From positions 1 through 43,323 of the forward strand of contig JAIYDW010000106.1 of the NCBI GenBank assembly GCA_027487315.1: a DNA stretch of 43,323 bases. Reading direction: 5' to 3'. A program made the translations under genes and the position numbers. Below are positions 1-43,323 of the stretch, one piece after another; position 1 is the first letter of the stretch; the number at the start of each line of letters is the position of its first letter. The notes beneath the pieces were generated by a model. That model was not told the DNA's origin. It ran no database searches and worked only from the letters and a program-made list of their open reading frames with translations. Origin of the DNA: Verrucomicrobiaceae bacterium (GTDB lineage Bacteria; Verrucomicrobiota; Verrucomicrobiia; Verrucomicrobiales; Verrucomicrobiaceae).

Positions 1-215
1 ATCCCGCAGTCCAAAAACCCGTGATCCACATACCGCCCGATCTCCTGCGCCCGCAAAAGCCGCAAATCCAGCTCCTCATCATCCACCGTCGGCCGGTAGC
101 TCCGCGACGACACCACCACATGAAACCCCGCCCGCTTCAACAACTCCAGCGTCGGCTCCTGCAGACTTCCTTTCGGAAGTCCCAGCCGTAGGATGGGGGT
201 GTCGGATGCTGCCAT
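1..215 (-). CDS. hisG: ATP phosphoribosyltransferase, N-terminal part (cut by window edge)
   Basis: Reading leftwards from the ATG at 215-213, the frame stays open to the window edge and gives 71 residues. They begin [20 protein letters not shown] and continue with a R-S-Y-R-P-T segment and a D-H-G-F-L-D-C-G segment. The early L-P-K-G-S-L block and the later Y-V-D-x-G-x-x-D-x-G block are the classic N-terminal signatures of HisG, which joins ATP and PRPP in the first committed step of histidine synthesis in the cytoplasm. The gene has no stop inside the window. It is divergent from hflK, with 150 bp between the two starts, so that gap must hold both promoters. The identification rests on the family signature and is strong despite the truncation. 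Confidence 0.88.
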
Positions 216-365
216 AGAAAAAACCTCGGCTTCGTGCCGGAGGGGCGCGTATCCTAGCGGACAATTTCCCCATGGCTAGGAAAAAATGGCGATTCTGAGA
301 ATCCCCACCCCTCCATTCCAGTCATCCCCCCTTGCGCCCACCCCCACCCCACCCTACCCTCCCCC

Positions 366-1373
366 ATGGCTAGCAACAGTCCCCCCTCCCTGCCCCCTTT
401 CCCCAAGATCGACTTCCGCCCGGGCCGCCTGATCCCCTTTCTGATCATCCCCCTCGTCATTCTCGGCCTCCTCTCCTCCGTCTACCAGGTCCCCGCTGAA
501 GGCGTCGCCGTTGTCACCCGCTTCGGCGCCTATCACGACACCACCGAACCCGGCCTCCGCTTCAAACTCCCCTTCGGCATCGACCAAAAAACCATCGTCG
601 AAACCCGCCGCCAGCAGAAACTCGAGTTCGGCTTCGGCACCGAAGGCAGCACCAACCCCTACCAGTTCTCCCGCTACCGCGAAGACCAGGAACTCGAAAA
701 AACCATGGTCACCGGCGACCAAAACACCGCCGTGGTCGAATGGGTCGTCCAATACCACATCGAAAACGCCCGCGACTACACCTTCAACTTCCGCGAACCC
801 CCCAAAACCCTCCGCGACCTCACCGAAGCCGTCATGCGTGAAATCGTCGGCGACCGTACCATCGACGAAGTCCTCACCGTCGGCCGTCAGGAAATGGAAA
901 TCCGCGGCCTCGAACGCCTCGACGCCGTCGTCAAACAACTCGGCATCGGCGTCAAAATCGACCAGGTCCAGCTCCGCAACGTCAACCCCCCGCCCCCCGT
1001 CCAGGCCTCATTCGACGAAGTCAACCGCGCCCAGCAGGAGCGCGAGCAGCTCATCAACAAAGCCAATGGCGAATACAACGGCGCCGTCCCCCGCGCCCGT
1101 GGCGAGGCCGAACAAAAAATCTCCGCCGCCGACGGCTACGCCACCAAGCGCATCAACGAAGCCGAAGGCGACGCCGCCCGCTTCATCGCCCAACTCACCG
1201 AATACGAAAAAGCCCCCGAAGTCACCCGCAAACGCCTCTACCTCGAAACCATGAAGGAAGTCCTCTCCAACATCCCCGGAAAAGTCATCCTCGACGACGC
1301 CGCCCCCCAGTTCCTCCCCTTCCTAAGCCTCCCCTACAAAACCACCCAAGGCGCCCCCGGCGCCACCCGCTAG
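366..1373 (+). CDS. hflK: HflK-like SPFH/band-7 membrane protein
   Basis: This 335-residue protein has one N-terminal membrane segment (about residues 20-40, rich in I/L/V) followed by an SPFH/band-7 domain that starts with E-G-V-A-V-V-T-R-F-G. HflK pairs with HflC, and the complex encloses and modulates the membrane protease FtsH. The conserved V-N-P-P-P-P-V-Q-A-S-F-D-E-V block of HflK is visible at about residues 206-219, followed by the helical, charged A-E-G-E-A region typical of the family. The start ATG follows a C-rich leader without a clear Shine-Dalgarno site. Nearly every codon ends in C, the host signature in this window. hflC follows after a 364-bp spacer that is mostly a hexanucleotide repeat. 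Confidence 0.93.
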   Translation: MASNSPPSLPPFPKIDFRPGRLIPFLIIPLVILGLLSSVYQVPAEGVAVVTRFGAYHDTTEPGLRFKLPFGIDQKTIVETRRQQKLEFGFGTEGSTNPYQFSRYREDQELEKTMVTGDQNTAVVEWVVQYHIENARDYTFNFREPPKTLRDLTEAVMREIVGDRTIDEVLTVGRQEMEIRGLERLDAVVKQLGIGVKIDQVQLRNVNPPPPVQASFDEVNRAQQEREQLINKANGEYNGAVPRARGEAEQKISAADGYATKRINEAEGDAARFIAQLTEYEKAPEVTRKRLYLETMKEVLSNIPGKVILDDAAPQFLPFLSLPYKTTQGAPGATR

Positions 1374-1660
<287 letters not shown>

Positions 1661-1704
1661 CTCACGCACCCCAAAGTACCCGTCATCGCTCCGCGTGACG
1701 CCCC

Positions 1705-1732
1705 AATCCGCAATCCGAAATCCGCATTCCCC
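1705..1732 (+). repeat. Seven-base AATCCGC-type repeats ending at the hflC start
   Basis: Four consecutive heptamers are seen: AATCCGC, AATCCGA, AATCCGC and ATTCCCC. AATAA follows and then the hflC ATG at 1738. A second set of AATCNNN heptamers stands directly before the collagen-like gene at 36919, so this is a recurrent leader element in this genome. Confidence 0.75.
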
Positions 1733-1737
1733 AATAA

Positions 1738-2763
1738 ATGAAAGCCCTCCTCTCCACCTTCGCCGCCCTCCTCGCGGTCCTCACCCTCTTCGTCCTCAAC
1801 GCCTCCTTCTTCACCGTCACCGAGGGCGAGCAAGTCATCGTCACCCAGTTCGGCAAACCCGTCGGCGACCCCATCATCCAGGCCGGCTTCCACCTCAAAA
1901 CCCCCTTCGTCCAAAGCGTCAACCGCTTCGAAAAACGCATCCTCGAGTGGGACGGCCCCTCCGCCCGCATGCCCACCAAGGACAAAGTCTACATCGTCGT
2001 CGACACCTTCGGCCGCTGGCGCATCAACGACCCTCTCAAATTCTACCAGCAACTCCGCGACGAACGCAGCGCCCAGTCCCGCCTCGACGACATCCTCGGC
2101 TCCGAAACCCGCAACGTCATCGCCCGCCACGACTTCATCGAAGCCGTCCGCACCACCAAAGACCGCAAACCCGTCCTCGACGACCAGGCCCTCCCCGACG
2201 CCCGCCTCGTCACCATGGCCCCCATCACCAAAGGCCGCACCCTCCTCGAAAAAGAAATCTTCGCCGCCGCAGCCCCCAAAGTCGCCGGCTTCGGCATCGA
2301 ACTCCTCGACCTCCGCTTCAAGCGCCTCAACTACAACGACTCCGTCTCAGACACCATCTACCAGCGCATGATCAGCGAGCGCGAACAAATCGCCCAGCGC
2401 TTCCGCTCCGAAGGTGAGGGCGAAGCCGCCAAAATCCTCGGCAACAAAGAGCGCGACCTCTTTCAAATCGAATCCGAAGCCTACAAAAAGATCCAGGAAA
2501 TCGAAGGCACCGCCGACGCCAAAGCCATCGAGATCTACGCCAAAGCCTACAATCAAACCCCCGCCGCCCGCGAACTCTTCGAATTCCTCAAAACCATGGA
2601 GACCTACAAATCCGTCATCACCGCCGACACCAACCTCATCCTCACCACCAACTCCTCCCTCCTCCGCTACCTCAAGTCCGACACCCCCGCCCCAGCCACC
2701 GCCCCCACCCTCCCCGGCCTCCCCTCAAACCTCCCCTCCCTCCTCGACGTCCCCACCCGCTGA
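1738..2763 (+). CDS. hflC: HflC-like SPFH/band-7 membrane protein
   Basis: This 341-residue protein has an N-terminal membrane segment (about residues 3-22) and then an SPFH domain opening with V-T-E-G-E-Q-V-I-V-T-Q-F-G-K-P, the usual HflC block. The segment R-S-E-G-E-G-E-A at about residue 222 and the following long charged helix match HflC partners of the FtsH-HflKC complex. A Pro-rich tail ends the protein. It is in the same orientation as hflK, so the pair is probably cotranscribed despite the repeat-filled spacer. The ATG has no evident Shine-Dalgarno and is preceded by the AATCCGN heptamers. Codon use is strongly C-ending. Confidence 0.92.
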   Translation: MKALLSTFAALLAVLTLFVLNASFFTVTEGEQVIVTQFGKPVGDPIIQAGFHLKTPFVQSVNRFEKRILEWDGPSARMPTKDKVYIVVDTFGRWRINDPLKFYQQLRDERSAQSRLDDILGSETRNVIARHDFIEAVRTTKDRKPVLDDQALPDARLVTMAPITKGRTLLEKEIFAAAAPKVAGFGIELLDLRFKRLNYNDSVSDTIYQRMISEREQIAQRFRSEGEGEAAKILGNKERDLFQIESEAYKKIQEIEGTADAKAIEIYAKAYNQTPAARELFEFLKTMETYKSVITADTNLILTTNSSLLRYLKSDTPAPATAPTLPGLPSNLPSLLDVPTR

Positions 2764-2790
2764 TCGTCCCAACCGCTGATCATCCCACCC

Positions 2791-2818
2791 TTGCCCAAGC
2801 CACGAATCATGCTACGCT
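2791..2818 (+). promoter_or_regulatory. Possible promoter of tRNA-Arg
   Basis: A TTGCCC hexamer (2791-2796) and a TACGCT hexamer (2813-2818) are separated by 16 bp and end 15 bp before the mature tRNA start, a sensible arrangement for a sigma-70-type tRNA promoter. Pattern match only. Confidence 0.4.
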
Positions 2819-2833
2819 CCTCCCGCACGCAAC

Positions 2834-2907
2834 GCGCCCGTAGCTCAGTGGATTAGAGCACCGGATTTCTAATCCGATGGTCGTTGGTTCGAACCCAACC
2901 GGGCGTG
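2834..2907 (+). tRNA. tRNA-Arg, anticodon TCT
   Basis: The 74-nt sequence folds as a cloverleaf. The acceptor stem is GCGCCCG with CGGGCGT (one G-U pair), and the D arm starts GCTC. The anticodon loop TTTCTAA carries TCT, and the T loop is TTCGAAC. The discriminator base is G and CCA is not encoded. The first anticodon-stem pair is a C-A mismatch. The 3' half (from 2866) lies inside the 48-bp direct repeat that recurs at 23381-23428, so this tRNA is the attachment site of the island and stays complete after integration. Confidence 0.93.
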
Positions 2908-2913
2908 CCCCCT
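2866..2913 (+). repeat. attL: 48-bp direct repeat in the tRNA 3' half
   Basis: The repeat begins TTTCTAATCCGATGGTCGTT, that is at the anticodon loop, and runs six bases beyond the discriminator base. It is identical to 23381-23428 over 48 bp. Tyrosine integrases often recombine at tRNA anticodon or T-loop sequences. Confidence 0.92.
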
Positions 2914-2914
2914 A

Positions 2915-2935
2915 AAACCCTGATAATCAGGGTTT
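2915..2935. terminator. Perfect hairpin just inside the left end
   Basis: AAACCCTGA and TCAGGGTTT pair perfectly around a TAA loop. It lies directly after the tRNA and inside the island. It may end the tRNA transcript, although only a short T run follows. It could equally be an integrase or excisionase structural site. Confidence 0.4.
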
Positions 2936-3383
2936 AAGCAAAGATTCAAAGATTAACTGCGGCATGTAATGGCTGAATAAAACGCACAGAAATGCACCGG
3001 AAAGAAGGCCAAAACCATTACAAATCCATTACAGCCCATAAAGCTATAGTTTTCTCGCGCGCGTGCGTGGTGAACCTGGGAATGGAGTAGTCGTTCTAAC
3101 TGATGAGTGATTTCCTCGCGCGCGCACGCCTATGGGCGGCATCAAAACAGGACTGGTGATTGTTGGTTCTGAGTTCCCGGCGGCTTCTCTCGCGCAGCGG
3201 GTGCGCGAGGTCTTTTCTGGACTATTCCCCAGCGCGTTATCTGTGACCGAAGAGCACGCTTTGCATCATCACCCATATTAATTCCTTCATCTCGCAACGG
3301 ATGACATAGTACAGAGTCCTCTAGCTTAAATCGATTCCTCGGACGAACCTTGTTGCCTGATGGTGCAGGTTGCTATCAAATAA
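2936..3383. other. Leader of the defence operon, no gene seen
   Basis: About 450 bp hold no convincing gene. Seen here are the 49-bp arm-like module (2984-3032) and two near-identical TTTYCTCGCGCGCG boxes at 3051 and 3111. A hairpin with an 8-bp stem, CTCGCGCA with TGCGCGAG, lies at 3189-3209. These GC-rich boxes stand between the island end and the first defence gene and are candidate regulatory sites of the operon. No clear -35/-10 pair was identified. Confidence 0.5.
2984..3032 (+). repeat. Left copy of 49-bp end module with paired CCATTAC sites
   Basis: The module starts GCACAGAAATGCAC and ends with CCATTAC-AAAT-CCATTAC (3015-3021 and 3026-3032). A collinear copy of the same length and orientation lies at 23292-23340, and 38 of 49 positions agree. 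Short paired direct repeats near both attachment sites are typical of integrase arm-type binding sites. Confidence 0.7.
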
Positions 3384-6263
3384 GTGTTCGCCTCCCGAAT
3401 GTCCCCCGGCTCCATCGTTTCCTGTCGAAATCGCGACTGGGTTCTGCTTCCCGCAGATGACCCAGACGAGATTCGATTGCGTCCGCTGACTGGGGCCACC
3501 GATGAAGTCGTAGCACTGAACCGAAAGTTGGCGGACCTGGCAGGCGACACTTTCCCGGCAGAGCGAGTCAAATCCTCACAATTTCCTCCCCCGGCGGCCA
3601 CAGACATTTCCGATGCCTCATCGGCGCACCTCCTTTGGCAGTCCGCACGCCTTACGCTGCGCGAGGGAGCCGCCCCATTTCGCTCGCTAGGCCGCGTTTC
3701 CATTCGACCGCGCACCTACCAGTTTGTGCCGCTGCTCATGGCTCTGCGCCTGGAGACCGTGCGTCTTCTAATCGCCGATGACGTGGGCGTGGGGAAAACC
3801 ATCGAGGCAGGGCTTATCGCTCGTGAAATGTGGGACCGTGGCGAAATCCGTCGCCTTTGCGTGCTCTGCCCACCTTACCTCTGCGAGCAATGGCAAAAGG
3901 AACTCTCGGAGAAGTTCAATCTCGACGCCGTCATCATTCGCTCTGGAACCGTTGGCCCTCTGGAGCGCAAAAAGTCCGGCCCAGAAAGTATTTACCGCTA
4001 TTACCCAATTCAGATCGTCAGCATCGACTTCGTCAAATCAGAGAGGAACCGCCACGCCTTTCTCCAAGACTGTCCCGATCTCGTTATAGTGGACGAAGCG
4101 CATGGATCAGCTTTTGCGGAGGGCACCACTTCCGGGCAGCATCAGCGCCACCACCTCGTGAAGAGGCTCGCGGACAAAGAAGATCGCCATCTCATCCTCT
4201 TGAGTGCCACCCCACACAGCGGCGTGGACAGTGCTTTCCTCTCACTTCTTGGACTCTTGCAGCCTCAGTTTGTGAACTGGGACACCTCCCACCTCGACGA
4301 AGCCCAGCGCATCGCCCTCGCCCGTCATTTCGTGCAGCGCACTCGCAAGGACATCACCACCGACTGGGAGGGGGATCATTGTTTTCCTGACCGTGATCCG
4401 CGTGATGAGACGTACCGTTTATCGACGGCGTACCGTGAACTGTTTGAGCAAAGTTACGCCTTCTGCGCTGAACTCGTCCGTCCTGCGAAGGACCGTAACG
4501 AGCGGGAACAGCGCGTGAGGTACTGGGCTGCTTTGGCGCTGCTGCGCTGTGTCATGTCCAGCCCTGCGGCTGCAATGTCAGCGCTCGAGAACCGTCACGA
4601 TGGCCTGCCCGCCTCAGAAGATGACCCAGAGTTCCGCCAGCACATCTTCGAGTCCTCGGATGACCGCACCGACGACAGCCAGCCCACACCACCGCTGGAG
4701 CTTGCCCGCGAAACCATCGTCGAATCGGAGCGCCGGCGTTTAAGGGAACTCGGCAAGCTAGCCTCCGCCCTCGTCCACTCCCCAAAGGACAGCAAGCTCG
4801 CCCGCTGTATCGAGATCGTAGCCGACCTCATCGAAAAAGGCTTTCGTCCCATCCTCTGGTGCCGTTACATCGCTACGGCGGACTACCTCGCTGCCGGGCT
4901 GCAAAAAGCCCTTCAAAAGCGCTTCCCCGGCCTGCGGGTGCTCGCCATCACTGGCACCCTCAGCGACGACGAACGCCGCACTAAAGTCGAAGAACTCTCC
5001 GCCGAGAAGCTCCGCGTGCTCGTCGCCACGGATTGCCTCAGCGAAGGCATCAACCTTCAGCACGCTTTCGACTCTGCCCTGCACTACGACTTGCCTTGGA
5101 ATCCGAACCGCCTGGAGCAGCGCGAAGGCCGCGTGGACCGATACGGCCAGCGTGCTCCCACCGTCCGCACCATTCGCTATTTCAGCCCCGACAGCGCCGT
5201 GGATGGCGTGGTCATCGACGTGCTGTTGAACAAAGCCCGCGAGATCCACAAAACTCTCGGCACCCACGTTCCCGTCCCCGAGGACAGTGAATCAGTAACG
5301 GAGGCAGTGCTGAAAGCTCTCTTCCTTCGCGGCCAGCCCAAATTGGTATCCTCCGACATTCAGCAGCTCGAACTCGGTCTCGGCAGCTCCGATGTGGAGG
5401 ACTTTCACCGCCGTTGGGACATCGACGCCAATCGCGAGAAGCTCAACCGCACCCGCTTCGCCCAGCGTGCCTTGAAGCCCGCTGAGGTCGCCCGCGAGCT
5501 TGAGGCCACCGATGCCGTTCTCGGCGATCCTGAGGCGGTGCGCAGCTTCGTCCTGGATGCCGCTCAGCGACTCGGCATGACGCTTCAGCGGGACAAACAC
5601 ACCGACAGCTACACCATTCCCATCGCCCCCGGCACCATCGAGCACCTGCCTGAGGCTGTTCGTTTCGTCTTGCCGAAGTCAAAAGCCGCCGCGTGGCACA
5701 TCAGCTTCGCTTCCCCGACACCCGAGGGCGCGGAGTATCTCGGGCGGAATCACCGCTTCGTCACCACCCTGGCTCAGTTCCTCATGGAGGAAGCCATGAC
5801 CAAAGGCGGCGACGCCCGTGCCTCCCGCTGCGGTGTCATCCGCACCCGCGCCATTTCGAAGCTCACTACCCTCCTGCTTCTTCGTGTCCGCTATCTGCTG
5901 AAGCAGCCTGACCGCGCCGATCTCCTCGCGGAGGAAGTCCATGTCATCGGCTACCTCGGAGCTGCGCCGTCGAAAGATGGCGACTGGCTGCCTGAGGAGG
6001 CCGTTCTCCATCTCCTCGCCTCGGCGGAGCCCGATGCGAACATCAGCATGGAGGAGCGCCGCGAACTCGTCTCCCGCACGCTCGACTCGTGGCCCGCTCT
6101 CCAGGAGGCTATGAAGCCCCAGATTCTCGCCCGCGCCACGGCCCTGGCAGATAGCCACCGTCGCATCCGTCAGGCCGTCTCCATGCGTGTGCGTGAACTC
6201 AAAGTCGAAGCCCAGCTCCCGCCCGACCTTCTCGGCGTGCTCATCCTCCAGCCTCTCGTCTAG
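3384..6263 (+). CDS. DrmD-like SNF2-family helicase
   Basis: This 959-residue protein is the first gene of the operon. It has an N-terminal domain with R-P-R-T-Y-Q, then a Walker A motif D-D-V-G-V-G-K-T-I-E-A-G-L at about 130-142. D-E-A-H follows at about 237 and L-S-A-T-P-H-S-G at about 272. A C-terminal helicase lobe has V-A-T-D-C-L-S-E-G-I-N-L and Q-R-E-G-R-V-D-R-Y-G-Q at about 547-588. This is the RapA-like SNF2 class to which DISARM DrmD belongs, and DrmD is normally paired with an adenine methylase as here. The role would be ATP-driven DNA translocation and surveillance. The GTG at 3384 and an in-frame ATG at 3399 are both possible starts; the ATG gives the more DrmD-like beginning, M-S-P-G-S-I-V. 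The stop is 3 bp before the methylase ATG, so translation is probably coupled. Confidence 0.85.
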   Translation: MFASRMSPGSIVSCRNRDWVLLPADDPDEIRLRPLTGATDEVVALNRKLADLAGDTFPAERVKSSQFPPPAATDISDASSAHLLWQSARLTLREGAAPFRSLGRVSIRPRTYQFVPLLMALRLETVRLLIADDVGVGKTIEAGLIAREMWDRGEIRRLCVLCPPYLCEQWQKELSEKFNLDAVIIRSGTVGPLERKKSGPESIYRYYPIQIVSIDFVKSERNRHAFLQDCPDLVIVDEAHGSAFAEGTTSGQHQRHHLVKRLADKEDRHLILLSATPHSGVDSAFLSLLGLLQPQFVNWDTSHLDEAQRIALARHFVQRTRKDITTDWEGDHCFPDRDPRDETYRLSTAYRELFEQSYAFCAELVRPAKDRNEREQRVRYWAALALLRCVMSSPAAAMSALENRHDGLPASEDDPEFRQHIFESSDDRTDDSQPTPPLELARETIVESERRRLRELGKLASALVHSPKDSKLARCIEIVADLIEKGFRPILWCRYIATADYLAAGLQKALQKRFPGLRVLAITGTLSDDERRTKVEELSAEKLRVLVATDCLSEGINLQHAFDSALHYDLPWNPNRLEQREGRVDRYGQRAPTVRTIRYFSPDSAVDGVVIDVLLNKAREIHKTLGTHVPVPEDSESVTEAVLKALFLRGQPKLVSSDIQQLELGLGSSDVEDFHRRWDIDANREKLNRTRFAQRALKPAEVARELEATDAVLGDPEAVRSFVLDAAQRLGMTLQRDKHTDSYTIPIAPGTIEHLPEAVRFVLPKSKAAAWHISFASPTPEGAEYLGRNHRFVTTLAQFLMEEAMTKGGDARASRCGVIRTRAISKLTTLLLLRVRYLLKQPDRADLLAEEVHVIGYLGAAPSKDGDWLPEEAVLHLLASAEPDANISMEERRELVSRTLDSWPALQEAMKPQILARATALADSHRRIRQAVSMRVRELKVEAQLPPDLLGVLILQPLV

Positions 6264-6266
6264 TTC

Positions 6267-9200
6267 ATGGCCATTTTCCCTTCCATACGCATTGAAGGCG
6301 GCCTGCTGGGGCCGGACATGCTGGATCAGCTTTTCACGGGCAATCTCTCCGGTCAGAAACCCGCTGACTTCGGTCTCGCAGATCGCCGGAATCTCACGGA
6401 CGAAATCGCCGCCGTTTTTGCCGATGCCCGATCGCTCTGGGGTGTGTTTCAAAACCGCCTCGCCCGGCTCAATGAGGACGACCTCGCCACCACCGTCACC
6501 CGCGATGCGTGGGTCATTCCCTTTCTGGGACTGCTGGGATTTGAGCCGCGCTTGAATCAGCGCGCCCATGATGTCGATGGCCTCAGCTTCTTCATTTCCC
6601 ACCGGTCAGGAGAGCAGGAGGATGAACCGCCCATCCACATCGTCGGTGCGCGGCAAGAGCTGGGCCGTGTCGCAGCCAGTGGAAAGCCACGCCTCGCCCC
6701 GCACTCCCTCGTTCAGGAGTATCTGAACCGCACCGAGCATGTCTGGGGCCTTGTCACCAATGGCACCACGCTGCGCCTGCTGCGGGATTCATCCTTCGTC
6801 CGCCGCCAGTCCTACATCGAGTTCGATCTCGGGGCCATACTGGAGGAGCAGCGGTTTCAGGACTTCGCCGCGCTCTACCGCCTCATCCACCGCAGCCGCT
6901 TCCCGCGTGGCCTCAGCGACGCCGGCGACTGCCTGTTGGAGACCTACCACCTCCAGGCCGAGGAGCAGGGCGGCCGTGTCCGTGATCACCTCCGCGATGG
7001 CGTGGAGCGCTGCATCACCCTCCTCGCCAATGGCTTCCTCGATCACCCTGCCAGCGCCCCCTTGCGCGAGCGCATGGCGTCGCGGCTCATGTCTTCCGAG
7101 GACTTTTACCGCGAGCTGCTGAAGCTCGTCTATCGCTTCCTATTCCTCCTCGTGGCCGAGGATCGCGGTCTGCTCAGCCCTGCGCCCATTTACCGTGAGC
7201 ACTACGGCGTGAACCGCCTGCGCCGACTTCTGGAGCAAAGGGCCGCCTATACCGAGGATGACGACCTCTGGCAGGGCCTTCGTGTGCTCTGGCATTTGTT
7301 CGGGGATGACAATCTCGCCTCCATCCTCCAGCTCGCTCCCCTGAATGGCGAACTCTTCGCCCCCACCACGCTGGACGGTGGCTCCATCAAGAATCGCCAA
7401 CTCCTCACCGCCTTCTGGCACCTCGCCTGGTATCAGGAGCGGGAGACCGCCCCCGCCACGCGGGTGAACTACGCCGCGCTCGATGTCGAGGAGCTGGGCT
7501 CCATCTACGAGAGCCTGCTGGACTTCCACCCGCACTGTGCGCCCGACCTCGCCGGACGTTGGACCTTCCAGCTTGTCTTCGGCTCCGACCGAAAGACCAC
7601 CGGTTCCTTCTACACCCCGCCAGAGTTGGTCAATGAACTTGTCCGCAGTGCCCTTGATCCCGTCGTGAACGCTCGTCTCGCCGCCCTGCCGAAAAATGCC
7701 ACCCCTGAGATGCGGGCCGAGACCCTGCTCAGCCTCCGCGTCTGCGACCCTGCTTGCGGCTCCGGACACTTCCTGCTCGCCGCTGCTCGTCGTCTGGGCC
7801 GCGAACTCGCCCGCGCCCGCACAGGAGAGGACGAGCCTGCGCCCGAAAGAATGCGGGAGGCCACTCGCGAGGTCATCCGCCATTGCATCTACGGCGTGGA
7901 CCGCAATCGCCTCGCCGTGGACCTCTGCCGTGTTGCTCTCTGGATCGAGAGCCATGATGCCGACAAGCCCCTCGCCTTCCTCGACCACCGCATCCGCTGT
8001 GGTGACAGCCTCATTGGCGTCTTTGATCTTGAAGTGCTGAAGGACGGCATCCCCCAGGAAGCCTTCACCGCCCTCAGTAGCAGCGACGACAAAAAGTTCG
8101 CCCGTGAGGCTGCCAAGAAAAACAAAGATGACGTTGGCACCCTAGGCAGCCTCTTCCAGTGGAGCCCAGACGCCGCACTCTCCAAGCTCACCCTCGACGG
8201 CCATGCCGTGGACGAGCTGGACGACGACACCCCGGAGCATGTGCGGCAAAAGAAAGCCCGCTACGAGTCCATCCACCACGATCCTGAGTGGCAGCGCCTC
8301 CATGACGCTTGCGATCTCTGGACAGCCGCCTTCTTCCAGCGCCTGCGTGCGGATGAATCCCTCATCACCACCGCTAGTGTGGCGGACCGTCTCGCCGACA
8401 GGTCTCACGACATTGATCACTTGGAGTATGCCCAGGCTCTCGCCCGCCGCCAGCGTGCCTTCCACTGGCCGCTGGAGTTCCCCGAGGTCTTCGATGCTGG
8501 TGGCTTCCATGTCATCCTTTCCAATCCACCTTGGGAGCGTGTGAAGCTCCAGGAGCAGGAGTTCTTCGCCGCACGGGACATCAGTATCGCCACCGCACTG
8601 AACAAGTCAGAGCGGGCCAAACTCATCCGCGATCTGCCGAACCATCATCCTGAACTCGCGGAAGAGTGGGACATTGCGCAACGCAGTGCGGCAGCTTCCT
8701 CCAGCTTCATGCGCCATGCAGGGCGCTATCCGCTGGCTGGGCGTGGGGACATCAACACCTATGCCGTTTTTGCCGAACTCGCCGGCAAACTGACGCATCA
8801 GACCGGGCGCACGGGAATGATCCTACCCACCGGCATCGCCACTGATGACACCACGAAGATCTTCTTTGGCGACCTCGTGCGGAAGCAGCGGCTAGTATCC
8901 CTGACTGGCTACGAAAATGAAGCCTTCATCTTCCCCGCCGTGCATCATGCCTTCAAGTTCTGCACGCTCATCGTAGCGGGAGAAGGGCGTGGCCCGGCCT
9001 GCAGCCGACTTGCCTTCTTCATTCGCCGTTTCAGTGAACTGACCGAGGAAGCCCGCTTCTTCACGCTCACGCCAGATGAATTTGCCTTGCTCAATCCCAA
9101 CACCGGCAACTGCCCCATCTTCCGCTCCGCCGCCGATGCGGAGCTGACCAAGGCCATCTACCGCCGCGTTCCCGTGCTCTGGAAAGAGCGCTCAGAAGAC

Positions 9201-10580
9201 TCAAAAGAATCGAATCCTTGGCAACTCAGCTTTAAAACGCTGTTTCACATGGCGAATGACTCCCATCATTTCCGCACGGAGGACCAGCTCAGCGCCGAGG
9301 GCTACCGGCTGGAGGGGAATGTTTTTGTCAGCGCCTATGATCGCTATCTGCCGCTTTATGAGGCGAAGATGCTGCATCAGTTCGACCACCGCTTCTCCAC
9401 CTACCAGGGCGCTACAGATGCGCAGCTCAGGATGAAGACCCTGCCGCGCTGCACGCCTGCGCAGAAGACTGATCCGCGCTTCACCGCCCAGCCCACCTAC
9501 TGGGTGCGGGAGGAGATCGTCGAGTCCGCGGTCCCTCATTATCCCGAGGCCATACACATGGCCCTCACCTTCGGCTCGAAGACCAGCCTGCAACGCTTCT
9601 TCTGCTACTGGTGCGCCGGCTGGTTCATCAATCGGGATGAGAAGAAGCGCGGCCAGGAACTGCTGGACCTCGCCATGTCCTTTGACCTCGACGACAAACT
9701 CAACAGCTACCTGCGCGGCATCACCGCCCCACACTACGCCGCCGAAATGGAAGCCCGCTTCCCTCTCACCGCAGACGATGTGATAGCCATCCGCGCGAAT
9801 TTCAAGGAGCCCGAAGACATCGCCCGCGAGTTGGTTGAGAGGTTCAGCCCGAAGTGGTTCTTGGGTTGGCGAGACATCACGAACACCACCAACCAGCGCA
9901 CCACGATTTGTAGCGCTGTCCCGAAATCGGCGGTTGGTGATACCTTTTTGCTCATCGTGCCTACGCACCCTGCGACGCGTAAACGGTTCGTGATCTTGGA
10001 GGCGTGCCTAAATGCTTTCGTCCAAGATTTTGGTGCCCGGCAGAAGGTGGGTGGCACACACATGAAGTACAATGTGTTCCGCCAACTAGCAGTCCTGCCA
10101 CCGGATGCATTCGATAAGCCATGTGCCTGGATGACGGGGCAAAGCCTCGCAGACGTCCTCCTCCCCCGAGTTCTGGAGCTTGTTTACACCTCCCACGACC
10201 TAACCGTTCTGGCGCGGGACTGCGGCTACGATGGGCCGCCATTTGTCTGGGATGAAGACCGCCGCTTTGAGATCCGCTGCGAGCTGGATGCTGCATTTCT
10301 GCACCTCTATCTTCCCAGCACCAACACCGGCCACTGGCAGCCCGCCCCCGGCGAGACCGCCGCCGCCCTCTCCGCCCTCCAAAACGCCTTCCCCACCCCC
10401 CGCCACGCCGCCGAGCACATCCTCAACACCTTCCCCCTCATTCGCGAAGCCGACGAAAAACTCCACGGCCACTACCGCACCCGCGACCGCATCCTTACCC
10501 TCTACGACGCCATGCTCACCGCCCAGCGCACGGGCGCAGCCTTTCAATCCAGCCTGAGCCCAATGCCTGGCTCCCAATAG
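6267..10580 (+). CDS. DrmMI-like / Eco57I-type N6-adenine DNA methyltransferase (1437 aa)
   Basis: This very large methylase has Y-T-P-P-E-L-V at about 447. The SAM-binding motif I, D-P-A-C-G-S-G-H-F, is at about 493-501, and the catalytic N-P-P-W is at about 752, which together define N6-adenine methylases. A roughly 440-residue N-terminal region precedes motif I, and a long C-terminal region probably holds target recognition. The class occurs as type IIL/Eco57I enzymes, BREX PglX and DISARM DrmMI. With a DrmD-like helicase immediately upstream and no BREX genes (pglZ, brxC) anywhere in the window, DrmMI is the best match. It would mark host DNA as self. No clear nuclease motif was recognised, which argues against a self-contained restriction enzyme. 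The next gene starts 11 bp downstream. The last 100 codons are more C-rich than the rest. Confidence 0.85.
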   Translation: MAIFPSIRIEGGLLGPDMLDQLFTGNLSGQKPADFGLADRRNLTDEIAAVFADARSLWGVFQNRLARLNEDDLATTVTRDAWVIPFLGLLGFEPRLNQRAHDVDGLSFFISHRSGEQEDEPPIHIVGARQELGRVAASGKPRLAPHSLVQEYLNRTEHVWGLVTNGTTLRLLRDSSFVRRQSYIEFDLGAILEEQRFQDFAALYRLIHRSRFPRGLSDAGDCLLETYHLQAEEQGGRVRDHLRDGVERCITLLANGFLDHPASAPLRERMASRLMSSEDFYRELLKLVYRFLFLLVAEDRGLLSPAPIYREHYGVNRLRRLLEQRAAYTEDDDLWQGLRVLWHLFGDDNLASILQLAPLNGELFAPTTLDGGSIKNRQLLTAFWHLAWYQERETAPATRVNYAALDVEELGSIYESLLDFHPHCAPDLAGRWTFQLVFGSDRKTTGSFYTPPELVNELVRSALDPVVNARLAALPKNATPEMRAETLLSLRVCDPACGSGHFLLAAARRLGRELARARTGEDEPAPERMREATREVIRHCIYGVDRNRLAVDLCRVALWIESHDADKPLAFLDHRIRCGDSLIGVFDLEVLKDGIPQEAFTALSSSDDKKFAREAAKKNKDDVGTLGSLFQWSPDAALSKLTLDGHAVDELDDDTPEHVRQKKARYESIHHDPEWQRLHDACDLWTAAFFQRLRADESLITTASVADRLADRSHDIDHLEYAQALARRQRAFHWPLEFPEVFDAGGFHVILSNPPWERVKLQEQEFFAARDISIATALNKSERAKLIRDLPNHHPELAEEWDIAQRSAAASSSFMRHAGRYPLAGRGDINTYAVFAELAGKLTHQTGRTGMILPTGIATDDTTKIFFGDLVRKQRLVSLTGYENEAFIFPAVHHAFKFCTLIVAGEGRGPACSRLAFFIRRFSELTEEARFFTLTPDEFALLNPNTGNCPIFRSAADAELTKAIYRRVPVLWKERSEDSKESNPWQLSFKTLFHMANDSHHFRTEDQLSAEGYRLEGNVFVSAYDRYLPLYEAKMLHQFDHRFSTYQGATDAQLRMKTLPRCTPAQKTDPRFTAQPTYWVREEIVESAVPHYPEAIHMALTFGSKTSLQRFFCYWCAGWFINRDEKKRGQELLDLAMSFDLDDKLNSYLRGITAPHYAAEMEARFPLTADDVIAIRANFKEPEDIARELVERFSPKWFLGWRDITNTTNQRTTICSAVPKSAVGDTFLLIVPTHPATRKRFVILEACLNAFVQDFGARQKVGGTHMKYNVFRQLAVLPPDAFDKPCAWMTGQSLADVLLPRVLELVYTSHDLTVLARDCGYDGPPFVWDEDRRFEIRCELDAAFLHLYLPSTNTGHWQPAPGETAAALSALQNAFPTPRHAAEHILNTFPLIREADEKLHGHYRTRDRILTLYDAMLTAQRTGAAFQSSLSPMPGSQ

Positions 10581-10591
10581 AATGCGACGCG

Positions 10592-12421
10592 ATGATTAAG
10601 GAAGTCCGCCTCCAAAACTTCAAACGCTACCGCGATCAGGTCTTCACTTTTAGACCTGATGGAATCACGTTACTCGCGGGAGGAAACAACTCTGGCAAGT
10701 CCACGGTGCTCCAGGCGCTTGCTGTCTGGGAGTTTTGTCGGGCGTTGGTTGAAGCTGCAAAAGGTCGTCGTGCTTTGAACGCGGGTGTGCGGACCGATCC
10801 GGCTGGAGTGAGCAATGAGGAGTTTTCGCCGATTGCGCTGCCGTCTCTAGAGCATCTTTGGACAAACCTTGATGGAAAACCAATGGTCGCAGATGCTGAA
10901 ATTGACCCGACCTATACTCTACGCATCTCAGTGACTTGGGATGTCGAGGCGGCCGTAGTGGAAGGACAGCCCCAACCACCATCCGTGGAGCACCAGCTTC
11001 AATTTGGCCTTAAACTCCTTCATCATCACGTATATGTGAAGCAGACCAACTCGACGCTCCAGGATGCCACACCAATCCCTCGGTTTGCATACTTACCGCC
11101 ATTTGCAGGGATTCAAACTCGTGAGGAGAGGATGTCCCCAGCGGCCCAAAAGCGGTTGATCGGGCGTGGACTAGCGGGTGCCGCGCTGCGAAATGTGATC
11201 CATGACTTGCACCGCCGAAGCGAAACAGAGTTTGCGAACCTTCGAGGCGCACGGCGTCGAATGAGCGTGGTAGAGCGTCAACAGTTCTTTCGCCGAGATC
11301 CTTGGTCTCAGTTGGTGGACGTTCTCCAGCGAGTGTTCCAAGCAGGACTTGCAGTTCAGCCCTTCAATGACGATTACAACACCGTCCTGCATGTGGACTT
11401 GTTTCGTGGCAATTTTCAGAACGGAAACTTCACGAGATTCGCAAATTTCACCCCTCGTGACATCATGGTTGAAGGCAGCGGTTTCCTGCAATGGCTGAGC
11501 GTGTATGCCCTGGCAGTGTCCCCAGAGATCAATATTCTTCTCCTCGACGAGCCAGATGCCCACTTGCATCCGACACTGCAAGCTCACCTCCTTGAGAGGT
11601 TGCGCGCGCTTGCTGTAGAGAACCGAAAGCAGGCTCTATTAGCGACTCATTCAACGGAGATTCTGCGACAGGTTGATCATCGAATGATTTTTGAGTTTAG
11701 CCGAAATCGAACGGGATACCTCGTGCAAAGTGAACAGCGAGTTGGGTTGTTCCATGGACTTGGTAGCGACTATGCACCGAAACTAGATCAACTTCGCCAA
11801 CACCGCCGTGTCATCTTCGTTGAAGGCACGTTCGAGGAGCCAATCCTGCGGATTTTCGCAGAGAAAATGGGACAGCCATTACCCCAGAATCTTGTGTTCT
11901 GGATTTACAATGGTGAACACACCCAGCGTCGCGTCTTATTCGAGCAGTTGCGCACTGAGATTCCAAACCTGAAAGGTATGTCGTTGCGAGACCGCGATTC
12001 TTTGGAGCTTGCGGAAGTTAACGCAAACCTCACCCAGAATAACTATCCTGATCGCAACGAATTGAGAATGAGAACATGGAGACGACGACAGATGGACAAT
12101 TACCTCCTCCTTCCGGCTGCCATCTCTCGTGCAGCGAATCGCCAGGAGGCTGATGTAACGCAGTTTTTCGCCGATCATTGGGGCCTCGCGGTGGGAGCCA
12201 ATCCTACAGCATCGAATTGTTCTCCCGGTTTGCTTGACGCAAGGGGGAAGGAGATTCTGACAGAAGGTCTGCCAGCGCGAAACCTTGAACCCGCAAAGCC
12301 CTCTGTGGAATCTGCATTGGGGTGCTCTCGTCATGATGTAGCACGCCATTTTGAAGCTGCCGAAGTCCCCGAGGATGTGCGTTTGATCGTTACGCAGCTT
12401 CATGCGCTTTGTCAGCCTTAA
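10592..12421 (+). CDS. OLD-like ABC ATPase with TOPRIM-like C-terminal region
   Basis: This 609-residue protein opens like SMC/RecF/OLD ATPases (M-I-K-E-V-R-L-Q-N-F-K-R-Y). The Walker A motif G-G-N-N-S-G-K-S-T is at about 29-37, and a signature-like V-E-G-S-G-F-L-Q-W is at about 292. Walker B L-L-L-D-E-P-D-A-H-L-H-P is at about 315-326, and the H-loop A-T-H-S is at about 351. After the ATPase lies V-I-F-V-E-G-T-F-E-E (about 408) and then L-R-D-R-D-S (about 466), the Glu and Asp-x-Asp pattern expected of a TOPRIM nuclease domain. OLD-family proteins are ATP-regulated DNA nucleases used in anti-phage systems. This is not a standard DISARM component, and its fixed position between methylase and CBS gene makes it part of the operon. 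The TOPRIM assignment is an inference from spaced motifs. Confidence 0.75.
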   Translation: MIKEVRLQNFKRYRDQVFTFRPDGITLLAGGNNSGKSTVLQALAVWEFCRALVEAAKGRRALNAGVRTDPAGVSNEEFSPIALPSLEHLWTNLDGKPMVADAEIDPTYTLRISVTWDVEAAVVEGQPQPPSVEHQLQFGLKLLHHHVYVKQTNSTLQDATPIPRFAYLPPFAGIQTREERMSPAAQKRLIGRGLAGAALRNVIHDLHRRSETEFANLRGARRRMSVVERQQFFRRDPWSQLVDVLQRVFQAGLAVQPFNDDYNTVLHVDLFRGNFQNGNFTRFANFTPRDIMVEGSGFLQWLSVYALAVSPEINILLLDEPDAHLHPTLQAHLLERLRALAVENRKQALLATHSTEILRQVDHRMIFEFSRNRTGYLVQSEQRVGLFHGLGSDYAPKLDQLRQHRRVIFVEGTFEEPILRIFAEKMGQPLPQNLVFWIYNGEHTQRRVLFEQLRTEIPNLKGMSLRDRDSLELAEVNANLTQNNYPDRNELRMRTWRRRQMDNYLLLPAAISRAANRQEADVTQFFADHWGLAVGANPTASNCSPGLLDARGKEILTEGLPARNLEPAKPSVESALGCSRHDVARHFEAAEVPEDVRLIVTQLHALCQP

Positions 12422-12434
12422 CAATTCTCGCTAG

Positions 12435-14108
12435 ATGTCCCCCACACTCAAAGACCTTCTCCCTCCCGATCAGCAACCGCTCACGATTCAGCCGCACGAA
12501 TCCGTGATGGAAGCCATCGAACGGCTGCGTGCTCATCAATACAACCAGCTTCCTGTCGTTGATGACCAAGGGCGCTGCCGTGGCGAGGTGGTGACTTATG
12601 AAACGATTCTTCATGCTGCCCTGGCGTTCGAGACCGAACCGGCAAAGCTCAAGGTCAAAGACGCCACCAAACGCGTGCCCACCTATGGGGCCGACGACGA
12701 TCTGCTGACCACGCTGGATGCGATTCAGCGCAGCGACTTTGCTCTGATTTTGGGAGAGGAAAAAAAGCTAACCGGAATCGTCACTACCGCTGACACCACG
12801 GCGTATTTCCACAAGTATGCAGGTGACCTCATGATGATCGAAGGGGTGGAGGTCAGCATCAAGGAGGCCATCGAGATCCTTTACGGCGGGCTACAAGAGC
12901 CCGCGCTGACCGAAGCTATCGAATCAGTAACAGATCGGGCCTCTGACACACGCAAAAAGCTGCCAGCGGCGATCAAAGCCTATCTCGGAAAAATGAATAT
13001 GGCGCCGCCACAAGGTGACGAAACCGAGGCTTTGGCCTTAGCCGAGACGAAGCTCAACTTGCCCAAAGCTGGCAAACCCTTCGACCGACTCACCTTCGAC
13101 GAATACACCGACATACTGCTTCGCCATCCGAAGGCTCCTCGTGTCGGAGAAACCGACAGTGCAGCAACAATTAGGAAGCTCCTGCACACCGTTCGAGATG
13201 CGCGCAACAAGCTGGCGCACTTCCGTGGTGACGTTACTATTCGCGAACGAGCGGACATTAAACTTGCCGCTGAATGGCTCGAACGGCATCAACCAACGCC
13301 GCTTCCACTACCTACACCAACTCCTACTCCTCGCCCCAATGATTTTGATCTTGTGGCATCGAATCCTCCCTACGAGAATAAGGGGGAAGAGGACTCAACA
13401 CCCCAAGGCAAGTATGCAGCACTTTCAAAGCACCTCGGTGATATGGACTCATCCGCCGAAAGCTGCCTAATGACCTTTACCGACATCGAGAAGCTGCTGA
13501 ATGAGAAGCTTCCCGAGTCTGCTTATGAATATCGGGCATGGTGGGCCAACGATCCGTCCAAACCTCATGCAGCCGGATGGTTGGCTCAAGGCTGGAAGGC
13601 TCAGTCACTCAGCATGTCGGAAAAGCGGCTCACTTTTGTCCGAACGGATGACCGGCAGAGGGCCTACATCGCTTTCTTCAGCCGCCTCAACACACTTGTG
13701 GCAGAGCACCCAGAGTTTCCGCTGCGCAATCTCAGCCCCCAAGGACAGAATTGGCAAACGCTGGCCTCTTTACAGGCTGTGGGAATGCAGACGGCTGACA
13801 TTGTAGGTGCCTTTGTACGTCAAGGCAGGTTCAGAATCGAACTCTATCTCGATGACTCCAATGAACTGGCTAACAAAGCACGCTTTGATGCATTGAATGC
13901 TCGCCAAGTCGAATTTGAACAAGCTTTCGGGGAGCCTTTGGCGTGGGAACGCCTCGAAGGCCGTCGCGCCTGTCGAATTGCGATCTACACCGCTGCAAAC
14001 ATTCTAACCGACAGCGAAAACGAGGAGGTGCTGGAATGGGCCGTGAACAAAGCCCGCGCATTCCACCGCGTGTTTGCGTCAGAGTTTGGAATCCTGGCCC
14101 GGGACTAA
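12435..14108 (+). CDS. CBS-pair protein with HEPN-like motif and DUF4268 C-terminus
   Basis: This 557-residue protein has three visible parts. Residues about 14-125 form two CBS repeats (first E-S-V-M-E-A-I-E-R-L with N-Q-L-P-V-V-D; second with F-A-L-I-L-G and L-T-G-I-V-T-T-A-D). CBS pairs usually bind adenine nucleotides or SAM and regulate an attached domain. Residues about 215-285 contain D-A-R-N-K-L-A-H-F-R-G, an R-x4-H motif typical of HEPN ribonuclease or Swt1-like domains. Residues about 345-555 contain a W-W-x-N segment and then a DUF4268-like region with F-R-I-E-L-Y-L-D and L-A-W-E-R-L-E. A Pro-Thr linker lies at about 290-300. The protein may be a nucleotide-sensing effector or regulator of the operon. 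Start ATG is 13 bp after the ATPase stop. The exact function is unknown. Confidence 0.7.
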   Translation: MSPTLKDLLPPDQQPLTIQPHESVMEAIERLRAHQYNQLPVVDDQGRCRGEVVTYETILHAALAFETEPAKLKVKDATKRVPTYGADDDLLTTLDAIQRSDFALILGEEKKLTGIVTTADTTAYFHKYAGDLMMIEGVEVSIKEAIEILYGGLQEPALTEAIESVTDRASDTRKKLPAAIKAYLGKMNMAPPQGDETEALALAETKLNLPKAGKPFDRLTFDEYTDILLRHPKAPRVGETDSAATIRKLLHTVRDARNKLAHFRGDVTIRERADIKLAAEWLERHQPTPLPLPTPTPTPRPNDFDLVASNPPYENKGEEDSTPQGKYAALSKHLGDMDSSAESCLMTFTDIEKLLNEKLPESAYEYRAWWANDPSKPHAAGWLAQGWKAQSLSMSEKRLTFVRTDDRQRAYIAFFSRLNTLVAEHPEFPLRNLSPQGQNWQTLASLQAVGMQTADIVGAFVRQGRFRIELYLDDSNELANKARFDALNARQVEFEQAFGEPLAWERLEGRRACRIAIYTAANILTDSENEEVLEWAVNKARAFHRVFASEFGILARD

Positions 14109-14120
14109 CGAAGTAATACA

Positions 14121-17100
14121 ATGAGCGTCTTTGCCCTCCACCAATCCGTCCTCTCAGACTACCGCGACTTCGTGCGGTCGTTCTTCTCCGTGAACGACGA
14201 CCGGGCACGGCAGTATGTGGAGCAAGCACTCGACCAAGAGAGTCGCTTGTGGCCTGACTTCCTCCTCCAAGTTAGTCCATCGTATGCCCGCGTCTCCACG
14301 GTGGACGACCTCGCCGCCCGAGGTGTGCTACATCCTGAGACGGCTCGAATATTCCGCACGGCGGAGGGGCATCCCTTCCACCTGTATCATCATCAGGTGG
14401 GCGCACTGGAACGTGCAGCGAGTGGCGGCAGCTATGTCGTGACCAGCGGCACAGGATCGGGCAAGAGCCTGACGTATTTCCTTCCCATCATCGACAACCT
14501 GCTGCGCAATCCACCCACGGGGGATCGCGTATCGGCGCTTGTGGTGTATCCAATGAACGCGCTAGTGAATAGCCAGGTGCAGGCGCTGGAGAAACTGCGC
14601 ATGGACTACGAGCGCCGGACCGGGGCACACTTTCCCGTCACCTTTGCCAAATACACAGGGGAGACTGCAAACAACAGCCGTCAGGACATGAGACTGCAAC
14701 CACCTCAGATCATGCTCACGAATTATGTGATGGCAGAGTTGCTGCTCGTGAGGCCTGAGGATCAGCGGTTCCTCGACCACGCTGGCGGTGGCCTTCGTTA
14801 CCTCGTCTTCGACGAACTGCATACCTACCGTGGCCGCCAGGGGGCGGACGTGGCGCTGCTGATTCGCCGTCTGAAGGAGCGCTGTGCCGCGCCCAACATG
14901 ATCTGTGTGGGCACCAGCGCAACGATGGTCTCCAGCCGCAATGCGACGCCCGTCGAGCGGCGGACTGCCGTGGCGGAGTTTGCCACGAAACTCTTTGGCC
15001 AGCCTCTTACCGAGGCTCAAGTCGTGGAAGAAACCCTTGAGCCCTACACCCTCGGAAACGCGCCATCCTTGCATGAACTGGCCCAAGTGGTGGCCGCTCC
15101 TCTACCCGCGCTGGCCTTGCATGAGTTTCGACATCATCCGCTGGCCCGCTGGGCGGAGTCCGAGTTCGGCGTGGAACCGGAACCGGGGGACCAGACCCGA
15201 CTGCGCCGACGCGTGCCACGCACTCTGGCTGAAGCGGCGGGACGGCTTGCTGAGGCCAGCGGAGCCGATGCTGATGTATGCCTGCAACGCCTGCAGGAGG
15301 TGTTGACTCGTGGAGGCGAGCTGGACCGTGAGGACGGTGGACGTGCCTTTGCCTTCAAACTACATCAATTCATCGGCCAGGGCCGGGCGCTCTTTGCCAC
15401 GCTCGAAGACACGGCTTCGCGGGAGTTCTCCATGGAGGGTCAACTGCTCGCCGGCGAGGGACGCATCTTTGCCCCGATCAAATTTTGCCGTCAGTGTGGG
15501 CAGGACTACTACCATGTGCTGAAACCACGCCAGGGGGACCGACTCCAACCGCATCCTGTGGGGGCAGAGAGCGAAGACGAAGACCTGACCAAGGGCTACC
15601 TGATGCTGGCCCCAGCCGAGAATGATTGGAGCACGGATCGCATTCCCGACGAGTGGCGTGATCCACGCGGGCGACTCAAGCCGACATGGCGCGAGCGTGT
15701 GCCCGAGGCAGTTTGGGTCTCGCCCAATGGCAACTTCAGCGGGACAGAACGCCCTGGAGCCATCAAAATGTGGTATCAGCCGCAGCCTTTCAGTCTGTGT
15801 CTATGCTGCGGAGAATACTATTCGTCGAGGGAGAAGGAGTTCGGGAAACTGGCCTCGATCTCCAGCGAAGCCCGAAGCAGCGCAACCACGGTGCTCGCTA
15901 CGTCCTTGCTCCGACACTCGGGAGGTGAAGGCAACCCACGAGACAAGCTGCTGACCTTTACCGACAACCGCCAGGATGCTTCACTCCAGTCCGGGCACTT
16001 CAATGACTTCGTCCATGTATCCCTCCTGCGTTGTGCGCTGTATGGGGCACTCCAACAGCAGCCGACGCTGACTTTTGATCGAGTGGCAGAGGCGGTCGTA
16101 GCGGCCTCCGGCCTCAGCGTTGACCACATCGTCCACGAGCGCAATGCTGGGCTCGATCCCAATTCGCAGGCGGCCCGCGAAGTGATGCAGGCATTTACCG
16201 AACTCACCGAATACAGGCTCTACGAAGACCTCCGCCGGGGCTGGCGAGTCGTGCAGCCGAACCTGGAGCATGTGGGCCTGCTCAGGGTTGGGTATCGGGG
16301 GCTGGACGAAGCCTGTGCTAATGCCAATGCATGGGCCTTTCACCCCGCCGCCGCAGCCCTGCCACAGGAAGAGCGCAGAATCATCGTGAAGGCGATCTTG
16401 GACCACTTTAGGCGCAAGCTTGCCATTGCCAGCCGCTGCCTTCAGGAAACGCCACAGCAGCAGCTACGCCGGCGCTCTGAGCAGCGCCTGAACGAGTTCT
16501 GGGGCCTCGATGAGTCGGGAATGGAACTTCGGCAATCGACGAGGTTTGTGTTGCTTGGGGATTCGTCCCGCGCTGTCGAGGGATTTAGCCTCAATCAACG
16601 AAGCAAGCTGGGCCGGTTCATCTGCCAGCGCCTTCACCTCGATGCCTCGGAGTACAACGGTGTCGCTGGCCGCCTGCTGGATTTGCTAGCTGGGCAGGGC
16701 TTGCTTGCCCGCCTTGATCCTGTGGACGACCACCGCTTTTTCCAGCTCGATGCCTCCTGTCTGCTCTGGCAACTGGGCGACGGCTCACCGCCCATTCCTG
16801 ACCCTCTGTATTCTCGTCGTGCAACGGCGGACGGCTACCAGGAGGTTCCAGCGCCCGTGAATGCATTCTTCGTGCGGTTTTATCGGGAAACAGCAGCCAG
16901 ACTGGCAGCGCTTGAAGCCCGAGAACATACTGCGCAGGTCGTCAAACAAGGTGAGCGTGAGCGCCGGGAACGACGTTTCCGCTGGGAGGAGCGAGACACC
17001 ACCAAGGAGCGCGACGGGCTTCGTCGTCTGCCCTATCTTGTTTGCTCACCCACGATGGAACTGGGGGTGGATATTGCCGATCTCGACCTTGTCCACATGC

Positions 17101-19223
17101 GCAATGTGCCACCGACGCCGGCGAACTACGCGCAGCGAAGTGGTCGTGCCGGACGCCAGGGCCAGCCGGGATTGATCTTCACTTATTGCGGCGCGCTCAA
17201 CAGCCACGATCAGTATTACTTCCGCAACCGCACCGAGATGGTGGCTGGAAGCGTGAAACCTCCACAAATCGAACTGGCAAACGAGGCTCTCCTTATCGCC
17301 CACTTGCACGCCGTTTGGCTGGGGCAGGTGCGTTTGCCTCTGGGAACTTCCATCGAGGACACCATCGAGACCGAAATCGAAGGATTGCCGCTGAAGGAGA
17401 ATGTTCGGCAGTCCATCGTCTTGTCGGACACTGACCGCGAGCAAGTCAGAGCCAGAGTGCGCCGCCTTTTCGAGGCAGACGCCGGCACCCTCGAAAGCTG
17501 CGGCTGGTTTTCCGATGTATGGATCGACCAAGTGCTGCGAGATGCTCCCACCGCGTTCGATGTCGCCTTCAACCGCTGGAGAGAACTTTACCGCGCTGCC
17601 ATGAGGCAGATGATGGAGGCCCAAAGTGCCGTCCTCCGTGCAAGGCAACGCGACGAGCAGGAGATCGCGCGGCGGAGGGCAGACGAAGCCTTGCGGCAAC
17701 TCAATTTGTTGCGCCAGATCAGTGTTTCTCGTGAGGAGGGCGACTTTTACCCCTATCGCTATCTTGCAAGTGAAGGGTTCCTCCCCGGTTACAACTTCCC
17801 AGCCTTGCCTGTTCGGGCCTGGATTCCACGAGAGGATGGAGAGTTCATTCCTCGGCCTCGATTCCTGGCGCTGAGAGAGTTTGCCCCCGGCAACTTTGTT
17901 TACCACGAAGGCCGGCGTTGGGAGGTCAGCAGTTTTCAAGCTCCTCCAGGAGGATTGGAAGAGAGGCGCAGGCAAGTCAGACTCTGCCGCACCTGTGGGG
18001 CTTTCAGTGATCCAACCTTGGACCGCTGCCCGAACTGCGACACTCGCTTCGCTGCTGACAACTCCCAGTCCACCACGCTGCTGGATATGCCCAACGTCCG
18101 CTGCCGTCCTCGCGAGAGGATCACCTGCGATGAAGAAGAGCGTCTGCGCCGTGGCTACGACTCCGAGACCGTCTATCAGTTTGCCCGAACGGCAGGCGGA
18201 ATACCTCGAACACAGGAGGCTGATGTCGTCGTGAACGGCACGCCCGTGATGCGATTGATCTATGGGCCTGCGGCCACCGTCCTCCGTATCAATCACGGCT
18301 GGCGTGCGGCTCCGCAGCCCGGATTTTTGATGGATTTCGAGAGTGGTGAAGTTTTCCACGCGGCTCCCCCAAATGCTGGTGCCGCACCGCCAAGACCACG
18401 CCGTCTGGAAAGAATCAGGCTGGCCGTCCAAGGCACCCAGAACGTGCTGGTTGTGCGCCTGCTACGCCCAGAACTCACCGCTGTGGAAACCAGCCTGCAA
18501 TACGCCCTGCTGAGGGGTTGCGAGCAATTGTTCCAACTTGAGGAGGCTGAGCTGTCTGCTGAACGAATTGGCTCGGGAGACCACCGCGCCATTTTGCTTT
18601 ATGAGGCATCGGAAGGTGGTGCAGGTGCCCTGCGGCGTCTGGTGGACCCAGGCATCCTCAACCAAGTGGCGAGCGAGGCTCTTGTGCGCTGCCACTACGA
18701 TGAGCATGGCAACGACCAGCGCACGCAGTGTGTCGCGGCGTGTTATGAGTGCCTCATGAGCTTCGGCAACCAGCATGAAGCTGCATCTTTGGATCGACGG
18801 CAGATTCGCCAGCACCTCCTTAATCTAGCTGGGGGGCAGGTTCTCCCACGAATCGGCGGAAGAGATTGGCATGCGCACCTCGCTTGGCTTCGATCACTCA
18901 CAGACTCACGCTCGGAGATCGAGCGACGGTTTCTCGATGCATTGGCGGACGGTCAACATCGACTCCCCGACGAAGCACAACGCGGCATTGATCACCCCCG
19001 CTGCATTCCAGACTTTTTCTATCAGCCAAACATCTGCGTTTTTTGTGATGGATCTGTGCATGACACACCCGGTCAAGTTCAGCGTGATCAGGAGATTCGC
19101 AGCGAACTATTGTTACGCGGATACCGAGTAATCGCCATTCGGTACGATCTGGACTTGAATGAGCAACTGTCAATTCATCCAGATGTTTTCGGAATCGGGC
19201 GGAGTCCAGGCAACATTCGTTGA
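14121..19223 (+). CDS. Giant DExH helicase with DUF1998 and Vsr-like nuclease domain (DrmA/DrmB- or DruE-like)
   Basis: In this 1700-residue protein the order is as follows. Walker [10 protein letters not shown] is at about 108-116, D-E-L-H at about 231, and G-T-S-A-T at about 263. Two Cys pairs (C-R-Q-C-G, C-L-C-C-G) lie at about 455-560. The second helicase lobe includes T-D-N-R-Q-D-A-S at about 613 and M-E-L-G-V-D-I with [10 protein letters not shown] at about 977-1013. A zinc ribbon C-x2-C...C-x2-C is at about 1290-1307. A DUF1998 region ends in C-V-A-A-C-Y-E-C-L at about 1537. A final 100-residue domain carries I-P-D-F-F and V-F-C-D-G-S-V-H-D (about 1628-1646), matching the Vsr pattern P-D-I-V and F-V-H-G-C-F-W-H. 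Helicase plus DUF1998 recalls DISARM DrmA plus DrmB, or Druantia DruE. The start ATG is 12 bp after the CBS gene. It is the last gene of the operon. Confidence 0.82.
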
Positions 19224-19880
19224 TTGTGAGCGGAAATTTGAGCGCAGTGGACTTTCAAGCTCGCAGCTAGCAGAAACCCAAACCAATAGGGAACGGGCCA
19301 AAGCTACTGGAAAAAGGCGGAGAGTCTTCTCGATCAAGCAAATTCAAGGCTAAAATCAGCTTGCTGGATCGATTGGAAATTGATCATCGCGATTCACATC
19401 GGCCTCGGTCTTGCCCGGCTTGGGATGATCGTCAAAAAAGGTCCCTTGTGGGTTTCCTAATTGGAAGCGACCGGTCTGGAACGATGGGTCTGGAGCGCAA
19501 TCGCTTTAGCAGAACAGTAAATCGCGGAATCATTCCTTCTGATGTTTACCATGAATGTCTCAGTCACGCGTCAGGTTGGTTTGTTCACGGTCTGATTGTC
19601 TAATCTGACTCTTGGCTTCATCCACATCAAAATCAAAGATACGGGCAAGTAGCGGCGGGGGCAGCGGCGACAGCCGATGTTTACCCCGCCTCTTTCGTCT
19701 TTCTCATTGGCGTCTTTTTCATTCAAGCCTTTCTCTTTAAAGGCATTTCTCCTTATGTTGGCGATGAGGTTGGAGATGCACTTGGCGAACTGCTTGGTGA
19801 TACCCTTGGCTATAATGCCCGCTTCGGTTCTTTATGTTGGCGAACACATGGCCAAAACTTGGCGATGTCATGGCGCAAAA
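19224..19880. other. Gap between defence operon and mobility genes, with degenerate coding traces
   Basis: There is no intact gene with a convincing start. From 19604 to the stop near 19900 one plus frame reads as a hydrophobic helix (Y-P-A-S-F-V-F-L-I-G-V-F-F-I-Q) followed by an amphipathic G-D-x-L-G-x-x-L-G-D run, without a usable start codon, so it may be the remnant of a small membrane protein gene. The same stretch holds several TTGGCGA heptamers (19758, 19782, 19837, 19859, plus variants at 19794 and 19806). The operon and the minus-strand genes converge here, but no strong terminator hairpin was found. Confidence 0.4.
19758..19865 (+). repeat. Cluster of TTGGCGA heptamers, possible iterons
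   Basis: TTGGCGA occurs at 19758, 19782, 19837 and 19859, with one-base variants TTGGTGA at 19794 and TTGGCTA at 19806. Three of the spacings are 24, 12 and 12 bp. The cluster ends 16 bp before the stop of the replication-initiator-like gene. Iterons of a mobile element are one reading; the other is a coding remnant with Gly-Asp repeats. Confidence 0.3.
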
Positions 19881-20747
19881 TCACCGCTTCCGCTTGAATG
19901 CTTCTTGATCACTCTTTCGGTGGGAGTCGACCTTCGTTTTGAATGCCATATTTGCCATCTGCCACCTCTTCACAGCATCCACTAATGCCGCCCGTTCCAG
20001 GGTCACAGAATAGGCCATCAAACCTCCAACGCCGCCCCCTGCATAACGCACACGCCCAAAGAACCCCAACGCTTCTAGTTTGTCGCAAGCTCCGCGAATC
20101 ATCGAACGGGTTAGAGGCTGGCAGTGTGGAGGTAGAGTATCCTTCTTTTCGTTGAACAATTTCTTTGAGTGGTATCCGCACGCTCTCGCCTGGATTGACC
20201 CCCACCCCAAAAATACGAAGCCATAGGTATTCGTTTTCGCGCTCAGAATCGAGGCCAAAATTCGAAACTCCCTCCAGGATAGCGGACGCTCAACTGAGCC
20301 CTCAAAACCTGCTTCTCGTCGGGCTGTATAGATTGCTTGCCACAAGAAATCACCCTTGATCCTGAAGAACACCTCGCCCGAACGGTGCACTTTTAACCAT
20401 GTTTGAGCGTTCTTGGTGCGGCTACCTCCCGAAATTCCAAGAATACTCCATCCGAGTAGCGCTTTGTCCCAAAGATCAGAGGCATCAGATCGACAGAGAT
20501 TGCCGAGTTCATCACCGGGCATCGCATCACAATCAGACTTTCGCGCAGATACTTGTCCGCCTTCTTTTTCGGCTTTTTCTCGCGCTCTTTGCATCGCCTC
20601 TTGCACCTCGTCAGCATCCTTTGATTCTGCAAAACCGATGCCTGCATTCACGATACCGCAACCAAGCACGTTATTCAATGCTTCCAGCTCTGAATTGCCA
20701 CTTCTCAAAACCGAAAGATTGGCCGTGTAGTATTTCTCTTCGCTCAT
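19881..20747 (-). CDS. Replication-initiator-like / island protein of unknown function
   Basis: This 288-residue soluble protein has no signal peptide or membrane segment. The N-terminal 100 residues are acidic and include a helical E-A-M-Q-R-A-R-E-K-A-E-K-E stretch. The region from about 140 on (P-L-S-W-R-E-F-R-I-L-A-S-I-L-S-A, then R-S-M-I-R-G-A-C-D-K-L-E-A-L-G-F-F) looks like winged-helix DNA-binding segments, and the tail is basic. I do not recognise the family. The position between excisionase and cargo, together with the winged-helix look, fits a replication or regulatory protein of an integrative element. It starts inside the stop of the 56-codon gene upstream (ATGA overlap), so the two are translationally coupled. 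Confidence 0.55.
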   Translation of the reverse strand: MSEEKYYTANLSVLRSGNSELEALNNVLGCGIVNAGIGFAESKDADEVQEAMQRAREKAEKEGGQVSARKSDCDAMPGDELGNLCRSDASDLWDKALLGWSILGISGGSRTKNAQTWLKVHRSGEVFFRIKGDFLWQAIYTARREAGFEGSVERPLSWREFRILASILSAKTNTYGFVFLGWGSIQARACGYHSKKLFNEKKDTLPPHCQPLTRSMIRGACDKLEALGFFGRVRYAGGGVGGLMAYSVTLERAALVDAVKRWQMANMAFKTKVDSHRKSDQEAFKRKR

Positions 20748-20914
20748 GGTTGGTCCTCCCCAGTTTGAGTTTCAGATACCGATGACTTGACGCCCGTATC
20801 ATTGGTCCTAGCAAAGTTGAAAGAGGCGGTATGTCCGCCCAAGTCGGAAACCGAATTGTGCATTTGGACAATGCGGAATGGAGCAAACGCAAAGTAGGGA
20901 AATGAAATGTTCAT
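20744..20914 (-). CDS. 56-residue small protein coupled to the island gene at 19881-20747
   Basis: ATG at 20914-20912 opens a 57-codon frame starting M-N-I-S-F-P-Y-F-A-F-A-P-F and ending in E-T-Q-T-G-E-D-Q-P. Its TGA overlaps the next gene's ATG as ATGA. The overlap and the sensible amino-acid composition support a real gene. No family is recognised. It may be a leader peptide or a small partner protein. Confidence 0.5.
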   Translation of the reverse strand: MNISFPYFAFAPFRIVQMHNSVSDLGGHTASFNFARTNDTGVKSSVSETQTGEDQP

Positions 20915-21034
20915 GGTAGGCCTTTGTTGCGCCTTACCCTTCCCTTTTGGAGTTCATCGCCTTAGTTTCCACGAGCCTGCAAGCTCATGAAACACTGTGC
21001 CGTTCCGTCCGAAAAGGTGGGTGGCGTTCTTGTT

Positions 21035-21256
21035 TCAGGATCTGCTGGTGTGACCGTTCTTGGTTTTCGCAGTAACGCGGCAGCGTTCACGCAATGCCTC
21101 ATCTACTTCGGCCGGATTGAGGCGAACAGCGCCCCCGACTTTATAATGCGGCAGAACTCCGGTGGAAATCAGGGTGTCAATTGTCCGCAGTGACAAGGTG
21201 AGCCGTACAGCAGTTTGTTTTCTCGTATGAAGGGATTCAATGGGTGGGATATTCAT
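21035..21256 (-). CDS. Excisionase-like HTH DNA-binding protein
   Basis: From the ATG at 21256 the product has 73 residues: M-N-I-P-P-I-E-S-L followed by K-Q-T-A-V-R-L-T-L-S-L-R-T-I-D-T-L-I and L-P-H-Y-K-V-G-G-A-V-R-L-N. This is the MerR-like winged HTH layout of excisionases and HTH_17 proteins: a helix-turn-helix, then a beta wing with K-V-G-x-x-x-R. Such proteins bend DNA at the attachment sites and direct the integrase towards excision. An upstream in-frame ATG at 21355 would add 33 residues, but those look non-coding. It lies in the same orientation as the integrase. The basic tail ends T-S-R-S. Confidence 0.72.
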   Translation of the reverse strand: MNIPPIESLHTRKQTAVRLTLSLRTIDTLISTGVLPHYKVGGAVRLNPAEVDEALRERCRVTAKTKNGHTSRS

Positions 21257-21469
21257 CGCCTTCAGTTTAGCGAATGACTTTCCGTGCAGGTGGGTGCTTG
21301 GATGCCCTGCGAATCGGTGCATATGCGATTGCTGAAAAGTCTGACGAATTGCCAATTCGTGCTAATTGCGTTAGGAAATGGTGCAAGTACGCTCCGCGTA
21401 AATGCGCAAAGGGTGCAAAGGGTGCAAATCGGCCTCAACTTTACGCCGCGCAGTCGTCAACAGCAATTT

Positions 21470-22117
21470 TCAGGTATATGCATTTTTTTGTTTTCTCCGC
21501 TTCCAGGTGCGTTTCGCCTTCTTGCCGAAAGCCTCAGCGAACCGGGGATGTGACTGCGCGATGAGGAACGCCCATCTCCAGAAAAAAAACTCATTGGGGC
21601 ACGAGCTTTCGGCGATCCGGGCCAAATCAGGGTTGGCTTTTGTTACTTTCTTTACAGCGATCTCCCGCTTCTTGATGCTCGGGCTCCTGCCGCCAAGTAA
21701 TGCTCTCCAGCAGGCGGCAGCAGAAGCAGGAAATCTTTTCGGCGGTTTAATGGTATCACTTCCAGGCCAGTTCTTGGCCTCATGCAACATCAGAAGATAA
21801 TCATCAGGGTGAGTTTTTGGAGAGTGAACTTCAACGCCTGGATTGGCAAACCGCAGCTCTTCAGCTTGTTTCTCCGTATGTGCCCAAATCGGAGCCGCGG
21901 GCTTCCCTTCTTCACTCAAACGAAGCGCTGCCTGCTGTAACAGTTCAATGGCGCCATCGATATCGGCCTGCTTTTCGCCCTTCATCACAGCGAGAGACAC
22001 CGAGATCTGAGCCACTTCAAACGCAGTAGGTGATGAAGACTTCATCGGAACGGCGCCCATTGATACTGCAGACTTTCCAGGGCCGAAAGGCAGCCCGAAA
22101 GGAAAACGCTTGCTCAT
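21470..22117 (-). CDS. Island protein of unknown function downstream of the integrase
   Basis: This 215-residue protein begins with the ATG that overlaps the integrase stop (ATGA), so both are made from one transcript. An N-terminal Gly/Pro-rich stretch is followed by a helical region (I-D-G-A-I-E-L-L-Q-Q-A-A-L-R-L). The C-terminal third has W-R-A-L-L and W-R-W-A-F-L-I-A and a strongly basic tail rich in K and R, compatible with DNA binding. No known family is recognised. Coupling to the integrase suggests a role in integration or its control, but this is inference. Confidence 0.6.
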   Translation of the reverse strand: MSKRFPFGLPFGPGKSAVSMGAVPMKSSSPTAFEVAQISVSLAVMKGEKQADIDGAIELLQQAALRLSEEGKPAAPIWAHTEKQAEELRFANPGVEVHSPKTHPDDYLLMLHEAKNWPGSDTIKPPKRFPASAAACWRALLGGRSPSIKKREIAVKKVTKANPDLARIAESSCPNEFFFWRWAFLIAQSHPRFAEAFGKKAKRTWKRRKQKNAYT

Positions 22118-23280
22118 GCTGCCACCCCCTTCAGAGAAATGATGTTGCTTGGCTGCTTGGCGGTGGGGAGGATGGCAAAGTATTTCGCCCCCTCACCTGG
22201 CTTCACCAACCCTTTGTAATGGGTCTCCAGGACCGCGACATCGTGGCCTAGCTGTGCTGCAACCATGGCGGCGTTCTGGTGCAAGTCGTAGGCATAGGAG
22301 GCGCAAGAATGACGGGCGGCATTGTGGGGCCATTCGGTGATCTCTGCCGCCGTCCTGGCTACCTCTAGGCGGTCCCTCCAGATTTGTGCTGACGGCGCAA
22401 CCGGACCTTCCAACCGGACGTGCGGGGCCAACCATTGTTTGAGGTTGTCGGGCATCGTTACGACTCGACGCCGACGAGTCTTGGCGTTCTTGGCTGAGAC
22501 GGTAATGCATCCGTGTTCAACGTCCACATTGCGCCAGTCCAACCGGGCGATCTCAGCGGCCCTCAGTCCACCAAAGAAACCGATGGCGAGCGGGGCGGCG
22601 ATCTCGACGGGCGCGGCATCCAGCAAACGCTGAACCTGTTTGACCGACAGGATACCCGGTTCCTCGGCGGTCACAGTGGGAACCGTGTAACGGGCGGCGG
22701 CGTTCATACTAGCATATCCACGCTCAACACTCCAGGACAGGAAAACGGAAATCAGGCGGTGATGATTTGCCACTGTGACGCCACCCACCTTCAAACCGGA
22801 AAGGTAGCGTTCGACATCTGCTTCGGTGATCTCTGCCACCAACTTCTTCTTTTGTGCCGTGGCAAACTTTTGCAATCGCCCCTCGACATCCTGCAAATAG
22901 CGCTGGCTGCGATTCTCCCTCACTTTGGCGGCGTGAAACTCATCGTAGGCTGTCAGTGTGGGGACGGAAACGCGGCGCGCCTCCAGATGGGCCGCATAGT
23001 GCCTCAATGCAGATTCAATGCTGAAGTCAGCAATACCCTGCGCCCGATACTCGTCAGCCATATCGCGGGAGAGAATTACCGCCGCTCGCTCCGCTTCGGT
23101 GAATTCACCGTGCCGCCTGCCCTCGTTGAGCAGTTCAACCTTCTTCTCGTTGGCGAACTCTTTCGCGTCGGCTTTGGTGAGGAAGTAGCGCTGCTTGTAA
23201 TCCCGCCCTTGGCGGTAGGTGACACGGACCTTGTAGCGAGGATGACGGCAGGGTTTGATGGTGACCAGTTCCTTTTTCAT
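22114..23280 (-). CDS. int: Tyrosine recombinase (island integrase)
   Basis: From the ATG at 23280 the protein has 388 residues (an ATG at 23295 would add five). It begins with a short basic arm-binding domain (K-P-C-R-H-P-R-Y-K-V-R-V), followed by a SAM-like core-binding domain (about 85-190). The catalytic domain then has the first Arg in G-G-L-R-A-A-E-I-A-R-L, a Lys in the A-K-N-A-K-T-R-R-R-R beta hairpin, H-N-A-A-R-H-S-C-A-S-Y, G-H-D-V-A-V, and the nucleophile Tyr in E-T-H-Y-K-G-L. All catalytic residues are present, so it should be active. It reads away from attR, and its upstream region is the 49-bp end module plus attR, so integrase binding there could repress its own gene. Confidence 0.93.
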   Translation of the reverse strand: MKKELVTIKPCRHPRYKVRVTYRQGRDYKQRYFLTKADAKEFANEKKVELLNEGRRHGEFTEAERAAVILSRDMADEYRAQGIADFSIESALRHYAAHLEARRVSVPTLTAYDEFHAAKVRENRSQRYLQDVEGRLQKFATAQKKKLVAEITEADVERYLSGLKVGGVTVANHHRLISVFLSWSVERGYASMNAAARYTVPTVTAEEPGILSVKQVQRLLDAAPVEIAAPLAIGFFGGLRAAEIARLDWRNVDVEHGCITVSAKNAKTRRRRVVTMPDNLKQWLAPHVRLEGPVAPSAQIWRDRLEVARTAAEITEWPHNAARHSCASYAYDLHQNAAMVAAQLGHDVAVLETHYKGLVKPGEGAKYFAILPTAKQPSNIISLKGVAA

Positions 23281-23291
23281 TGCGCCAAGTT

Positions 23292-23340
23292 GCACAAAAA
23301 TGCACAGAAAAGCAACTCATTTCCATTACAAAACCATTAC
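23292..23340 (+). repeat. Right copy of 49-bp end module with paired CCATTAC sites
   Basis: It is collinear with the copy at 2984-3032. GCACAAAAATGCAC is at its start, and CCATTAC at 23323-23329 and 23334-23340 has the same 11-bp period. It lies between the integrase start and its likely promoter. Confidence 0.7.
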
Positions 23341-23357
23341 TGGCATATTTTAGCCTT

Positions 23358-23363
23358 ATTATA
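23358..23363 (-). promoter_or_regulatory. Possible -10 box of the integrase promoter
   Basis: A perfect TATAAT on the minus strand lies 78 bp before the integrase ATG, between the paired CCATTAC sites and attR. The -35 region is weak. A promoter here would be covered by the recombination complex. Confidence 0.35.
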
Positions 23364-23380
23364 AAAAGCTCAACTTCGGC

Positions 23381-23428
23381 TTTCTAATCCGATGGTCGTT
23401 GGTTCGAACCCAACCGGGCGTGCCCCCT
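23381..23428 (+). repeat. attR: second copy of the 48-bp direct repeat
   Basis: It is identical to 2866-2913. Only the tRNA 3' half is present (anticodon loop to acceptor). The 5' half is missing, so this is a scar of integration and not a second tRNA gene. Confidence 0.92.
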
Positions 23429-23713
23429 CCCCTTATTCTCGCCCGCATCTACCCAGCAGCGCGACCACCCACGGGCCCACCTTGTAGCCGGGGTCAGTGA
23501 CCCCGAAGCCCACGAGCCGCCCCCCAAGGAGTGATGGCTTCTAGCCATCACACTCCCCGTTCTGTAGTCCCGCCTTCAGGCGGCTCCCCCATCTGCCATC
23601 TGCCATCTTCCATCTCCCATCTCCGGCGGCACAGCCGCCCCTCTCTGCGCCTCCTCCCCCTCCGCGCCTCTGCGTGCCCATCTCCAGGGGCCCCGCCGCC
23701 CCCCCCCACCACC
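23429..23713. other. Spacer with a series of small palindromes and a dispersed C-rich repeat
   Basis: No gene is seen. Small inverted repeats follow each other: GGGGTCA with TGACCCC near 23490, GATGGCT with AGCCATC near 23531, and CGCCT with AGGCG near 23571. A copy of a dispersed element begins TGCGCCTCCTCCCCCTCCGC near 23646 and recurs near 37453. Confidence 0.5.
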
Positions 23714-24676
23714 TCACGCCACCAGCCGCCCCACCCGCCAAACCAACCCCGCCTCATGCGGATGAAACGCAGGATCCTTCGGAAGCAGCACCGACTTCCC
23801 AGCCAACTCCGCTAACTCCTTTTCCCCGTTCGACCGACGCCCATCCACCAGCGCAGACACATGCCAGCGCAGATCCGGCCCCGGCGCGAGAATCTCCCGG
23901 TCCATCGCCCAATGATGATTCTTGCATAGCGCCACACCATTCGTCGGATGGTCATTGCGAAAACCCGTCCACGGCAACAGATGCGCCGCATCGATGAAAG
24001 ACACCTGATTCGCCACCGGCAGCCGGATCCGCAACCCGCACGCCGCACACTGATGATCGTAAATGTCCAAAATCGTCCGCCGAAACGCCGCCGACCGCCC
24101 AAATTCAGGCCCCTCCTCCGCCACCTTCTCCGCCGTTTCCTCCGCCGTTTCCTCCGCCGATGCTCGCCAAGGAATCTCCTTCACCACGTTCACTCCAGGG
24201 AAGAATCGAGCGGTCAAACTTTCCCGCAGGACCGCCCGCCACTCCGGCACCGCTACTACTTCCTCAAGCCCCCCGCAAAACCTCGCAAACACCGTTCCCA
24301 TATGCCCCACCAAAGGCGTCCCCTGGAGAGGCAATGTCCGACCATCCTCTTCGATCCAAGCCTCCCAAAACCCATCATTTTGCAGATACCGAAAAGGATT
24401 CTCCGGCGTGTTCTGGTCATTGTGCTTCCGCACCTGCAAGAAGCGAGCCGCAAACCGATTCCTCAATGCCTGCGACCACGGCACCCGCTCCGCCGTCGCC
24501 AAGCCATCATCCATCAAATCAAACACCGCCAGCAGAAGCAAAGGTTTGTGCGGCCGCTCATGAGGCGCCCCCTCCTCCACCGGCGTCGTGCCAGTGCGCA
24601 GCGCGTAAAGACTAGAAATGGCTTCAGCAAGAGTCACAGGTTCAAGATTCTTACATCCGACGTCCCGCCTCCCCAA
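23714..24676 (-). CDS. HNH endonuclease, modified-DNA-dependent type
   Basis: The frame gives up to 320 residues from a TTG at 24676; a GTG at 24637 is an alternative start. The N-terminal domain contains R-P-H-K-P-L-L-L-L-A-V-F-D-L (about 41-54), a hallmark of the sulfur-binding-domain family found in phosphorothioate-sensing McrA-like restriction enzymes. The C-terminal HNH domain has C-A-A-C-G at about 212, I-D-A-A-H-L-L-P-W at about 229 and N-G-V-A-L-C-K-N-H-H at about 246. The His, Asn and His residues of the HNH finger are present. Such enzymes cut modified incoming DNA without a partner methylase. The linker carries an A-E-E-T-A repeat. It stands alone, divergent from the GHKL-Z1 cluster. 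The sulfur-binding role is inferred; HNH activity is well supported. Confidence 0.78.
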   Translation of the reverse strand: MGRRDVGCKNLEPVTLAEAISSLYALRTGTTPVEEGAPHERPHKPLLLLAVFDLMDDGLATAERVPWSQALRNRFAARFLQVRKHNDQNTPENPFRYLQNDGFWEAWIEEDGRTLPLQGTPLVGHMGTVFARFCGGLEEVVAVPEWRAVLRESLTARFFPGVNVVKEIPWRASAEETAEETAEKVAEEGPEFGRSAAFRRTILDIYDHQCAACGLRIRLPVANQVSFIDAAHLLPWTGFRNDHPTNGVALCKNHHWAMDREILAPGPDLRWHVSALVDGRRSNGEKELAELAGKSVLLPKDPAFHPHEAGLVWRVGRLVA

Positions 24677-25159
24677 TCAATCGAATTTTGGCCTCACCAT
24701 CTGCCCAATTCCATCCCGCAACCGCACAGACCACTAACCCCCTATGCCCTTTGCATTCTTCACAACGCCCACAACCAAGTCATCCCAACCATTGCGAAAA
24801 CACACCAAGTTCCCTCTTTCACCTGTCAGCCCGATCTTGCAAAGGAAAACGCAACGTCGTGCTGGAGCGAAAGTCGTTCAACTGACATTCCTATAAACCA
24901 CAACCGACCCATCACATTTTCTCCTTTTTCCTAGCACCCACTCAGTCAATCACGTATATTTAAACGACCTATTCCGCACATTTATGCGCAGCCTCACACT
25001 CTCCGTAAACTACCGTCCTCCATGCCCACCAAACCTCGCCCTCACGCTAGAGATATCGCCTCGGATAGGAAGTCTCTGTGGCGCTTTAAGTTTAGAATAA
25101 CTTCAATTTTCCCTGAGTATCACATTTCGATTCCGATCCGTTAACCTCAAATCACGAGC
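24677..25159. other. AT-richer divergent intergenic region between HNH gene and GHKL cluster
   Basis: No gene is recognised. The DNA changes from C-rich to more AT-rich at about 24900. This region must hold the promoters for both divergent transcripts. A TAGAAT (25093-25098) is a possible -10 for the GHKL operon, but no good -35 sits at the right distance. Confidence 0.4.
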
Positions 25160-26674
25160 TTGATTCCCTCCTTAAATTTGGATCTTAGCCCGTATCCGTC
25201 GGCTCTCTTGGAGTCGCTGAGAAGCATCGGCTACACCCTCGAAACGGCTCTTGCCGATATCATTGATAACAGTATTACTGCTCAATCCAAATCGATTTCT
25301 GTGCGTTTTCTATGGGCTAATGGAGCCCCCTGGATTGCTATTATTGATAACGGAATTGGCATGTCACAAAAGGAACTGATCGAAGCGATGCGCTTCGGTA
25401 GTAGGACCCCCATCGAGGAGCGCGCCGAAAATGATCTGGGAAGATTCGGTCTTGGGATGAAGACTGCTTCAATCTCGCAATGCCGACACCTCACAGTTGC
25501 ATCAAAGCGCGACGGCCAGCTGACTGTCTGCGAATGGGATCTTGATAAAATCGCGATCACCGGCGCTACCGGTTGGTTAGTGGGACTTGTCGAACCGGCC
25601 GTCCTTTCACAGGACCAGCTCTTGAACAACCTGGTGTCGGAATTCCTAGAGGCTAACACCTCTGGAACCATCCTCCTTTGGCGAAGAATGGATAACTCCA
25701 AAGTTGAAATGGGGAATTCCGTTGCTGAAACTCGCTTTTCGGAAGCCCTAGATTCGGCAAGAAGGCATCTTGAGATGGTATTCCATCGCTTCTTAGCCCC
25801 TGATCGAGGAAAATCCTCAATTCGAATGGATTTCAACGGCAATGCACTTGAGGCTTTTGATCCTTTTGGCCCGTCAATCCCAGCTCGGCAAGAGCTTCCG
25901 TCCGAAACCATCCGCATAGAGGGCCGAAAAATACAAGTGCAGCCCTATATACTTCCGCATAGGAGCAAGGTTCCTGCCGCCCTCTATGAACAATATGCCG
26001 GTGAACAGGGATACCTGCAAAACCAAGGATTTTACGTTTATCGAAACCGTCGGCTGATTGTAAAAGCAACTTGGTTTCGACTGATCAAGAAAGAGGAGCT
26101 AAACAAGCTCATTCGCGTAAGGGTCGATATTCCCAACAGCTTGGATCATCTTTGGCACATTGATGTTAAGAAATCTCAGGCCAGCCCGCCCGAATCTGTC
26201 CGTCGGGAACTGAAGAAAGTTATTGGAAGGATATCGGGAGCGGGCAGGTTCGTTTTCACCCGGCGTGCAACCACACTGAAGAGCAGAACAATGACCCCTG
26301 TATGGTTCCGCGAGGTCGCGAACGGGAAAATTCGCTACGGCGTCAATGAAGAGCACCCGCTCGTTAAAGCGCTGTTAGGAAAAATAACAAAGGAGCAGGC
26401 TTCAGAGTTGAGGACCTGCCTTCGCTTAATTAACGAGACGTTCCCTCATGAACTGTTTTTCGCGGACGTGGCGAGCGACACGACCGAGTTCGACATTCCA
26501 CAACATGGGGAAGAGGAAGTCCGTAAAGCAGCTATCCAGCTCATCGACGCCCTCCGTTCTTGTGGCTTCGTGGGCGATGAACTGCGAAAACAGCTGCAAA
26601 ACACAGAGGCATATCCATTTCCCCCAGAGCTTATCGCCGAACTTTTGCCCGAACCTACTAACCAAAATGGCTGA
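25160..26674 (+). CDS. MORC/MutL-like GHKL ATPase of a restriction-modification cluster
   Basis: This 504-residue protein starts at a TTG; no ATG occurs before the catalytic motifs. The GHKL ATP-binding site is complete: E-T-A-L-A-D-I-I-D-N-S (about 27-37), I-I-D-N-G-I-G-M (about 61-68) and G-R-F-G-L-G-M-K-T-A-S (about 93-103). The middle region resembles the S5-fold transducer of MutL/MORC ATPases (F-Y-V-Y-R-N-R-R-L-I). ATP-driven dimer clamping on DNA is the family mechanism. Bacterial members of this class sit beside Z1, PD-(D/E)XK, AIPR and cytosine methylase genes, exactly as here. It overlaps the Z1 gene by 8 bp. GC content is visibly lower than in the host genes. Confidence 0.85.
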   Translation: MIPSLNLDLSPYPSALLESLRSIGYTLETALADIIDNSITAQSKSISVRFLWANGAPWIAIIDNGIGMSQKELIEAMRFGSRTPIEERAENDLGRFGLGMKTASISQCRHLTVASKRDGQLTVCEWDLDKIAITGATGWLVGLVEPAVLSQDQLLNNLVSEFLEANTSGTILLWRRMDNSKVEMGNSVAETRFSEALDSARRHLEMVFHRFLAPDRGKSSIRMDFNGNALEAFDPFGPSIPARQELPSETIRIEGRKIQVQPYILPHRSKVPAALYEQYAGEQGYLQNQGFYVYRNRRLIVKATWFRLIKKEELNKLIRVRVDIPNSLDHLWHIDVKKSQASPPESVRRELKKVIGRISGAGRFVFTRRATTLKSRTMTPVWFREVANGKIRYGVNEEHPLVKALLGKITKEQASELRTCLRLINETFPHELFFADVASDTTEFDIPQHGEEEVRKAAIQLIDALRSCGFVGDELRKQLQNTEAYPFPPELIAELLPEPTNQNG

Positions 26675-29345
26675 CCTCACCAAACTAATCGAAACAGTGG
26701 CTCTTATCCTTGAGCAAAGAGAGCCGCCGACTGAAGAAGCACTTAGTGCCTTCGTAAAAGCCCAAGCAGTGCTCCTCTCCATGATTCCGGGCGATGTCCC
26801 ACAAATCGCCTTCACGGATGGCGAGATCGCGGAGGCGGTCCGGACGCTACAAACGCGCTTTTCAGTCCGCATGAGGTTGGGCTCACTCTTTCAATCAGAG
26901 GACTACAAGCCTTGGCTCGCTGGTAAACAAGGAGACATCAATTGGTATTACTGGGAACGCTATCGCAAGCATTTGCTAACTAGTAAAGGATTTCCCCCGC
27001 ACGTAGTGAGAGCTTTGGATGATGTCACTGACAGTGTTATCGACCACTTGGCGGATCCAGAAAAGGATGGCGTGTGGGCCCGAAGAGGACTTGTGGTTGG
27101 TCACGTGCAGTCCGGAAAGACCGCTAATTACACGGGCCTCGTCTGTAAGGCGGCTGATGCTGGATACAAAGTGATTATCATACTTGCCGGGTTGCTCAAT
27201 TCATTGCGCAATCAGACCCAGGAGCGAATCGACAGCGATTTTATGGGGTGGTGCACTCGTTCGAAAGAATACATCGGTGCGGCAAAATTCGGCACTGAGC
27301 GTAAGCCGGTGTGCTTGACTACAACCACGCAAGACTTCGCACGTCTTGTTGCCAATTCAAACACAATGGGACTCAAGGCTCTGAACGAGCCCGTGGTGCT
27401 GGTGATCAAAAAGAACAAGTCCACCCTGGAAAATCTTCACAAGTGGCTTTCCGAGCACAATAAGCACAACTTACGGGATTTTCCCATGCTTCTCGTGGAC
27501 GATGAGGCGGACCATGCCTCGATCAACACAAATAAAGACGACAAAGATCCGACAGCGATCAACAAAGCAATCCGCAATCTGCTCTCGATCTTTGATCGCA
27601 GCTCTTTTGTTGGATATACAGCTACTCCGTTTGCAAATATTTTCATTGATCCCGAAACCGAGGATGAAATGCAGAATGGAGAAATCTACAAAGACTTGTT
27701 TCCGCGGGACTTCATTTTGAGCCTCGATCCACCCGACAACTATGTCGGTGCTAACCGCATATTCACAAGCACGGCCGATCTCGACTCCACTCGTGACATT
27801 AATGACAACGAAGACCTTTTGCCGGTCAGGCATAAAATCGACCTAGTCCCGATTGCTGTTCCAGCCAGCCTACACAAGGCAATCAACTGCTTTATTCTTG
27901 CGCGTGCAATACGCATTCTCCGGGGGCAGCAAGGAAAGCATCATTCAATGATGATTAACGTTAGTCGCTTCACCGCCGTTCAAAATCACGTCAAGGGATT
28001 AGTGCTCGATTTGATCAAGGAACGCAGACAAGGGGTAAATAATTTTTCAGGTCTCCCTTCTGCTGAGGCTCTCACGAATAGCTCGCTTGCCGCCATCCAC
28101 GACACTTGGACGACTGATTACTCGCACACCGGTTTTAGCTGGGGAGATGTACAGGCAGTACTCAAGAAATCCATTGATCCGATCGAAGTTATCAGTGTTA
28201 ACACTGGCTCAACAGATTCCTTGGATTACTCGAAATCGAACTACCCCGATGGTAGAAGCGTGATTGCAGTTGGCGGACTGTCTCTTTCACGAGGACTCAC
28301 CTTGGAAGGTCTCCTCGTAAGCTACTTCCTCAGAAACTCAATCATGTACGACACTCTCATGCAGATGGGTCGTTGGTTCGGCTATCGAGATGGATACGAA
28401 GATCTTTGCCGCATATTCATGACGCCTGACGCTTCGTCGTGGTATGCGCATATCGCCGATGCCACAGAAGAGCTGCGGAGTGATTTTACTGCGATGGAGA
28501 AGGCAAAGCTAACTCCATTGGAGTTCGGTTTGCGAATCCGCAGTCATCCTACAGCACTGATTGTGACAGCAAGAAACAAGATGCGTAACGGAAAAGCAGT
28601 TCCTCATCAGATTGCACTTGAGGGAAGACTCATTGAGACGCTCGTGTTATCGTCAAACAAGGAGGTAATTGATGCGAATCTCGAACTTGTGAAAAGAACT
28701 ATCGACGGGGCAGAAAATGAATCCAATAGTGGTGCCAAGATCACGCCCCTTGGATACGTATGGGAAAAAGTATCGGTAAGACTAATCCAAGGTTTCATTG
28801 AGCAATTCAGAAACCATCCCCACTCGTTTTACACCCATTATCATCAGCCTTTGGTTGAGCACCTATCTTGGTTGGAGAGTGAAGGGATAGGAAGGTGCGA
28901 TATTCTTCTGAAGACACTTAAGCCTCAGGATAATGACGGCTATTTGCCGGTAGTTGGATTAAAAGGGACAATGCAAACCCGAACCGAAAAAACTGCCGAT
29001 GTCGGGAATGGCGTGATTTCATTCAAGAGAAAATCCAGAATTGGTGAGGCTCGCGATGAGGAAGTGGGTATCGAACCCCAGGTTCTAGAAGCGTTACGGG
29101 AAAGCGAAGGTTTAAAAACGCTAAACCCGAAGCGTTATCGGGAAGTCGAAGGAAAACGTCCCCTCTTGATCATTCACCTTTTGCACCTGAAAGATGCTTC
29201 TATCGAAGGGGTCGTTGCGTATGGCCTAAGTCTGCCAGGGAGCGCAACCACAAGAAGGCCTCGAAAACTTGTAGAATACATTGTCAATATTCCGTATTGG
29301 AACCAGACGTACTCAGACCTCTTATCTGACGAGGAAGACGAATGA
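26667..29345 (+). CDS. Z1-domain helicase-like ATPase
   Basis: The chosen ATG (26667) lies inside the end of the GHKL gene and gives 892 residues. The open frame runs further upstream, but that part lies inside the GHKL gene. Walker A V-G-H-V-Q-S-G-K-T is at about 145-153, Walker B L-V-D-D-E-A-D-H at about 275, and G-Y-T-A-T-P-F-A-N at about 315. G-G-L-S-L-S-R-G-L-T-L-E-G-L is at about 536, and Q-M-G-R-W-F-G-Y-R is at about 566. These are the motifs of the Z1 family (endonuclease-associated superfamily II-like ATPases). It probably remodels or translocates DNA for the nuclease encoded next. The stop overlaps the next start as ATGA. Confidence 0.88.
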   Translation: MADLTKLIETVALILEQREPPTEEALSAFVKAQAVLLSMIPGDVPQIAFTDGEIAEAVRTLQTRFSVRMRLGSLFQSEDYKPWLAGKQGDINWYYWERYRKHLLTSKGFPPHVVRALDDVTDSVIDHLADPEKDGVWARRGLVVGHVQSGKTANYTGLVCKAADAGYKVIIILAGLLNSLRNQTQERIDSDFMGWCTRSKEYIGAAKFGTERKPVCLTTTTQDFARLVANSNTMGLKALNEPVVLVIKKNKSTLENLHKWLSEHNKHNLRDFPMLLVDDEADHASINTNKDDKDPTAINKAIRNLLSIFDRSSFVGYTATPFANIFIDPETEDEMQNGEIYKDLFPRDFILSLDPPDNYVGANRIFTSTADLDSTRDINDNEDLLPVRHKIDLVPIAVPASLHKAINCFILARAIRILRGQQGKHHSMMINVSRFTAVQNHVKGLVLDLIKERRQGVNNFSGLPSAEALTNSSLAAIHDTWTTDYSHTGFSWGDVQAVLKKSIDPIEVISVNTGSTDSLDYSKSNYPDGRSVIAVGGLSLSRGLTLEGLLVSYFLRNSIMYDTLMQMGRWFGYRDGYEDLCRIFMTPDASSWYAHIADATEELRSDFTAMEKAKLTPLEFGLRIRSHPTALIVTARNKMRNGKAVPHQIALEGRLIETLVLSSNKEVIDANLELVKRTIDGAENESNSGAKITPLGYVWEKVSVRLIQGFIEQFRNHPHSFYTHYHQPLVEHLSWLESEGIGRCDILLKTLKPQDNDGYLPVVGLKGTMQTRTEKTADVGNGVISFKRKSRIGEARDEEVGIEPQVLEALRESEGLKTLNPKRYREVEGKRPLLIIHLLHLKDASIEGVVAYGLSLPGSATTRRPRKLVEYIVNIPYWNQTYSDLLSDEEDE

Positions 29346-30307
29346 ATAATCCTTGGTCAGCAATCAATAAACCGGCTTCAGATTTTAATGTTCGCCTGGT
29401 TGACCATCATCATCCCCTACTTCTTTACTGGGGAGTGGATGTGCGTAATCGATATGCCTTTGTCTATGATGAAGAGGTTCTGGCCATGCCTGAACAAAAA
29501 TCGCTTCCCAGTCTATCTGGCATCTCCACCACAGTTGTGATGCAAGGGGAGCGAGCAAAGCTTGTCCTAATTCTCAACGAAACGGCGAACTGGGAGTTGT
29601 TTCATGCTTTATGCTGTGACATCGTTCGAGCTACAGCTCAAGTTACCGAAGCTTCGCATGGCCCTTCCATTGTTCTACGTAGACTGAAGCGCTGGCAGGA
29701 TTTCCTGAAAAAGGAGCGGTCGGGCCTGCTTCCGATGGAGAAGATCAAGGGACTTATTGGAGAGCTCCTTTTCTTGTCTGGCCCCGTGGCTTCGTCCTTT
29801 GGATGGAATGATGCGGTGACGTTTTGGAAAGGCCCCGAAGACGCGCCTCAAGATTTTGCTGTCCATGATACAGCCGTCGAAGTGAAGTGCCAAACGGGGG
29901 GATCAAAACCCTCGGTTCGAATTTCCTCCGTGGAACAGTTAAGCCCTCAGCTGCCGAAGGCATACCTTGTCGTTTATACGATCGCATCGGCTTCCGGGGA
30001 GGAATCGACTCATTTTAATCTCAACAGTTTGATCGATTCGATCCGAGAAGAACTAGCCACTTCTTCCGAGGTCGCACGCGAGCGTTTTGAGGACCTTGTT
30101 TATCTCGCCGGCTACATTTCATCCGAAAAATACCTTGAGTTTCACTTCACCAAAATCGCGGTGAAGTGCTTCAAAATAGTCGAAGGTTTTCCGCGAATTT
30201 CACCTTCCACTGTCCCTCAAGGCGTGGACTCACTCTCGTACGTTCTGCAACTCGATGCTTGTGCCGAGTATGTAGATAAACCTCATTGGTGGAGCATCGA
30301 ATCATGA
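29342..30307 (+). CDS. PD-(D/E)XK nuclease-like protein (DUF4420 type)
   Basis: This 321-residue protein has a putative active site at about 172-184: Q-D-F-A-V-H-D-T-A-V-E-V-K-C-Q, in which Asp and the E-x-K of the PD-(D/E)XK fold are present. An upstream helix L-I-G-E-L-L-F-L (about 139-146) supplies the usual conserved Glu. Proteins of this type are the predicted restriction nuclease of GHKL-Z1-AIPR clusters. It overlaps both neighbours as ATGA (29342 and 30304), so the four products are probably made in fixed ratio. The family assignment is by motif and context. Confidence 0.82.
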   Translation: MNNPWSAINKPASDFNVRLVDHHHPLLLYWGVDVRNRYAFVYDEEVLAMPEQKSLPSLSGISTTVVMQGERAKLVLILNETANWELFHALCCDIVRATAQVTEASHGPSIVLRRLKRWQDFLKKERSGLLPMEKIKGLIGELLFLSGPVASSFGWNDAVTFWKGPEDAPQDFAVHDTAVEVKCQTGGSKPSVRISSVEQLSPQLPKAYLVVYTIASASGEESTHFNLNSLIDSIREELATSSEVARERFEDLVYLAGYISSEKYLEFHFTKIAVKCFKIVEGFPRISPSTVPQGVDSLSYVLQLDACAEYVDKPHWWSIES

Positions 30308-32376
30308 CAATCGAAGAATATTATCAAGAGTTTACACAGGATCTGATTGCACGAGCTGGGGCAGACGAGAACTTCACTCGAAGTAGCTTCGTCGAACATA
30401 TGTGCTCCACTTTAGAGGATGAGGGTTTCATGACGGGCTTTACACAAACCGACTACAAGAACACTACAAAGGGCCTGGCAGTGGATGCATGGTCGTTCAA
30501 CGACGAGTTGGCTTGTCTCACACTCATTATCGGCGACTACCGCGACTCCGGAAGCCTTGAAACTCTTACCAAGACAGATATCGAGAAGGCGTTCAAGAGG
30601 CTCGTCCGCTTCGTGGAATCTTCTCTCACGGGTGGATTTGCCGAGTCGCTAGATGAAGCAATGCCCGTGACAGAGCTGGCTTGGATGTTCAAAAAATCGC
30701 GGCATGAGATTGCGCAAATCTCTCTTATTCTCGTCTCCAATGCCGCTCTAAGCGCCAAGGTCGGTGCGCTGCCAAAGGAGTTGGTAGGGAAGTTCCAAAC
30801 AAACTACGAAATATGGGATCTAGGCCGAATTCATCGTGCTAACACTTCGGGCAAGGCAAGAGAGGATATTTGGATCGACTTCGGTTCAAGAGAGACAGGT
30901 GCTCTTCCATGCCTTCCGGCATACTTTGGAGACGGTTCTATGCAATCCTATTTGCTTGTAATACCTGGAAGTGTTTTGGCTGAACTTTACCAGGATTACG
31001 GAGAACGGTTGTTGGAGCAAAACGTACGGACATTCCTCCAGTTTAGGGGATCCATTAACAAGGGGATGCGCAACACCATCGTCAATGAGCCACACATGTT
31101 CTTCTCCTATAACAACGGGCTTACCGCCACGGCAGAAGAAGTCATTACGGTTGAAGGTGACCGGCAAATTTGCAAGATCAGGAACCTTCAAATTGTCAAT
31201 GGCGGACAGACAACCGCATCCATTTTCACTGCAAAAAGAAAGGAGTCTGCAAATCTTGATAAGGTTTACGTCCAAGTGAAGCTCTCAGTGGTCCCACCTG
31301 AAAAGGTCGAGGAGATTGTGCCACGAATCTCGCAGTATTCGAACACCCAGAACAAGGTCAATGCAGCGGACTTCTTCTCGAATCATCCCTTCCATCTCAG
31401 GATCGAAGAATTTTCCCGCCGCCTTTGGGCGCCAGCTGCCAACGGCAGCGTGCAGGAGACTCACTGGTTCTATGAGCGTGCGCGTGGCCAATATGCCAAC
31501 CAACAGGCTAATCTTACCACTGCAAAGCAGAAGAAGTTTCTTCTCATCAATCCACGGAATCAGATGTTCACTAAAACGGATCTGGCCAAGTATGTCCTTT
31601 CATTCGAGGAAGTTCCCCACGAAGTAAGCTTGGGAGCGCAGAAGGCATTTGCCGGCAGTTCCAGTAGTCCTGGTTTCGTTGGGCGCATTGCGACACAATG
31701 GGCTAAGGATGACGGTAAAAGTTTTAACGAACTGTGGTTCAAAAATACCATTGCTAAGATGATATTCTTCCGACAGGTGGACAAACTGGTATTCCGACAA
31801 GATTGGTATGGAGGCTACAAAGCAAACATTGTCACCTACACACTTGCGAAATTCGCGTGTATGGTGCGAACATCCGGGAAAAATTTTGATTTCCTACGTG
31901 TTTGGAACCTTCAAACGCTTCCTGATACGGTCGAATTCAAGTTGGTAGAGATAGCCAAGATTGTGAACGATATCTTAGGCAACCCTCCGCCGGCTTATAC
32001 CAAGAACGTATCCGAATGGGCCAAAAGGGCGGATTGCTGGGCGTTGGTCAAGGACGTACCTCTAACCCTCGACGAAGGCCTTTTGGAATATCTCGCAGAT
32101 TACGAACAGATTTTAGAGCGTGAAGTGGATGGCCTCCGGACTCAAGTCATACAAGACAGCATTCACACCCAGACATACGTAGTCAACAAGGGAGCGAGAC
32201 ACTGGCAACGGCTTCGGGAATGGAACCAGATCAATAAGAAACTGAGCCCAAAAGAAATTGGCATTCTAGATGCTGCGTGCTCGATTCCTAGAAATGTCCC
32301 TAGCGACAAACAAGCCCCTATCTTGGTCGCAGCGGAAAAGCGCGCGATTGAAAATGGCTTTCCGCCAGAAGTTTGA
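30304..32376 (+). CDS. AIPR-domain phage-resistance-type protein
   Basis: From the ATG overlapping the previous stop, the protein has 690 residues (M-T-I-E-E-Y-Y-Q-E-F). An in-frame ATG at 30286 would add six residues. The AIPR core is visible as M-F-F-S-Y-N-N-G-L-T-A (about 265) followed by L-Q-I-V-N-G-G-Q-T-T-A (about 296) and I-S-Q-Y-S-N-T-Q-N-K-V (about 342). The family is named for abortive-infection phage resistance proteins and is a frequent partner of Z1 and MORC-like ATPases. Its biochemical activity is not settled. It ends 79 bp before the methyltransferase start, the largest gap in the cluster, so a second promoter for the methylase is possible. Confidence 0.85.
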   Translation: MTIEEYYQEFTQDLIARAGADENFTRSSFVEHMCSTLEDEGFMTGFTQTDYKNTTKGLAVDAWSFNDELACLTLIIGDYRDSGSLETLTKTDIEKAFKRLVRFVESSLTGGFAESLDEAMPVTELAWMFKKSRHEIAQISLILVSNAALSAKVGALPKELVGKFQTNYEIWDLGRIHRANTSGKAREDIWIDFGSRETGALPCLPAYFGDGSMQSYLLVIPGSVLAELYQDYGERLLEQNVRTFLQFRGSINKGMRNTIVNEPHMFFSYNNGLTATAEEVITVEGDRQICKIRNLQIVNGGQTTASIFTAKRKESANLDKVYVQVKLSVVPPEKVEEIVPRISQYSNTQNKVNAADFFSNHPFHLRIEEFSRRLWAPAANGSVQETHWFYERARGQYANQQANLTTAKQKKFLLINPRNQMFTKTDLAKYVLSFEEVPHEVSLGAQKAFAGSSSSPGFVGRIATQWAKDDGKSFNELWFKNTIAKMIFFRQVDKLVFRQDWYGGYKANIVTYTLAKFACMVRTSGKNFDFLRVWNLQTLPDTVEFKLVEIAKIVNDILGNPPPAYTKNVSEWAKRADCWALVKDVPLTLDEGLLEYLADYEQILEREVDGLRTQVIQDSIHTQTYVVNKGARHWQRLREWNQINKKLSPKEIGILDAACSIPRNVPSDKQAPILVAAEKRAIENGFPPEV

Positions 32377-32455
32377 CCCTTCCATGTATTGGCAGTGGAT
32401 AAAATGAAATGGGAATTAGCAACGATCCGAATCAAGACTTAAACAACCATCAATA

Positions 32456-34003
32456 GTGCATAGAAACGATTATTCGAAAATTCCAATCATCGACCTTTTT
32501 GCCGGTCCAGGGGGACTGGGCGAGGGCTTTTCTGCTCTGCGCTGCTCAGGAAAGCCCGTTTTTAAGATAGGCCTCTCCATCGAGAAGGATGCGGAGGCCC
32601 ACCGCACATTGGAACTCCGAGCGTTTTACAGACAGTTCCCAGATGGGCAGATCCCACCCGACTATTACCAATACCTTGGAGCGAAAATCTCCCGTGCCGC
32701 GTTGTTCGATGCTTACCCAATTGCAGCTCGTCACGCCCGAAGGGAAGCGTGGAATGCCACCCTTGGCATCACGTCGCCCAACGAAGTTGATGCAAGGATC
32801 ACCGAAGCGCTAGCAGGTCGCAGAAATTGGTTACTCATTGGCGGTCCGCCCTGTCAGGCATATTCAATTATGGGCCGTTCAAAGATGATCAGCGAGAAGG
32901 GCCGTGATAAATACGAAGCCGATCATCGTCATTTTCTTTACCGCGAATATCTCCGCATAATCGCGGACTTCCAGCCGCGCGTCTTCGTCATGGAGAATGT
33001 GAAAGGGTTGCTTTCCGCTACCCTCAACGGCGAATCAACGATTTCAAAAATTCTCGCCGACCTTCAGTATCCAATTGCCGCGATTCATGGCCCGCGCCAC
33101 CGCGATGCCAATCTGACCTACCGGCTTGTGTCCTTAGCCGTTCCGGCCTCTGGAGACTTTGGCAAGTTTTCCCCTGCCGATTTTATCGTCAGAGCCGAAA
33201 AATATGGTGTTCCCCAATGCCGCCACCGACTCATAATTGTCGGTATCTCCGAGCGTGTCAAAGGCACGCCCGGCTTGCTCACCGAACAGCCCGAGACCAC
33301 CGTTTCCCAAGCCATCGACGATCTGCCTCCCTTGCGCAGCGGATTGTCCCAGGAACAAGATTCGGAAACTGCATGGCTTGAGGCCGTGGGATCCATTCGT
33401 CAGGCAGCGTGGCTAAACGCGAAACAGGTCGATGCGGATGTGTATCGTCACATAAAATCGCAATTGGCTGAACTGTCTGCCGACTTGGTGCGCGGTAGCG
33501 ATGAGGCAAAGACGTCGCGTAAGGCTCTCCGATTGCATCCTGACTGGTTCCGGCCGGACGGCTATACACACATCTGTAATCATACCACCCGATTGCATAT
33601 GCGTGCCGACCTGCACCGCTATTTGTTCCTCGCTGCTTTTGCGCAGGTTCATGGTCGCTCACCATTGCTGGAGGAATTCCCCAAAGACCTCCTTCCGAAA
33701 CATAAGAACGTCGGCACCGCAATAAAAGGAACCAAGTTCAACGATCGCTTCCGAGTTCAGGTTGCAAACCGTCCGGCCACCACTGTTGTCTCACATATTT
33801 CAAAGGACGGTCATTATTACATCCACCCAGATCCTTCGCAGTGTCGTAGCCTTACCGTCCGTGAAGCTGCACGGCTGCAGACCTTCCCTGACAACTATTT
33901 CTTCGAGGGTCCACGCACGCAGCAATACCATCAAGTGGGCAACGCTGTTCCGCCCTTTCTCGCGCACCAGATCGCGCAAATCGTGGCGGGATTGTTTCCC
34001 TGA
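32456..34003 (+). CDS. C5-cytosine DNA methyltransferase (Dcm family)
   Basis: This 515-residue enzyme has a GTG start; the first ATG is far inside. The ordered motifs of C5 methylases are present: D-L-F-A-G-P-G-G-L-G-E-G-F (motif I, about 12-24), G-G-P-P-C-Q-A-Y-S with catalytic Cys (about 128), and M-E-N-V-K-G-L-L (motif VI, about 179). Q-C-R-H-R-L-I-I-V-G follows (motif VIII, about 255). A target-recognition region spans about 270-430, and Q-V-G-N-A-V-P-P-F is motif X (about 490). It would protect host DNA against the nuclease of the cluster. Length is above the usual 330-420, with extra residues between motifs I and IV and in the recognition region. A hairpin terminator follows. Confidence 0.92.
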   Translation: MHRNDYSKIPIIDLFAGPGGLGEGFSALRCSGKPVFKIGLSIEKDAEAHRTLELRAFYRQFPDGQIPPDYYQYLGAKISRAALFDAYPIAARHARREAWNATLGITSPNEVDARITEALAGRRNWLLIGGPPCQAYSIMGRSKMISEKGRDKYEADHRHFLYREYLRIIADFQPRVFVMENVKGLLSATLNGESTISKILADLQYPIAAIHGPRHRDANLTYRLVSLAVPASGDFGKFSPADFIVRAEKYGVPQCRHRLIIVGISERVKGTPGLLTEQPETTVSQAIDDLPPLRSGLSQEQDSETAWLEAVGSIRQAAWLNAKQVDADVYRHIKSQLAELSADLVRGSDEAKTSRKALRLHPDWFRPDGYTHICNHTTRLHMRADLHRYLFLAAFAQVHGRSPLLEEFPKDLLPKHKNVGTAIKGTKFNDRFRVQVANRPATTVVSHISKDGHYYIHPDPSQCRSLTVREAARLQTFPDNYFFEGPRTQQYHQVGNAVPPFLAHQIAQIVAGLFP

Positions 34004-34016
34004 TTTTAATTAAACC

Positions 34017-34037
34017 GCGCCACTAGGCGCACTTTTT
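34017..34037 (+). terminator. Terminator hairpin between methyltransferase and vsr
   Basis: GCGCC and GGCGC pair around ACTA, followed by AC and a run of five T. It sits 14 bp after the methyltransferase stop, between convergent genes. Confidence 0.6.
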
Positions 34038-34131
34038 GACTGCGTATCTTCTCGGGCGAATTCTCTACGTAGCTCGTCCCGAGCGGTCTTGTCAGATTTC
34101 GCCGAATAAGGCGGCGAACGAAAGCTGCTCC

Positions 34132-34566
34132 TTAATGAGAGTCATGGCCAGTAGCCGAATTTAGTAAGCGACTCAGTCTGCGAGCGACCTTCTCCCCGTT
34201 GCGCTCCACATCGCACTCCCAAACGGTGATCACGCGCCAACCGAGCTGCCTGAGCGTACGCAGGTGCTGTTTATCGCGCTTCGCATTGCCTTTGAGTTTT
34301 CTCTCCCAGAACTCCCGCCGTGTCGCTGGGATGCGGCCCTTGTCGCAGCCAGCATGCAGATGCCAGAAGCATCCGTGCACAAAGATCACGGTGCGGTGCT
34401 TCGGCATGACGATATCCGGGCGTCCGGTCAGATCCTTTCTGTGCAGGCTGAAGCGATAGCCCATCCGGTGCAGCATAGAGCGAACCTCCTTTTCCGGCGT
34501 GGTGTTCTTGCTCCGGATACGGCTCATGTTCCAGGAACGTTGTTCTGCGGTAAGCTTGTCAGCCAT
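34132..34566 (-). CDS. vsr: Very short patch repair endonuclease
   Basis: This 144-residue protein begins M-A-D-K-L-T-A-E-Q-R-S-W-N-M-S-R-I-R-S-K-N-T and contains G-Y-R-F-S-L-H-R-K-D-L-T-G-R-P-D-I-V and F-V-H-G-C-F-W-H-L-H-A-G-C, near-consensus for Vsr. The catalytic Asp (R-P-D-I-V) and the His/Cys metal-binding residues are present. Vsr nicks beside T:G mismatches that arise when 5-methylcytosine deaminates, repairing damage caused by the methylase. It is convergent to that methylase, 128 bp apart, as expected for a Dcm-Vsr partnership in a restriction-modification locus. Confidence 0.94.
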   Translation of the reverse strand: MADKLTAEQRSWNMSRIRSKNTTPEKEVRSMLHRMGYRFSLHRKDLTGRPDIVMPKHRTVIFVHGCFWHLHAGCDKGRIPATRREFWERKLKGNAKRDKQHLRTLRQLGWRVITVWECDVERNGEKVARRLSRLLNSATGHDSH

Positions 34567-35033
34567 GAGTTAGGAGCAACTTTCCAAAATCCATATTCTA
34601 CAATGCCTGAGGCAAAAGCCAACATGATGACCTACACTTCGACTTCCGCTACTGCTTATGCGTTATCTCCACGGGTGACAAACCCGATCCCCACCAAAAA
34701 GTCTCCATTTTTTGTGACCCACATAATGACGCACCAACCCTGTAATCACCAATTCTACTAGCCATCGCCCTTCGCTAGTGTCGTCTTTAAGAGCCCACCT
34801 GAAACCACCCACCCCCCGCAAATTCACTTCAAAATCGCCCCTCCGAGACACCTCTCAGACCCTGCCAAACAGCCAGCTCGCACTTTTTTCAACTTTTTCG
34901 CCGATTCCCTGTAACAAAATCCCAAAAAAATGGAGGATACAGATAGAGGCCCACTACCTCCCGCTCGCGACGCCAACCGCGGACAGCCAACCGAGAACTG
35001 AGCACGGAGAACTGAGAACACCCATGGCCAGCC
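34567..35033. other. Boundary between defence cluster and host-like C-rich DNA
   Basis: No gene is supported. The first 170 bp are AT-richer like the defence cluster. From about 34790 the sequence takes the C-rich host character. A GAGAACTGAG type short repeat occurs near 34994 and 35007. No attachment-site repeat was recognised at this boundary. Confidence 0.4.
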
Positions 35034-35444
35034 ATGAAAGCGGACTCCTACAAAGGACCCACTAAAACACCCGCCAACCGCCCCCCTCGGCGTCCCCCTC
35101 GCCTCACCCTCATCATCCCCTTCGACCTCTTCGCCCACGCTCAGTGCTGGGTCCTCAATCAAATCCGCGAGCGCCAGGGCCGCCCCATCAAAGAAATCGC
35201 CGCCGCCGCCCACATCGGCTACAACACCCTCTGGGAATACACCCAACAGGACCACCACAACACCGCCCACACCCCCTACGCCTTCGCCCAAGCGCTTGGC
35301 TACACCCCGGAACGCATCGCCCAGATCACCGCCCGCTGGCTCACCAAATACATCCACCGCCGCCAGCGCCTCCTCCGCAAAGGCCCCGACTATCGCCCCA
35401 AGTTCCCCTGGGAGCAAAAACCACGCCAAACCGATCCCGACTAG
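35034..35444 (+). CDS. Small HTH-like protein of unknown function
   Basis: The frame gives 136 residues. After a basic, Pro-rich N-terminus comes L-I-I-P-F-D-L-F-A-H-A-Q-C-W-V-L-N-Q-I-R, then I-K-E-I-A-A-A-A-H-I-G-Y-N-T-L-W-E-Y, which has the spacing of an XRE/MerR-type helix-turn-helix. A second helical part is A-F-A-Q-A-L-G-Y-T-P-E-R-I-A-Q-I. The tail is basic. Codons end mainly in C as in host genes. The protein may be a DNA-binding regulator of the genes that follow. The family was not recognised. Confidence 0.55.
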   Translation: MKADSYKGPTKTPANRPPRRPPRLTLIIPFDLFAHAQCWVLNQIRERQGRPIKEIAAAAHIGYNTLWEYTQQDHHNTAHTPYAFAQALGYTPERIAQITARWLTKYIHRRQRLLRKGPDYRPKFPWEQKPRQTDPD

Positions 35445-35484
35445 TCGGGATTTCCCTCCTCCCCATCGGCGTCAAAATCCCCCC

Positions 35485-35910
35485 ATGACCGCCGCCGCTA
35501 CCGCCTCTCGCCGCCGCCCCACCGGTCCAACCTGGACCCCTAATCCCCGCATCCTCAGCAGCAGTGACCATCCAAAAACCGCTAGCGCTTTCCTCAAAAC
35601 CGCTAGCCCTTTTCCCGAAACCCGTAGCGGTTTCCTCAAAACCGCTAGCCCTTCTCCCGAAACCCCTAGCGGTTTCCTCAAAACCGCTAGCCCTTCTCCC
35701 GAAACCCCTAGCGCTTTCCCCAAAACCGCTAGCCCTTCTCCCGAAACCCCTAGCGCTTTCCCCAAAACCGCTAGCCCTTTTCCCAAAACCCCTAGCGGTT
35801 TCCTCAAAACCCCTAGCCCTTTTCCTAAAACCCCTAGCGGTTTCCCCAAAACCGCTAGCCCTTTTCTCAAAACCCGTAGCGGTTTCCTCAAAACCCCTAG
35901 CGCTTTTTGA
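35485..35910 (+). CDS. Doubtful reading frame through the 21-bp repeat array
   Basis: From the ATG at 35485 one frame runs for 141 residues and is almost entirely seven-residue repeats such as K-T-A-S-P-F-P and E-T-P-S-G-F-L. The unit length of 21 bp keeps several frames open at once (another plus frame reads K-P-L-A-L-S-S repeats, and minus frames read R-A-S-G-F-G-E and G-L-A-V-L-G-K repeats). Openness is therefore not evidence of coding, and this may be no gene at all. Confidence 0.2.
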   Translation: MTAAATASRRRPTGPTWTPNPRILSSSDHPKTASAFLKTASPFPETRSGFLKTASPSPETPSGFLKTASPSPETPSAFPKTASPSPETPSAFPKTASPFPKTPSGFLKTPSPFPKTPSGFPKTASPFLKTRSGFLKTPSAF

Positions 35911-35912
35911 CT
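35577..35912 (+). repeat. Sixteen tandem 21-bp units forming alternating hairpins
   Basis: Sixteen units begin AACC or AACCC and are centred on CTAGC or GTAGC. Odd and even units differ in a regular way (for example AAACCGCTAG in one and CTAGCGGTTT in the next), so neighbouring units can pair as inverted repeats with 10-bp stems. The true period is close to 42 bp in most of the array. No unique spacers are present, so it is not CRISPR. It lies between the small HTH-like gene and the FN3-like gene. Confidence 0.88.
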
Positions 35913-35980
35913 CCCACCCACCCCTTCGCCGCCGCCGGGGCGGCATCTCCCCGGCATCACAACGCAAACCAAACAACACC

Positions 35981-36709
35981 ATGCCGCTTCCACCTTCTTG
36001 GGATACACCAGGTCTCACATGGGACTCGGGAACCTGGGACAGCGGAACGGCCAACCCACCACCACGCACCATGAGCACCACCAAAGCCATCATCGACTTC
36101 ACAGATTACTCCGCCACCGACCTCGGCGCCCTCGCCCAGGTCATCCATGACCGATTCGAAGAGCACGCCACCACCTTCCCCAGCCCACCGACCACCCTCG
36201 CCGCCTTCCAGACCCAAATCACCGACTACGACACCAAACTCCTCGCCCGCGCCAGCCGCGCCATCGAAGACATCAACGCCTTCAACGACGCCCGCGCCCT
36301 CATGGAGCAAACCCTTCGCGGCTTCGGCAACTACGTCAACACCGTCGCCAAAGGCAACGGCACCACCGTCGACCTCAGCGGCTTCCCCTCCTATGACACC
36401 GCCGTCGCCGCCGCCCCCAATCCACCCCTCGCCCCCACCAACCTCCGCCTCCGCCACGGCACCTTGAGCGGCACATTCCAAGTTCGCTACACCCCCGACC
36501 GCAGCCCCAGCACCAACGAAGTCCAGGTCAACCTCCAGTCCACCCCCGACAACGAAGCCTCCTGGGTCACCAAAGGCATGTTCCAGCGCGGCACAGCCGA
36601 ACTCAGCGGCTTCGCCCCCGGCATTGTCGTCTGGGTCCGCGTCCGCACCGTTGGCCTCAAAGGCGTCATGGGCGCCTGGAGCGACCCCGCCCAAATCCGC
36701 ACCCTCTAA
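35981..36709 (+). CDS. FN3-like domain protein of unknown function
   Basis: The start ATG at 35981 gives 242 residues ([21 protein letters not shown]); an ATG at 36071 is a second option. Residues about 30-140 are helical and contain [13 protein letters not shown]. From about 155 on, [13 protein letters not shown] and then [22 protein letters not shown] and G-A-W-S-D-P-A follow the strand pattern of a fibronectin type III fold. There is no signal peptide. The open frame continues upstream through the repeat array but that part is unlikely to be coding. A good terminator hairpin follows. Function unknown. Confidence 0.65.
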
Positions 36710-36718
36710 CCCCCAAAC

Positions 36719-36749
36719 ACCGCGCTCCCCCAGGAGCGCGGTCTCTCTT
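36719..36749 (+). terminator. Rho-independent terminator after the FN3-like gene
   Basis: ACCGCGCTCC pairs perfectly with GGAGCGCGGT around a CCCA loop, followed by CTCTCTT. It lies 10 bp after the stop. Confidence 0.8.
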
Positions 36750-36882
36750 CAGCCCGTCAAAGTTCAACGTTCAAGTCCCCCCCTCCGTACCTCCACTCCT
36801 CCGTGCGAACCCAATCCGCAGCCGAGCGGAGCGAGACAGCCAGCCAAAGGCTGCCCGCAGGGCGAGACCGGCGGGCCACGTC

Positions 36883-36917
36883 AATCCGCAATCCCCAATC
36901 CGAAATCAAAAATCAAA
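36883..36917 (+). repeat. Five AATCNNN heptamers before the collagen-like gene
   Basis: AATCCGC, AATCCCC, AATCCGA, AATCAAA and AATCAAA stand in perfect 7-bp register, ending two bases before the ATG at 36919. They resemble the array at 1705-1732 before hflC. Confidence 0.75.
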
Positions 36918-36918
36918 A

Positions 36919-37407
36919 ATGTTCAACCCCACCCTCCCAGCCCCCAACTCCCCCCTCTCCAGTGCCGAAATGCGTTCCCAGCTCACCAGCCTCAAAGCAT
37001 TGATCGACGCCATCACCACCCTCACCAACGCCGAAGTCGACGCCACCAACACCCTCCCCCCCGGCAACCCCGCCAACGTCACCCTCACCATCAACGGCAA
37101 CACCCTCCACTTCACCTTCGACATCCCCCCCGGCGACCAAGGCCCCCAAGGCGAACAAGGCCCACAGGGCGACACCGGCCCCGAAGGCCCCCAAGGCCCC
37201 TCCGGCGGCCCCCCAGGACCCGAAGGCCCCCCAGGCCCTCCCGGCGAAGTCACCCTCCAACAACTCACCGACGAAATCGCCACCACCGCCCTCAACCCCA
37301 CTACCGTCGCCCCCCTCACCTTCAACCCCGACCCCGACTACAACCCCGCCCAACTCCAAGAAACCATCGACAAGATAAACGAACTCCTAACCGCCCTCCA
37401 ACGCTAA
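36919..37407 (+). CDS. Collagen-like repeat protein
   Basis: This 162-residue protein has a helical N-terminal third ([15 protein letters not shown]) and a short beta-like part. A Gly-x-y collagen region of about 38 residues (about 72-110) includes [14 protein letters not shown] and [15 protein letters not shown]-terminal helix ends [12 protein letters not shown]. Flanking helices of this sort act as trimerisation ends in bacterial and phage collagen-like fibre proteins. No signal peptide is visible. With the FN3-like gene upstream it could belong to a surface or tail-fibre-like structure; that is inference. Codon use is C-ending. Confidence 0.75.
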
Positions 37408-37587
37408 CCCCTTTCAAAGTTCAGCGTTCGAAGTTCAACGTTCCCCCACTCTGCGCCTCCTCCCCCTCCGCGCCTCTGCGTGCCATCCTTTGGCAGAGTC
37501 ATGCCTGGCGACTCCAAACAAAATACAGCCACCAAACCCCAAGATCCAGACTAGACGACTGGACACACGCTCAGACACACTCTTCTC

Positions 37588-38088
37588 ATGAGCAGTTTCC
37601 GTCTCCGACCCCGCTTTTCTCACGTGATCGACTCAGACATCGAAACCGCTCGCCACACCATCGTTTCCTGCGCCCAACAACAGGCCGACCGTTGTTCCGT
37701 GAAAAGTTTCCCCGGCTACGTCAGCCTCCACATCCTGGAAAAAGACACCCACTACTGGTCCCCCCGTCTCAGCCTCAGCCTCGAACCCGAGCTCGAAGGC
37801 AAAACCCGCGTCGACGGCACCTACGGTCCCCACACCGACGTCTGGTCCGCCTTCCTCTACGGCTACATGCTTGTCGGATTGATCGGCATCTTCTCCGGCC
37901 TCCTCGGCGCCTGCCAGCTCTGGCTCAACATGACCCCCTGGGGCCTCTGGATCGCCACCGCCATGCTCATCATCGCAATAGGCATGTACCTGCTCGCCCA
38001 GTTCGGCCAAAAAATCGGCGCCCAACAAACCTTCCTCCTCCACCAAATCTACGAACAAGCCGTCGGAACCACCATCGAGATCAAGTAG
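37588..38088 (+). CDS. Small integral membrane protein of unknown function
   Basis: This 166-residue protein has two adjacent membrane segments: F-L-Y-G-Y-M-L-V-G-L-I-G-I-F-S-G-L-L-G-A (about 89-109) and L-W-I-A-T-A-M-L-I-I-A-I-G-M-Y-L-L (about 120-137). A soluble N-terminal domain of about 85 residues contains W-S-P-R-L-S-L-S-L-E-P-E. The C-terminal 25 residues (Q-K-I-G-A-Q-Q-T-F-L-L-H-Q-I) are also encoded, in broken form, in the dispersed duplicate at 42100-42171. The family was not recognised. Host-like codon use. Confidence 0.7.
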   Translation: MSSFRLRPRFSHVIDSDIETARHTIVSCAQQQADRCSVKSFPGYVSLHILEKDTHYWSPRLSLSLEPELEGKTRVDGTYGPHTDVWSAFLYGYMLVGLIGIFSGLLGACQLWLNMTPWGLWIATAMLIIAIGMYLLAQFGQKIGAQQTFLLHQIYEQAVGTTIEIK

Positions 38089-38159
38089 ATCCCGCAAAGC
38101 CCCCACCTTCCGTGCCCTCCGCGCCCTCCGTGCGCAATCACTCTCAAAGGCCCCCAACC

Positions 38160-38188
38160 TTGACATAAAAACACAAAGCTGGCATTCT
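38160..38188 (+). promoter_or_regulatory. Possible promoter of the vapBC pair
   Basis: A perfect TTGACA (38160-38165) is followed 17 bp later by CATTCT (38183-38188). The ATG of the antitoxin is at 38195, which is about where transcription would start, so the mRNA could be leaderless. The -10 match is weak. Confidence 0.4.
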
Positions 38189-38194
38189 GTCTCC

Positions 38195-38497
38195 ATGCGA
38201 ACCACCCTCGATCTGCCAGATCCGCTCATGCGCCGCGTGAAGATCCGCGCCGCTTCCGAAGGCCGTAAACTCAAGGAAGTCATCGCCGACCTGCTCGAAA
38301 AAGGCATGGATACCCAGGCAGCAGAAGTGCTGCGAGAAAGCGAACGGCCCTATGTAATCGACCCCAAGACCGGCATGGCGGTGTCCCGCTCGCTTGGGAC
38401 TCGGGGCGGGAAGAAAGTGAGCCTTGCCGAATCCTTGGCCGCGATCGAACAAGCCAACGAAGCGGAAGCTCTGAGCCATGCCGGGAACTCTCGTTGA
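38195..38497 (+). CDS. VapB-like ribbon-helix-helix antitoxin
   Basis: This 100-residue protein has an N-terminal ribbon-helix-helix: M-R-T-T-L-D-L-P-D-P-L-M-R-R-V-K-I-R-A-A, with a T-T-L-D-L strand and two helices up to about residue 45. A C-terminal tail would wrap the toxin. It overlaps the PIN toxin gene by 20 bp, the normal antitoxin-first arrangement. Antitoxins of this sort repress their own promoter. Confidence 0.82.
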   Translation: MRTTLDLPDPLMRRVKIRAASEGRKLKEVIADLLEKGMDTQAAEVLRESERPYVIDPKTGMAVSRSLGTRGGKKVSLAESLAAIEQANEAEALSHAGNSR

Positions 38498-38930
38498 TAC
38501 CAGCGTCTGGGTGGCGGCGTTCTTTGACGAACACGAGTTTTTTCTCCCCGCCAAGGCATTCATTGCGTCCTGTAGCAAAGGTCAACCAGCCCAGTTCTGT
38601 CGCGCCTCCGAACAGTCCTGGCTGCGCCTCGTAACCACCCCCTCCCTGCACAGACTTTACAAGGCACCTCCCGTATCCAACGCCGATGCCATTGCGATTC
38701 TCGCCACCTGGCTTGCTCAACCTCACATCCACTGCCTCGATACCGAACCCAAAGGCACACGTGATCTCTGGCTCGAACTCGCCGCCATCCCTTCCGCTTC
38801 GCCCAAAGTCTGGATGGACGCTTACCTCGCCGCCTTCGCCATTCGATCCGCTCTTCCCTTCGCCACCTTGGACACCGACTTCCGCCGCTTCGAAGCCTCC
38901 GGCCTCCAACTTCACCTCCTTTCCCATTGA
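38478..38930 (+). CDS. VapC-like PIN-domain toxin
   Basis: This 150-residue PIN protein has the acidic residues expected of a Mg-dependent ribonuclease: L-V-D-T-S-V-W-V (Asp about 7), S-E-Q-S-W (Glu about 44), W-M-D-A-Y-L-A-A-F-A (Asp about 113) and T-L-D-T-D-F (Asp about 131). VapC toxins cleave tRNA or rRNA when the antitoxin is degraded. Its 3' end and the following 50 bp recur at 42047-42117 as a partial duplicate. Confidence 0.85.
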   Translation: MPGTLVDTSVWVAAFFDEHEFFLPAKAFIASCSKGQPAQFCRASEQSWLRLVTTPSLHRLYKAPPVSNADAIAILATWLAQPHIHCLDTEPKGTRDLWLELAAIPSASPKVWMDAYLAAFAIRSALPFATLDTDFRRFEASGLQLHLLSH

Positions 38931-38975
38931 GTTTTCAGGCCCACTCTTCAAAAAATCGGCGCTCAACAAACCCAG
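38905..38975 (+). repeat. Dispersed duplicate, copy A (toxin 3' end plus flank)
   Basis: About 70 bp, spanning CTTCACCTCCTTTCCCATTG, the toxin stop and a stretch ending ATCGGCGCTCAACAAACC, are almost identical to 42047-42117. The ATCGGCGC(C/T)CAACAAACC part is also shared with the 3' end of the membrane-protein gene at about 38017. Confidence 0.75.
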
Positions 38976-39081
38976 ATTCCGAGGTTCGAGGTGCTTGAGA
39001 GGCGCAGAGGCATGGTTGCTCAACCCTATCAGGTGCCTCCAATCTCGGAGTTCGGCATAAAACCCCCAACCCACCTGCGAA

Positions 39082-39111
39082 AAGCGCGCACCCTTTTCAA
39101 GGTGCGCGCTT
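39082..39111 (-). terminator. Strong hairpin after the choice-of-anchor gene
   Basis: An 11-bp perfect stem (AAGCGCGCACC with GGTGCGCGCTT) encloses an 8-base loop. On the minus strand it ends in TTTT and lies about 40 bp past the stop of the gene at 39154-40869. Confidence 0.7.
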
Positions 39112-39153
39112 CGGCTGGAACAGGGCTTAGCCCTCAACGAACTCGTTCGAAAA

Positions 39154-40869
39154 TCACCTCACGCAACGACGCCTGCGGAACATCAAACCCATGATTCCCA
39201 TGGCAAAAAGCAGGGCCCGTGATGGCTCCGGCACCGCATAAACCCCAATGCCACCGTTATTGATTTCAAATCCGCCGACGAGCAGCGCACCCCCGGTGGG
39301 GCTGTCCGCAGCCGACACATACACGAGACTCTCAGGGCCAACCAGGCCGTTCGCATAGTTCGTGCCGGCCGGAAGGCTTCCAACGAAGGTGGTGGTCGCT
39401 GGATTCGTAATGTCATAAACCAGGATCGCCCCTTGGCGCTCCATGCCGATAAAAGCCAGCGTCGATGCTCCAAACTGGCCGATGGTAAGCGCCTCCGGCT
39501 CGGGTCCTTTGTCGTCGGACCTTGTATCAAAACTCGAGCCTAAGCCCGATTGGTTGTTGTTGAAGAGCGTAGGCTCCAGCGTCAGAAGAACGCGCTCAAA
39601 GGCTGTGGAAGCACTATCGCTGCTGTCGAAGACTTTCGCACCGGTCGCGGCGTTCCAAATCGTGAAGGACCGTGTACCCATCATCGTCGGGGTGTCAACG
39701 TCGCCATCAATCCCGGCATCCCCCTGGTCACGCAGAACGTTCAGGCGGCCAAGAACGGAGTTGGTGCTGCCCCCAACAACCGACGCGTCATCAATGCTAG
39801 CCAGTCGCGTTACATCCGCATCGTCAGTGCGGGCATCACCTTCGTTGGCGGTGAGGAAGTAAGTGGTGCCAGCCACCGTGTAAACCGCCATGGTATCAGG
39901 CATGGGCATGCCACGAACCGTGTCGTTGATCAGAGCTGCAGGGCCGTCCTGATCCGAGGCATCGATGGTGGAAGTGATGTAACCAAGGTTATGAAACTTC
40001 TCCCACTTCCCAGACGTGACATCAAGCACACCCACGCCGTTGGCCTCTTGAAGACTGACGTAAAGCTTGCCGTCCTTGAACACACCAAATTCGGGCTCGT
40101 ATTGATCAAGGGTCGTTGGTTGAACGCCGGTAATGCCTGCCTGCACCCCCGCCGAGAAGGTTTGCAGGGTTCGCAACCCGGCCAGTTCAGTGCCAACTGC
40201 CGCACTCGCCATGTCTCCTGAATTGAAGCCCACATGAGTTGGCACCAGCGAGGCGAAATGACCCGCATTTGGACTGTCAGGGATGGTGGACAAGTCATAG
40301 ATCGTAACACCGCCCATCTGGCTCCGGTTGGTCTGACCCCCAGCATTCCAATTCGAGTCATGCTCAGCCTCGTTGATCACAAACATCTTCGTACCGTCCG
40401 GCGAGAATGAAACACTGTCCGGATGATAGCCCACGTCGAGTGTGGCAATGACCGCACCCGTCTGGTAGTTAAAGAAGCCCACCTTGCCAGTGCTTTGCAG
40501 GCTGTTATCCGCAAGGCTGCCGCTGCCATTGAAGGGCATCAGCGTCACCGCCCCGAACTTCCGCATGCTGGGATCAAGCGCCACACTGCTAACATCGCCG
40601 CCACCGCTAGGAGTGAAGGATGTCATGAAATTCACGGTGTTTTGCAAGGTCAGTTGACCGACCGAGTTCATGGCGTAGATCTCAGCCCCAAAAGAGGTGC
40701 CTCCTGAACTGAAGGTGGAAGCCACTCGGAAACCGTCTTTGGTGTAACTGACGATTTCCGCAGCCCCGTTCGGAGTTGGGTTCGTGGCACTTAACAGAGT
40801 GAATGCCGCGGCTTTGTTGGTTAAAGCAGCGGCAGCTAGCGTGATGGCGATGAGGTTCTTGGCTTTCAT
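39154..40869 (-). CDS. Exported choice-of-anchor I protein with PEP-CTERM signal
   Basis: This 571-residue protein starts with a signal peptide (M-K-A-K-N-L-I-A-I-T-L-A-A-A-A-L, cleavage near A-A-A-F). The body is a beta-propeller-like choice-of-anchor I region with D-G-T-K-M-F-V-I-N-E-A-E-H-D and F-L-T-A-N-E-G-D-A-R-T-D-D and G-P-E-P-E-A-L-T-I-G, all typical of this family. The C-terminus is V-P-E-P-S-R-A-L-L-F-A-M-G-I-M-G-L followed by R-R-R-R, a PEP-CTERM sorting tag recognised by an exosortase. It is therefore an outer surface or matrix protein. It follows the membrane-anchored gene at 40910-41890 after 40 bp, so they may be cotranscribed. Confidence 0.9.
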   Translation of the reverse strand: MKAKNLIAITLAAAALTNKAAAFTLLSATNPTPNGAAEIVSYTKDGFRVASTFSSGGTSFGAEIYAMNSVGQLTLQNTVNFMTSFTPSGGGDVSSVALDPSMRKFGAVTLMPFNGSGSLADNSLQSTGKVGFFNYQTGAVIATLDVGYHPDSVSFSPDGTKMFVINEAEHDSNWNAGGQTNRSQMGGVTIYDLSTIPDSPNAGHFASLVPTHVGFNSGDMASAAVGTELAGLRTLQTFSAGVQAGITGVQPTTLDQYEPEFGVFKDGKLYVSLQEANGVGVLDVTSGKWEKFHNLGYITSTIDASDQDGPAALINDTVRGMPMPDTMAVYTVAGTTYFLTANEGDARTDDADVTRLASIDDASVVGGSTNSVLGRLNVLRDQGDAGIDGDVDTPTMMGTRSFTIWNAATGAKVFDSSDSASTAFERVLLTLEPTLFNNNQSGLGSSFDTRSDDKGPEPEALTIGQFGASTLAFIGMERQGAILVYDITNPATTTFVGSLPAGTNYANGLVGPESLVYVSAADSPTGGALLVGGFEINNGGIGVYAVPEPSRALLFAMGIMGLMFRRRRCVR

Positions 40870-40909
40870 TTCGGGTGGGTTGTCGGGTTGAGGGGAAAAA
40901 GGCGATGAT

Positions 40910-41890
40910 TCAGTCGGAGTGGGCTAGGTAGAGTCGCGGCACCCAGCCAGGACAAACGACTTCAGATACCTGCGCCCAACCGCCGTGGGTGGAGCGCACT
41001 TTCAGGGTGTACTTTCCTGGCAGATTCCCGGCAAGGGCCTTGCCTGCTTCGGAACCACTCAACATTTTGAGCGGGGCCACCACCTGAATCGCTGTCGCTT
41101 CGTCCGGATGGCGAAGCATCAAGGCAAGATACTCATTCGCAGGATACTGGGGTGGCGGCGGGCTCACCAGATACGCCTCGGCTCTGACCTCCACAGGTGG
41201 CGAATCCGCAGCGGCTCCCGCAAGATCACGAAGCGATTTCTCGCAATAACCGACATAACCCTCCCAATCAACCAACCATCCGCGTGAGGTCGCCTCAACC
41301 GCAATGTGCCTTGGCTTGCGACCGGCGAAAGTGACTGTTGTGATGAGATACCCCTCCCGCAGGGCAAACTGCGGCCCAATGCTTTCGGGCTCACCAAACC
41401 AGGATTGGCCACCTTCAGATCGCGCCTCAAACTCACCCAGCCTGCTCTCAAGGTCCGGCGTTGGCACCGCCCACTTGATCCGCTCCTGCACAGACGGCGC
41501 CATCAGAAAAGCGGTAATGCTCTTGCTGGCCTCAGCCCATTGCCCCATGGCTTTGTCGGCCTTCTCCTTGGCCTCCTTGTCCTTAGCCTCATCACCCATG
41601 GTCTTCACCGGATTGACCGTTTGACTTGCCGCCAAAGTTGGCGAGTCACCGACTTTCGTCGCATTTTGAGCACCTTCTTCAGCCACGGCTCCCCGCGCAT
41701 GAACCTCGGCCTTGTTTTCGGAGTCTCTGCTCGAGAACGCTGATTGCTTCCGGTCGTTGCGAAGGATGACCAAAAAAACCGAGAGCGCAATCGCCACCAC
41801 AATCAAAACAACCGCACCCTGCTTCACCCACTGACGAAGTCGGTGCTGGCGACGGAGTTGGTCTTTGATTTCGGGAGGCAATCGACTCAC
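40910..41890 (-). CDS. Single-pass membrane protein of unknown function
   Basis: This 326-residue protein has a short basic cytoplasmic N-terminus (M-S-R-L-P-P-E-I-K-D-Q-L-R-R-Q-H-R-L-R-Q), then one membrane segment (A-V-V-L-I-V-V-A-I-A-L-S-V-F-L-V-I-L, about 26-43). A Lys/Glu/Ala-rich linker (about 90-115) and a periplasmic domain of about 200 residues with several W and P residues follow. The family was not recognised. The domain contains W-L-V-D-W-E-G-Y-V-G-Y, which looks like part of a compact beta-rich fold. It is upstream of the PEP-CTERM gene on the same strand. Confidence 0.7.
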   Translation of the reverse strand: MSRLPPEIKDQLRRQHRLRQWVKQGAVVLIVVAIALSVFLVILRNDRKQSAFSSRDSENKAEVHARGAVAEEGAQNATKVGDSPTLAASQTVNPVKTMGDEAKDKEAKEKADKAMGQWAEASKSITAFLMAPSVQERIKWAVPTPDLESRLGEFEARSEGGQSWFGEPESIGPQFALREGYLITTVTFAGRKPRHIAVEATSRGWLVDWEGYVGYCEKSLRDLAGAAADSPPVEVRAEAYLVSPPPPQYPANEYLALMLRHPDEATAIQVVAPLKMLSGSEAGKALAGNLPGKYTLKVRSTHGGWAQVSEVVCPGWVPRLYLAHSD

Positions 41891-42364
41891 TAGGTCCCCT
41901 AAACTTCTGAGCCATCTGTTGGCAAAGTATTCAATGAAACATTTGCGTTACAAAGGACCTGGCCACCTCCTCTATGACGTCCGGATGTCCGCCTCCTTCG
42001 CGCCTTCACTCCCTCCATCGAGCAAATCTCCGTCCACGAAGCCTGCCTCGACTTCACCTCCTTTCCCATTGATTTTTCAGGCCCACTCTTCAAAAAATCG
42101 GCGCCCAACAAACCTTCCTCCTCCACCAAATCGACGAACAAGCCGTCGGAACCACCATCGAGATCAAATAGCCTGGATCGCAAGAAAACGGGCTCTCAAT
42201 CTCAAACCGGCTGGTTTTTCCCGGTCCTTGACCAAGGCTCCCAAAGCCCCGAAAACTCCGGCTTCGTTGAACTTGCGTCGAAGACCGGCTCTTGATACCA
42301 TCAGAGCATCATAGGCCGCTCGCCCCTCAAAGTTGATCCGTCACCCCTCTTCCAATCATCCCCC
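41891..42364. other. Intergenic region with a composite gene-fragment duplicate
   Basis: No clear gene is seen. The middle holds the composite duplicate at 42047-42171. A 45-codon minus-strand frame (42301 to 42164) reads plausibly but has no family match and is not called. The start of the SnoaL-like gene follows. Confidence 0.45.
42047..42171 (+). repeat. Dispersed duplicate, copy B: PIN-toxin end joined to membrane-protein end
   Basis: The first part matches the 3' end of the PIN gene and its flank (38905-38975). The second part matches the last 70 bp of the membrane-protein gene (about 38017-38088), including a TAG stop. The two halves are joined through the shared ATCGGCGCYCAACAAACC, as if by recombination at that shared sequence. 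Confidence 0.75.
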
Positions 42365-43279
42365 ATGAAAGCCCTTATTCTGACGCTGAGTTTGACCCTT
42401 CTCCTGACCACCAATCCCTTCTCAAGGGCTCAGGAATCGACTTCACCCGCCGACGCGATCGCCCGGGAGCGTGCAGCCGCCTACGTCGCCGCCTGGGAGA
42501 AAAAAGATCCCAAATCAGTGGCTTCACTGTATGCCACAGACGCCACCTACTCGACTGACTCTGGCGATACGTTTCAAGGTCAGGCTGCGATCCAGGAACA
42601 ATTGCAGTCCTACTTCACGTCGAACCCGGATTCTGCGCTCACGCTAGTCACCGAATCCGCACGCTTCCTAACCCCCGATGTCTTGGTCGAGAATGGCACG
42701 TCAACAGTCACCTCGGGCAACGCTTCGGAAGTCACCACCTACAACGCCACCCATGTCAAAAAGGACGGCCAATGGCTCATCGCCGAAGTCCATGAGTCCG
42801 TGGTCTCCTCAACGGAACCCGCTGAAGAGGCGCTGGCTTCCCTCGAATGGATGATCGGCAAATGGCGCATGGGAGACTCCGCTGACTCCCCCACCTCTGA
42901 GGCGACTTGGACGTTGGACGGCAGCTTCATTTCACGCACCACCCGCATCACCAAAGATGACGGCGCTGCTTTTGTGAGCGTCGAAGTCATCGGCTACGAC
43001 CCCACCAGCGATCAACTTCGCTCCTGGATCTTCGACAACGAGGGAGGCTTCGGAGAAAGCACCTGGCGCCAGGATGGCGACAAGTGGCTAGTCAATATCA
43101 GCGCCACCCTTCCGGACGGCAGCCAAGCCTCCAGCCAGCATGTCATCACAATCGTCGATGAAACACATATCACTCTCGACAACGTGAACCGGGTCGTCAG
43201 CGGCGAGGTCCTCCCCAACCGTGATCGCATCTCAATCACCCGCATCGCCGACGAAACCCCAAAAGCTTCAGACAAATGA
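42365..43279 (+). CDS. Exported SnoaL-like (SgcJ/EcaC-type) protein
   Basis: This 304-residue protein has a signal peptide (M-K-A-L-I-L-T-L-S-L-T-L-L-L, cleavage near S-R-A-Q-E). Residues about 35-148 form a SnoaL/DUF4440-like cone: A-A-Y-V-A-A-W-E-K-K-D-P-K-S-V-A-S-L-Y, D-A-T-Y and F-Q-G-Q-A-A-I. The C-terminal half (about 155-295) is a second beta-rich domain beginning L-E-W-M-I-G-K-W-R, typical of DUF1579-like lipocalin folds that often follow SnoaL domains in secreted proteins of this type. The ligand is unknown. The stop overlaps the next start as ATGA, so the following gene is in the same operon. Confidence 0.83.
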   Translation: MKALILTLSLTLLLTTNPFSRAQESTSPADAIARERAAAYVAAWEKKDPKSVASLYATDATYSTDSGDTFQGQAAIQEQLQSYFTSNPDSALTLVTESARFLTPDVLVENGTSTVTSGNASEVTTYNATHVKKDGQWLIAEVHESVVSSTEPAEEALASLEWMIGKWRMGDSADSPTSEATWTLDGSFISRTTRITKDDGAAFVSVEVIGYDPTSDQLRSWIFDNEGGFGESTWRQDGDKWLVNISATLPDGSQASSQHVITIVDETHITLDNVNRVVSGEVLPNRDRISITRIADETPKASDK

Positions 43280-43323
43280 AATCAACCTTTGTCCTCTTCT
43301 CTCTTTTCTGCGGCCTGGCGATC
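43276..43323 (+). CDS. Start of an exported protein (cut by window edge)
   Basis: Sixteen codons read M-K-S-T-F-V-L-F-S-L-F-C-G-L-A-I, a signal-peptide beginning. The ATG overlaps the previous stop as ATGA, indicating translational coupling with the SnoaL-like gene. Nothing more can be said about the product. Confidence 0.7.
   Translation, partial: MKSTFVLFSLFCGLAI

Follow-up and report, generated by a model that had tools for sequence, protein, structure and literature searches.

ARMADA is a recently described three-gene anti-virus system (Bell et al. 2025, bioRxiv preprint, PMC12458937). According to the main text of that preprint, Type I comprises a RapA/BrxHII-like helicase (ArmA), a PglX-like methylase (ArmB) and a YprA-DUF1998 helicase with a BrxA-like helical insert after RecA1 and a C-terminal Vsr-like motif (ArmC), arranged in the order A-B-C in many archaea and cyanobacteria. 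Type II, validated in E. coli, requires all four of its genes for defence and is non-abortive, and tRNA-integrated elements are reported for E. coli ARMADA. Effectors linked to modification-restriction operons have been reported elsewhere: OLD-TOPRIM and HEPN "backup effectors" sit within BREX loci (PMC12839542), and in the EcoprrI locus a linked R-M enzyme silences PrrC, which an anti-restriction factor can activate (PMC2610378). The one-protein system DS-11 (DefensePredictor, Science 2026, PMC13092281) is described as combining a CBS pair and a HEPN-like motif, and its defence as depending on the CBS ligand-site tyrosine and the HEPN catalytic residues.

We analysed a stretch of 43,323 nt (the window) on the forward strand of contig JAIYDW010000106.1 from a Verrucomicrobiaceae bacterium (GCA_027487315.1). 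Its ORF list contains five ORFs, all on the plus strand and separated by gaps of 3, 11, 13 and 12 bp, exactly as the initial annotation had stated, and the domains proposed there, apart from HEPN and the nuclease, were recovered with Pfam. The core of this operon appears to be already named, as ARMADA; what seems to be new is a pair of probable defence genes within it, one of them replaced by an unrelated gene in a close relative.

The ARMADA core and its element

Gene 1 (3384..6263, plus strand, 959 aa) encodes an ArmA-like SNF2/RapA (BrxHII-like) helicase with SNF2-rel_dom and Helicase_C domains (Pfam), matches to the RapA, BrxHI/HII and DrmD profiles, a Walker A motif (DVGVGKT, residues 133-139) and a DEAH box (237-240), and has homologues in other ARMADA-like loci. 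Gene 2 (6267..10580, plus strand, 1437 aa), 3 bp downstream, is an ArmB-like N6-adenine methylase of the PglX/DrmMI type, with Eco57I/N6_Mtase domains, DrmMI and PglX profile matches, motif I (DPACGSG, 494-500) and NPPW (753-756). Gene 5 (14121..19223, plus strand, 1700 aa) is an ArmC-like YprA/DruE-type helicase with DEAD, Helicase_C and MZB (=DUF1998) domains, the last scoring 32 bits against a Pfam cut-off of 24.2. Near its C-terminus it carries the motif PDF.......VFCDGS.H (1630-1647), which is common to the window, its sister locus, six cyanobacterial and several other loci and is lost in others. The C-terminal nuclease proposed earlier is thus retained as a putative Vsr/PD-(D/E)XK-like region whose one support is this motif, but Pfam found no nuclease domain there.

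On these sequence features, genes 1, 2 and 5 are assigned to the core of a Type I-like ARMADA with gene order A-B-C. Homologues of ArmA, ArmB and ArmC occur together in Type I-like loci of Thermus, cyanobacteria, Deinococcus, Nocardioides and others. By blastp, the window ArmC scored 790-1216 bits with the Type I-like loci, the sister excluded, versus 124 bits against the Type II ArmC of E. coli ATCC 8739 and 104 against DruE III. In a 28-row quick tree the window and its sister pair with two Thermus loci (SH-aLRT 100), and both bit scores and tree place the window ArmC in the Type I clade, outside Type II and Druantia; that clade was labelled from gene content and from a pair of E. coli references whose branches are very long. 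The nearest ARMADA loci outside the sister are Thermus plasmid loci, and ArmC had no match in viral contigs. Type II shares the gene order A-B-C but was rejected, since its ArmC is distant and no ArmD (a RelE-GajB-like helicase) follows ArmC here: from ArmC to the element end, the integrase is the only listed ORF of at least 300 aa.

The initial annotation had taken the operon for a rearranged DISARM in which drmA and drmB are replaced by one helicase-DUF1998-nuclease-like protein and drmC is lost. Gene 5 is indeed a single fused protein, no PLD gene is present among the five, and the locus is a DISARM/Druantia-related defence operon; its match, however, is to ARMADA, named in 2025, and the three-gene core is therefore already a named type. 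Profile searches did place DrmD and DrmMI among the top matches for genes 1 and 2, but gene 1 scored 362.8 against a DrmD equivalog cut-off of 610, gene 5 matched DruE3 far better than DrmA (3e-90 versus 4e-12), and there is no separate drmB. A rearranged DISARM is highly improbable on this evidence, its strict form being already refuted by the feature tests, and DISARM class 1 was rejected because DrmA and the DUF1998-bearing DrmB are one fused protein and the DrmD equivalog score is not reached. Druantia was also rejected, as the DruH or DruABCD partners are absent from the four genes next to gene 5, which, among the best 25 matches per protein, matched DpdE/DrmD, DrmMI, NsnB/AriA and PDC-S11 best. 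Beyond the element, a C5 methylase at 32456-34003 has DruM2 as one match among many and DrmMII as a better one.

The operon is carried on an element of about 20.5 kb within a tRNA-Arg (TCT) gene (2833..2910, plus strand), the probable integration site; tRNA-integrated elements are likewise reported for ARMADA in E. coli. The element is bounded by two copies of a 48-bp direct repeat on the plus strand, one forming the 3' part of the tRNA gene (2866..2913) and the other at the opposite end (23381..23428). Beside the second copy lies a tyrosine integrase of 393 aa (22114..23295, minus strand), and an HTH_17 protein (21035..21355, minus strand) is a possible excisionase or regulator of the element. 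Promoter consensus sequences numbered 0 between positions 2800 and 20000, versus 4.2 expected in shuffles, and inspection by eye of the five starts revealed no Shine-Dalgarno-like sequence.

The two genes between ArmB and ArmC

The window differs from Type I ARMADA in having two extra genes between ArmB and ArmC. The literature search, which covered PMC12458937 in its main text, found no published description of an ARMADA variant with these two cargo genes, and the terms DUF4268, OLD, CBS, HEPN and PARIS have no whole-word match in that main text.

Gene 3 (10592..12421, plus strand, 609 aa), the slot-3 cargo, is an OLD-type ABC ATPase with AAA_15/AAA_21 domains and a C-terminus free of named Pfam matches. 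This C-terminus may be a TOPRIM domain, as suggested by the motifs VEGTFEE (410-416), RDRD (466-469) and DNYLL (502-506), with residues E411, D467 and D469, and by partial profile matches to GajA and AriAB (4.6e-16 for AriAB); the AriA profile matched at 2e-22. PARIS is triggered by an anti-restriction protein and cleaves tRNA. Gene 3 resembles the PARIS, Gabija and OLD-ABC plus TOPRIM effectors in its matches and its TOPRIM-like acidic motifs, but it is a single fused protein inside ARMADA and, unlike in Gabija, its neighbours are ArmB and gene 4 and not a GajB helicase. The nearest relatives found share about 26-30% identity with it, and in the three other loci examined they lie directly after a DNA methylase (a IIG-like MTase with Schlafen and PLD/SNF2 neighbours, a Type III MTase with ResIII, and a IIG-like MTase). 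In plasmids gene 3 gave 12 weak matches of at most 81 bits.

Gene 4 (12435..14108, plus strand, 557 aa) combines CBS, DUF7662 and DUF4268 domains (Pfam). The HEPN-like identity claimed for it earlier has one basis, the motif RN(K/D)LAH (RNKLAH here, residues 257-262), which is kept in 5/5 aligned homologues, while Pfam, PADLOC and NCBIfam found no HEPN domain; we therefore call the protein putatively HEPN-like. Its CBS part matches DS-11 and its DUF4268 part the PADLOC candidate PDC-S11. By sequence, gene 4 is related to DS-11, with which it shares the CBS pair and, putatively, the HEPN-like motif in one protein, but it adds DUF7662 and DUF4268 and scores 92.3 bits against the DS-11 equivalog NF053863, below the cut-off of 260, with the best stretch in the CBS part. 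The structure predicted with one homologue (mean pLDDT 42.9) is too poor for whole-protein claims. Fold comparison of this model aligned mainly residues 407-557 with DR_1245, YbjN-family proteins and type III secretion chaperones (Z at most 8.8), which is just a lead because intermediate scores in this range are common. The sister record was the sole match to gene 4 in the genome_contigs set, and one viral contig gave a 38% match over residues 325-403.

Exchange of slot 3 in the sister locus

In the sister locus (G321), ArmA and ArmC are 92-94% identical to those of the window, and four of the five window genes are open and in the same order, with 80-94% protein identity. Because these genes are intact and colinear in a second genome, the operon is not a chance assembly, as had been argued from its spacing. 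The sister keeps gene 4, but its slot 3 holds an unrelated ORF of 626 aa. DNA homology is lost at window position 10570, with 10 bp of ArmB remaining, and returns exactly at the start codon of gene 4, showing that the exchange of slot 3 was precise to the gene borders.

The 626-aa protein contains five R-x(4-6)-H strings, which are suggestive of a HEPN protein, although strings this short occur by chance too. It has no match in Pfam, PADLOC, NCBIfam, PDB sequences or viral contigs, none in plasmids at 1e-5, and none in 288 phylum genomes at 1e-8 in a search run without a positive control; its structure predicted alone (mean pLDDT 36.4) is too poor for whole-protein claims.

Between the two loci, ArmB shows an excess of amino acid difference in residues 769-824 and 1213-1300, where synonymous difference is clearly raised too; these blocks are probably target-recognition regions. 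The DUF4268 of gene 4 (418-557) likewise shows excess amino acid difference. The window and its sister therefore form a natural pair of near-identical operons, differing in slot 3, in the variable blocks of the methylase and in DUF4268.

Relation of the cargo genes to the core

We consider it fairly probable that the locus is a Type I-like ARMADA on a tRNA-integrated element, with two exchangeable accessory backup effectors encoded between ArmB and ArmC. The two variable blocks of ArmB would determine the site at which it methylates host DNA, and both helicases, together with the nuclease-like C-terminal region of ArmC, would attack phage DNA that is unmodified and probably replicating. The OLD-TOPRIM-like and CBS-HEPN-like proteins would be second-line effectors: gene 3 may be kept silent by the modification-restriction complex or respond to its inhibition, gene 4 may be activated when an adenine nucleotide binds its CBS pair, and one or the other would then cut tRNA/RNA or DNA, stopping the infected cell if first-line defence fails. 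Slot 3 itself is exchangeable. This resembles the BREX backup effectors and PrrC in placing an OLD-ATPase or RNase effector in, or linked to, a modification-restriction operon, but differs in that ARMADA serves as the host operon and that the effector slot has been exchanged between near-identical operons. If true, it would extend the BREX/PrrC-type rule, that a modification-restriction operon has its own second-line killers, to ARMADA, and would link DUF4268, a domain of unknown function, to a protein related to a validated defence protein. Against this backup-effector reading stand the motif-based HEPN assignment, the motifs and partial profile matches behind TOPRIM, and the poor models (mean pLDDT 43 and 36).

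The arrangement A-B-X-Y-C is known in two loci only, and hence the association of cargo and core may be passive hitch-hiking: the ArmB-ArmC junction would tolerate insertions, and genes 3 and 4 would be independent solo defence genes sharing only a promoter and a mobile element. Consistent with this, the ArmB and ArmC matches are 1.3-5.3 kb apart in 8/10 A-B-C loci, junction genes are varied in cyanobacteria (toxin-antitoxin-type, Uma2, Rpn, exonuclease, AAA and radical-SAM annotations), with toxin-antitoxin-type genes in four of the six loci, relatives of gene 4 exist apart from ARMADA, and the junction is free of cargo in the two Thermus loci, which are the nearest relatives outside the pair. 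We nevertheless regard passive insertion as unlikely, given the exactness of the exchange, the position of gene-3 relatives 3' of a methylase and the accessory nucleases inside BREX, a recurring pattern in the account cited above. Tight spacing on a single strand may also mean that all five genes are obligate, the OLD-like and CBS proteins being sensors that gate the helicase-nuclease core and the slot-3 proteins interchangeable sensor modules. The presence of gene 4 in both A-B-X-Y-C loci fits such a system, as does the divergence of both DUF4268 and the methylase blocks, expected of matched parts; yet unrelated proteins occupy slot 3, relatives of gene 4 have no ARMADA genes nearby in 3/3 other loci, and genes 3 and 4 are missing by blast from 24/26 of the ARMADA-like loci compared, several of which are cut by contig ends. 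One obligate five-component system is accordingly quite unlikely, and the distinct, conserved five-gene system of the initial annotation was rejected on the slot exchange and the gene-4 relatives away from ARMADA; of its last three genes, only gene 5 is conserved beside the first two.

A further reading, doubtful as it stands, is that ARMADA has an exchangeable guard slot, in which the effector between ArmB and gene 4 would be coupled to the integrity of the modification-restriction complex. In gene 4, DUF4268 would then be a fast-changing recognition domain and, as it would diverge in step with the methylase specificity blocks, specificity, sensor and killer may be shuffled as one defence cassette.

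Identity of the operon core

Re-measurement in the window upheld the five-gene layout described in the initial annotation, with all genes on the plus strand and intergenic gaps of 3, 11, 13 and 12 bp (3384-19223). Pfam assigns SNF2/Helicase_C to gene 1 (3384-6263), Eco57I/N6_Mtase to gene 2 (6267-10580), AAA_15/AAA_21 to gene 3 (10592-12421), CBS, DUF7662 and DUF4268 to gene 4 (12435-14108) and DEAD, Helicase_C and MZB (=DUF1998) to gene 5 (14121-19223). According to the preprint that defines the ARMADA defence system (PMC12458937), ArmA is a helicase of BrxHII/RapA type, ArmB a methylase resembling PglX, and ArmC a YprA-family helicase with a C-terminal Vsr-type nuclease and Druantia DruE as nearest relative. 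The same preprint gives the Type I order as C-A-B, with many archaea and cyanobacteria showing the reversed order A-B-C, and names ArmD as the additional gene of Type II. Genes 1, 2 and 5 fit this core definition, the putative nuclease end of gene 5 being a Vsr/PD-(D/E)XK-like motif (residues 1630-1647), and gene 5 matches DruE profiles at 3e-90 versus 4e-12 for DrmA. The operon core is an already known, ordinary system, and the unusual part of the operon is its embedded, exchangeable predicted effectors. The best PADLOC match of ArmA is a DpdE model (full length, 654 bits; DrmD 327), so automated callers may mislabel ARMADA as Dpd.

We compared ArmC-bearing loci from named plasmids, one IMG/VR contig, genomes of relatives and E. 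coli ATCC 8739. By blastp, the window ArmC scored 790-1216 bits against the 24 Type I-like loci other than the sister locus G321 (92% identity), whereas its scores fell to 124 bits for E. coli ArmC-II and 104 for DruE-III. A quick maximum-likelihood tree of 28 rows paired the window and G321 with two Thermus loci (SH-aLRT 100) and gathered the six cyanobacteria separately, also with the A-B-C order. The C-A(-B) order is found in 16 rows, and the gene-order label requires two changes on this tree, whose root is unsure because the two E. coli rows lie on very long branches. In the window's family, ArmC of this kind occurs in 10 of 68 genomes, two of which (the window and G321) have two cargo genes between ArmB and ArmC (A-B-X-Y-C) and eight of which begin C-A, several of these loci being cut off before ArmB. 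ArmB is broken into at least two ORFs in L046, L052, L049 and L051 (both Thermus plasmids, Dolichospermum and Deinococcus radiodurans), with an IS630 inside the Deinococcus radiodurans gene.

Nature and distribution of the cargo genes

Genes 3 and 4 are cargo. Gene 3 retains the strings GGNNSGKS, LLLDEPD, VEGTFEE, RDRD and DNYLL, and its PADLOC matches include NsnB, AriA, GajA and AriAB. The TOPRIM-like glutamate and first aspartate are invariant across four homologues; the second aspartate is missing in one (L011). Gene 3 matches were found in four of 288 phylum genomes (E <= 1e-20) and in one of 288 order genomes, its own (1e-30), with 12 weak matches in plasmids. A DNA methylase gene precedes the gene-3 relative in all three other loci whose neighbours were compared. 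Two of these methylases are IIG-like, one of them in a locus that lies behind an integrase and also has Schlafen and PLD/SNF2 genes; the third is a Type III MTase accompanied by a ResIII gene.

Besides DUF7662 and DUF4268, gene 4 encodes paired CBS domains and the HEPN-like motif RN(K/D)LAH, which all five aligned homologues retain. Through its CBS part it resembles DS-11, described as a validated one-protein CBS-HEPN system (PMC13092281), at 92 bits, under the naming cut-off of 260. For the DUF4268 part, PADLOC lists a match to the candidate PDC-S11; this domain is reported to be most often joined to GmrSD-type domains (PMC4619093). The linker carries an NPPYENKGEE string resembling N6-methylase motif IV (residues 310-313), which is present in three of five homologues and altered or missing in the other two. 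Homologues were detected in one of 387 phylum genomes (its own) and four of 386 order genomes, namely the window, G321 and two at 70% and 62% identity, where no ArmB, ArmC, gene 3 or slot-protein match was found in the 30 kb around each. Upstream of the homologue in one of these two loci (G313) lie a 415-aa ORF, at 83 bp, and a generic SNF2-type ORF, at about 2.5 kb. A further relative (33% identity) lies on an 80-kb Anabaena plasmid, with no core match within the 48 kb compared. On the Burkholderia glumae plasmid L044 (9506-15842), a DUF4268 gene, present on many B. glumae plasmids, precedes a small gene and then an AAA ATPase gene of 4.5 kb.

In the proposed mechanism, methylation would mark self, the helicases would attack phage DNA, and genes 3 and 4 may act as guard or backup, gene 4 being putatively gated by nucleotide. 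Precedents for such a role are the backup OLD-TOPRIM and HEPN effectors reported inside BREX loci (PMC12839542) and PrrC, described as kept silent by EcoprrI (PMC2610378).

Slot exchange and divergence between sister operons

G321 is 94% (ArmA), 87% (ArmB), 81% (gene 4) and 92% (ArmC) identical to the window. Gene 3 is absent from G321, and the place between ArmB and gene 4 holds instead a 626-aa ORF with no family match. DNA homology, bounded on the outside by 3337 and 19147, breaks off at 10570 and resumes exactly where gene 4 begins (12435). No further homology was found in the compared 36 kb of G321, so the flanks differ.

A maximal-segment test on amino-acid differences against 300 shuffles revealed three ArmB segments above the largest null of 10.9: 1213-1300 (61% different, score 52.6), 769-824 (62%, 35.0) and 714-727 (11.1). 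Gene 4 (largest null 10.1) yielded residues 418-557, the DUF4268 part (44%, 20.3), and the linker 288-309 (12.1), and ArmC its tail 1671-1700 (30.6; largest null 11.6), while no ArmA segment exceeded its own null. As the shuffles ignore unequal constraint, the gene 4 linker and ArmC tail may simply be loosely constrained. In ArmB, the four 50-residue windows that cover the two long blocks also show raised synonymous differences, at 0.57-0.67 of the codons for identical residues (0.08-0.40 in the others), which suggests exchange of these blocks by recombination. The rise is smaller in DUF4268 (0.55-0.69 versus 0.21-0.54 elsewhere in gene 4), and the ArmC tail is inside the range of the remaining gene. 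From their position after NPPW and near the C-terminus, the two long blocks of ArmB (769-824 and 1213-1300) are putative target-recognition regions.

Mobility and junctions across ARMADA loci

A 48-bp repeat at 2866-2913, running from inside tRNA-Arg to 3 bp beyond its end, has an exact copy at 23381-23428 adjoining a tyrosine integrase (22114-23295); its last 41 bp have no other copy in the window with up to three mismatches. The operon thus travels on an element of ~20.5 kb; Bell et al. (PMC12458937) describe a similar situation for E. coli ARMADA. Just outside lies a second defence locus (25160-34566) with PADLOC matches to Mza proteins, encoding an HSP90-like ATPase (MzaB), Z1 (MzaC), DUF4420 (MzaD), AIPR (MzaE), a C5 methylase and Vsr; an HNH_2 protein (23714-24676) sits between it and the element. 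The IMG/VR contig 3300048855_000223 (L053), catalogued as viral, carries a C-A-B ARMADA-like locus. Judged by eye, the ORF upstream of it is resolvase-like and the one downstream primase/VirE-like, which fits carriage by phage-like elements.

Measured between tblastn match ends, so that unaligned gene ends count in, the ArmB-ArmC distance exceeds 1.3 kb in eight of ten A-B-C loci (window 3.5, G321 3.6, cyanobacteria 1.4-5.3 kb; two Thermus 45 bp). ArmC-ArmA and ArmA-ArmB distances exceed 1 kb in 1/16 and 1/18 loci. Three further loci were excluded from these counts, two tight C-A-B loci and L075 (genome G548), which has 2.8 kb with two ORFs between ArmA and ArmB; by eye, one member of this accessory pair (3879-6576) is PD-(D/E)XK-like and the other of a coiled-coil membrane type. 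The cyanobacterial ArmB-ArmC junctions hold AAA and radical SAM genes (Nostoc), VapC (Dolichospermum), UPF0175/DUF3368 and others (Euhalothece), Uma2 (Planktothrix), DUF2513, Rpn and PIN/AbrB (Chroococcidiopsis) and PIN, DUF6516 and exonuclease (Pseudanabaena). Toxin-antitoxin-type genes occur in four of these six loci, which favours passive insertion there.

Follow-up and report, generated by a model that had tools for sequence, protein, structure and literature searches.

A probable ARMADA type I-like operon of a Verrucomicrobiaceae bacterium with a predicted Vsr-like EDxHD nuclease domain on its YprA-family helicase

The anti-phage system ARMADA was defined in a September 2025 preprint (Bell et al., PMC12458937). 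Its type I comprises a BrxHII-like helicase, a PglX-like methylase and a YprA-like helicase with a Vsr-type nuclease. The YprA-like helicase also has a coiled-coil finger, and its OB region contains one zinc insert; further features of ARMADA are a BrxA-like helical domain following RecA1 and a zinc beta-barrel within RecA2. According to the preprint's main text, the helicases of ARMADA I and II end in a Vsr-type nuclease that is predicted to be active, and the Vsr domains of the DruE helicases of Druantia I and II are inactivated. The same text describes the defence as non-abortive and as requiring, in the E. coli type II system, the Walker motifs of ArmC and the NPPW motif of ArmB; among the type II mutants that it lists, ArmA, ArmC and ArmD were altered in their Walker motifs and ArmB in its methylase motifs, and no mutant of the Vsr site is named. 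Two other systems are closely related. In Druantia types I-III, DruE is likewise a fusion of a YprA-family helicase with a C-terminal nuclease, and the type III protein has two PLD domains. In DISARM, the split pair DrmA and DrmB is accompanied by the PLD nuclease DrmC.

The DNA analysed here, referred to as the window, is a stretch of 43,323 nucleotides from a Verrucomicrobiaceae bacterium (GCA_027487315.1, contig JAIYDW010000106.1). It contains an operon on the plus strand whose genes upstream of the large helicase gene are separated by gaps of 3-13 bp. The first gene (3384..6263) encodes a 959-residue ArmA-like SNF2 helicase of the BrxHII/RapA/DrmD type, identified with PADLOC (DpdE, 654 bits; DrmD, 328 bits; BrxHI/II, 220 bits) and NCBIfam (DrmD, 363 bits, under the cut-off of 610). 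The second (6267..10580) encodes a 1437-residue ArmB-like Eco57I N6-adenine methyltransferase of the PglX/DrmMI type, which was matched by both the DrmMI and PglX models (Pfam Eco57I, 2.6e-15; PADLOC DrmMI, 287 bits). Two further genes follow, encoding a 609-residue OLD/GajA-like AAA ATPase (10592..12421; Pfam AAA_15, 2.6e-21, and AAA_21, 1.4e-18) and a 557-residue CBS-DUF7662-DUF4268 protein (12435..14108), with its domains assigned by Pfam, that resembles DS11/PDC-S11 (NCBIfam DS11, 92 bits, under the cut-off of 260). The last gene, the open reading frame at 14121-19223, encodes the YprA-family helicase, referred to here as ArmC.

The gene set is that of ARMADA type I, with an ArmA-type helicase, an ArmB-type methylase and a YprA-like helicase with a fused OB-CON-DUF1998 region. 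A coiled-coil finger between RecA2 and OB-CON-DUF1998 and a C-terminal Vsr-type nuclease, predicted to be active, are also present. Type I is indicated by the OB-CON region, which has a single CxxC..CxxC pair (1289/1303), and there is no large plus-strand ORF directly past 19223 that could encode ArmD. ArmC is 33-40% identical to its counterparts in operons of YprA-first order, compared with 23-24% to those of two loci that are type II-like in appearance (L052 and L053), and the ArmA-like gene co-occurs with ArmC in most relatives. The window differs from ARMADA type I in its reversed gene order (armA-armB-armC), an arrangement reported in the consulted text of the preprint for many archaea and cyanobacteria, and in having two additional genes between armB and armC, neither of which appears in the preprint's main text (PMC12458937). 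We consider it likely that 14121-19223 is the ArmC of an anti-phage operon like ARMADA type I, in the reversed order armA-armB-[slot]-armC, in which the tail assists the motor. The operon would thus be a new ARMADA member, the helicase-nuclease fusion itself having already been described in 2025 (PMC12458937).

On gene content, we rejected an assignment of the operon to DISARM or Druantia. The DISARM-like features are the DrmD-like and DrmMI-like partners and a DrmB-like canopy fold; in contrast to DISARM, helicase and DUF1998 are joined in one protein, the nuclease is fused, there is no DrmC, and no PLD family was matched in a Pfam scan of the operon genes. Similarly, PADLOC scans of the operon genes found neither DruH nor another Dru partner, and ArmA- and ArmB-like genes stand in place of the Dru partners. 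Where DruE of Druantia III has its PLD domains, the tail in the window is of the EDxHD type.

The initial annotation, made from the sequence alone, had described a helicase, DUF1998 and a Vsr-like nuclease in one chain of 1700 residues, and the analysis bears this out. The frame 14121-19223 (plus strand) is uninterrupted over 1700 codons, and Pfam identified DEAD (residues 91-270, E 1e-20), Helicase_C (942-1014) and, at 1459-1545 (E 2e-7), MZB, as DUF1998 is now called. The top PADLOC models were those of DruE (DruE3, 302 bits). A structure model of residues 1070-1700 (pLDDT 82.4) placed a helical finger, a canopy module and a nuclease domain in that order. The finger consists of predicted long helices at residues ~1093-1198 (17397..17714; helices 24-129 of the model). 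The OB-CON-DUF1998 canopy module occupies residues ~1221-1570 (17781..18830), with one CxxC..CxxC zinc module (1289/1303), and the predicted module aligned to MrfA (6znp) with Z 12.9 across 227 residues and to DrmB of DISARM (7s9v) with Z 9.3. Within the same model, the nuclease domain gave Z 9.3 to I-Bth0305I and Z 7.9 to Vsr. Two further cysteine motifs, CRQC at 456 and CLCC at 560, were noted in the sequence. The computation shows that ArmC is a YprA/MrfA-type SF2 motor with a coiled-coil finger, a canopy and a nuclease domain in a single chain.

The C-terminal domain occupies residues ~1594-1691 (18900..19193), as supported by AlphaFold2, VIA-align and Pfam matches of homologous tails. A Pfam scan of the window's tail by itself matched no family, and a PDB search with the tail as a single sequence found nothing. 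Among 41 homologous tails, Pfam matched DUF559 in 33, MTES_1575 in 28 and Vsr in 11; this set includes one ORF in the wrong frame (L051 18769-19113), which was left out of the later, cleaned alignment. In the cleaned alignment, the columns invariant in 32 of 32 rows include E31, D61, D73, G74, H77 and D86, corresponding to ArmC E1601, D1631, D1643, G1644, H1647 and D1656. The predicted catalytic residues are E1601 (18921-18923), D1631 (19011-19013), H1647 (19059-19061) and D1656 (19086-19088), and D1643 is encoded at 19047-19049. The motifs IPDFF and VFCDGSVHD, to which the initial annotation had drawn attention in the last 100 residues, are present at 1629-1633 and 1640-1648. The EDxHD family is described as having an active site like that of PD-(D/E)xK enzymes (PMC3943268).

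Structure prediction of the tail, which the initial annotation had proposed, gave a PD-(D/E)XK fold with a mean pLDDT of 88.4 and a pTM of 0.81. In a Foldseek search with the predicted model, the catalytic domain of I-Bth0305I ranked first, with two of its chains (E 3.6e-3, probability 1.0). VIA-align superposed it on I-Bth0305I (3r3p) with Z 9.0 and an rmsd of 2.6 over 89 residues, and on DNA-bound Vsr (1cw0) with Z 7.5 and an rmsd of 2.7 over 92 residues; several of the lower matches were other nucleases of the PD-(D/E)XK superfamily. As a Z below 8 may reflect just a common arrangement, the case for nuclease identity needs fold and residues jointly. Taken together, the predicted structure and the alignment confirm the tail as a predicted Vsr/I-Bth0305I-like PD-(D/E)XK domain with the four putative EDxHD catalytic positions intact. 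The tail dN/dS between the window and its 92% identical relative from a Verrucomicrobiaceae metagenome-assembled genome (L054) is 0.064, compared with 0.041 for the body, which indicates that the tail is under purifying selection.

The window also encodes a true Vsr, as had been noted at the outset, at 34132-34566 of the minus strand (146.8 bits to TIGR00632; cut-off 97.9). When the tail was aligned with it, the common invariant columns included Vsr E25, D51, H69 and D98, and in a pairwise test of the tail profile hhalign gave an E of 0.0016 with a probability of only 16%. The resemblance of the tail to Vsr is greater than expected by chance. The close parallel first drawn between the motifs thus stands for the four catalytic positions, which the tail shares with Vsr and I-Bth0305I together with the fold, but not for the spacing, which is D-G-x-x-H (four residues) in the ArmC tail and H-G-x-x-x-H (five residues) in Vsr. 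Furthermore, the ArmC tail is fused to a helicase, unlike the EDxHD nucleases Vsr and I-Bth0305I. The initial annotation had also regarded such a tail as unusual for helicases of this kind; this does not hold, as the consulted text of the preprint describes Vsr tails in ARMADA I/II and Druantia I/II (PMC12458937). A separate stretch 62% identical to the tail was found in one other genome (G008/L051) and considered as a free nuclease gene. It lies in a frame with no clear start, after a DruE-like helicase and another ORF, and we take it for a remnant or a fragment, not a gene.

Genomes of bacteria and archaea were scanned and yielded 80 loci. ArmC showed homology over its full length to operons of the order YprA-armA-armB in Actinomycetota and other phyla. 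Six close relatives (58-92% identity) come from metagenome-assembled genomes named as Verrucomicrobiaceae, Gemmataceae, Verrucomicrobia, Deltaproteobacteria, Acidobacteria and Anaerolineae, a taxonomic spread that suggests horizontal transfer. The remaining loci are mostly from Actinomycetota, with about 37-40% identity and the order helicase-armA-armB. The 58% identical relative (L059) also has this order, which indicates that gene order changed inside the window's branch.

The homologue set was extended beyond the 80 loci by further whole-genome searches. The motor motifs, judged by the lysine of Walker A and by the DE in the DEXH box, were intact in all 140 homologues compared. The EDxHD residues were intact in 81 of the 140 and broken in the other 59. 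Many of the broken rows are related Streptomyces, and in the tails that diverge most, a few residues may be misplaced through alignment errors. On a FastTree phylogeny of the body, with the tail columns excluded, the EDxHD state changed at least eight times; the count alone gives no direction, and we read the changes as losses because the regain of four residues is unlikely. The broken tails often retain a recognisable fold, as in L219, where PDFFY..CDGSVHD has become PHFFY..CHEAGQS. To look for replacement of lost tails by another nuclease gene, the neighbours were clustered without annotation; in this weak test, no co-directional neighbour family was common to more than eight of the 59 broken-tail loci. 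The 59 broken sites indicate that the family can do without cleavage by its tail. The clade to which the window belongs spans several phyla at about 50-92% identity, and the site was intact in 23 of its 23 members.

To describe the region between armB and armC, 15 operons of the window's branch with armA, armB and armC in that order within the sequence covered were compared. The armA-armB junction was shorter than 600 bp in 14 of the 15, and the armB-armC junction exceeded 1.1 kb in 13. In place of the OLD-like ATPase and CBS-DUF4268 pair of the window, the 92% identical relative has an orphan 626-residue gene, unrelated to the window's ATPase, with a CBS-DUF4268 gene 81% identical to that of the window. 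Other members carry IetA (237 bits) and IetS (191 bits) (L056), a PIN-like gene and PDC-S01 (302 bits) (L058), PDC-S19 with a ParA-like gene and PDC-M56A (L169), or, in L207, a 1440-residue protein that has UvrD motifs and an N-terminus which, judged by eye only, looks RelE-like, as it is in ArmD. Two members (L055 and L170) have an empty slot, and some further slots contain just ORFs that are possibly spurious. The armB-armC junction is thus a variable slot in the window's clade. It may be a slot dedicated to cargo, with complete second defence modules co-transcribed with ARMADA, and with the ArmC nuclease an optional part that has been discarded repeatedly while the motor and tail fold are kept; we hold this combined reading tentatively, and only spacing and strand point to the co-transcription of the slot genes. 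The repeated loss of the active site was not found in the preprint's nuclease section, nor the variable slot in a search of its text (PMC12458937). In L171, genes for HEC-01 A and B are located immediately upstream of a helicase gene that is broken.

Under the reading that we favour, of an ArmC tail that assists the motor, ArmB would methylate host DNA as a mark of self, and ArmA and ArmC would engage phage DNA that is unmarked or contains single strands. ArmC would then translocate 3'-5', like MrfA, and its tethered tail may nick or cut the DNA along which it travels. Such cutting would be an aid to the motor and not the core of the defence, since many relatives lack the active site and retain the motor and a degenerate tail fold. 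The earlier proposal that the tail places cutting directly on the motor is plausible here, where the predicted site is intact, but is not general, as 59 of the 140 homologues have the motor without the catalytic residues. Against this reading, the matches of the predicted fold have only moderate Z values and do not prove nuclease activity. In addition, DNA-bound structures of Druantia III DruE show the C-terminal nucleases positioned away from the DNA channel (PMC13192584), so that the coupling of cutting to translocation is unproven.

The same losses could mean that the tail is a pseudo-nuclease with a mainly structural role, binding DNA or holding ArmC oligomers, with another component or the motor alone blocking the phage. 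The persistence of a recognisable fold in tails such as that of L219 after repeated loss of the EDxHD residues is consistent with this, as are the inactivated Vsr tails of Druantia I/II given in the consulted text of the preprint (PMC12458937). Pure scaffolding would not, however, demand the four residues that are intact throughout the window's clade, and we regard this explanation as unlikely.

OLD-family ATPases are often defence effectors, and the slot pair might be what cuts, as an independent nested module or as an ARMADA effector, with the tail an accessory. Both genes lie inside the operon with gaps of 11-13 bp, and complete defence modules occupy the same position in other clade members. 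As the slot is empty in two relatives and filled by unrelated genes in others, the core system can do without the pair, which makes this the least probable of the explanations considered. The tail as an aid to the motor remains our preferred reading.

The identity of the tail as a predicted EDxHD nuclease domain on a defence helicase is settled at the level of computation, and the candidate residues for mutation are named. The ARMADA mutants listed in the preprint's main text affect the motors and the methylase, and not the nuclease (PMC12458937). Intact and broken tails form a natural series on a motor that is always intact, which makes the question of cutting versus translocation alone directly testable, and new defence modules could be sought in the armB-armC slot.

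The armB–armC slot of operons related to that of the window held several kinds of gene. An apparently complete IetAS defence pair was present within the ARMADA operon of locus L056 (6317–9982), flanked by armB and armC, with gaps of ~9–18 bp. The slot of a type I-branch operon (locus L207, 8076–12395) was occupied by a UvrD-motif protein of 1440 aa, the N-terminus of which looks, by eye, RelE-like, as does that of ArmD of type II. A YhgA-like (Transposase_31) gene was identified between armB and armC of locus L167 (11437–12420), and two ORFs of locus L168 (7586–9004 and 9672–11114) showed 91–93% similarity to this gene.

A fragment resembling the ArmC tail, with 62% identity to the tail encoded in the window, was observed at 18777–19085 of locus L051, where it lies downstream of a DruE-like helicase and lacks a clear start codon. 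The ArmC genes of loci L171 and L184/L235 were disrupted by frameshifts or stops, and these systems are apparently decaying.

Two Band_7/SPFH-domain genes (366–1373 and 1738–2763) are located upstream of the ARMADA operon of the window. The window also contains a second, restriction-like cluster (25160–34566), comprising a Z1 helicase (26448–29345), a DUF4420 protein that is a putative PD-(D/E)XK enzyme (29342–30307), an AIPR abortive infection protein (30286–32376), a C5 cytosine methylase (32456–34003) and, on the minus strand, Vsr (34132–34566). A phage-type integrase (22114–23295, minus strand) sits between both defence clusters and may be a sign of a mobile element.

The C-terminal part of ArmB, corresponding to residues ~1170–1437 of the ArmB encoded in the window, was present as one or two separate genes further downstream in several actinobacterial operons (loci L065, L074, L081, L092 and L097), which suggests exchangeable target-recognition modules.

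Follow-up and report, generated by a model that had tools for sequence, protein, structure and literature searches.

A six-gene cassette with a MORC-type ATPase, a DEAD-Z1 motor and a cytosine methylase as a candidate restriction-modification system in a Verrucomicrobiaceae bacterium

Six open, full-length reading frames at positions 25160-34566 of the window (the whole stretch analysed here, 43,323 nucleotides of contig JAIYDW010000106.1 from a Verrucomicrobiaceae bacterium) are read, with moderate confidence, as an ATP-dependent restriction-modification system, in which a four-protein core of MORC-type GHKL ATPase, DEAD-Z1 motor, DUF4420 nuclease and AIPR protein would cut DNA, a C5-cytosine methylase would mark self, AIPR would take part as a pseudo-nuclease and a Vsr endonuclease would serve repair. 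The gene set itself is already described, as the third MORC operon type of Iyer et al. 2008 and as the type II system of Miller et al. 2022. The contributions of the present analysis are a predicted restriction endonuclease fold in the N-terminal domain of AIPR with the catalytic ExK replaced, an exchange of the methylase between cassettes as judged from sequence divergence, and a suggestive tracking of that exchange by AIPR. A literature search found no paper testing the cassette type as a unit.

Gene set, relatives and known systems

The initial annotation had called all six parts intact, and this holds: the frames are full length and every Pfam match lies above its curated cut-off (Table 1). 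The gene overlaps it placed at 26667, 29342 and 30304 are likewise real, measuring 8 bp between GHKL and Z1 (26667-26674), 4 bp between Z1 and DUF4420 (29342-29345) and 4 bp between DUF4420 and AIPR (30304-30307), the last two both formed by ATGA. A gap of 79 bp separates the AIPR stop from the methylase start, and Vsr runs on the opposite strand, convergent with the methylase.

Table 1. Positions of the cassette genes and neighbouring elements in the window, and of two solitary AIPR genes in their own loci
Feature	Position	Strand	Profile match
MORC-family GHKL ATPase (MzaB-like), 504 aa, TTG start	25160-26674	+	Pfam HATPase_c_3, 1.5e-31
DEAD-Z1 helicase-like motor (MzaC-like), 892 aa	26667-29345	+	Pfam Z1, 7.3e-79
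PD-(D/E)XK nuclease DUF4420 (MzaD-like), 321 aa	29342-30307	+	Pfam DUF4420, 3.3e-64
AIPR protein (MzaE-like), 690 aa	30304-32376	+	Pfam AIPR, 1.2e-100; AIPR_N, 1.2e-34
C5-cytosine DNA methyltransferase, 515 aa, GTG start	32456-34003	+	Pfam DNA_methylase, 6.3e-43
Vsr mismatch endonuclease, 144 aa	34132-34566	-	Pfam Vsr, 5e-29; NCBIfam vsr, 3.2e-43 (above cut-off)
tRNA-Arg	2833-2910		
52-bp direct repeat, left copy	2862-2913		
Second candidate defence operon	3384-19223		
Tyrosine recombinase gene	22114-23295		
52-bp direct repeat, right copy	23377-23428		
HNH endonuclease gene	23714-24676	-	NCBIfam, 89.8 bits (cut-off 180)
21-bp repeat array	35487-35989		
Solitary prophage AIPR gene, locus L110	2431-4128		
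Solitary prophage AIPR gene, locus L111	2371-4113		

Relatives were collected by a GHKL-alignment search, one genome per species, which returned at least 561 GHKL relatives. The best 80 of these at least 561 loci represent many phyla, including Verrucomicrobiota, Pseudomonadota, Bacillota, Chloroflexota, Acidobacteriota, Planctomycetota and Spirochaetota, and the cassette type is spread widely across bacteria; the closest among the matches listed lies in an Akkermansiaceae genome, with core identities of 79-83%. In every one of the 51 loci with enough flanking DNA the GHKL-Z1-DUF4420-AIPR order is fixed, a C5 methylase stands alongside the core in 50 of them, and Vsr is found in 40 of the 51 neighbourhoods. 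The background frequency of Vsr is about 0.5 per genome (28 matches, 54 genomes), and the cassette Vsr is the only Vsr match in its own genome. The six-gene grouping is not a chance cluster. Since the loci were picked by GHKL similarity, these counts leave out variants without GHKL; some Z1 loci of the same phylum, such as L022 and L023, have AIPR or GHKL missing.

Among described systems, the third MORC operon type of Iyer, Abhiman and Aravind 2008 (PMC2292703) has in common with the cassette a MORC GHKL, an SFII helicase with DThhQXuRhFG and an E-D-ExK protein of the restriction endonuclease fold, together with a methylase (mostly cytosine) and Vsr nearby, and no difference was seen; AIPR is also named among the restriction-modification operons of that computational description, made without experiment. 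The initial annotation had attributed the gene set to this work, and the MORC motif in GHKL and the DThhQXuRhFG motif in the helicase bear the attribution out, but its account of prior knowledge was incomplete: Miller et al. 2022, the distantly related MZA system and the biochemically studied Z1 class (CglI) have to be added. Miller et al. 2022 (PMC9523054) describe a putative defence system, their 'type II', which shares with the cassette a Z1 protein of ~925 aa, a PD-(D/E)XK protein, a cytosine methylase, AIPR and an associated MORC-type protein; DNA repair endonucleases are emphasised for their type I. The type II core (Z1, PD-(D/E)XK and cytosine methylase) plus AIPR is present here with all four members by Pfam.

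CglI and NgoAVII (PMC4267653, PMC5737866) also join an ATP-dependent DEAD-Z1 motor to a separate nuclease and methylase, but their nuclease is B3-PLD instead of PD-(D/E)XK and they are described as three genes without MORC or AIPR. In CglI, unmethylated sites elicit ATP hydrolysis by the DEAD-Z1 subunit, for which translocation has been proposed, and cleavage ensues once two complexes meet. The Pfam family of the cassette motor, PF10593, matches in C. glutamicum as well, and none of the six cassette proteins shows a PLD or B3 domain by Pfam. The earlier suggestion of a multi-step machine unlike types I-III stands in so far as it fits CglI, the one characterised DEAD-Z1 enzyme (PMC5737866); it does not stand for Vsr, which is very probably an accessory repair enzyme. 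A further partial parallel, the Pin25611FIII locus of Prevotella intermedia (PMC5608340), places a methylase (GCWGC) in an operon encoding AIPR and Z1, but that methylase is smaller, is filed as an orphan and is accompanied by a control protein.

The MZA system (mzaABCDE) presents the same order, with MzaB-C-D-E corresponding to GHKL, Z1, PD-(D/E)XK and AIPR. NCBIfam profiles of MzaB-E match the core at 8e-41 to 9e-171, with bit scores that fall far short of the respective equivalog cut-offs (362/850, 570/1500, 140/420 and 325/1050), and a scan of eight proteins, beginning with the integrase (22114) and ending with Vsr (34566), gave no match to MzaA. The attached C5 methylase and Vsr distinguish the cassette from MZA, which by these profile scores is a distant relative. 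MZA is reportedly a defence system validated by Gao et al. in 2020, and MzaA is said to be a sigma factor. To our knowledge, descriptions of MZA include no methylase of its own; related proteins may therefore be able to defend without one, which speaks against the restriction-modification reading. The cassette could accordingly be imagined as an MZA-like, phage-triggered abortive infection system, in which the core senses infection and destroys DNA generally, AIPR is the trigger and the methylase only shields the chromosome. This is unlikely, although it is the most substantial of the alternatives: the alignments of the core proteins to the MzaB-E models extend over most of their length, the AIPR family name refers to abortive infection and solitary AIPR genes occur in prophages, whereas the near-constant methylase with its frequent Vsr points to site-specific modification and all scores are far under the MZA cut-offs.

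Genomic setting and core enzymes

The cassette has a G+C content of ~48%, against ~60% further out on both sides, and among the four genomes of the genus one has a match to the AIPR protein profile; both observations fit horizontal gain, by which the cassette was probably acquired. The cassette itself is not flanked by an exact 12-base repeat that would indicate a mobile unit. That it is intact in sequence and yet silent or inactive in this host appears very improbable. The sporadic presence in the genus would agree with silence, as would the rare TTG and GTG starts and a promoter scan limited to the sigma-70 type, in which 7 candidates were found against 8.6 expected and none stands out; other promoter types, however, fall beyond such a scan, all six frames are open, and sequence inspection and alignments find the catalytic motifs kept in the ATPase, motor, nuclease and methylase.

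In the GHKL protein, which PADLOC matches to MzaB at 4.8e-88, the nucleotide-binding boxes are intact and the MORC signature is present as GFYVYRNRRLI at residues 290-300, fitting GhXhhpXXRhl of the S5 domain. G290, R298 and L299 of this motif, together with K338 in an 'IDVKKS' stretch, are kept in 70 of 70 relatives. Equally invariant (70 of 70 aligned relatives) is the aspartate D33 (codon 25256-25258), which on our own reading of the motif presumably takes the N-box place of the catalytic Glu of GyrB, MutL and human MORC. With Asp at that place the protein could hydrolyse ATP slowly, or it could be a variant that is active.

The Z1 motor carries a Walker A motif (GHVQSGKT), a DEAD box (DDEADHA), motif III (GYTATP) and the stretch DTLMQMGRWFG, which agrees with the C-terminal DThhQXuRhFG helicase motif; the key residues of all of these are essentially invariant across 70 relatives. 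Prokaryotic relatives of eukaryotic MORC are here found in one operon with a dedicated motor, a nuclease and an epigenetic mark, and such an arrangement would offer a tractable model for the action of a MORC clamp on DNA.

For DUF4420, residues E141, D171 and E180-x-K182 are invariant in 50 of 50 sequences, and the predicted model (mean pLDDT 93.6) has restriction endonucleases as its top VIA matches, with Z scores of 5.4-7.8. Because these scores lie near the level that the tool calls common, the proposed fold rests on motif and model together. Plain Foldseek returned no match to the model at E 0.001, and the sequence profile gave nothing against PDB chains.

Methylase exchange, Vsr and AIPR

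The C5 methylase keeps motifs I, IV (PCQ), VI (ENV), VIII and X, and its QxRxR and GN motifs are intact. Its position is variable: across 61 loci compared it lies upstream in 38 and downstream in 23, on either strand. The cassettes of Methylophaga (L099) and Halomonas (L095) are 90% identical in Z1, 85% in DUF4420, 73% in GHKL and 67% in AIPR, and only 40% in the methylase, which stands upstream in the former and downstream on the opposite strand in the latter. To judge from such divergence, the methylase is exchanged between cassettes. In a partial Mantel analysis of 52 loci, methylase distance correlated with AIPR distance when the other core proteins were allowed for (r 0.24, p 0.008, the latter being a single-test value with ~14 segments tested). 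The correlation is found in each of the two gene layouts (0.26 and 0.22), while the other core proteins gave weaker values, GHKL and Z1 each correlating with the methylase in one layout only. A pair such as L095 and L083, with 79% identity in AIPR and only 41% in the methylase, argues against a strict link. The data thus suggest that AIPR follows methylase exchange only weakly, if more closely than the other subunits do.

In E. coli, Vsr and a C5 methylase work as partners in repair, and it is from its family that Vsr is read as a repair enzyme here, very probably an accessory one that serves the methylase in mismatch repair and forms no component of restriction. On the same grounds, and with GHKL distantly MutL-like (1e-5), the whole cassette might be taken for a DNA-repair module, in which the MutL-like ATPase, Vsr and the motor carry out methylase-coupled repair of the mismatch or very-short-patch kind. 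We give this little credence, as Vsr is absent from 11 of the 51 cassettes and the nuclease, motor and AIPR never are, and as the distribution is sporadic (any Z1 gene in 15 of 388 genomes of the phylum) in the manner typical of defence genes.

AIPR is a common defence protein, and its predicted structure (mean pLDDT 85.4, pTM 0.52) provides a concrete, testable hypothesis for its role. Residues 1-185 form an alpha-beta-beta-beta-alpha-beta domain in the model, for which VIA-align gave Z scores of 9.7 with AF1548, 9.2 with FokI, 8.8 with MspJI, 7.9 with HamA and 7.2 with SduA; the top VIA rows are mainly restriction-fold or repair nucleases. Plain Foldseek had no match to the AIPR model at E 0.001, and its sequence profile found nothing against PDB chains. 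The active-site assignment was made by inspection of the model and the alignment. At the ExK place most relatives show (I/V)-x-D, with the lysine replaced by aspartate (D78) in 47 of 58; glutamine at position 76 occurs in 2 of 58, and D61 is retained in 52 of 58. By the same kind of inspection, the solitary AIPR of phage S1249 reads D...QSK in the matching region, and that of a Klebsiella prophage reads QCY, with the lysine apparently lost. As the ExK is replaced in most of the cassette relatives, the domain is probably a restriction endonuclease fold that has become a pseudo-nuclease in this clade, and AIPR as a whole probably a pseudo-nuclease sensor or scaffold.

The middle part of AIPR (~209-362) holds an invariant NGGQT and is weakly listed by VIA with pNOB8 ParB, SspE and BrxU, at Z 3.9-4.4, below the reliable range of the tool; the C-terminal part is helical. 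An assignment of the middle part to the ParB/DUF262 group was rejected, profile-profile comparison with the GmrSD_N and ParB_N alignments giving less than 1% probability, and the ParB/SspE likeness accordingly stays a hint. SspE and BrxU act on or sense modified DNA, and the weak resemblance to these two (Z 3.9-4.0) could be taken to favour a modification-dependent, type IV-like system directed at cutting foreign DNA that carries modifications; this can be set aside as highly improbable, since type IV systems need no cognate methylase of the kind that accompanies nearly every cassette here, the fold similarity falls under the reliable range and the profile comparison gave nothing.

Proposed mechanism and flanking elements

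The restriction-modification reading draws on the observed gene content, the intact motifs, the methylase linkage, the predicted AIPR and DUF4420 folds and the ExK loss in AIPR. The methylase would mark a specific site in host DNA with 5-methylcytosine, and invading DNA without this mark would be bound by the four core proteins acting as a complex. From these features, and by analogy with better-known proteins, we infer the order of events, the clamp and motor actions, the subunit that recognises the site and the protection against phage. On ATP binding, the MORC ATPase would close as a clamp on DNA, as in MutL and MORC, a step proposed by Iyer et al. (PMC2292703); the DEAD-Z1 motor would then travel along the duplex as envisaged for CglI; and DUF4420 would make the break. 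AIPR would not be the cutter and may act as sensor or scaffold, perhaps linking recognition of the site with the motor. Vsr, outside restriction, would mend T:G mismatches arising by deamination of 5-methylcytosine.

A more specific version is offered tentatively and seems rather doubtful at present: the cassette may represent a class of its own among ATP-dependent restriction enzymes, in which MORC clamp and Z1 motor drive the PD-(D/E)XK nuclease, and AIPR, combining a pseudo-nuclease with a ParB/SspE-like nucleotide switch, reads the methylation of the site. If true, AIPR as methylation reader would explain why it changes most with the methylase.

The surroundings of the cassette contain further elements (Table 1). 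The 3' part of tRNA-Arg recurs as a direct repeat of 52 bp (98% identical), whose two copies enclose 20.5 kb, with the tyrosine recombinase gene just inside the right copy. The copies are likely the attachment sites of an integrated island; the cassette lies 1.7 kb outside the right copy. Inside the island, the second candidate defence operon encodes an SNF2-type helicase (best PADLOC match DpdE), a large N6 methylase (DrmMI-like), an OLD/GajA-like ATPase, a PDC-S11-like protein and a 1700-aa helicase (DruE-like), a mix of best matches that fits no single named system. Between island end and cassette stands the HNH gene, distantly related to phosphorothioate-DNA restriction enzymes. It was considered and rejected as a seventh part, a weak relative being present in only 3 of the best 80 loci (of at least 561); the best-scoring of these is 28% identical, and locus L033 has a gene of 28% identity in the same divergent place. 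Downstream of the cassette, the 21-bp repeat array has ~16 copies in register and is open on both strands, and fragments of the region flanking it recur elsewhere in the genome and in relatives.
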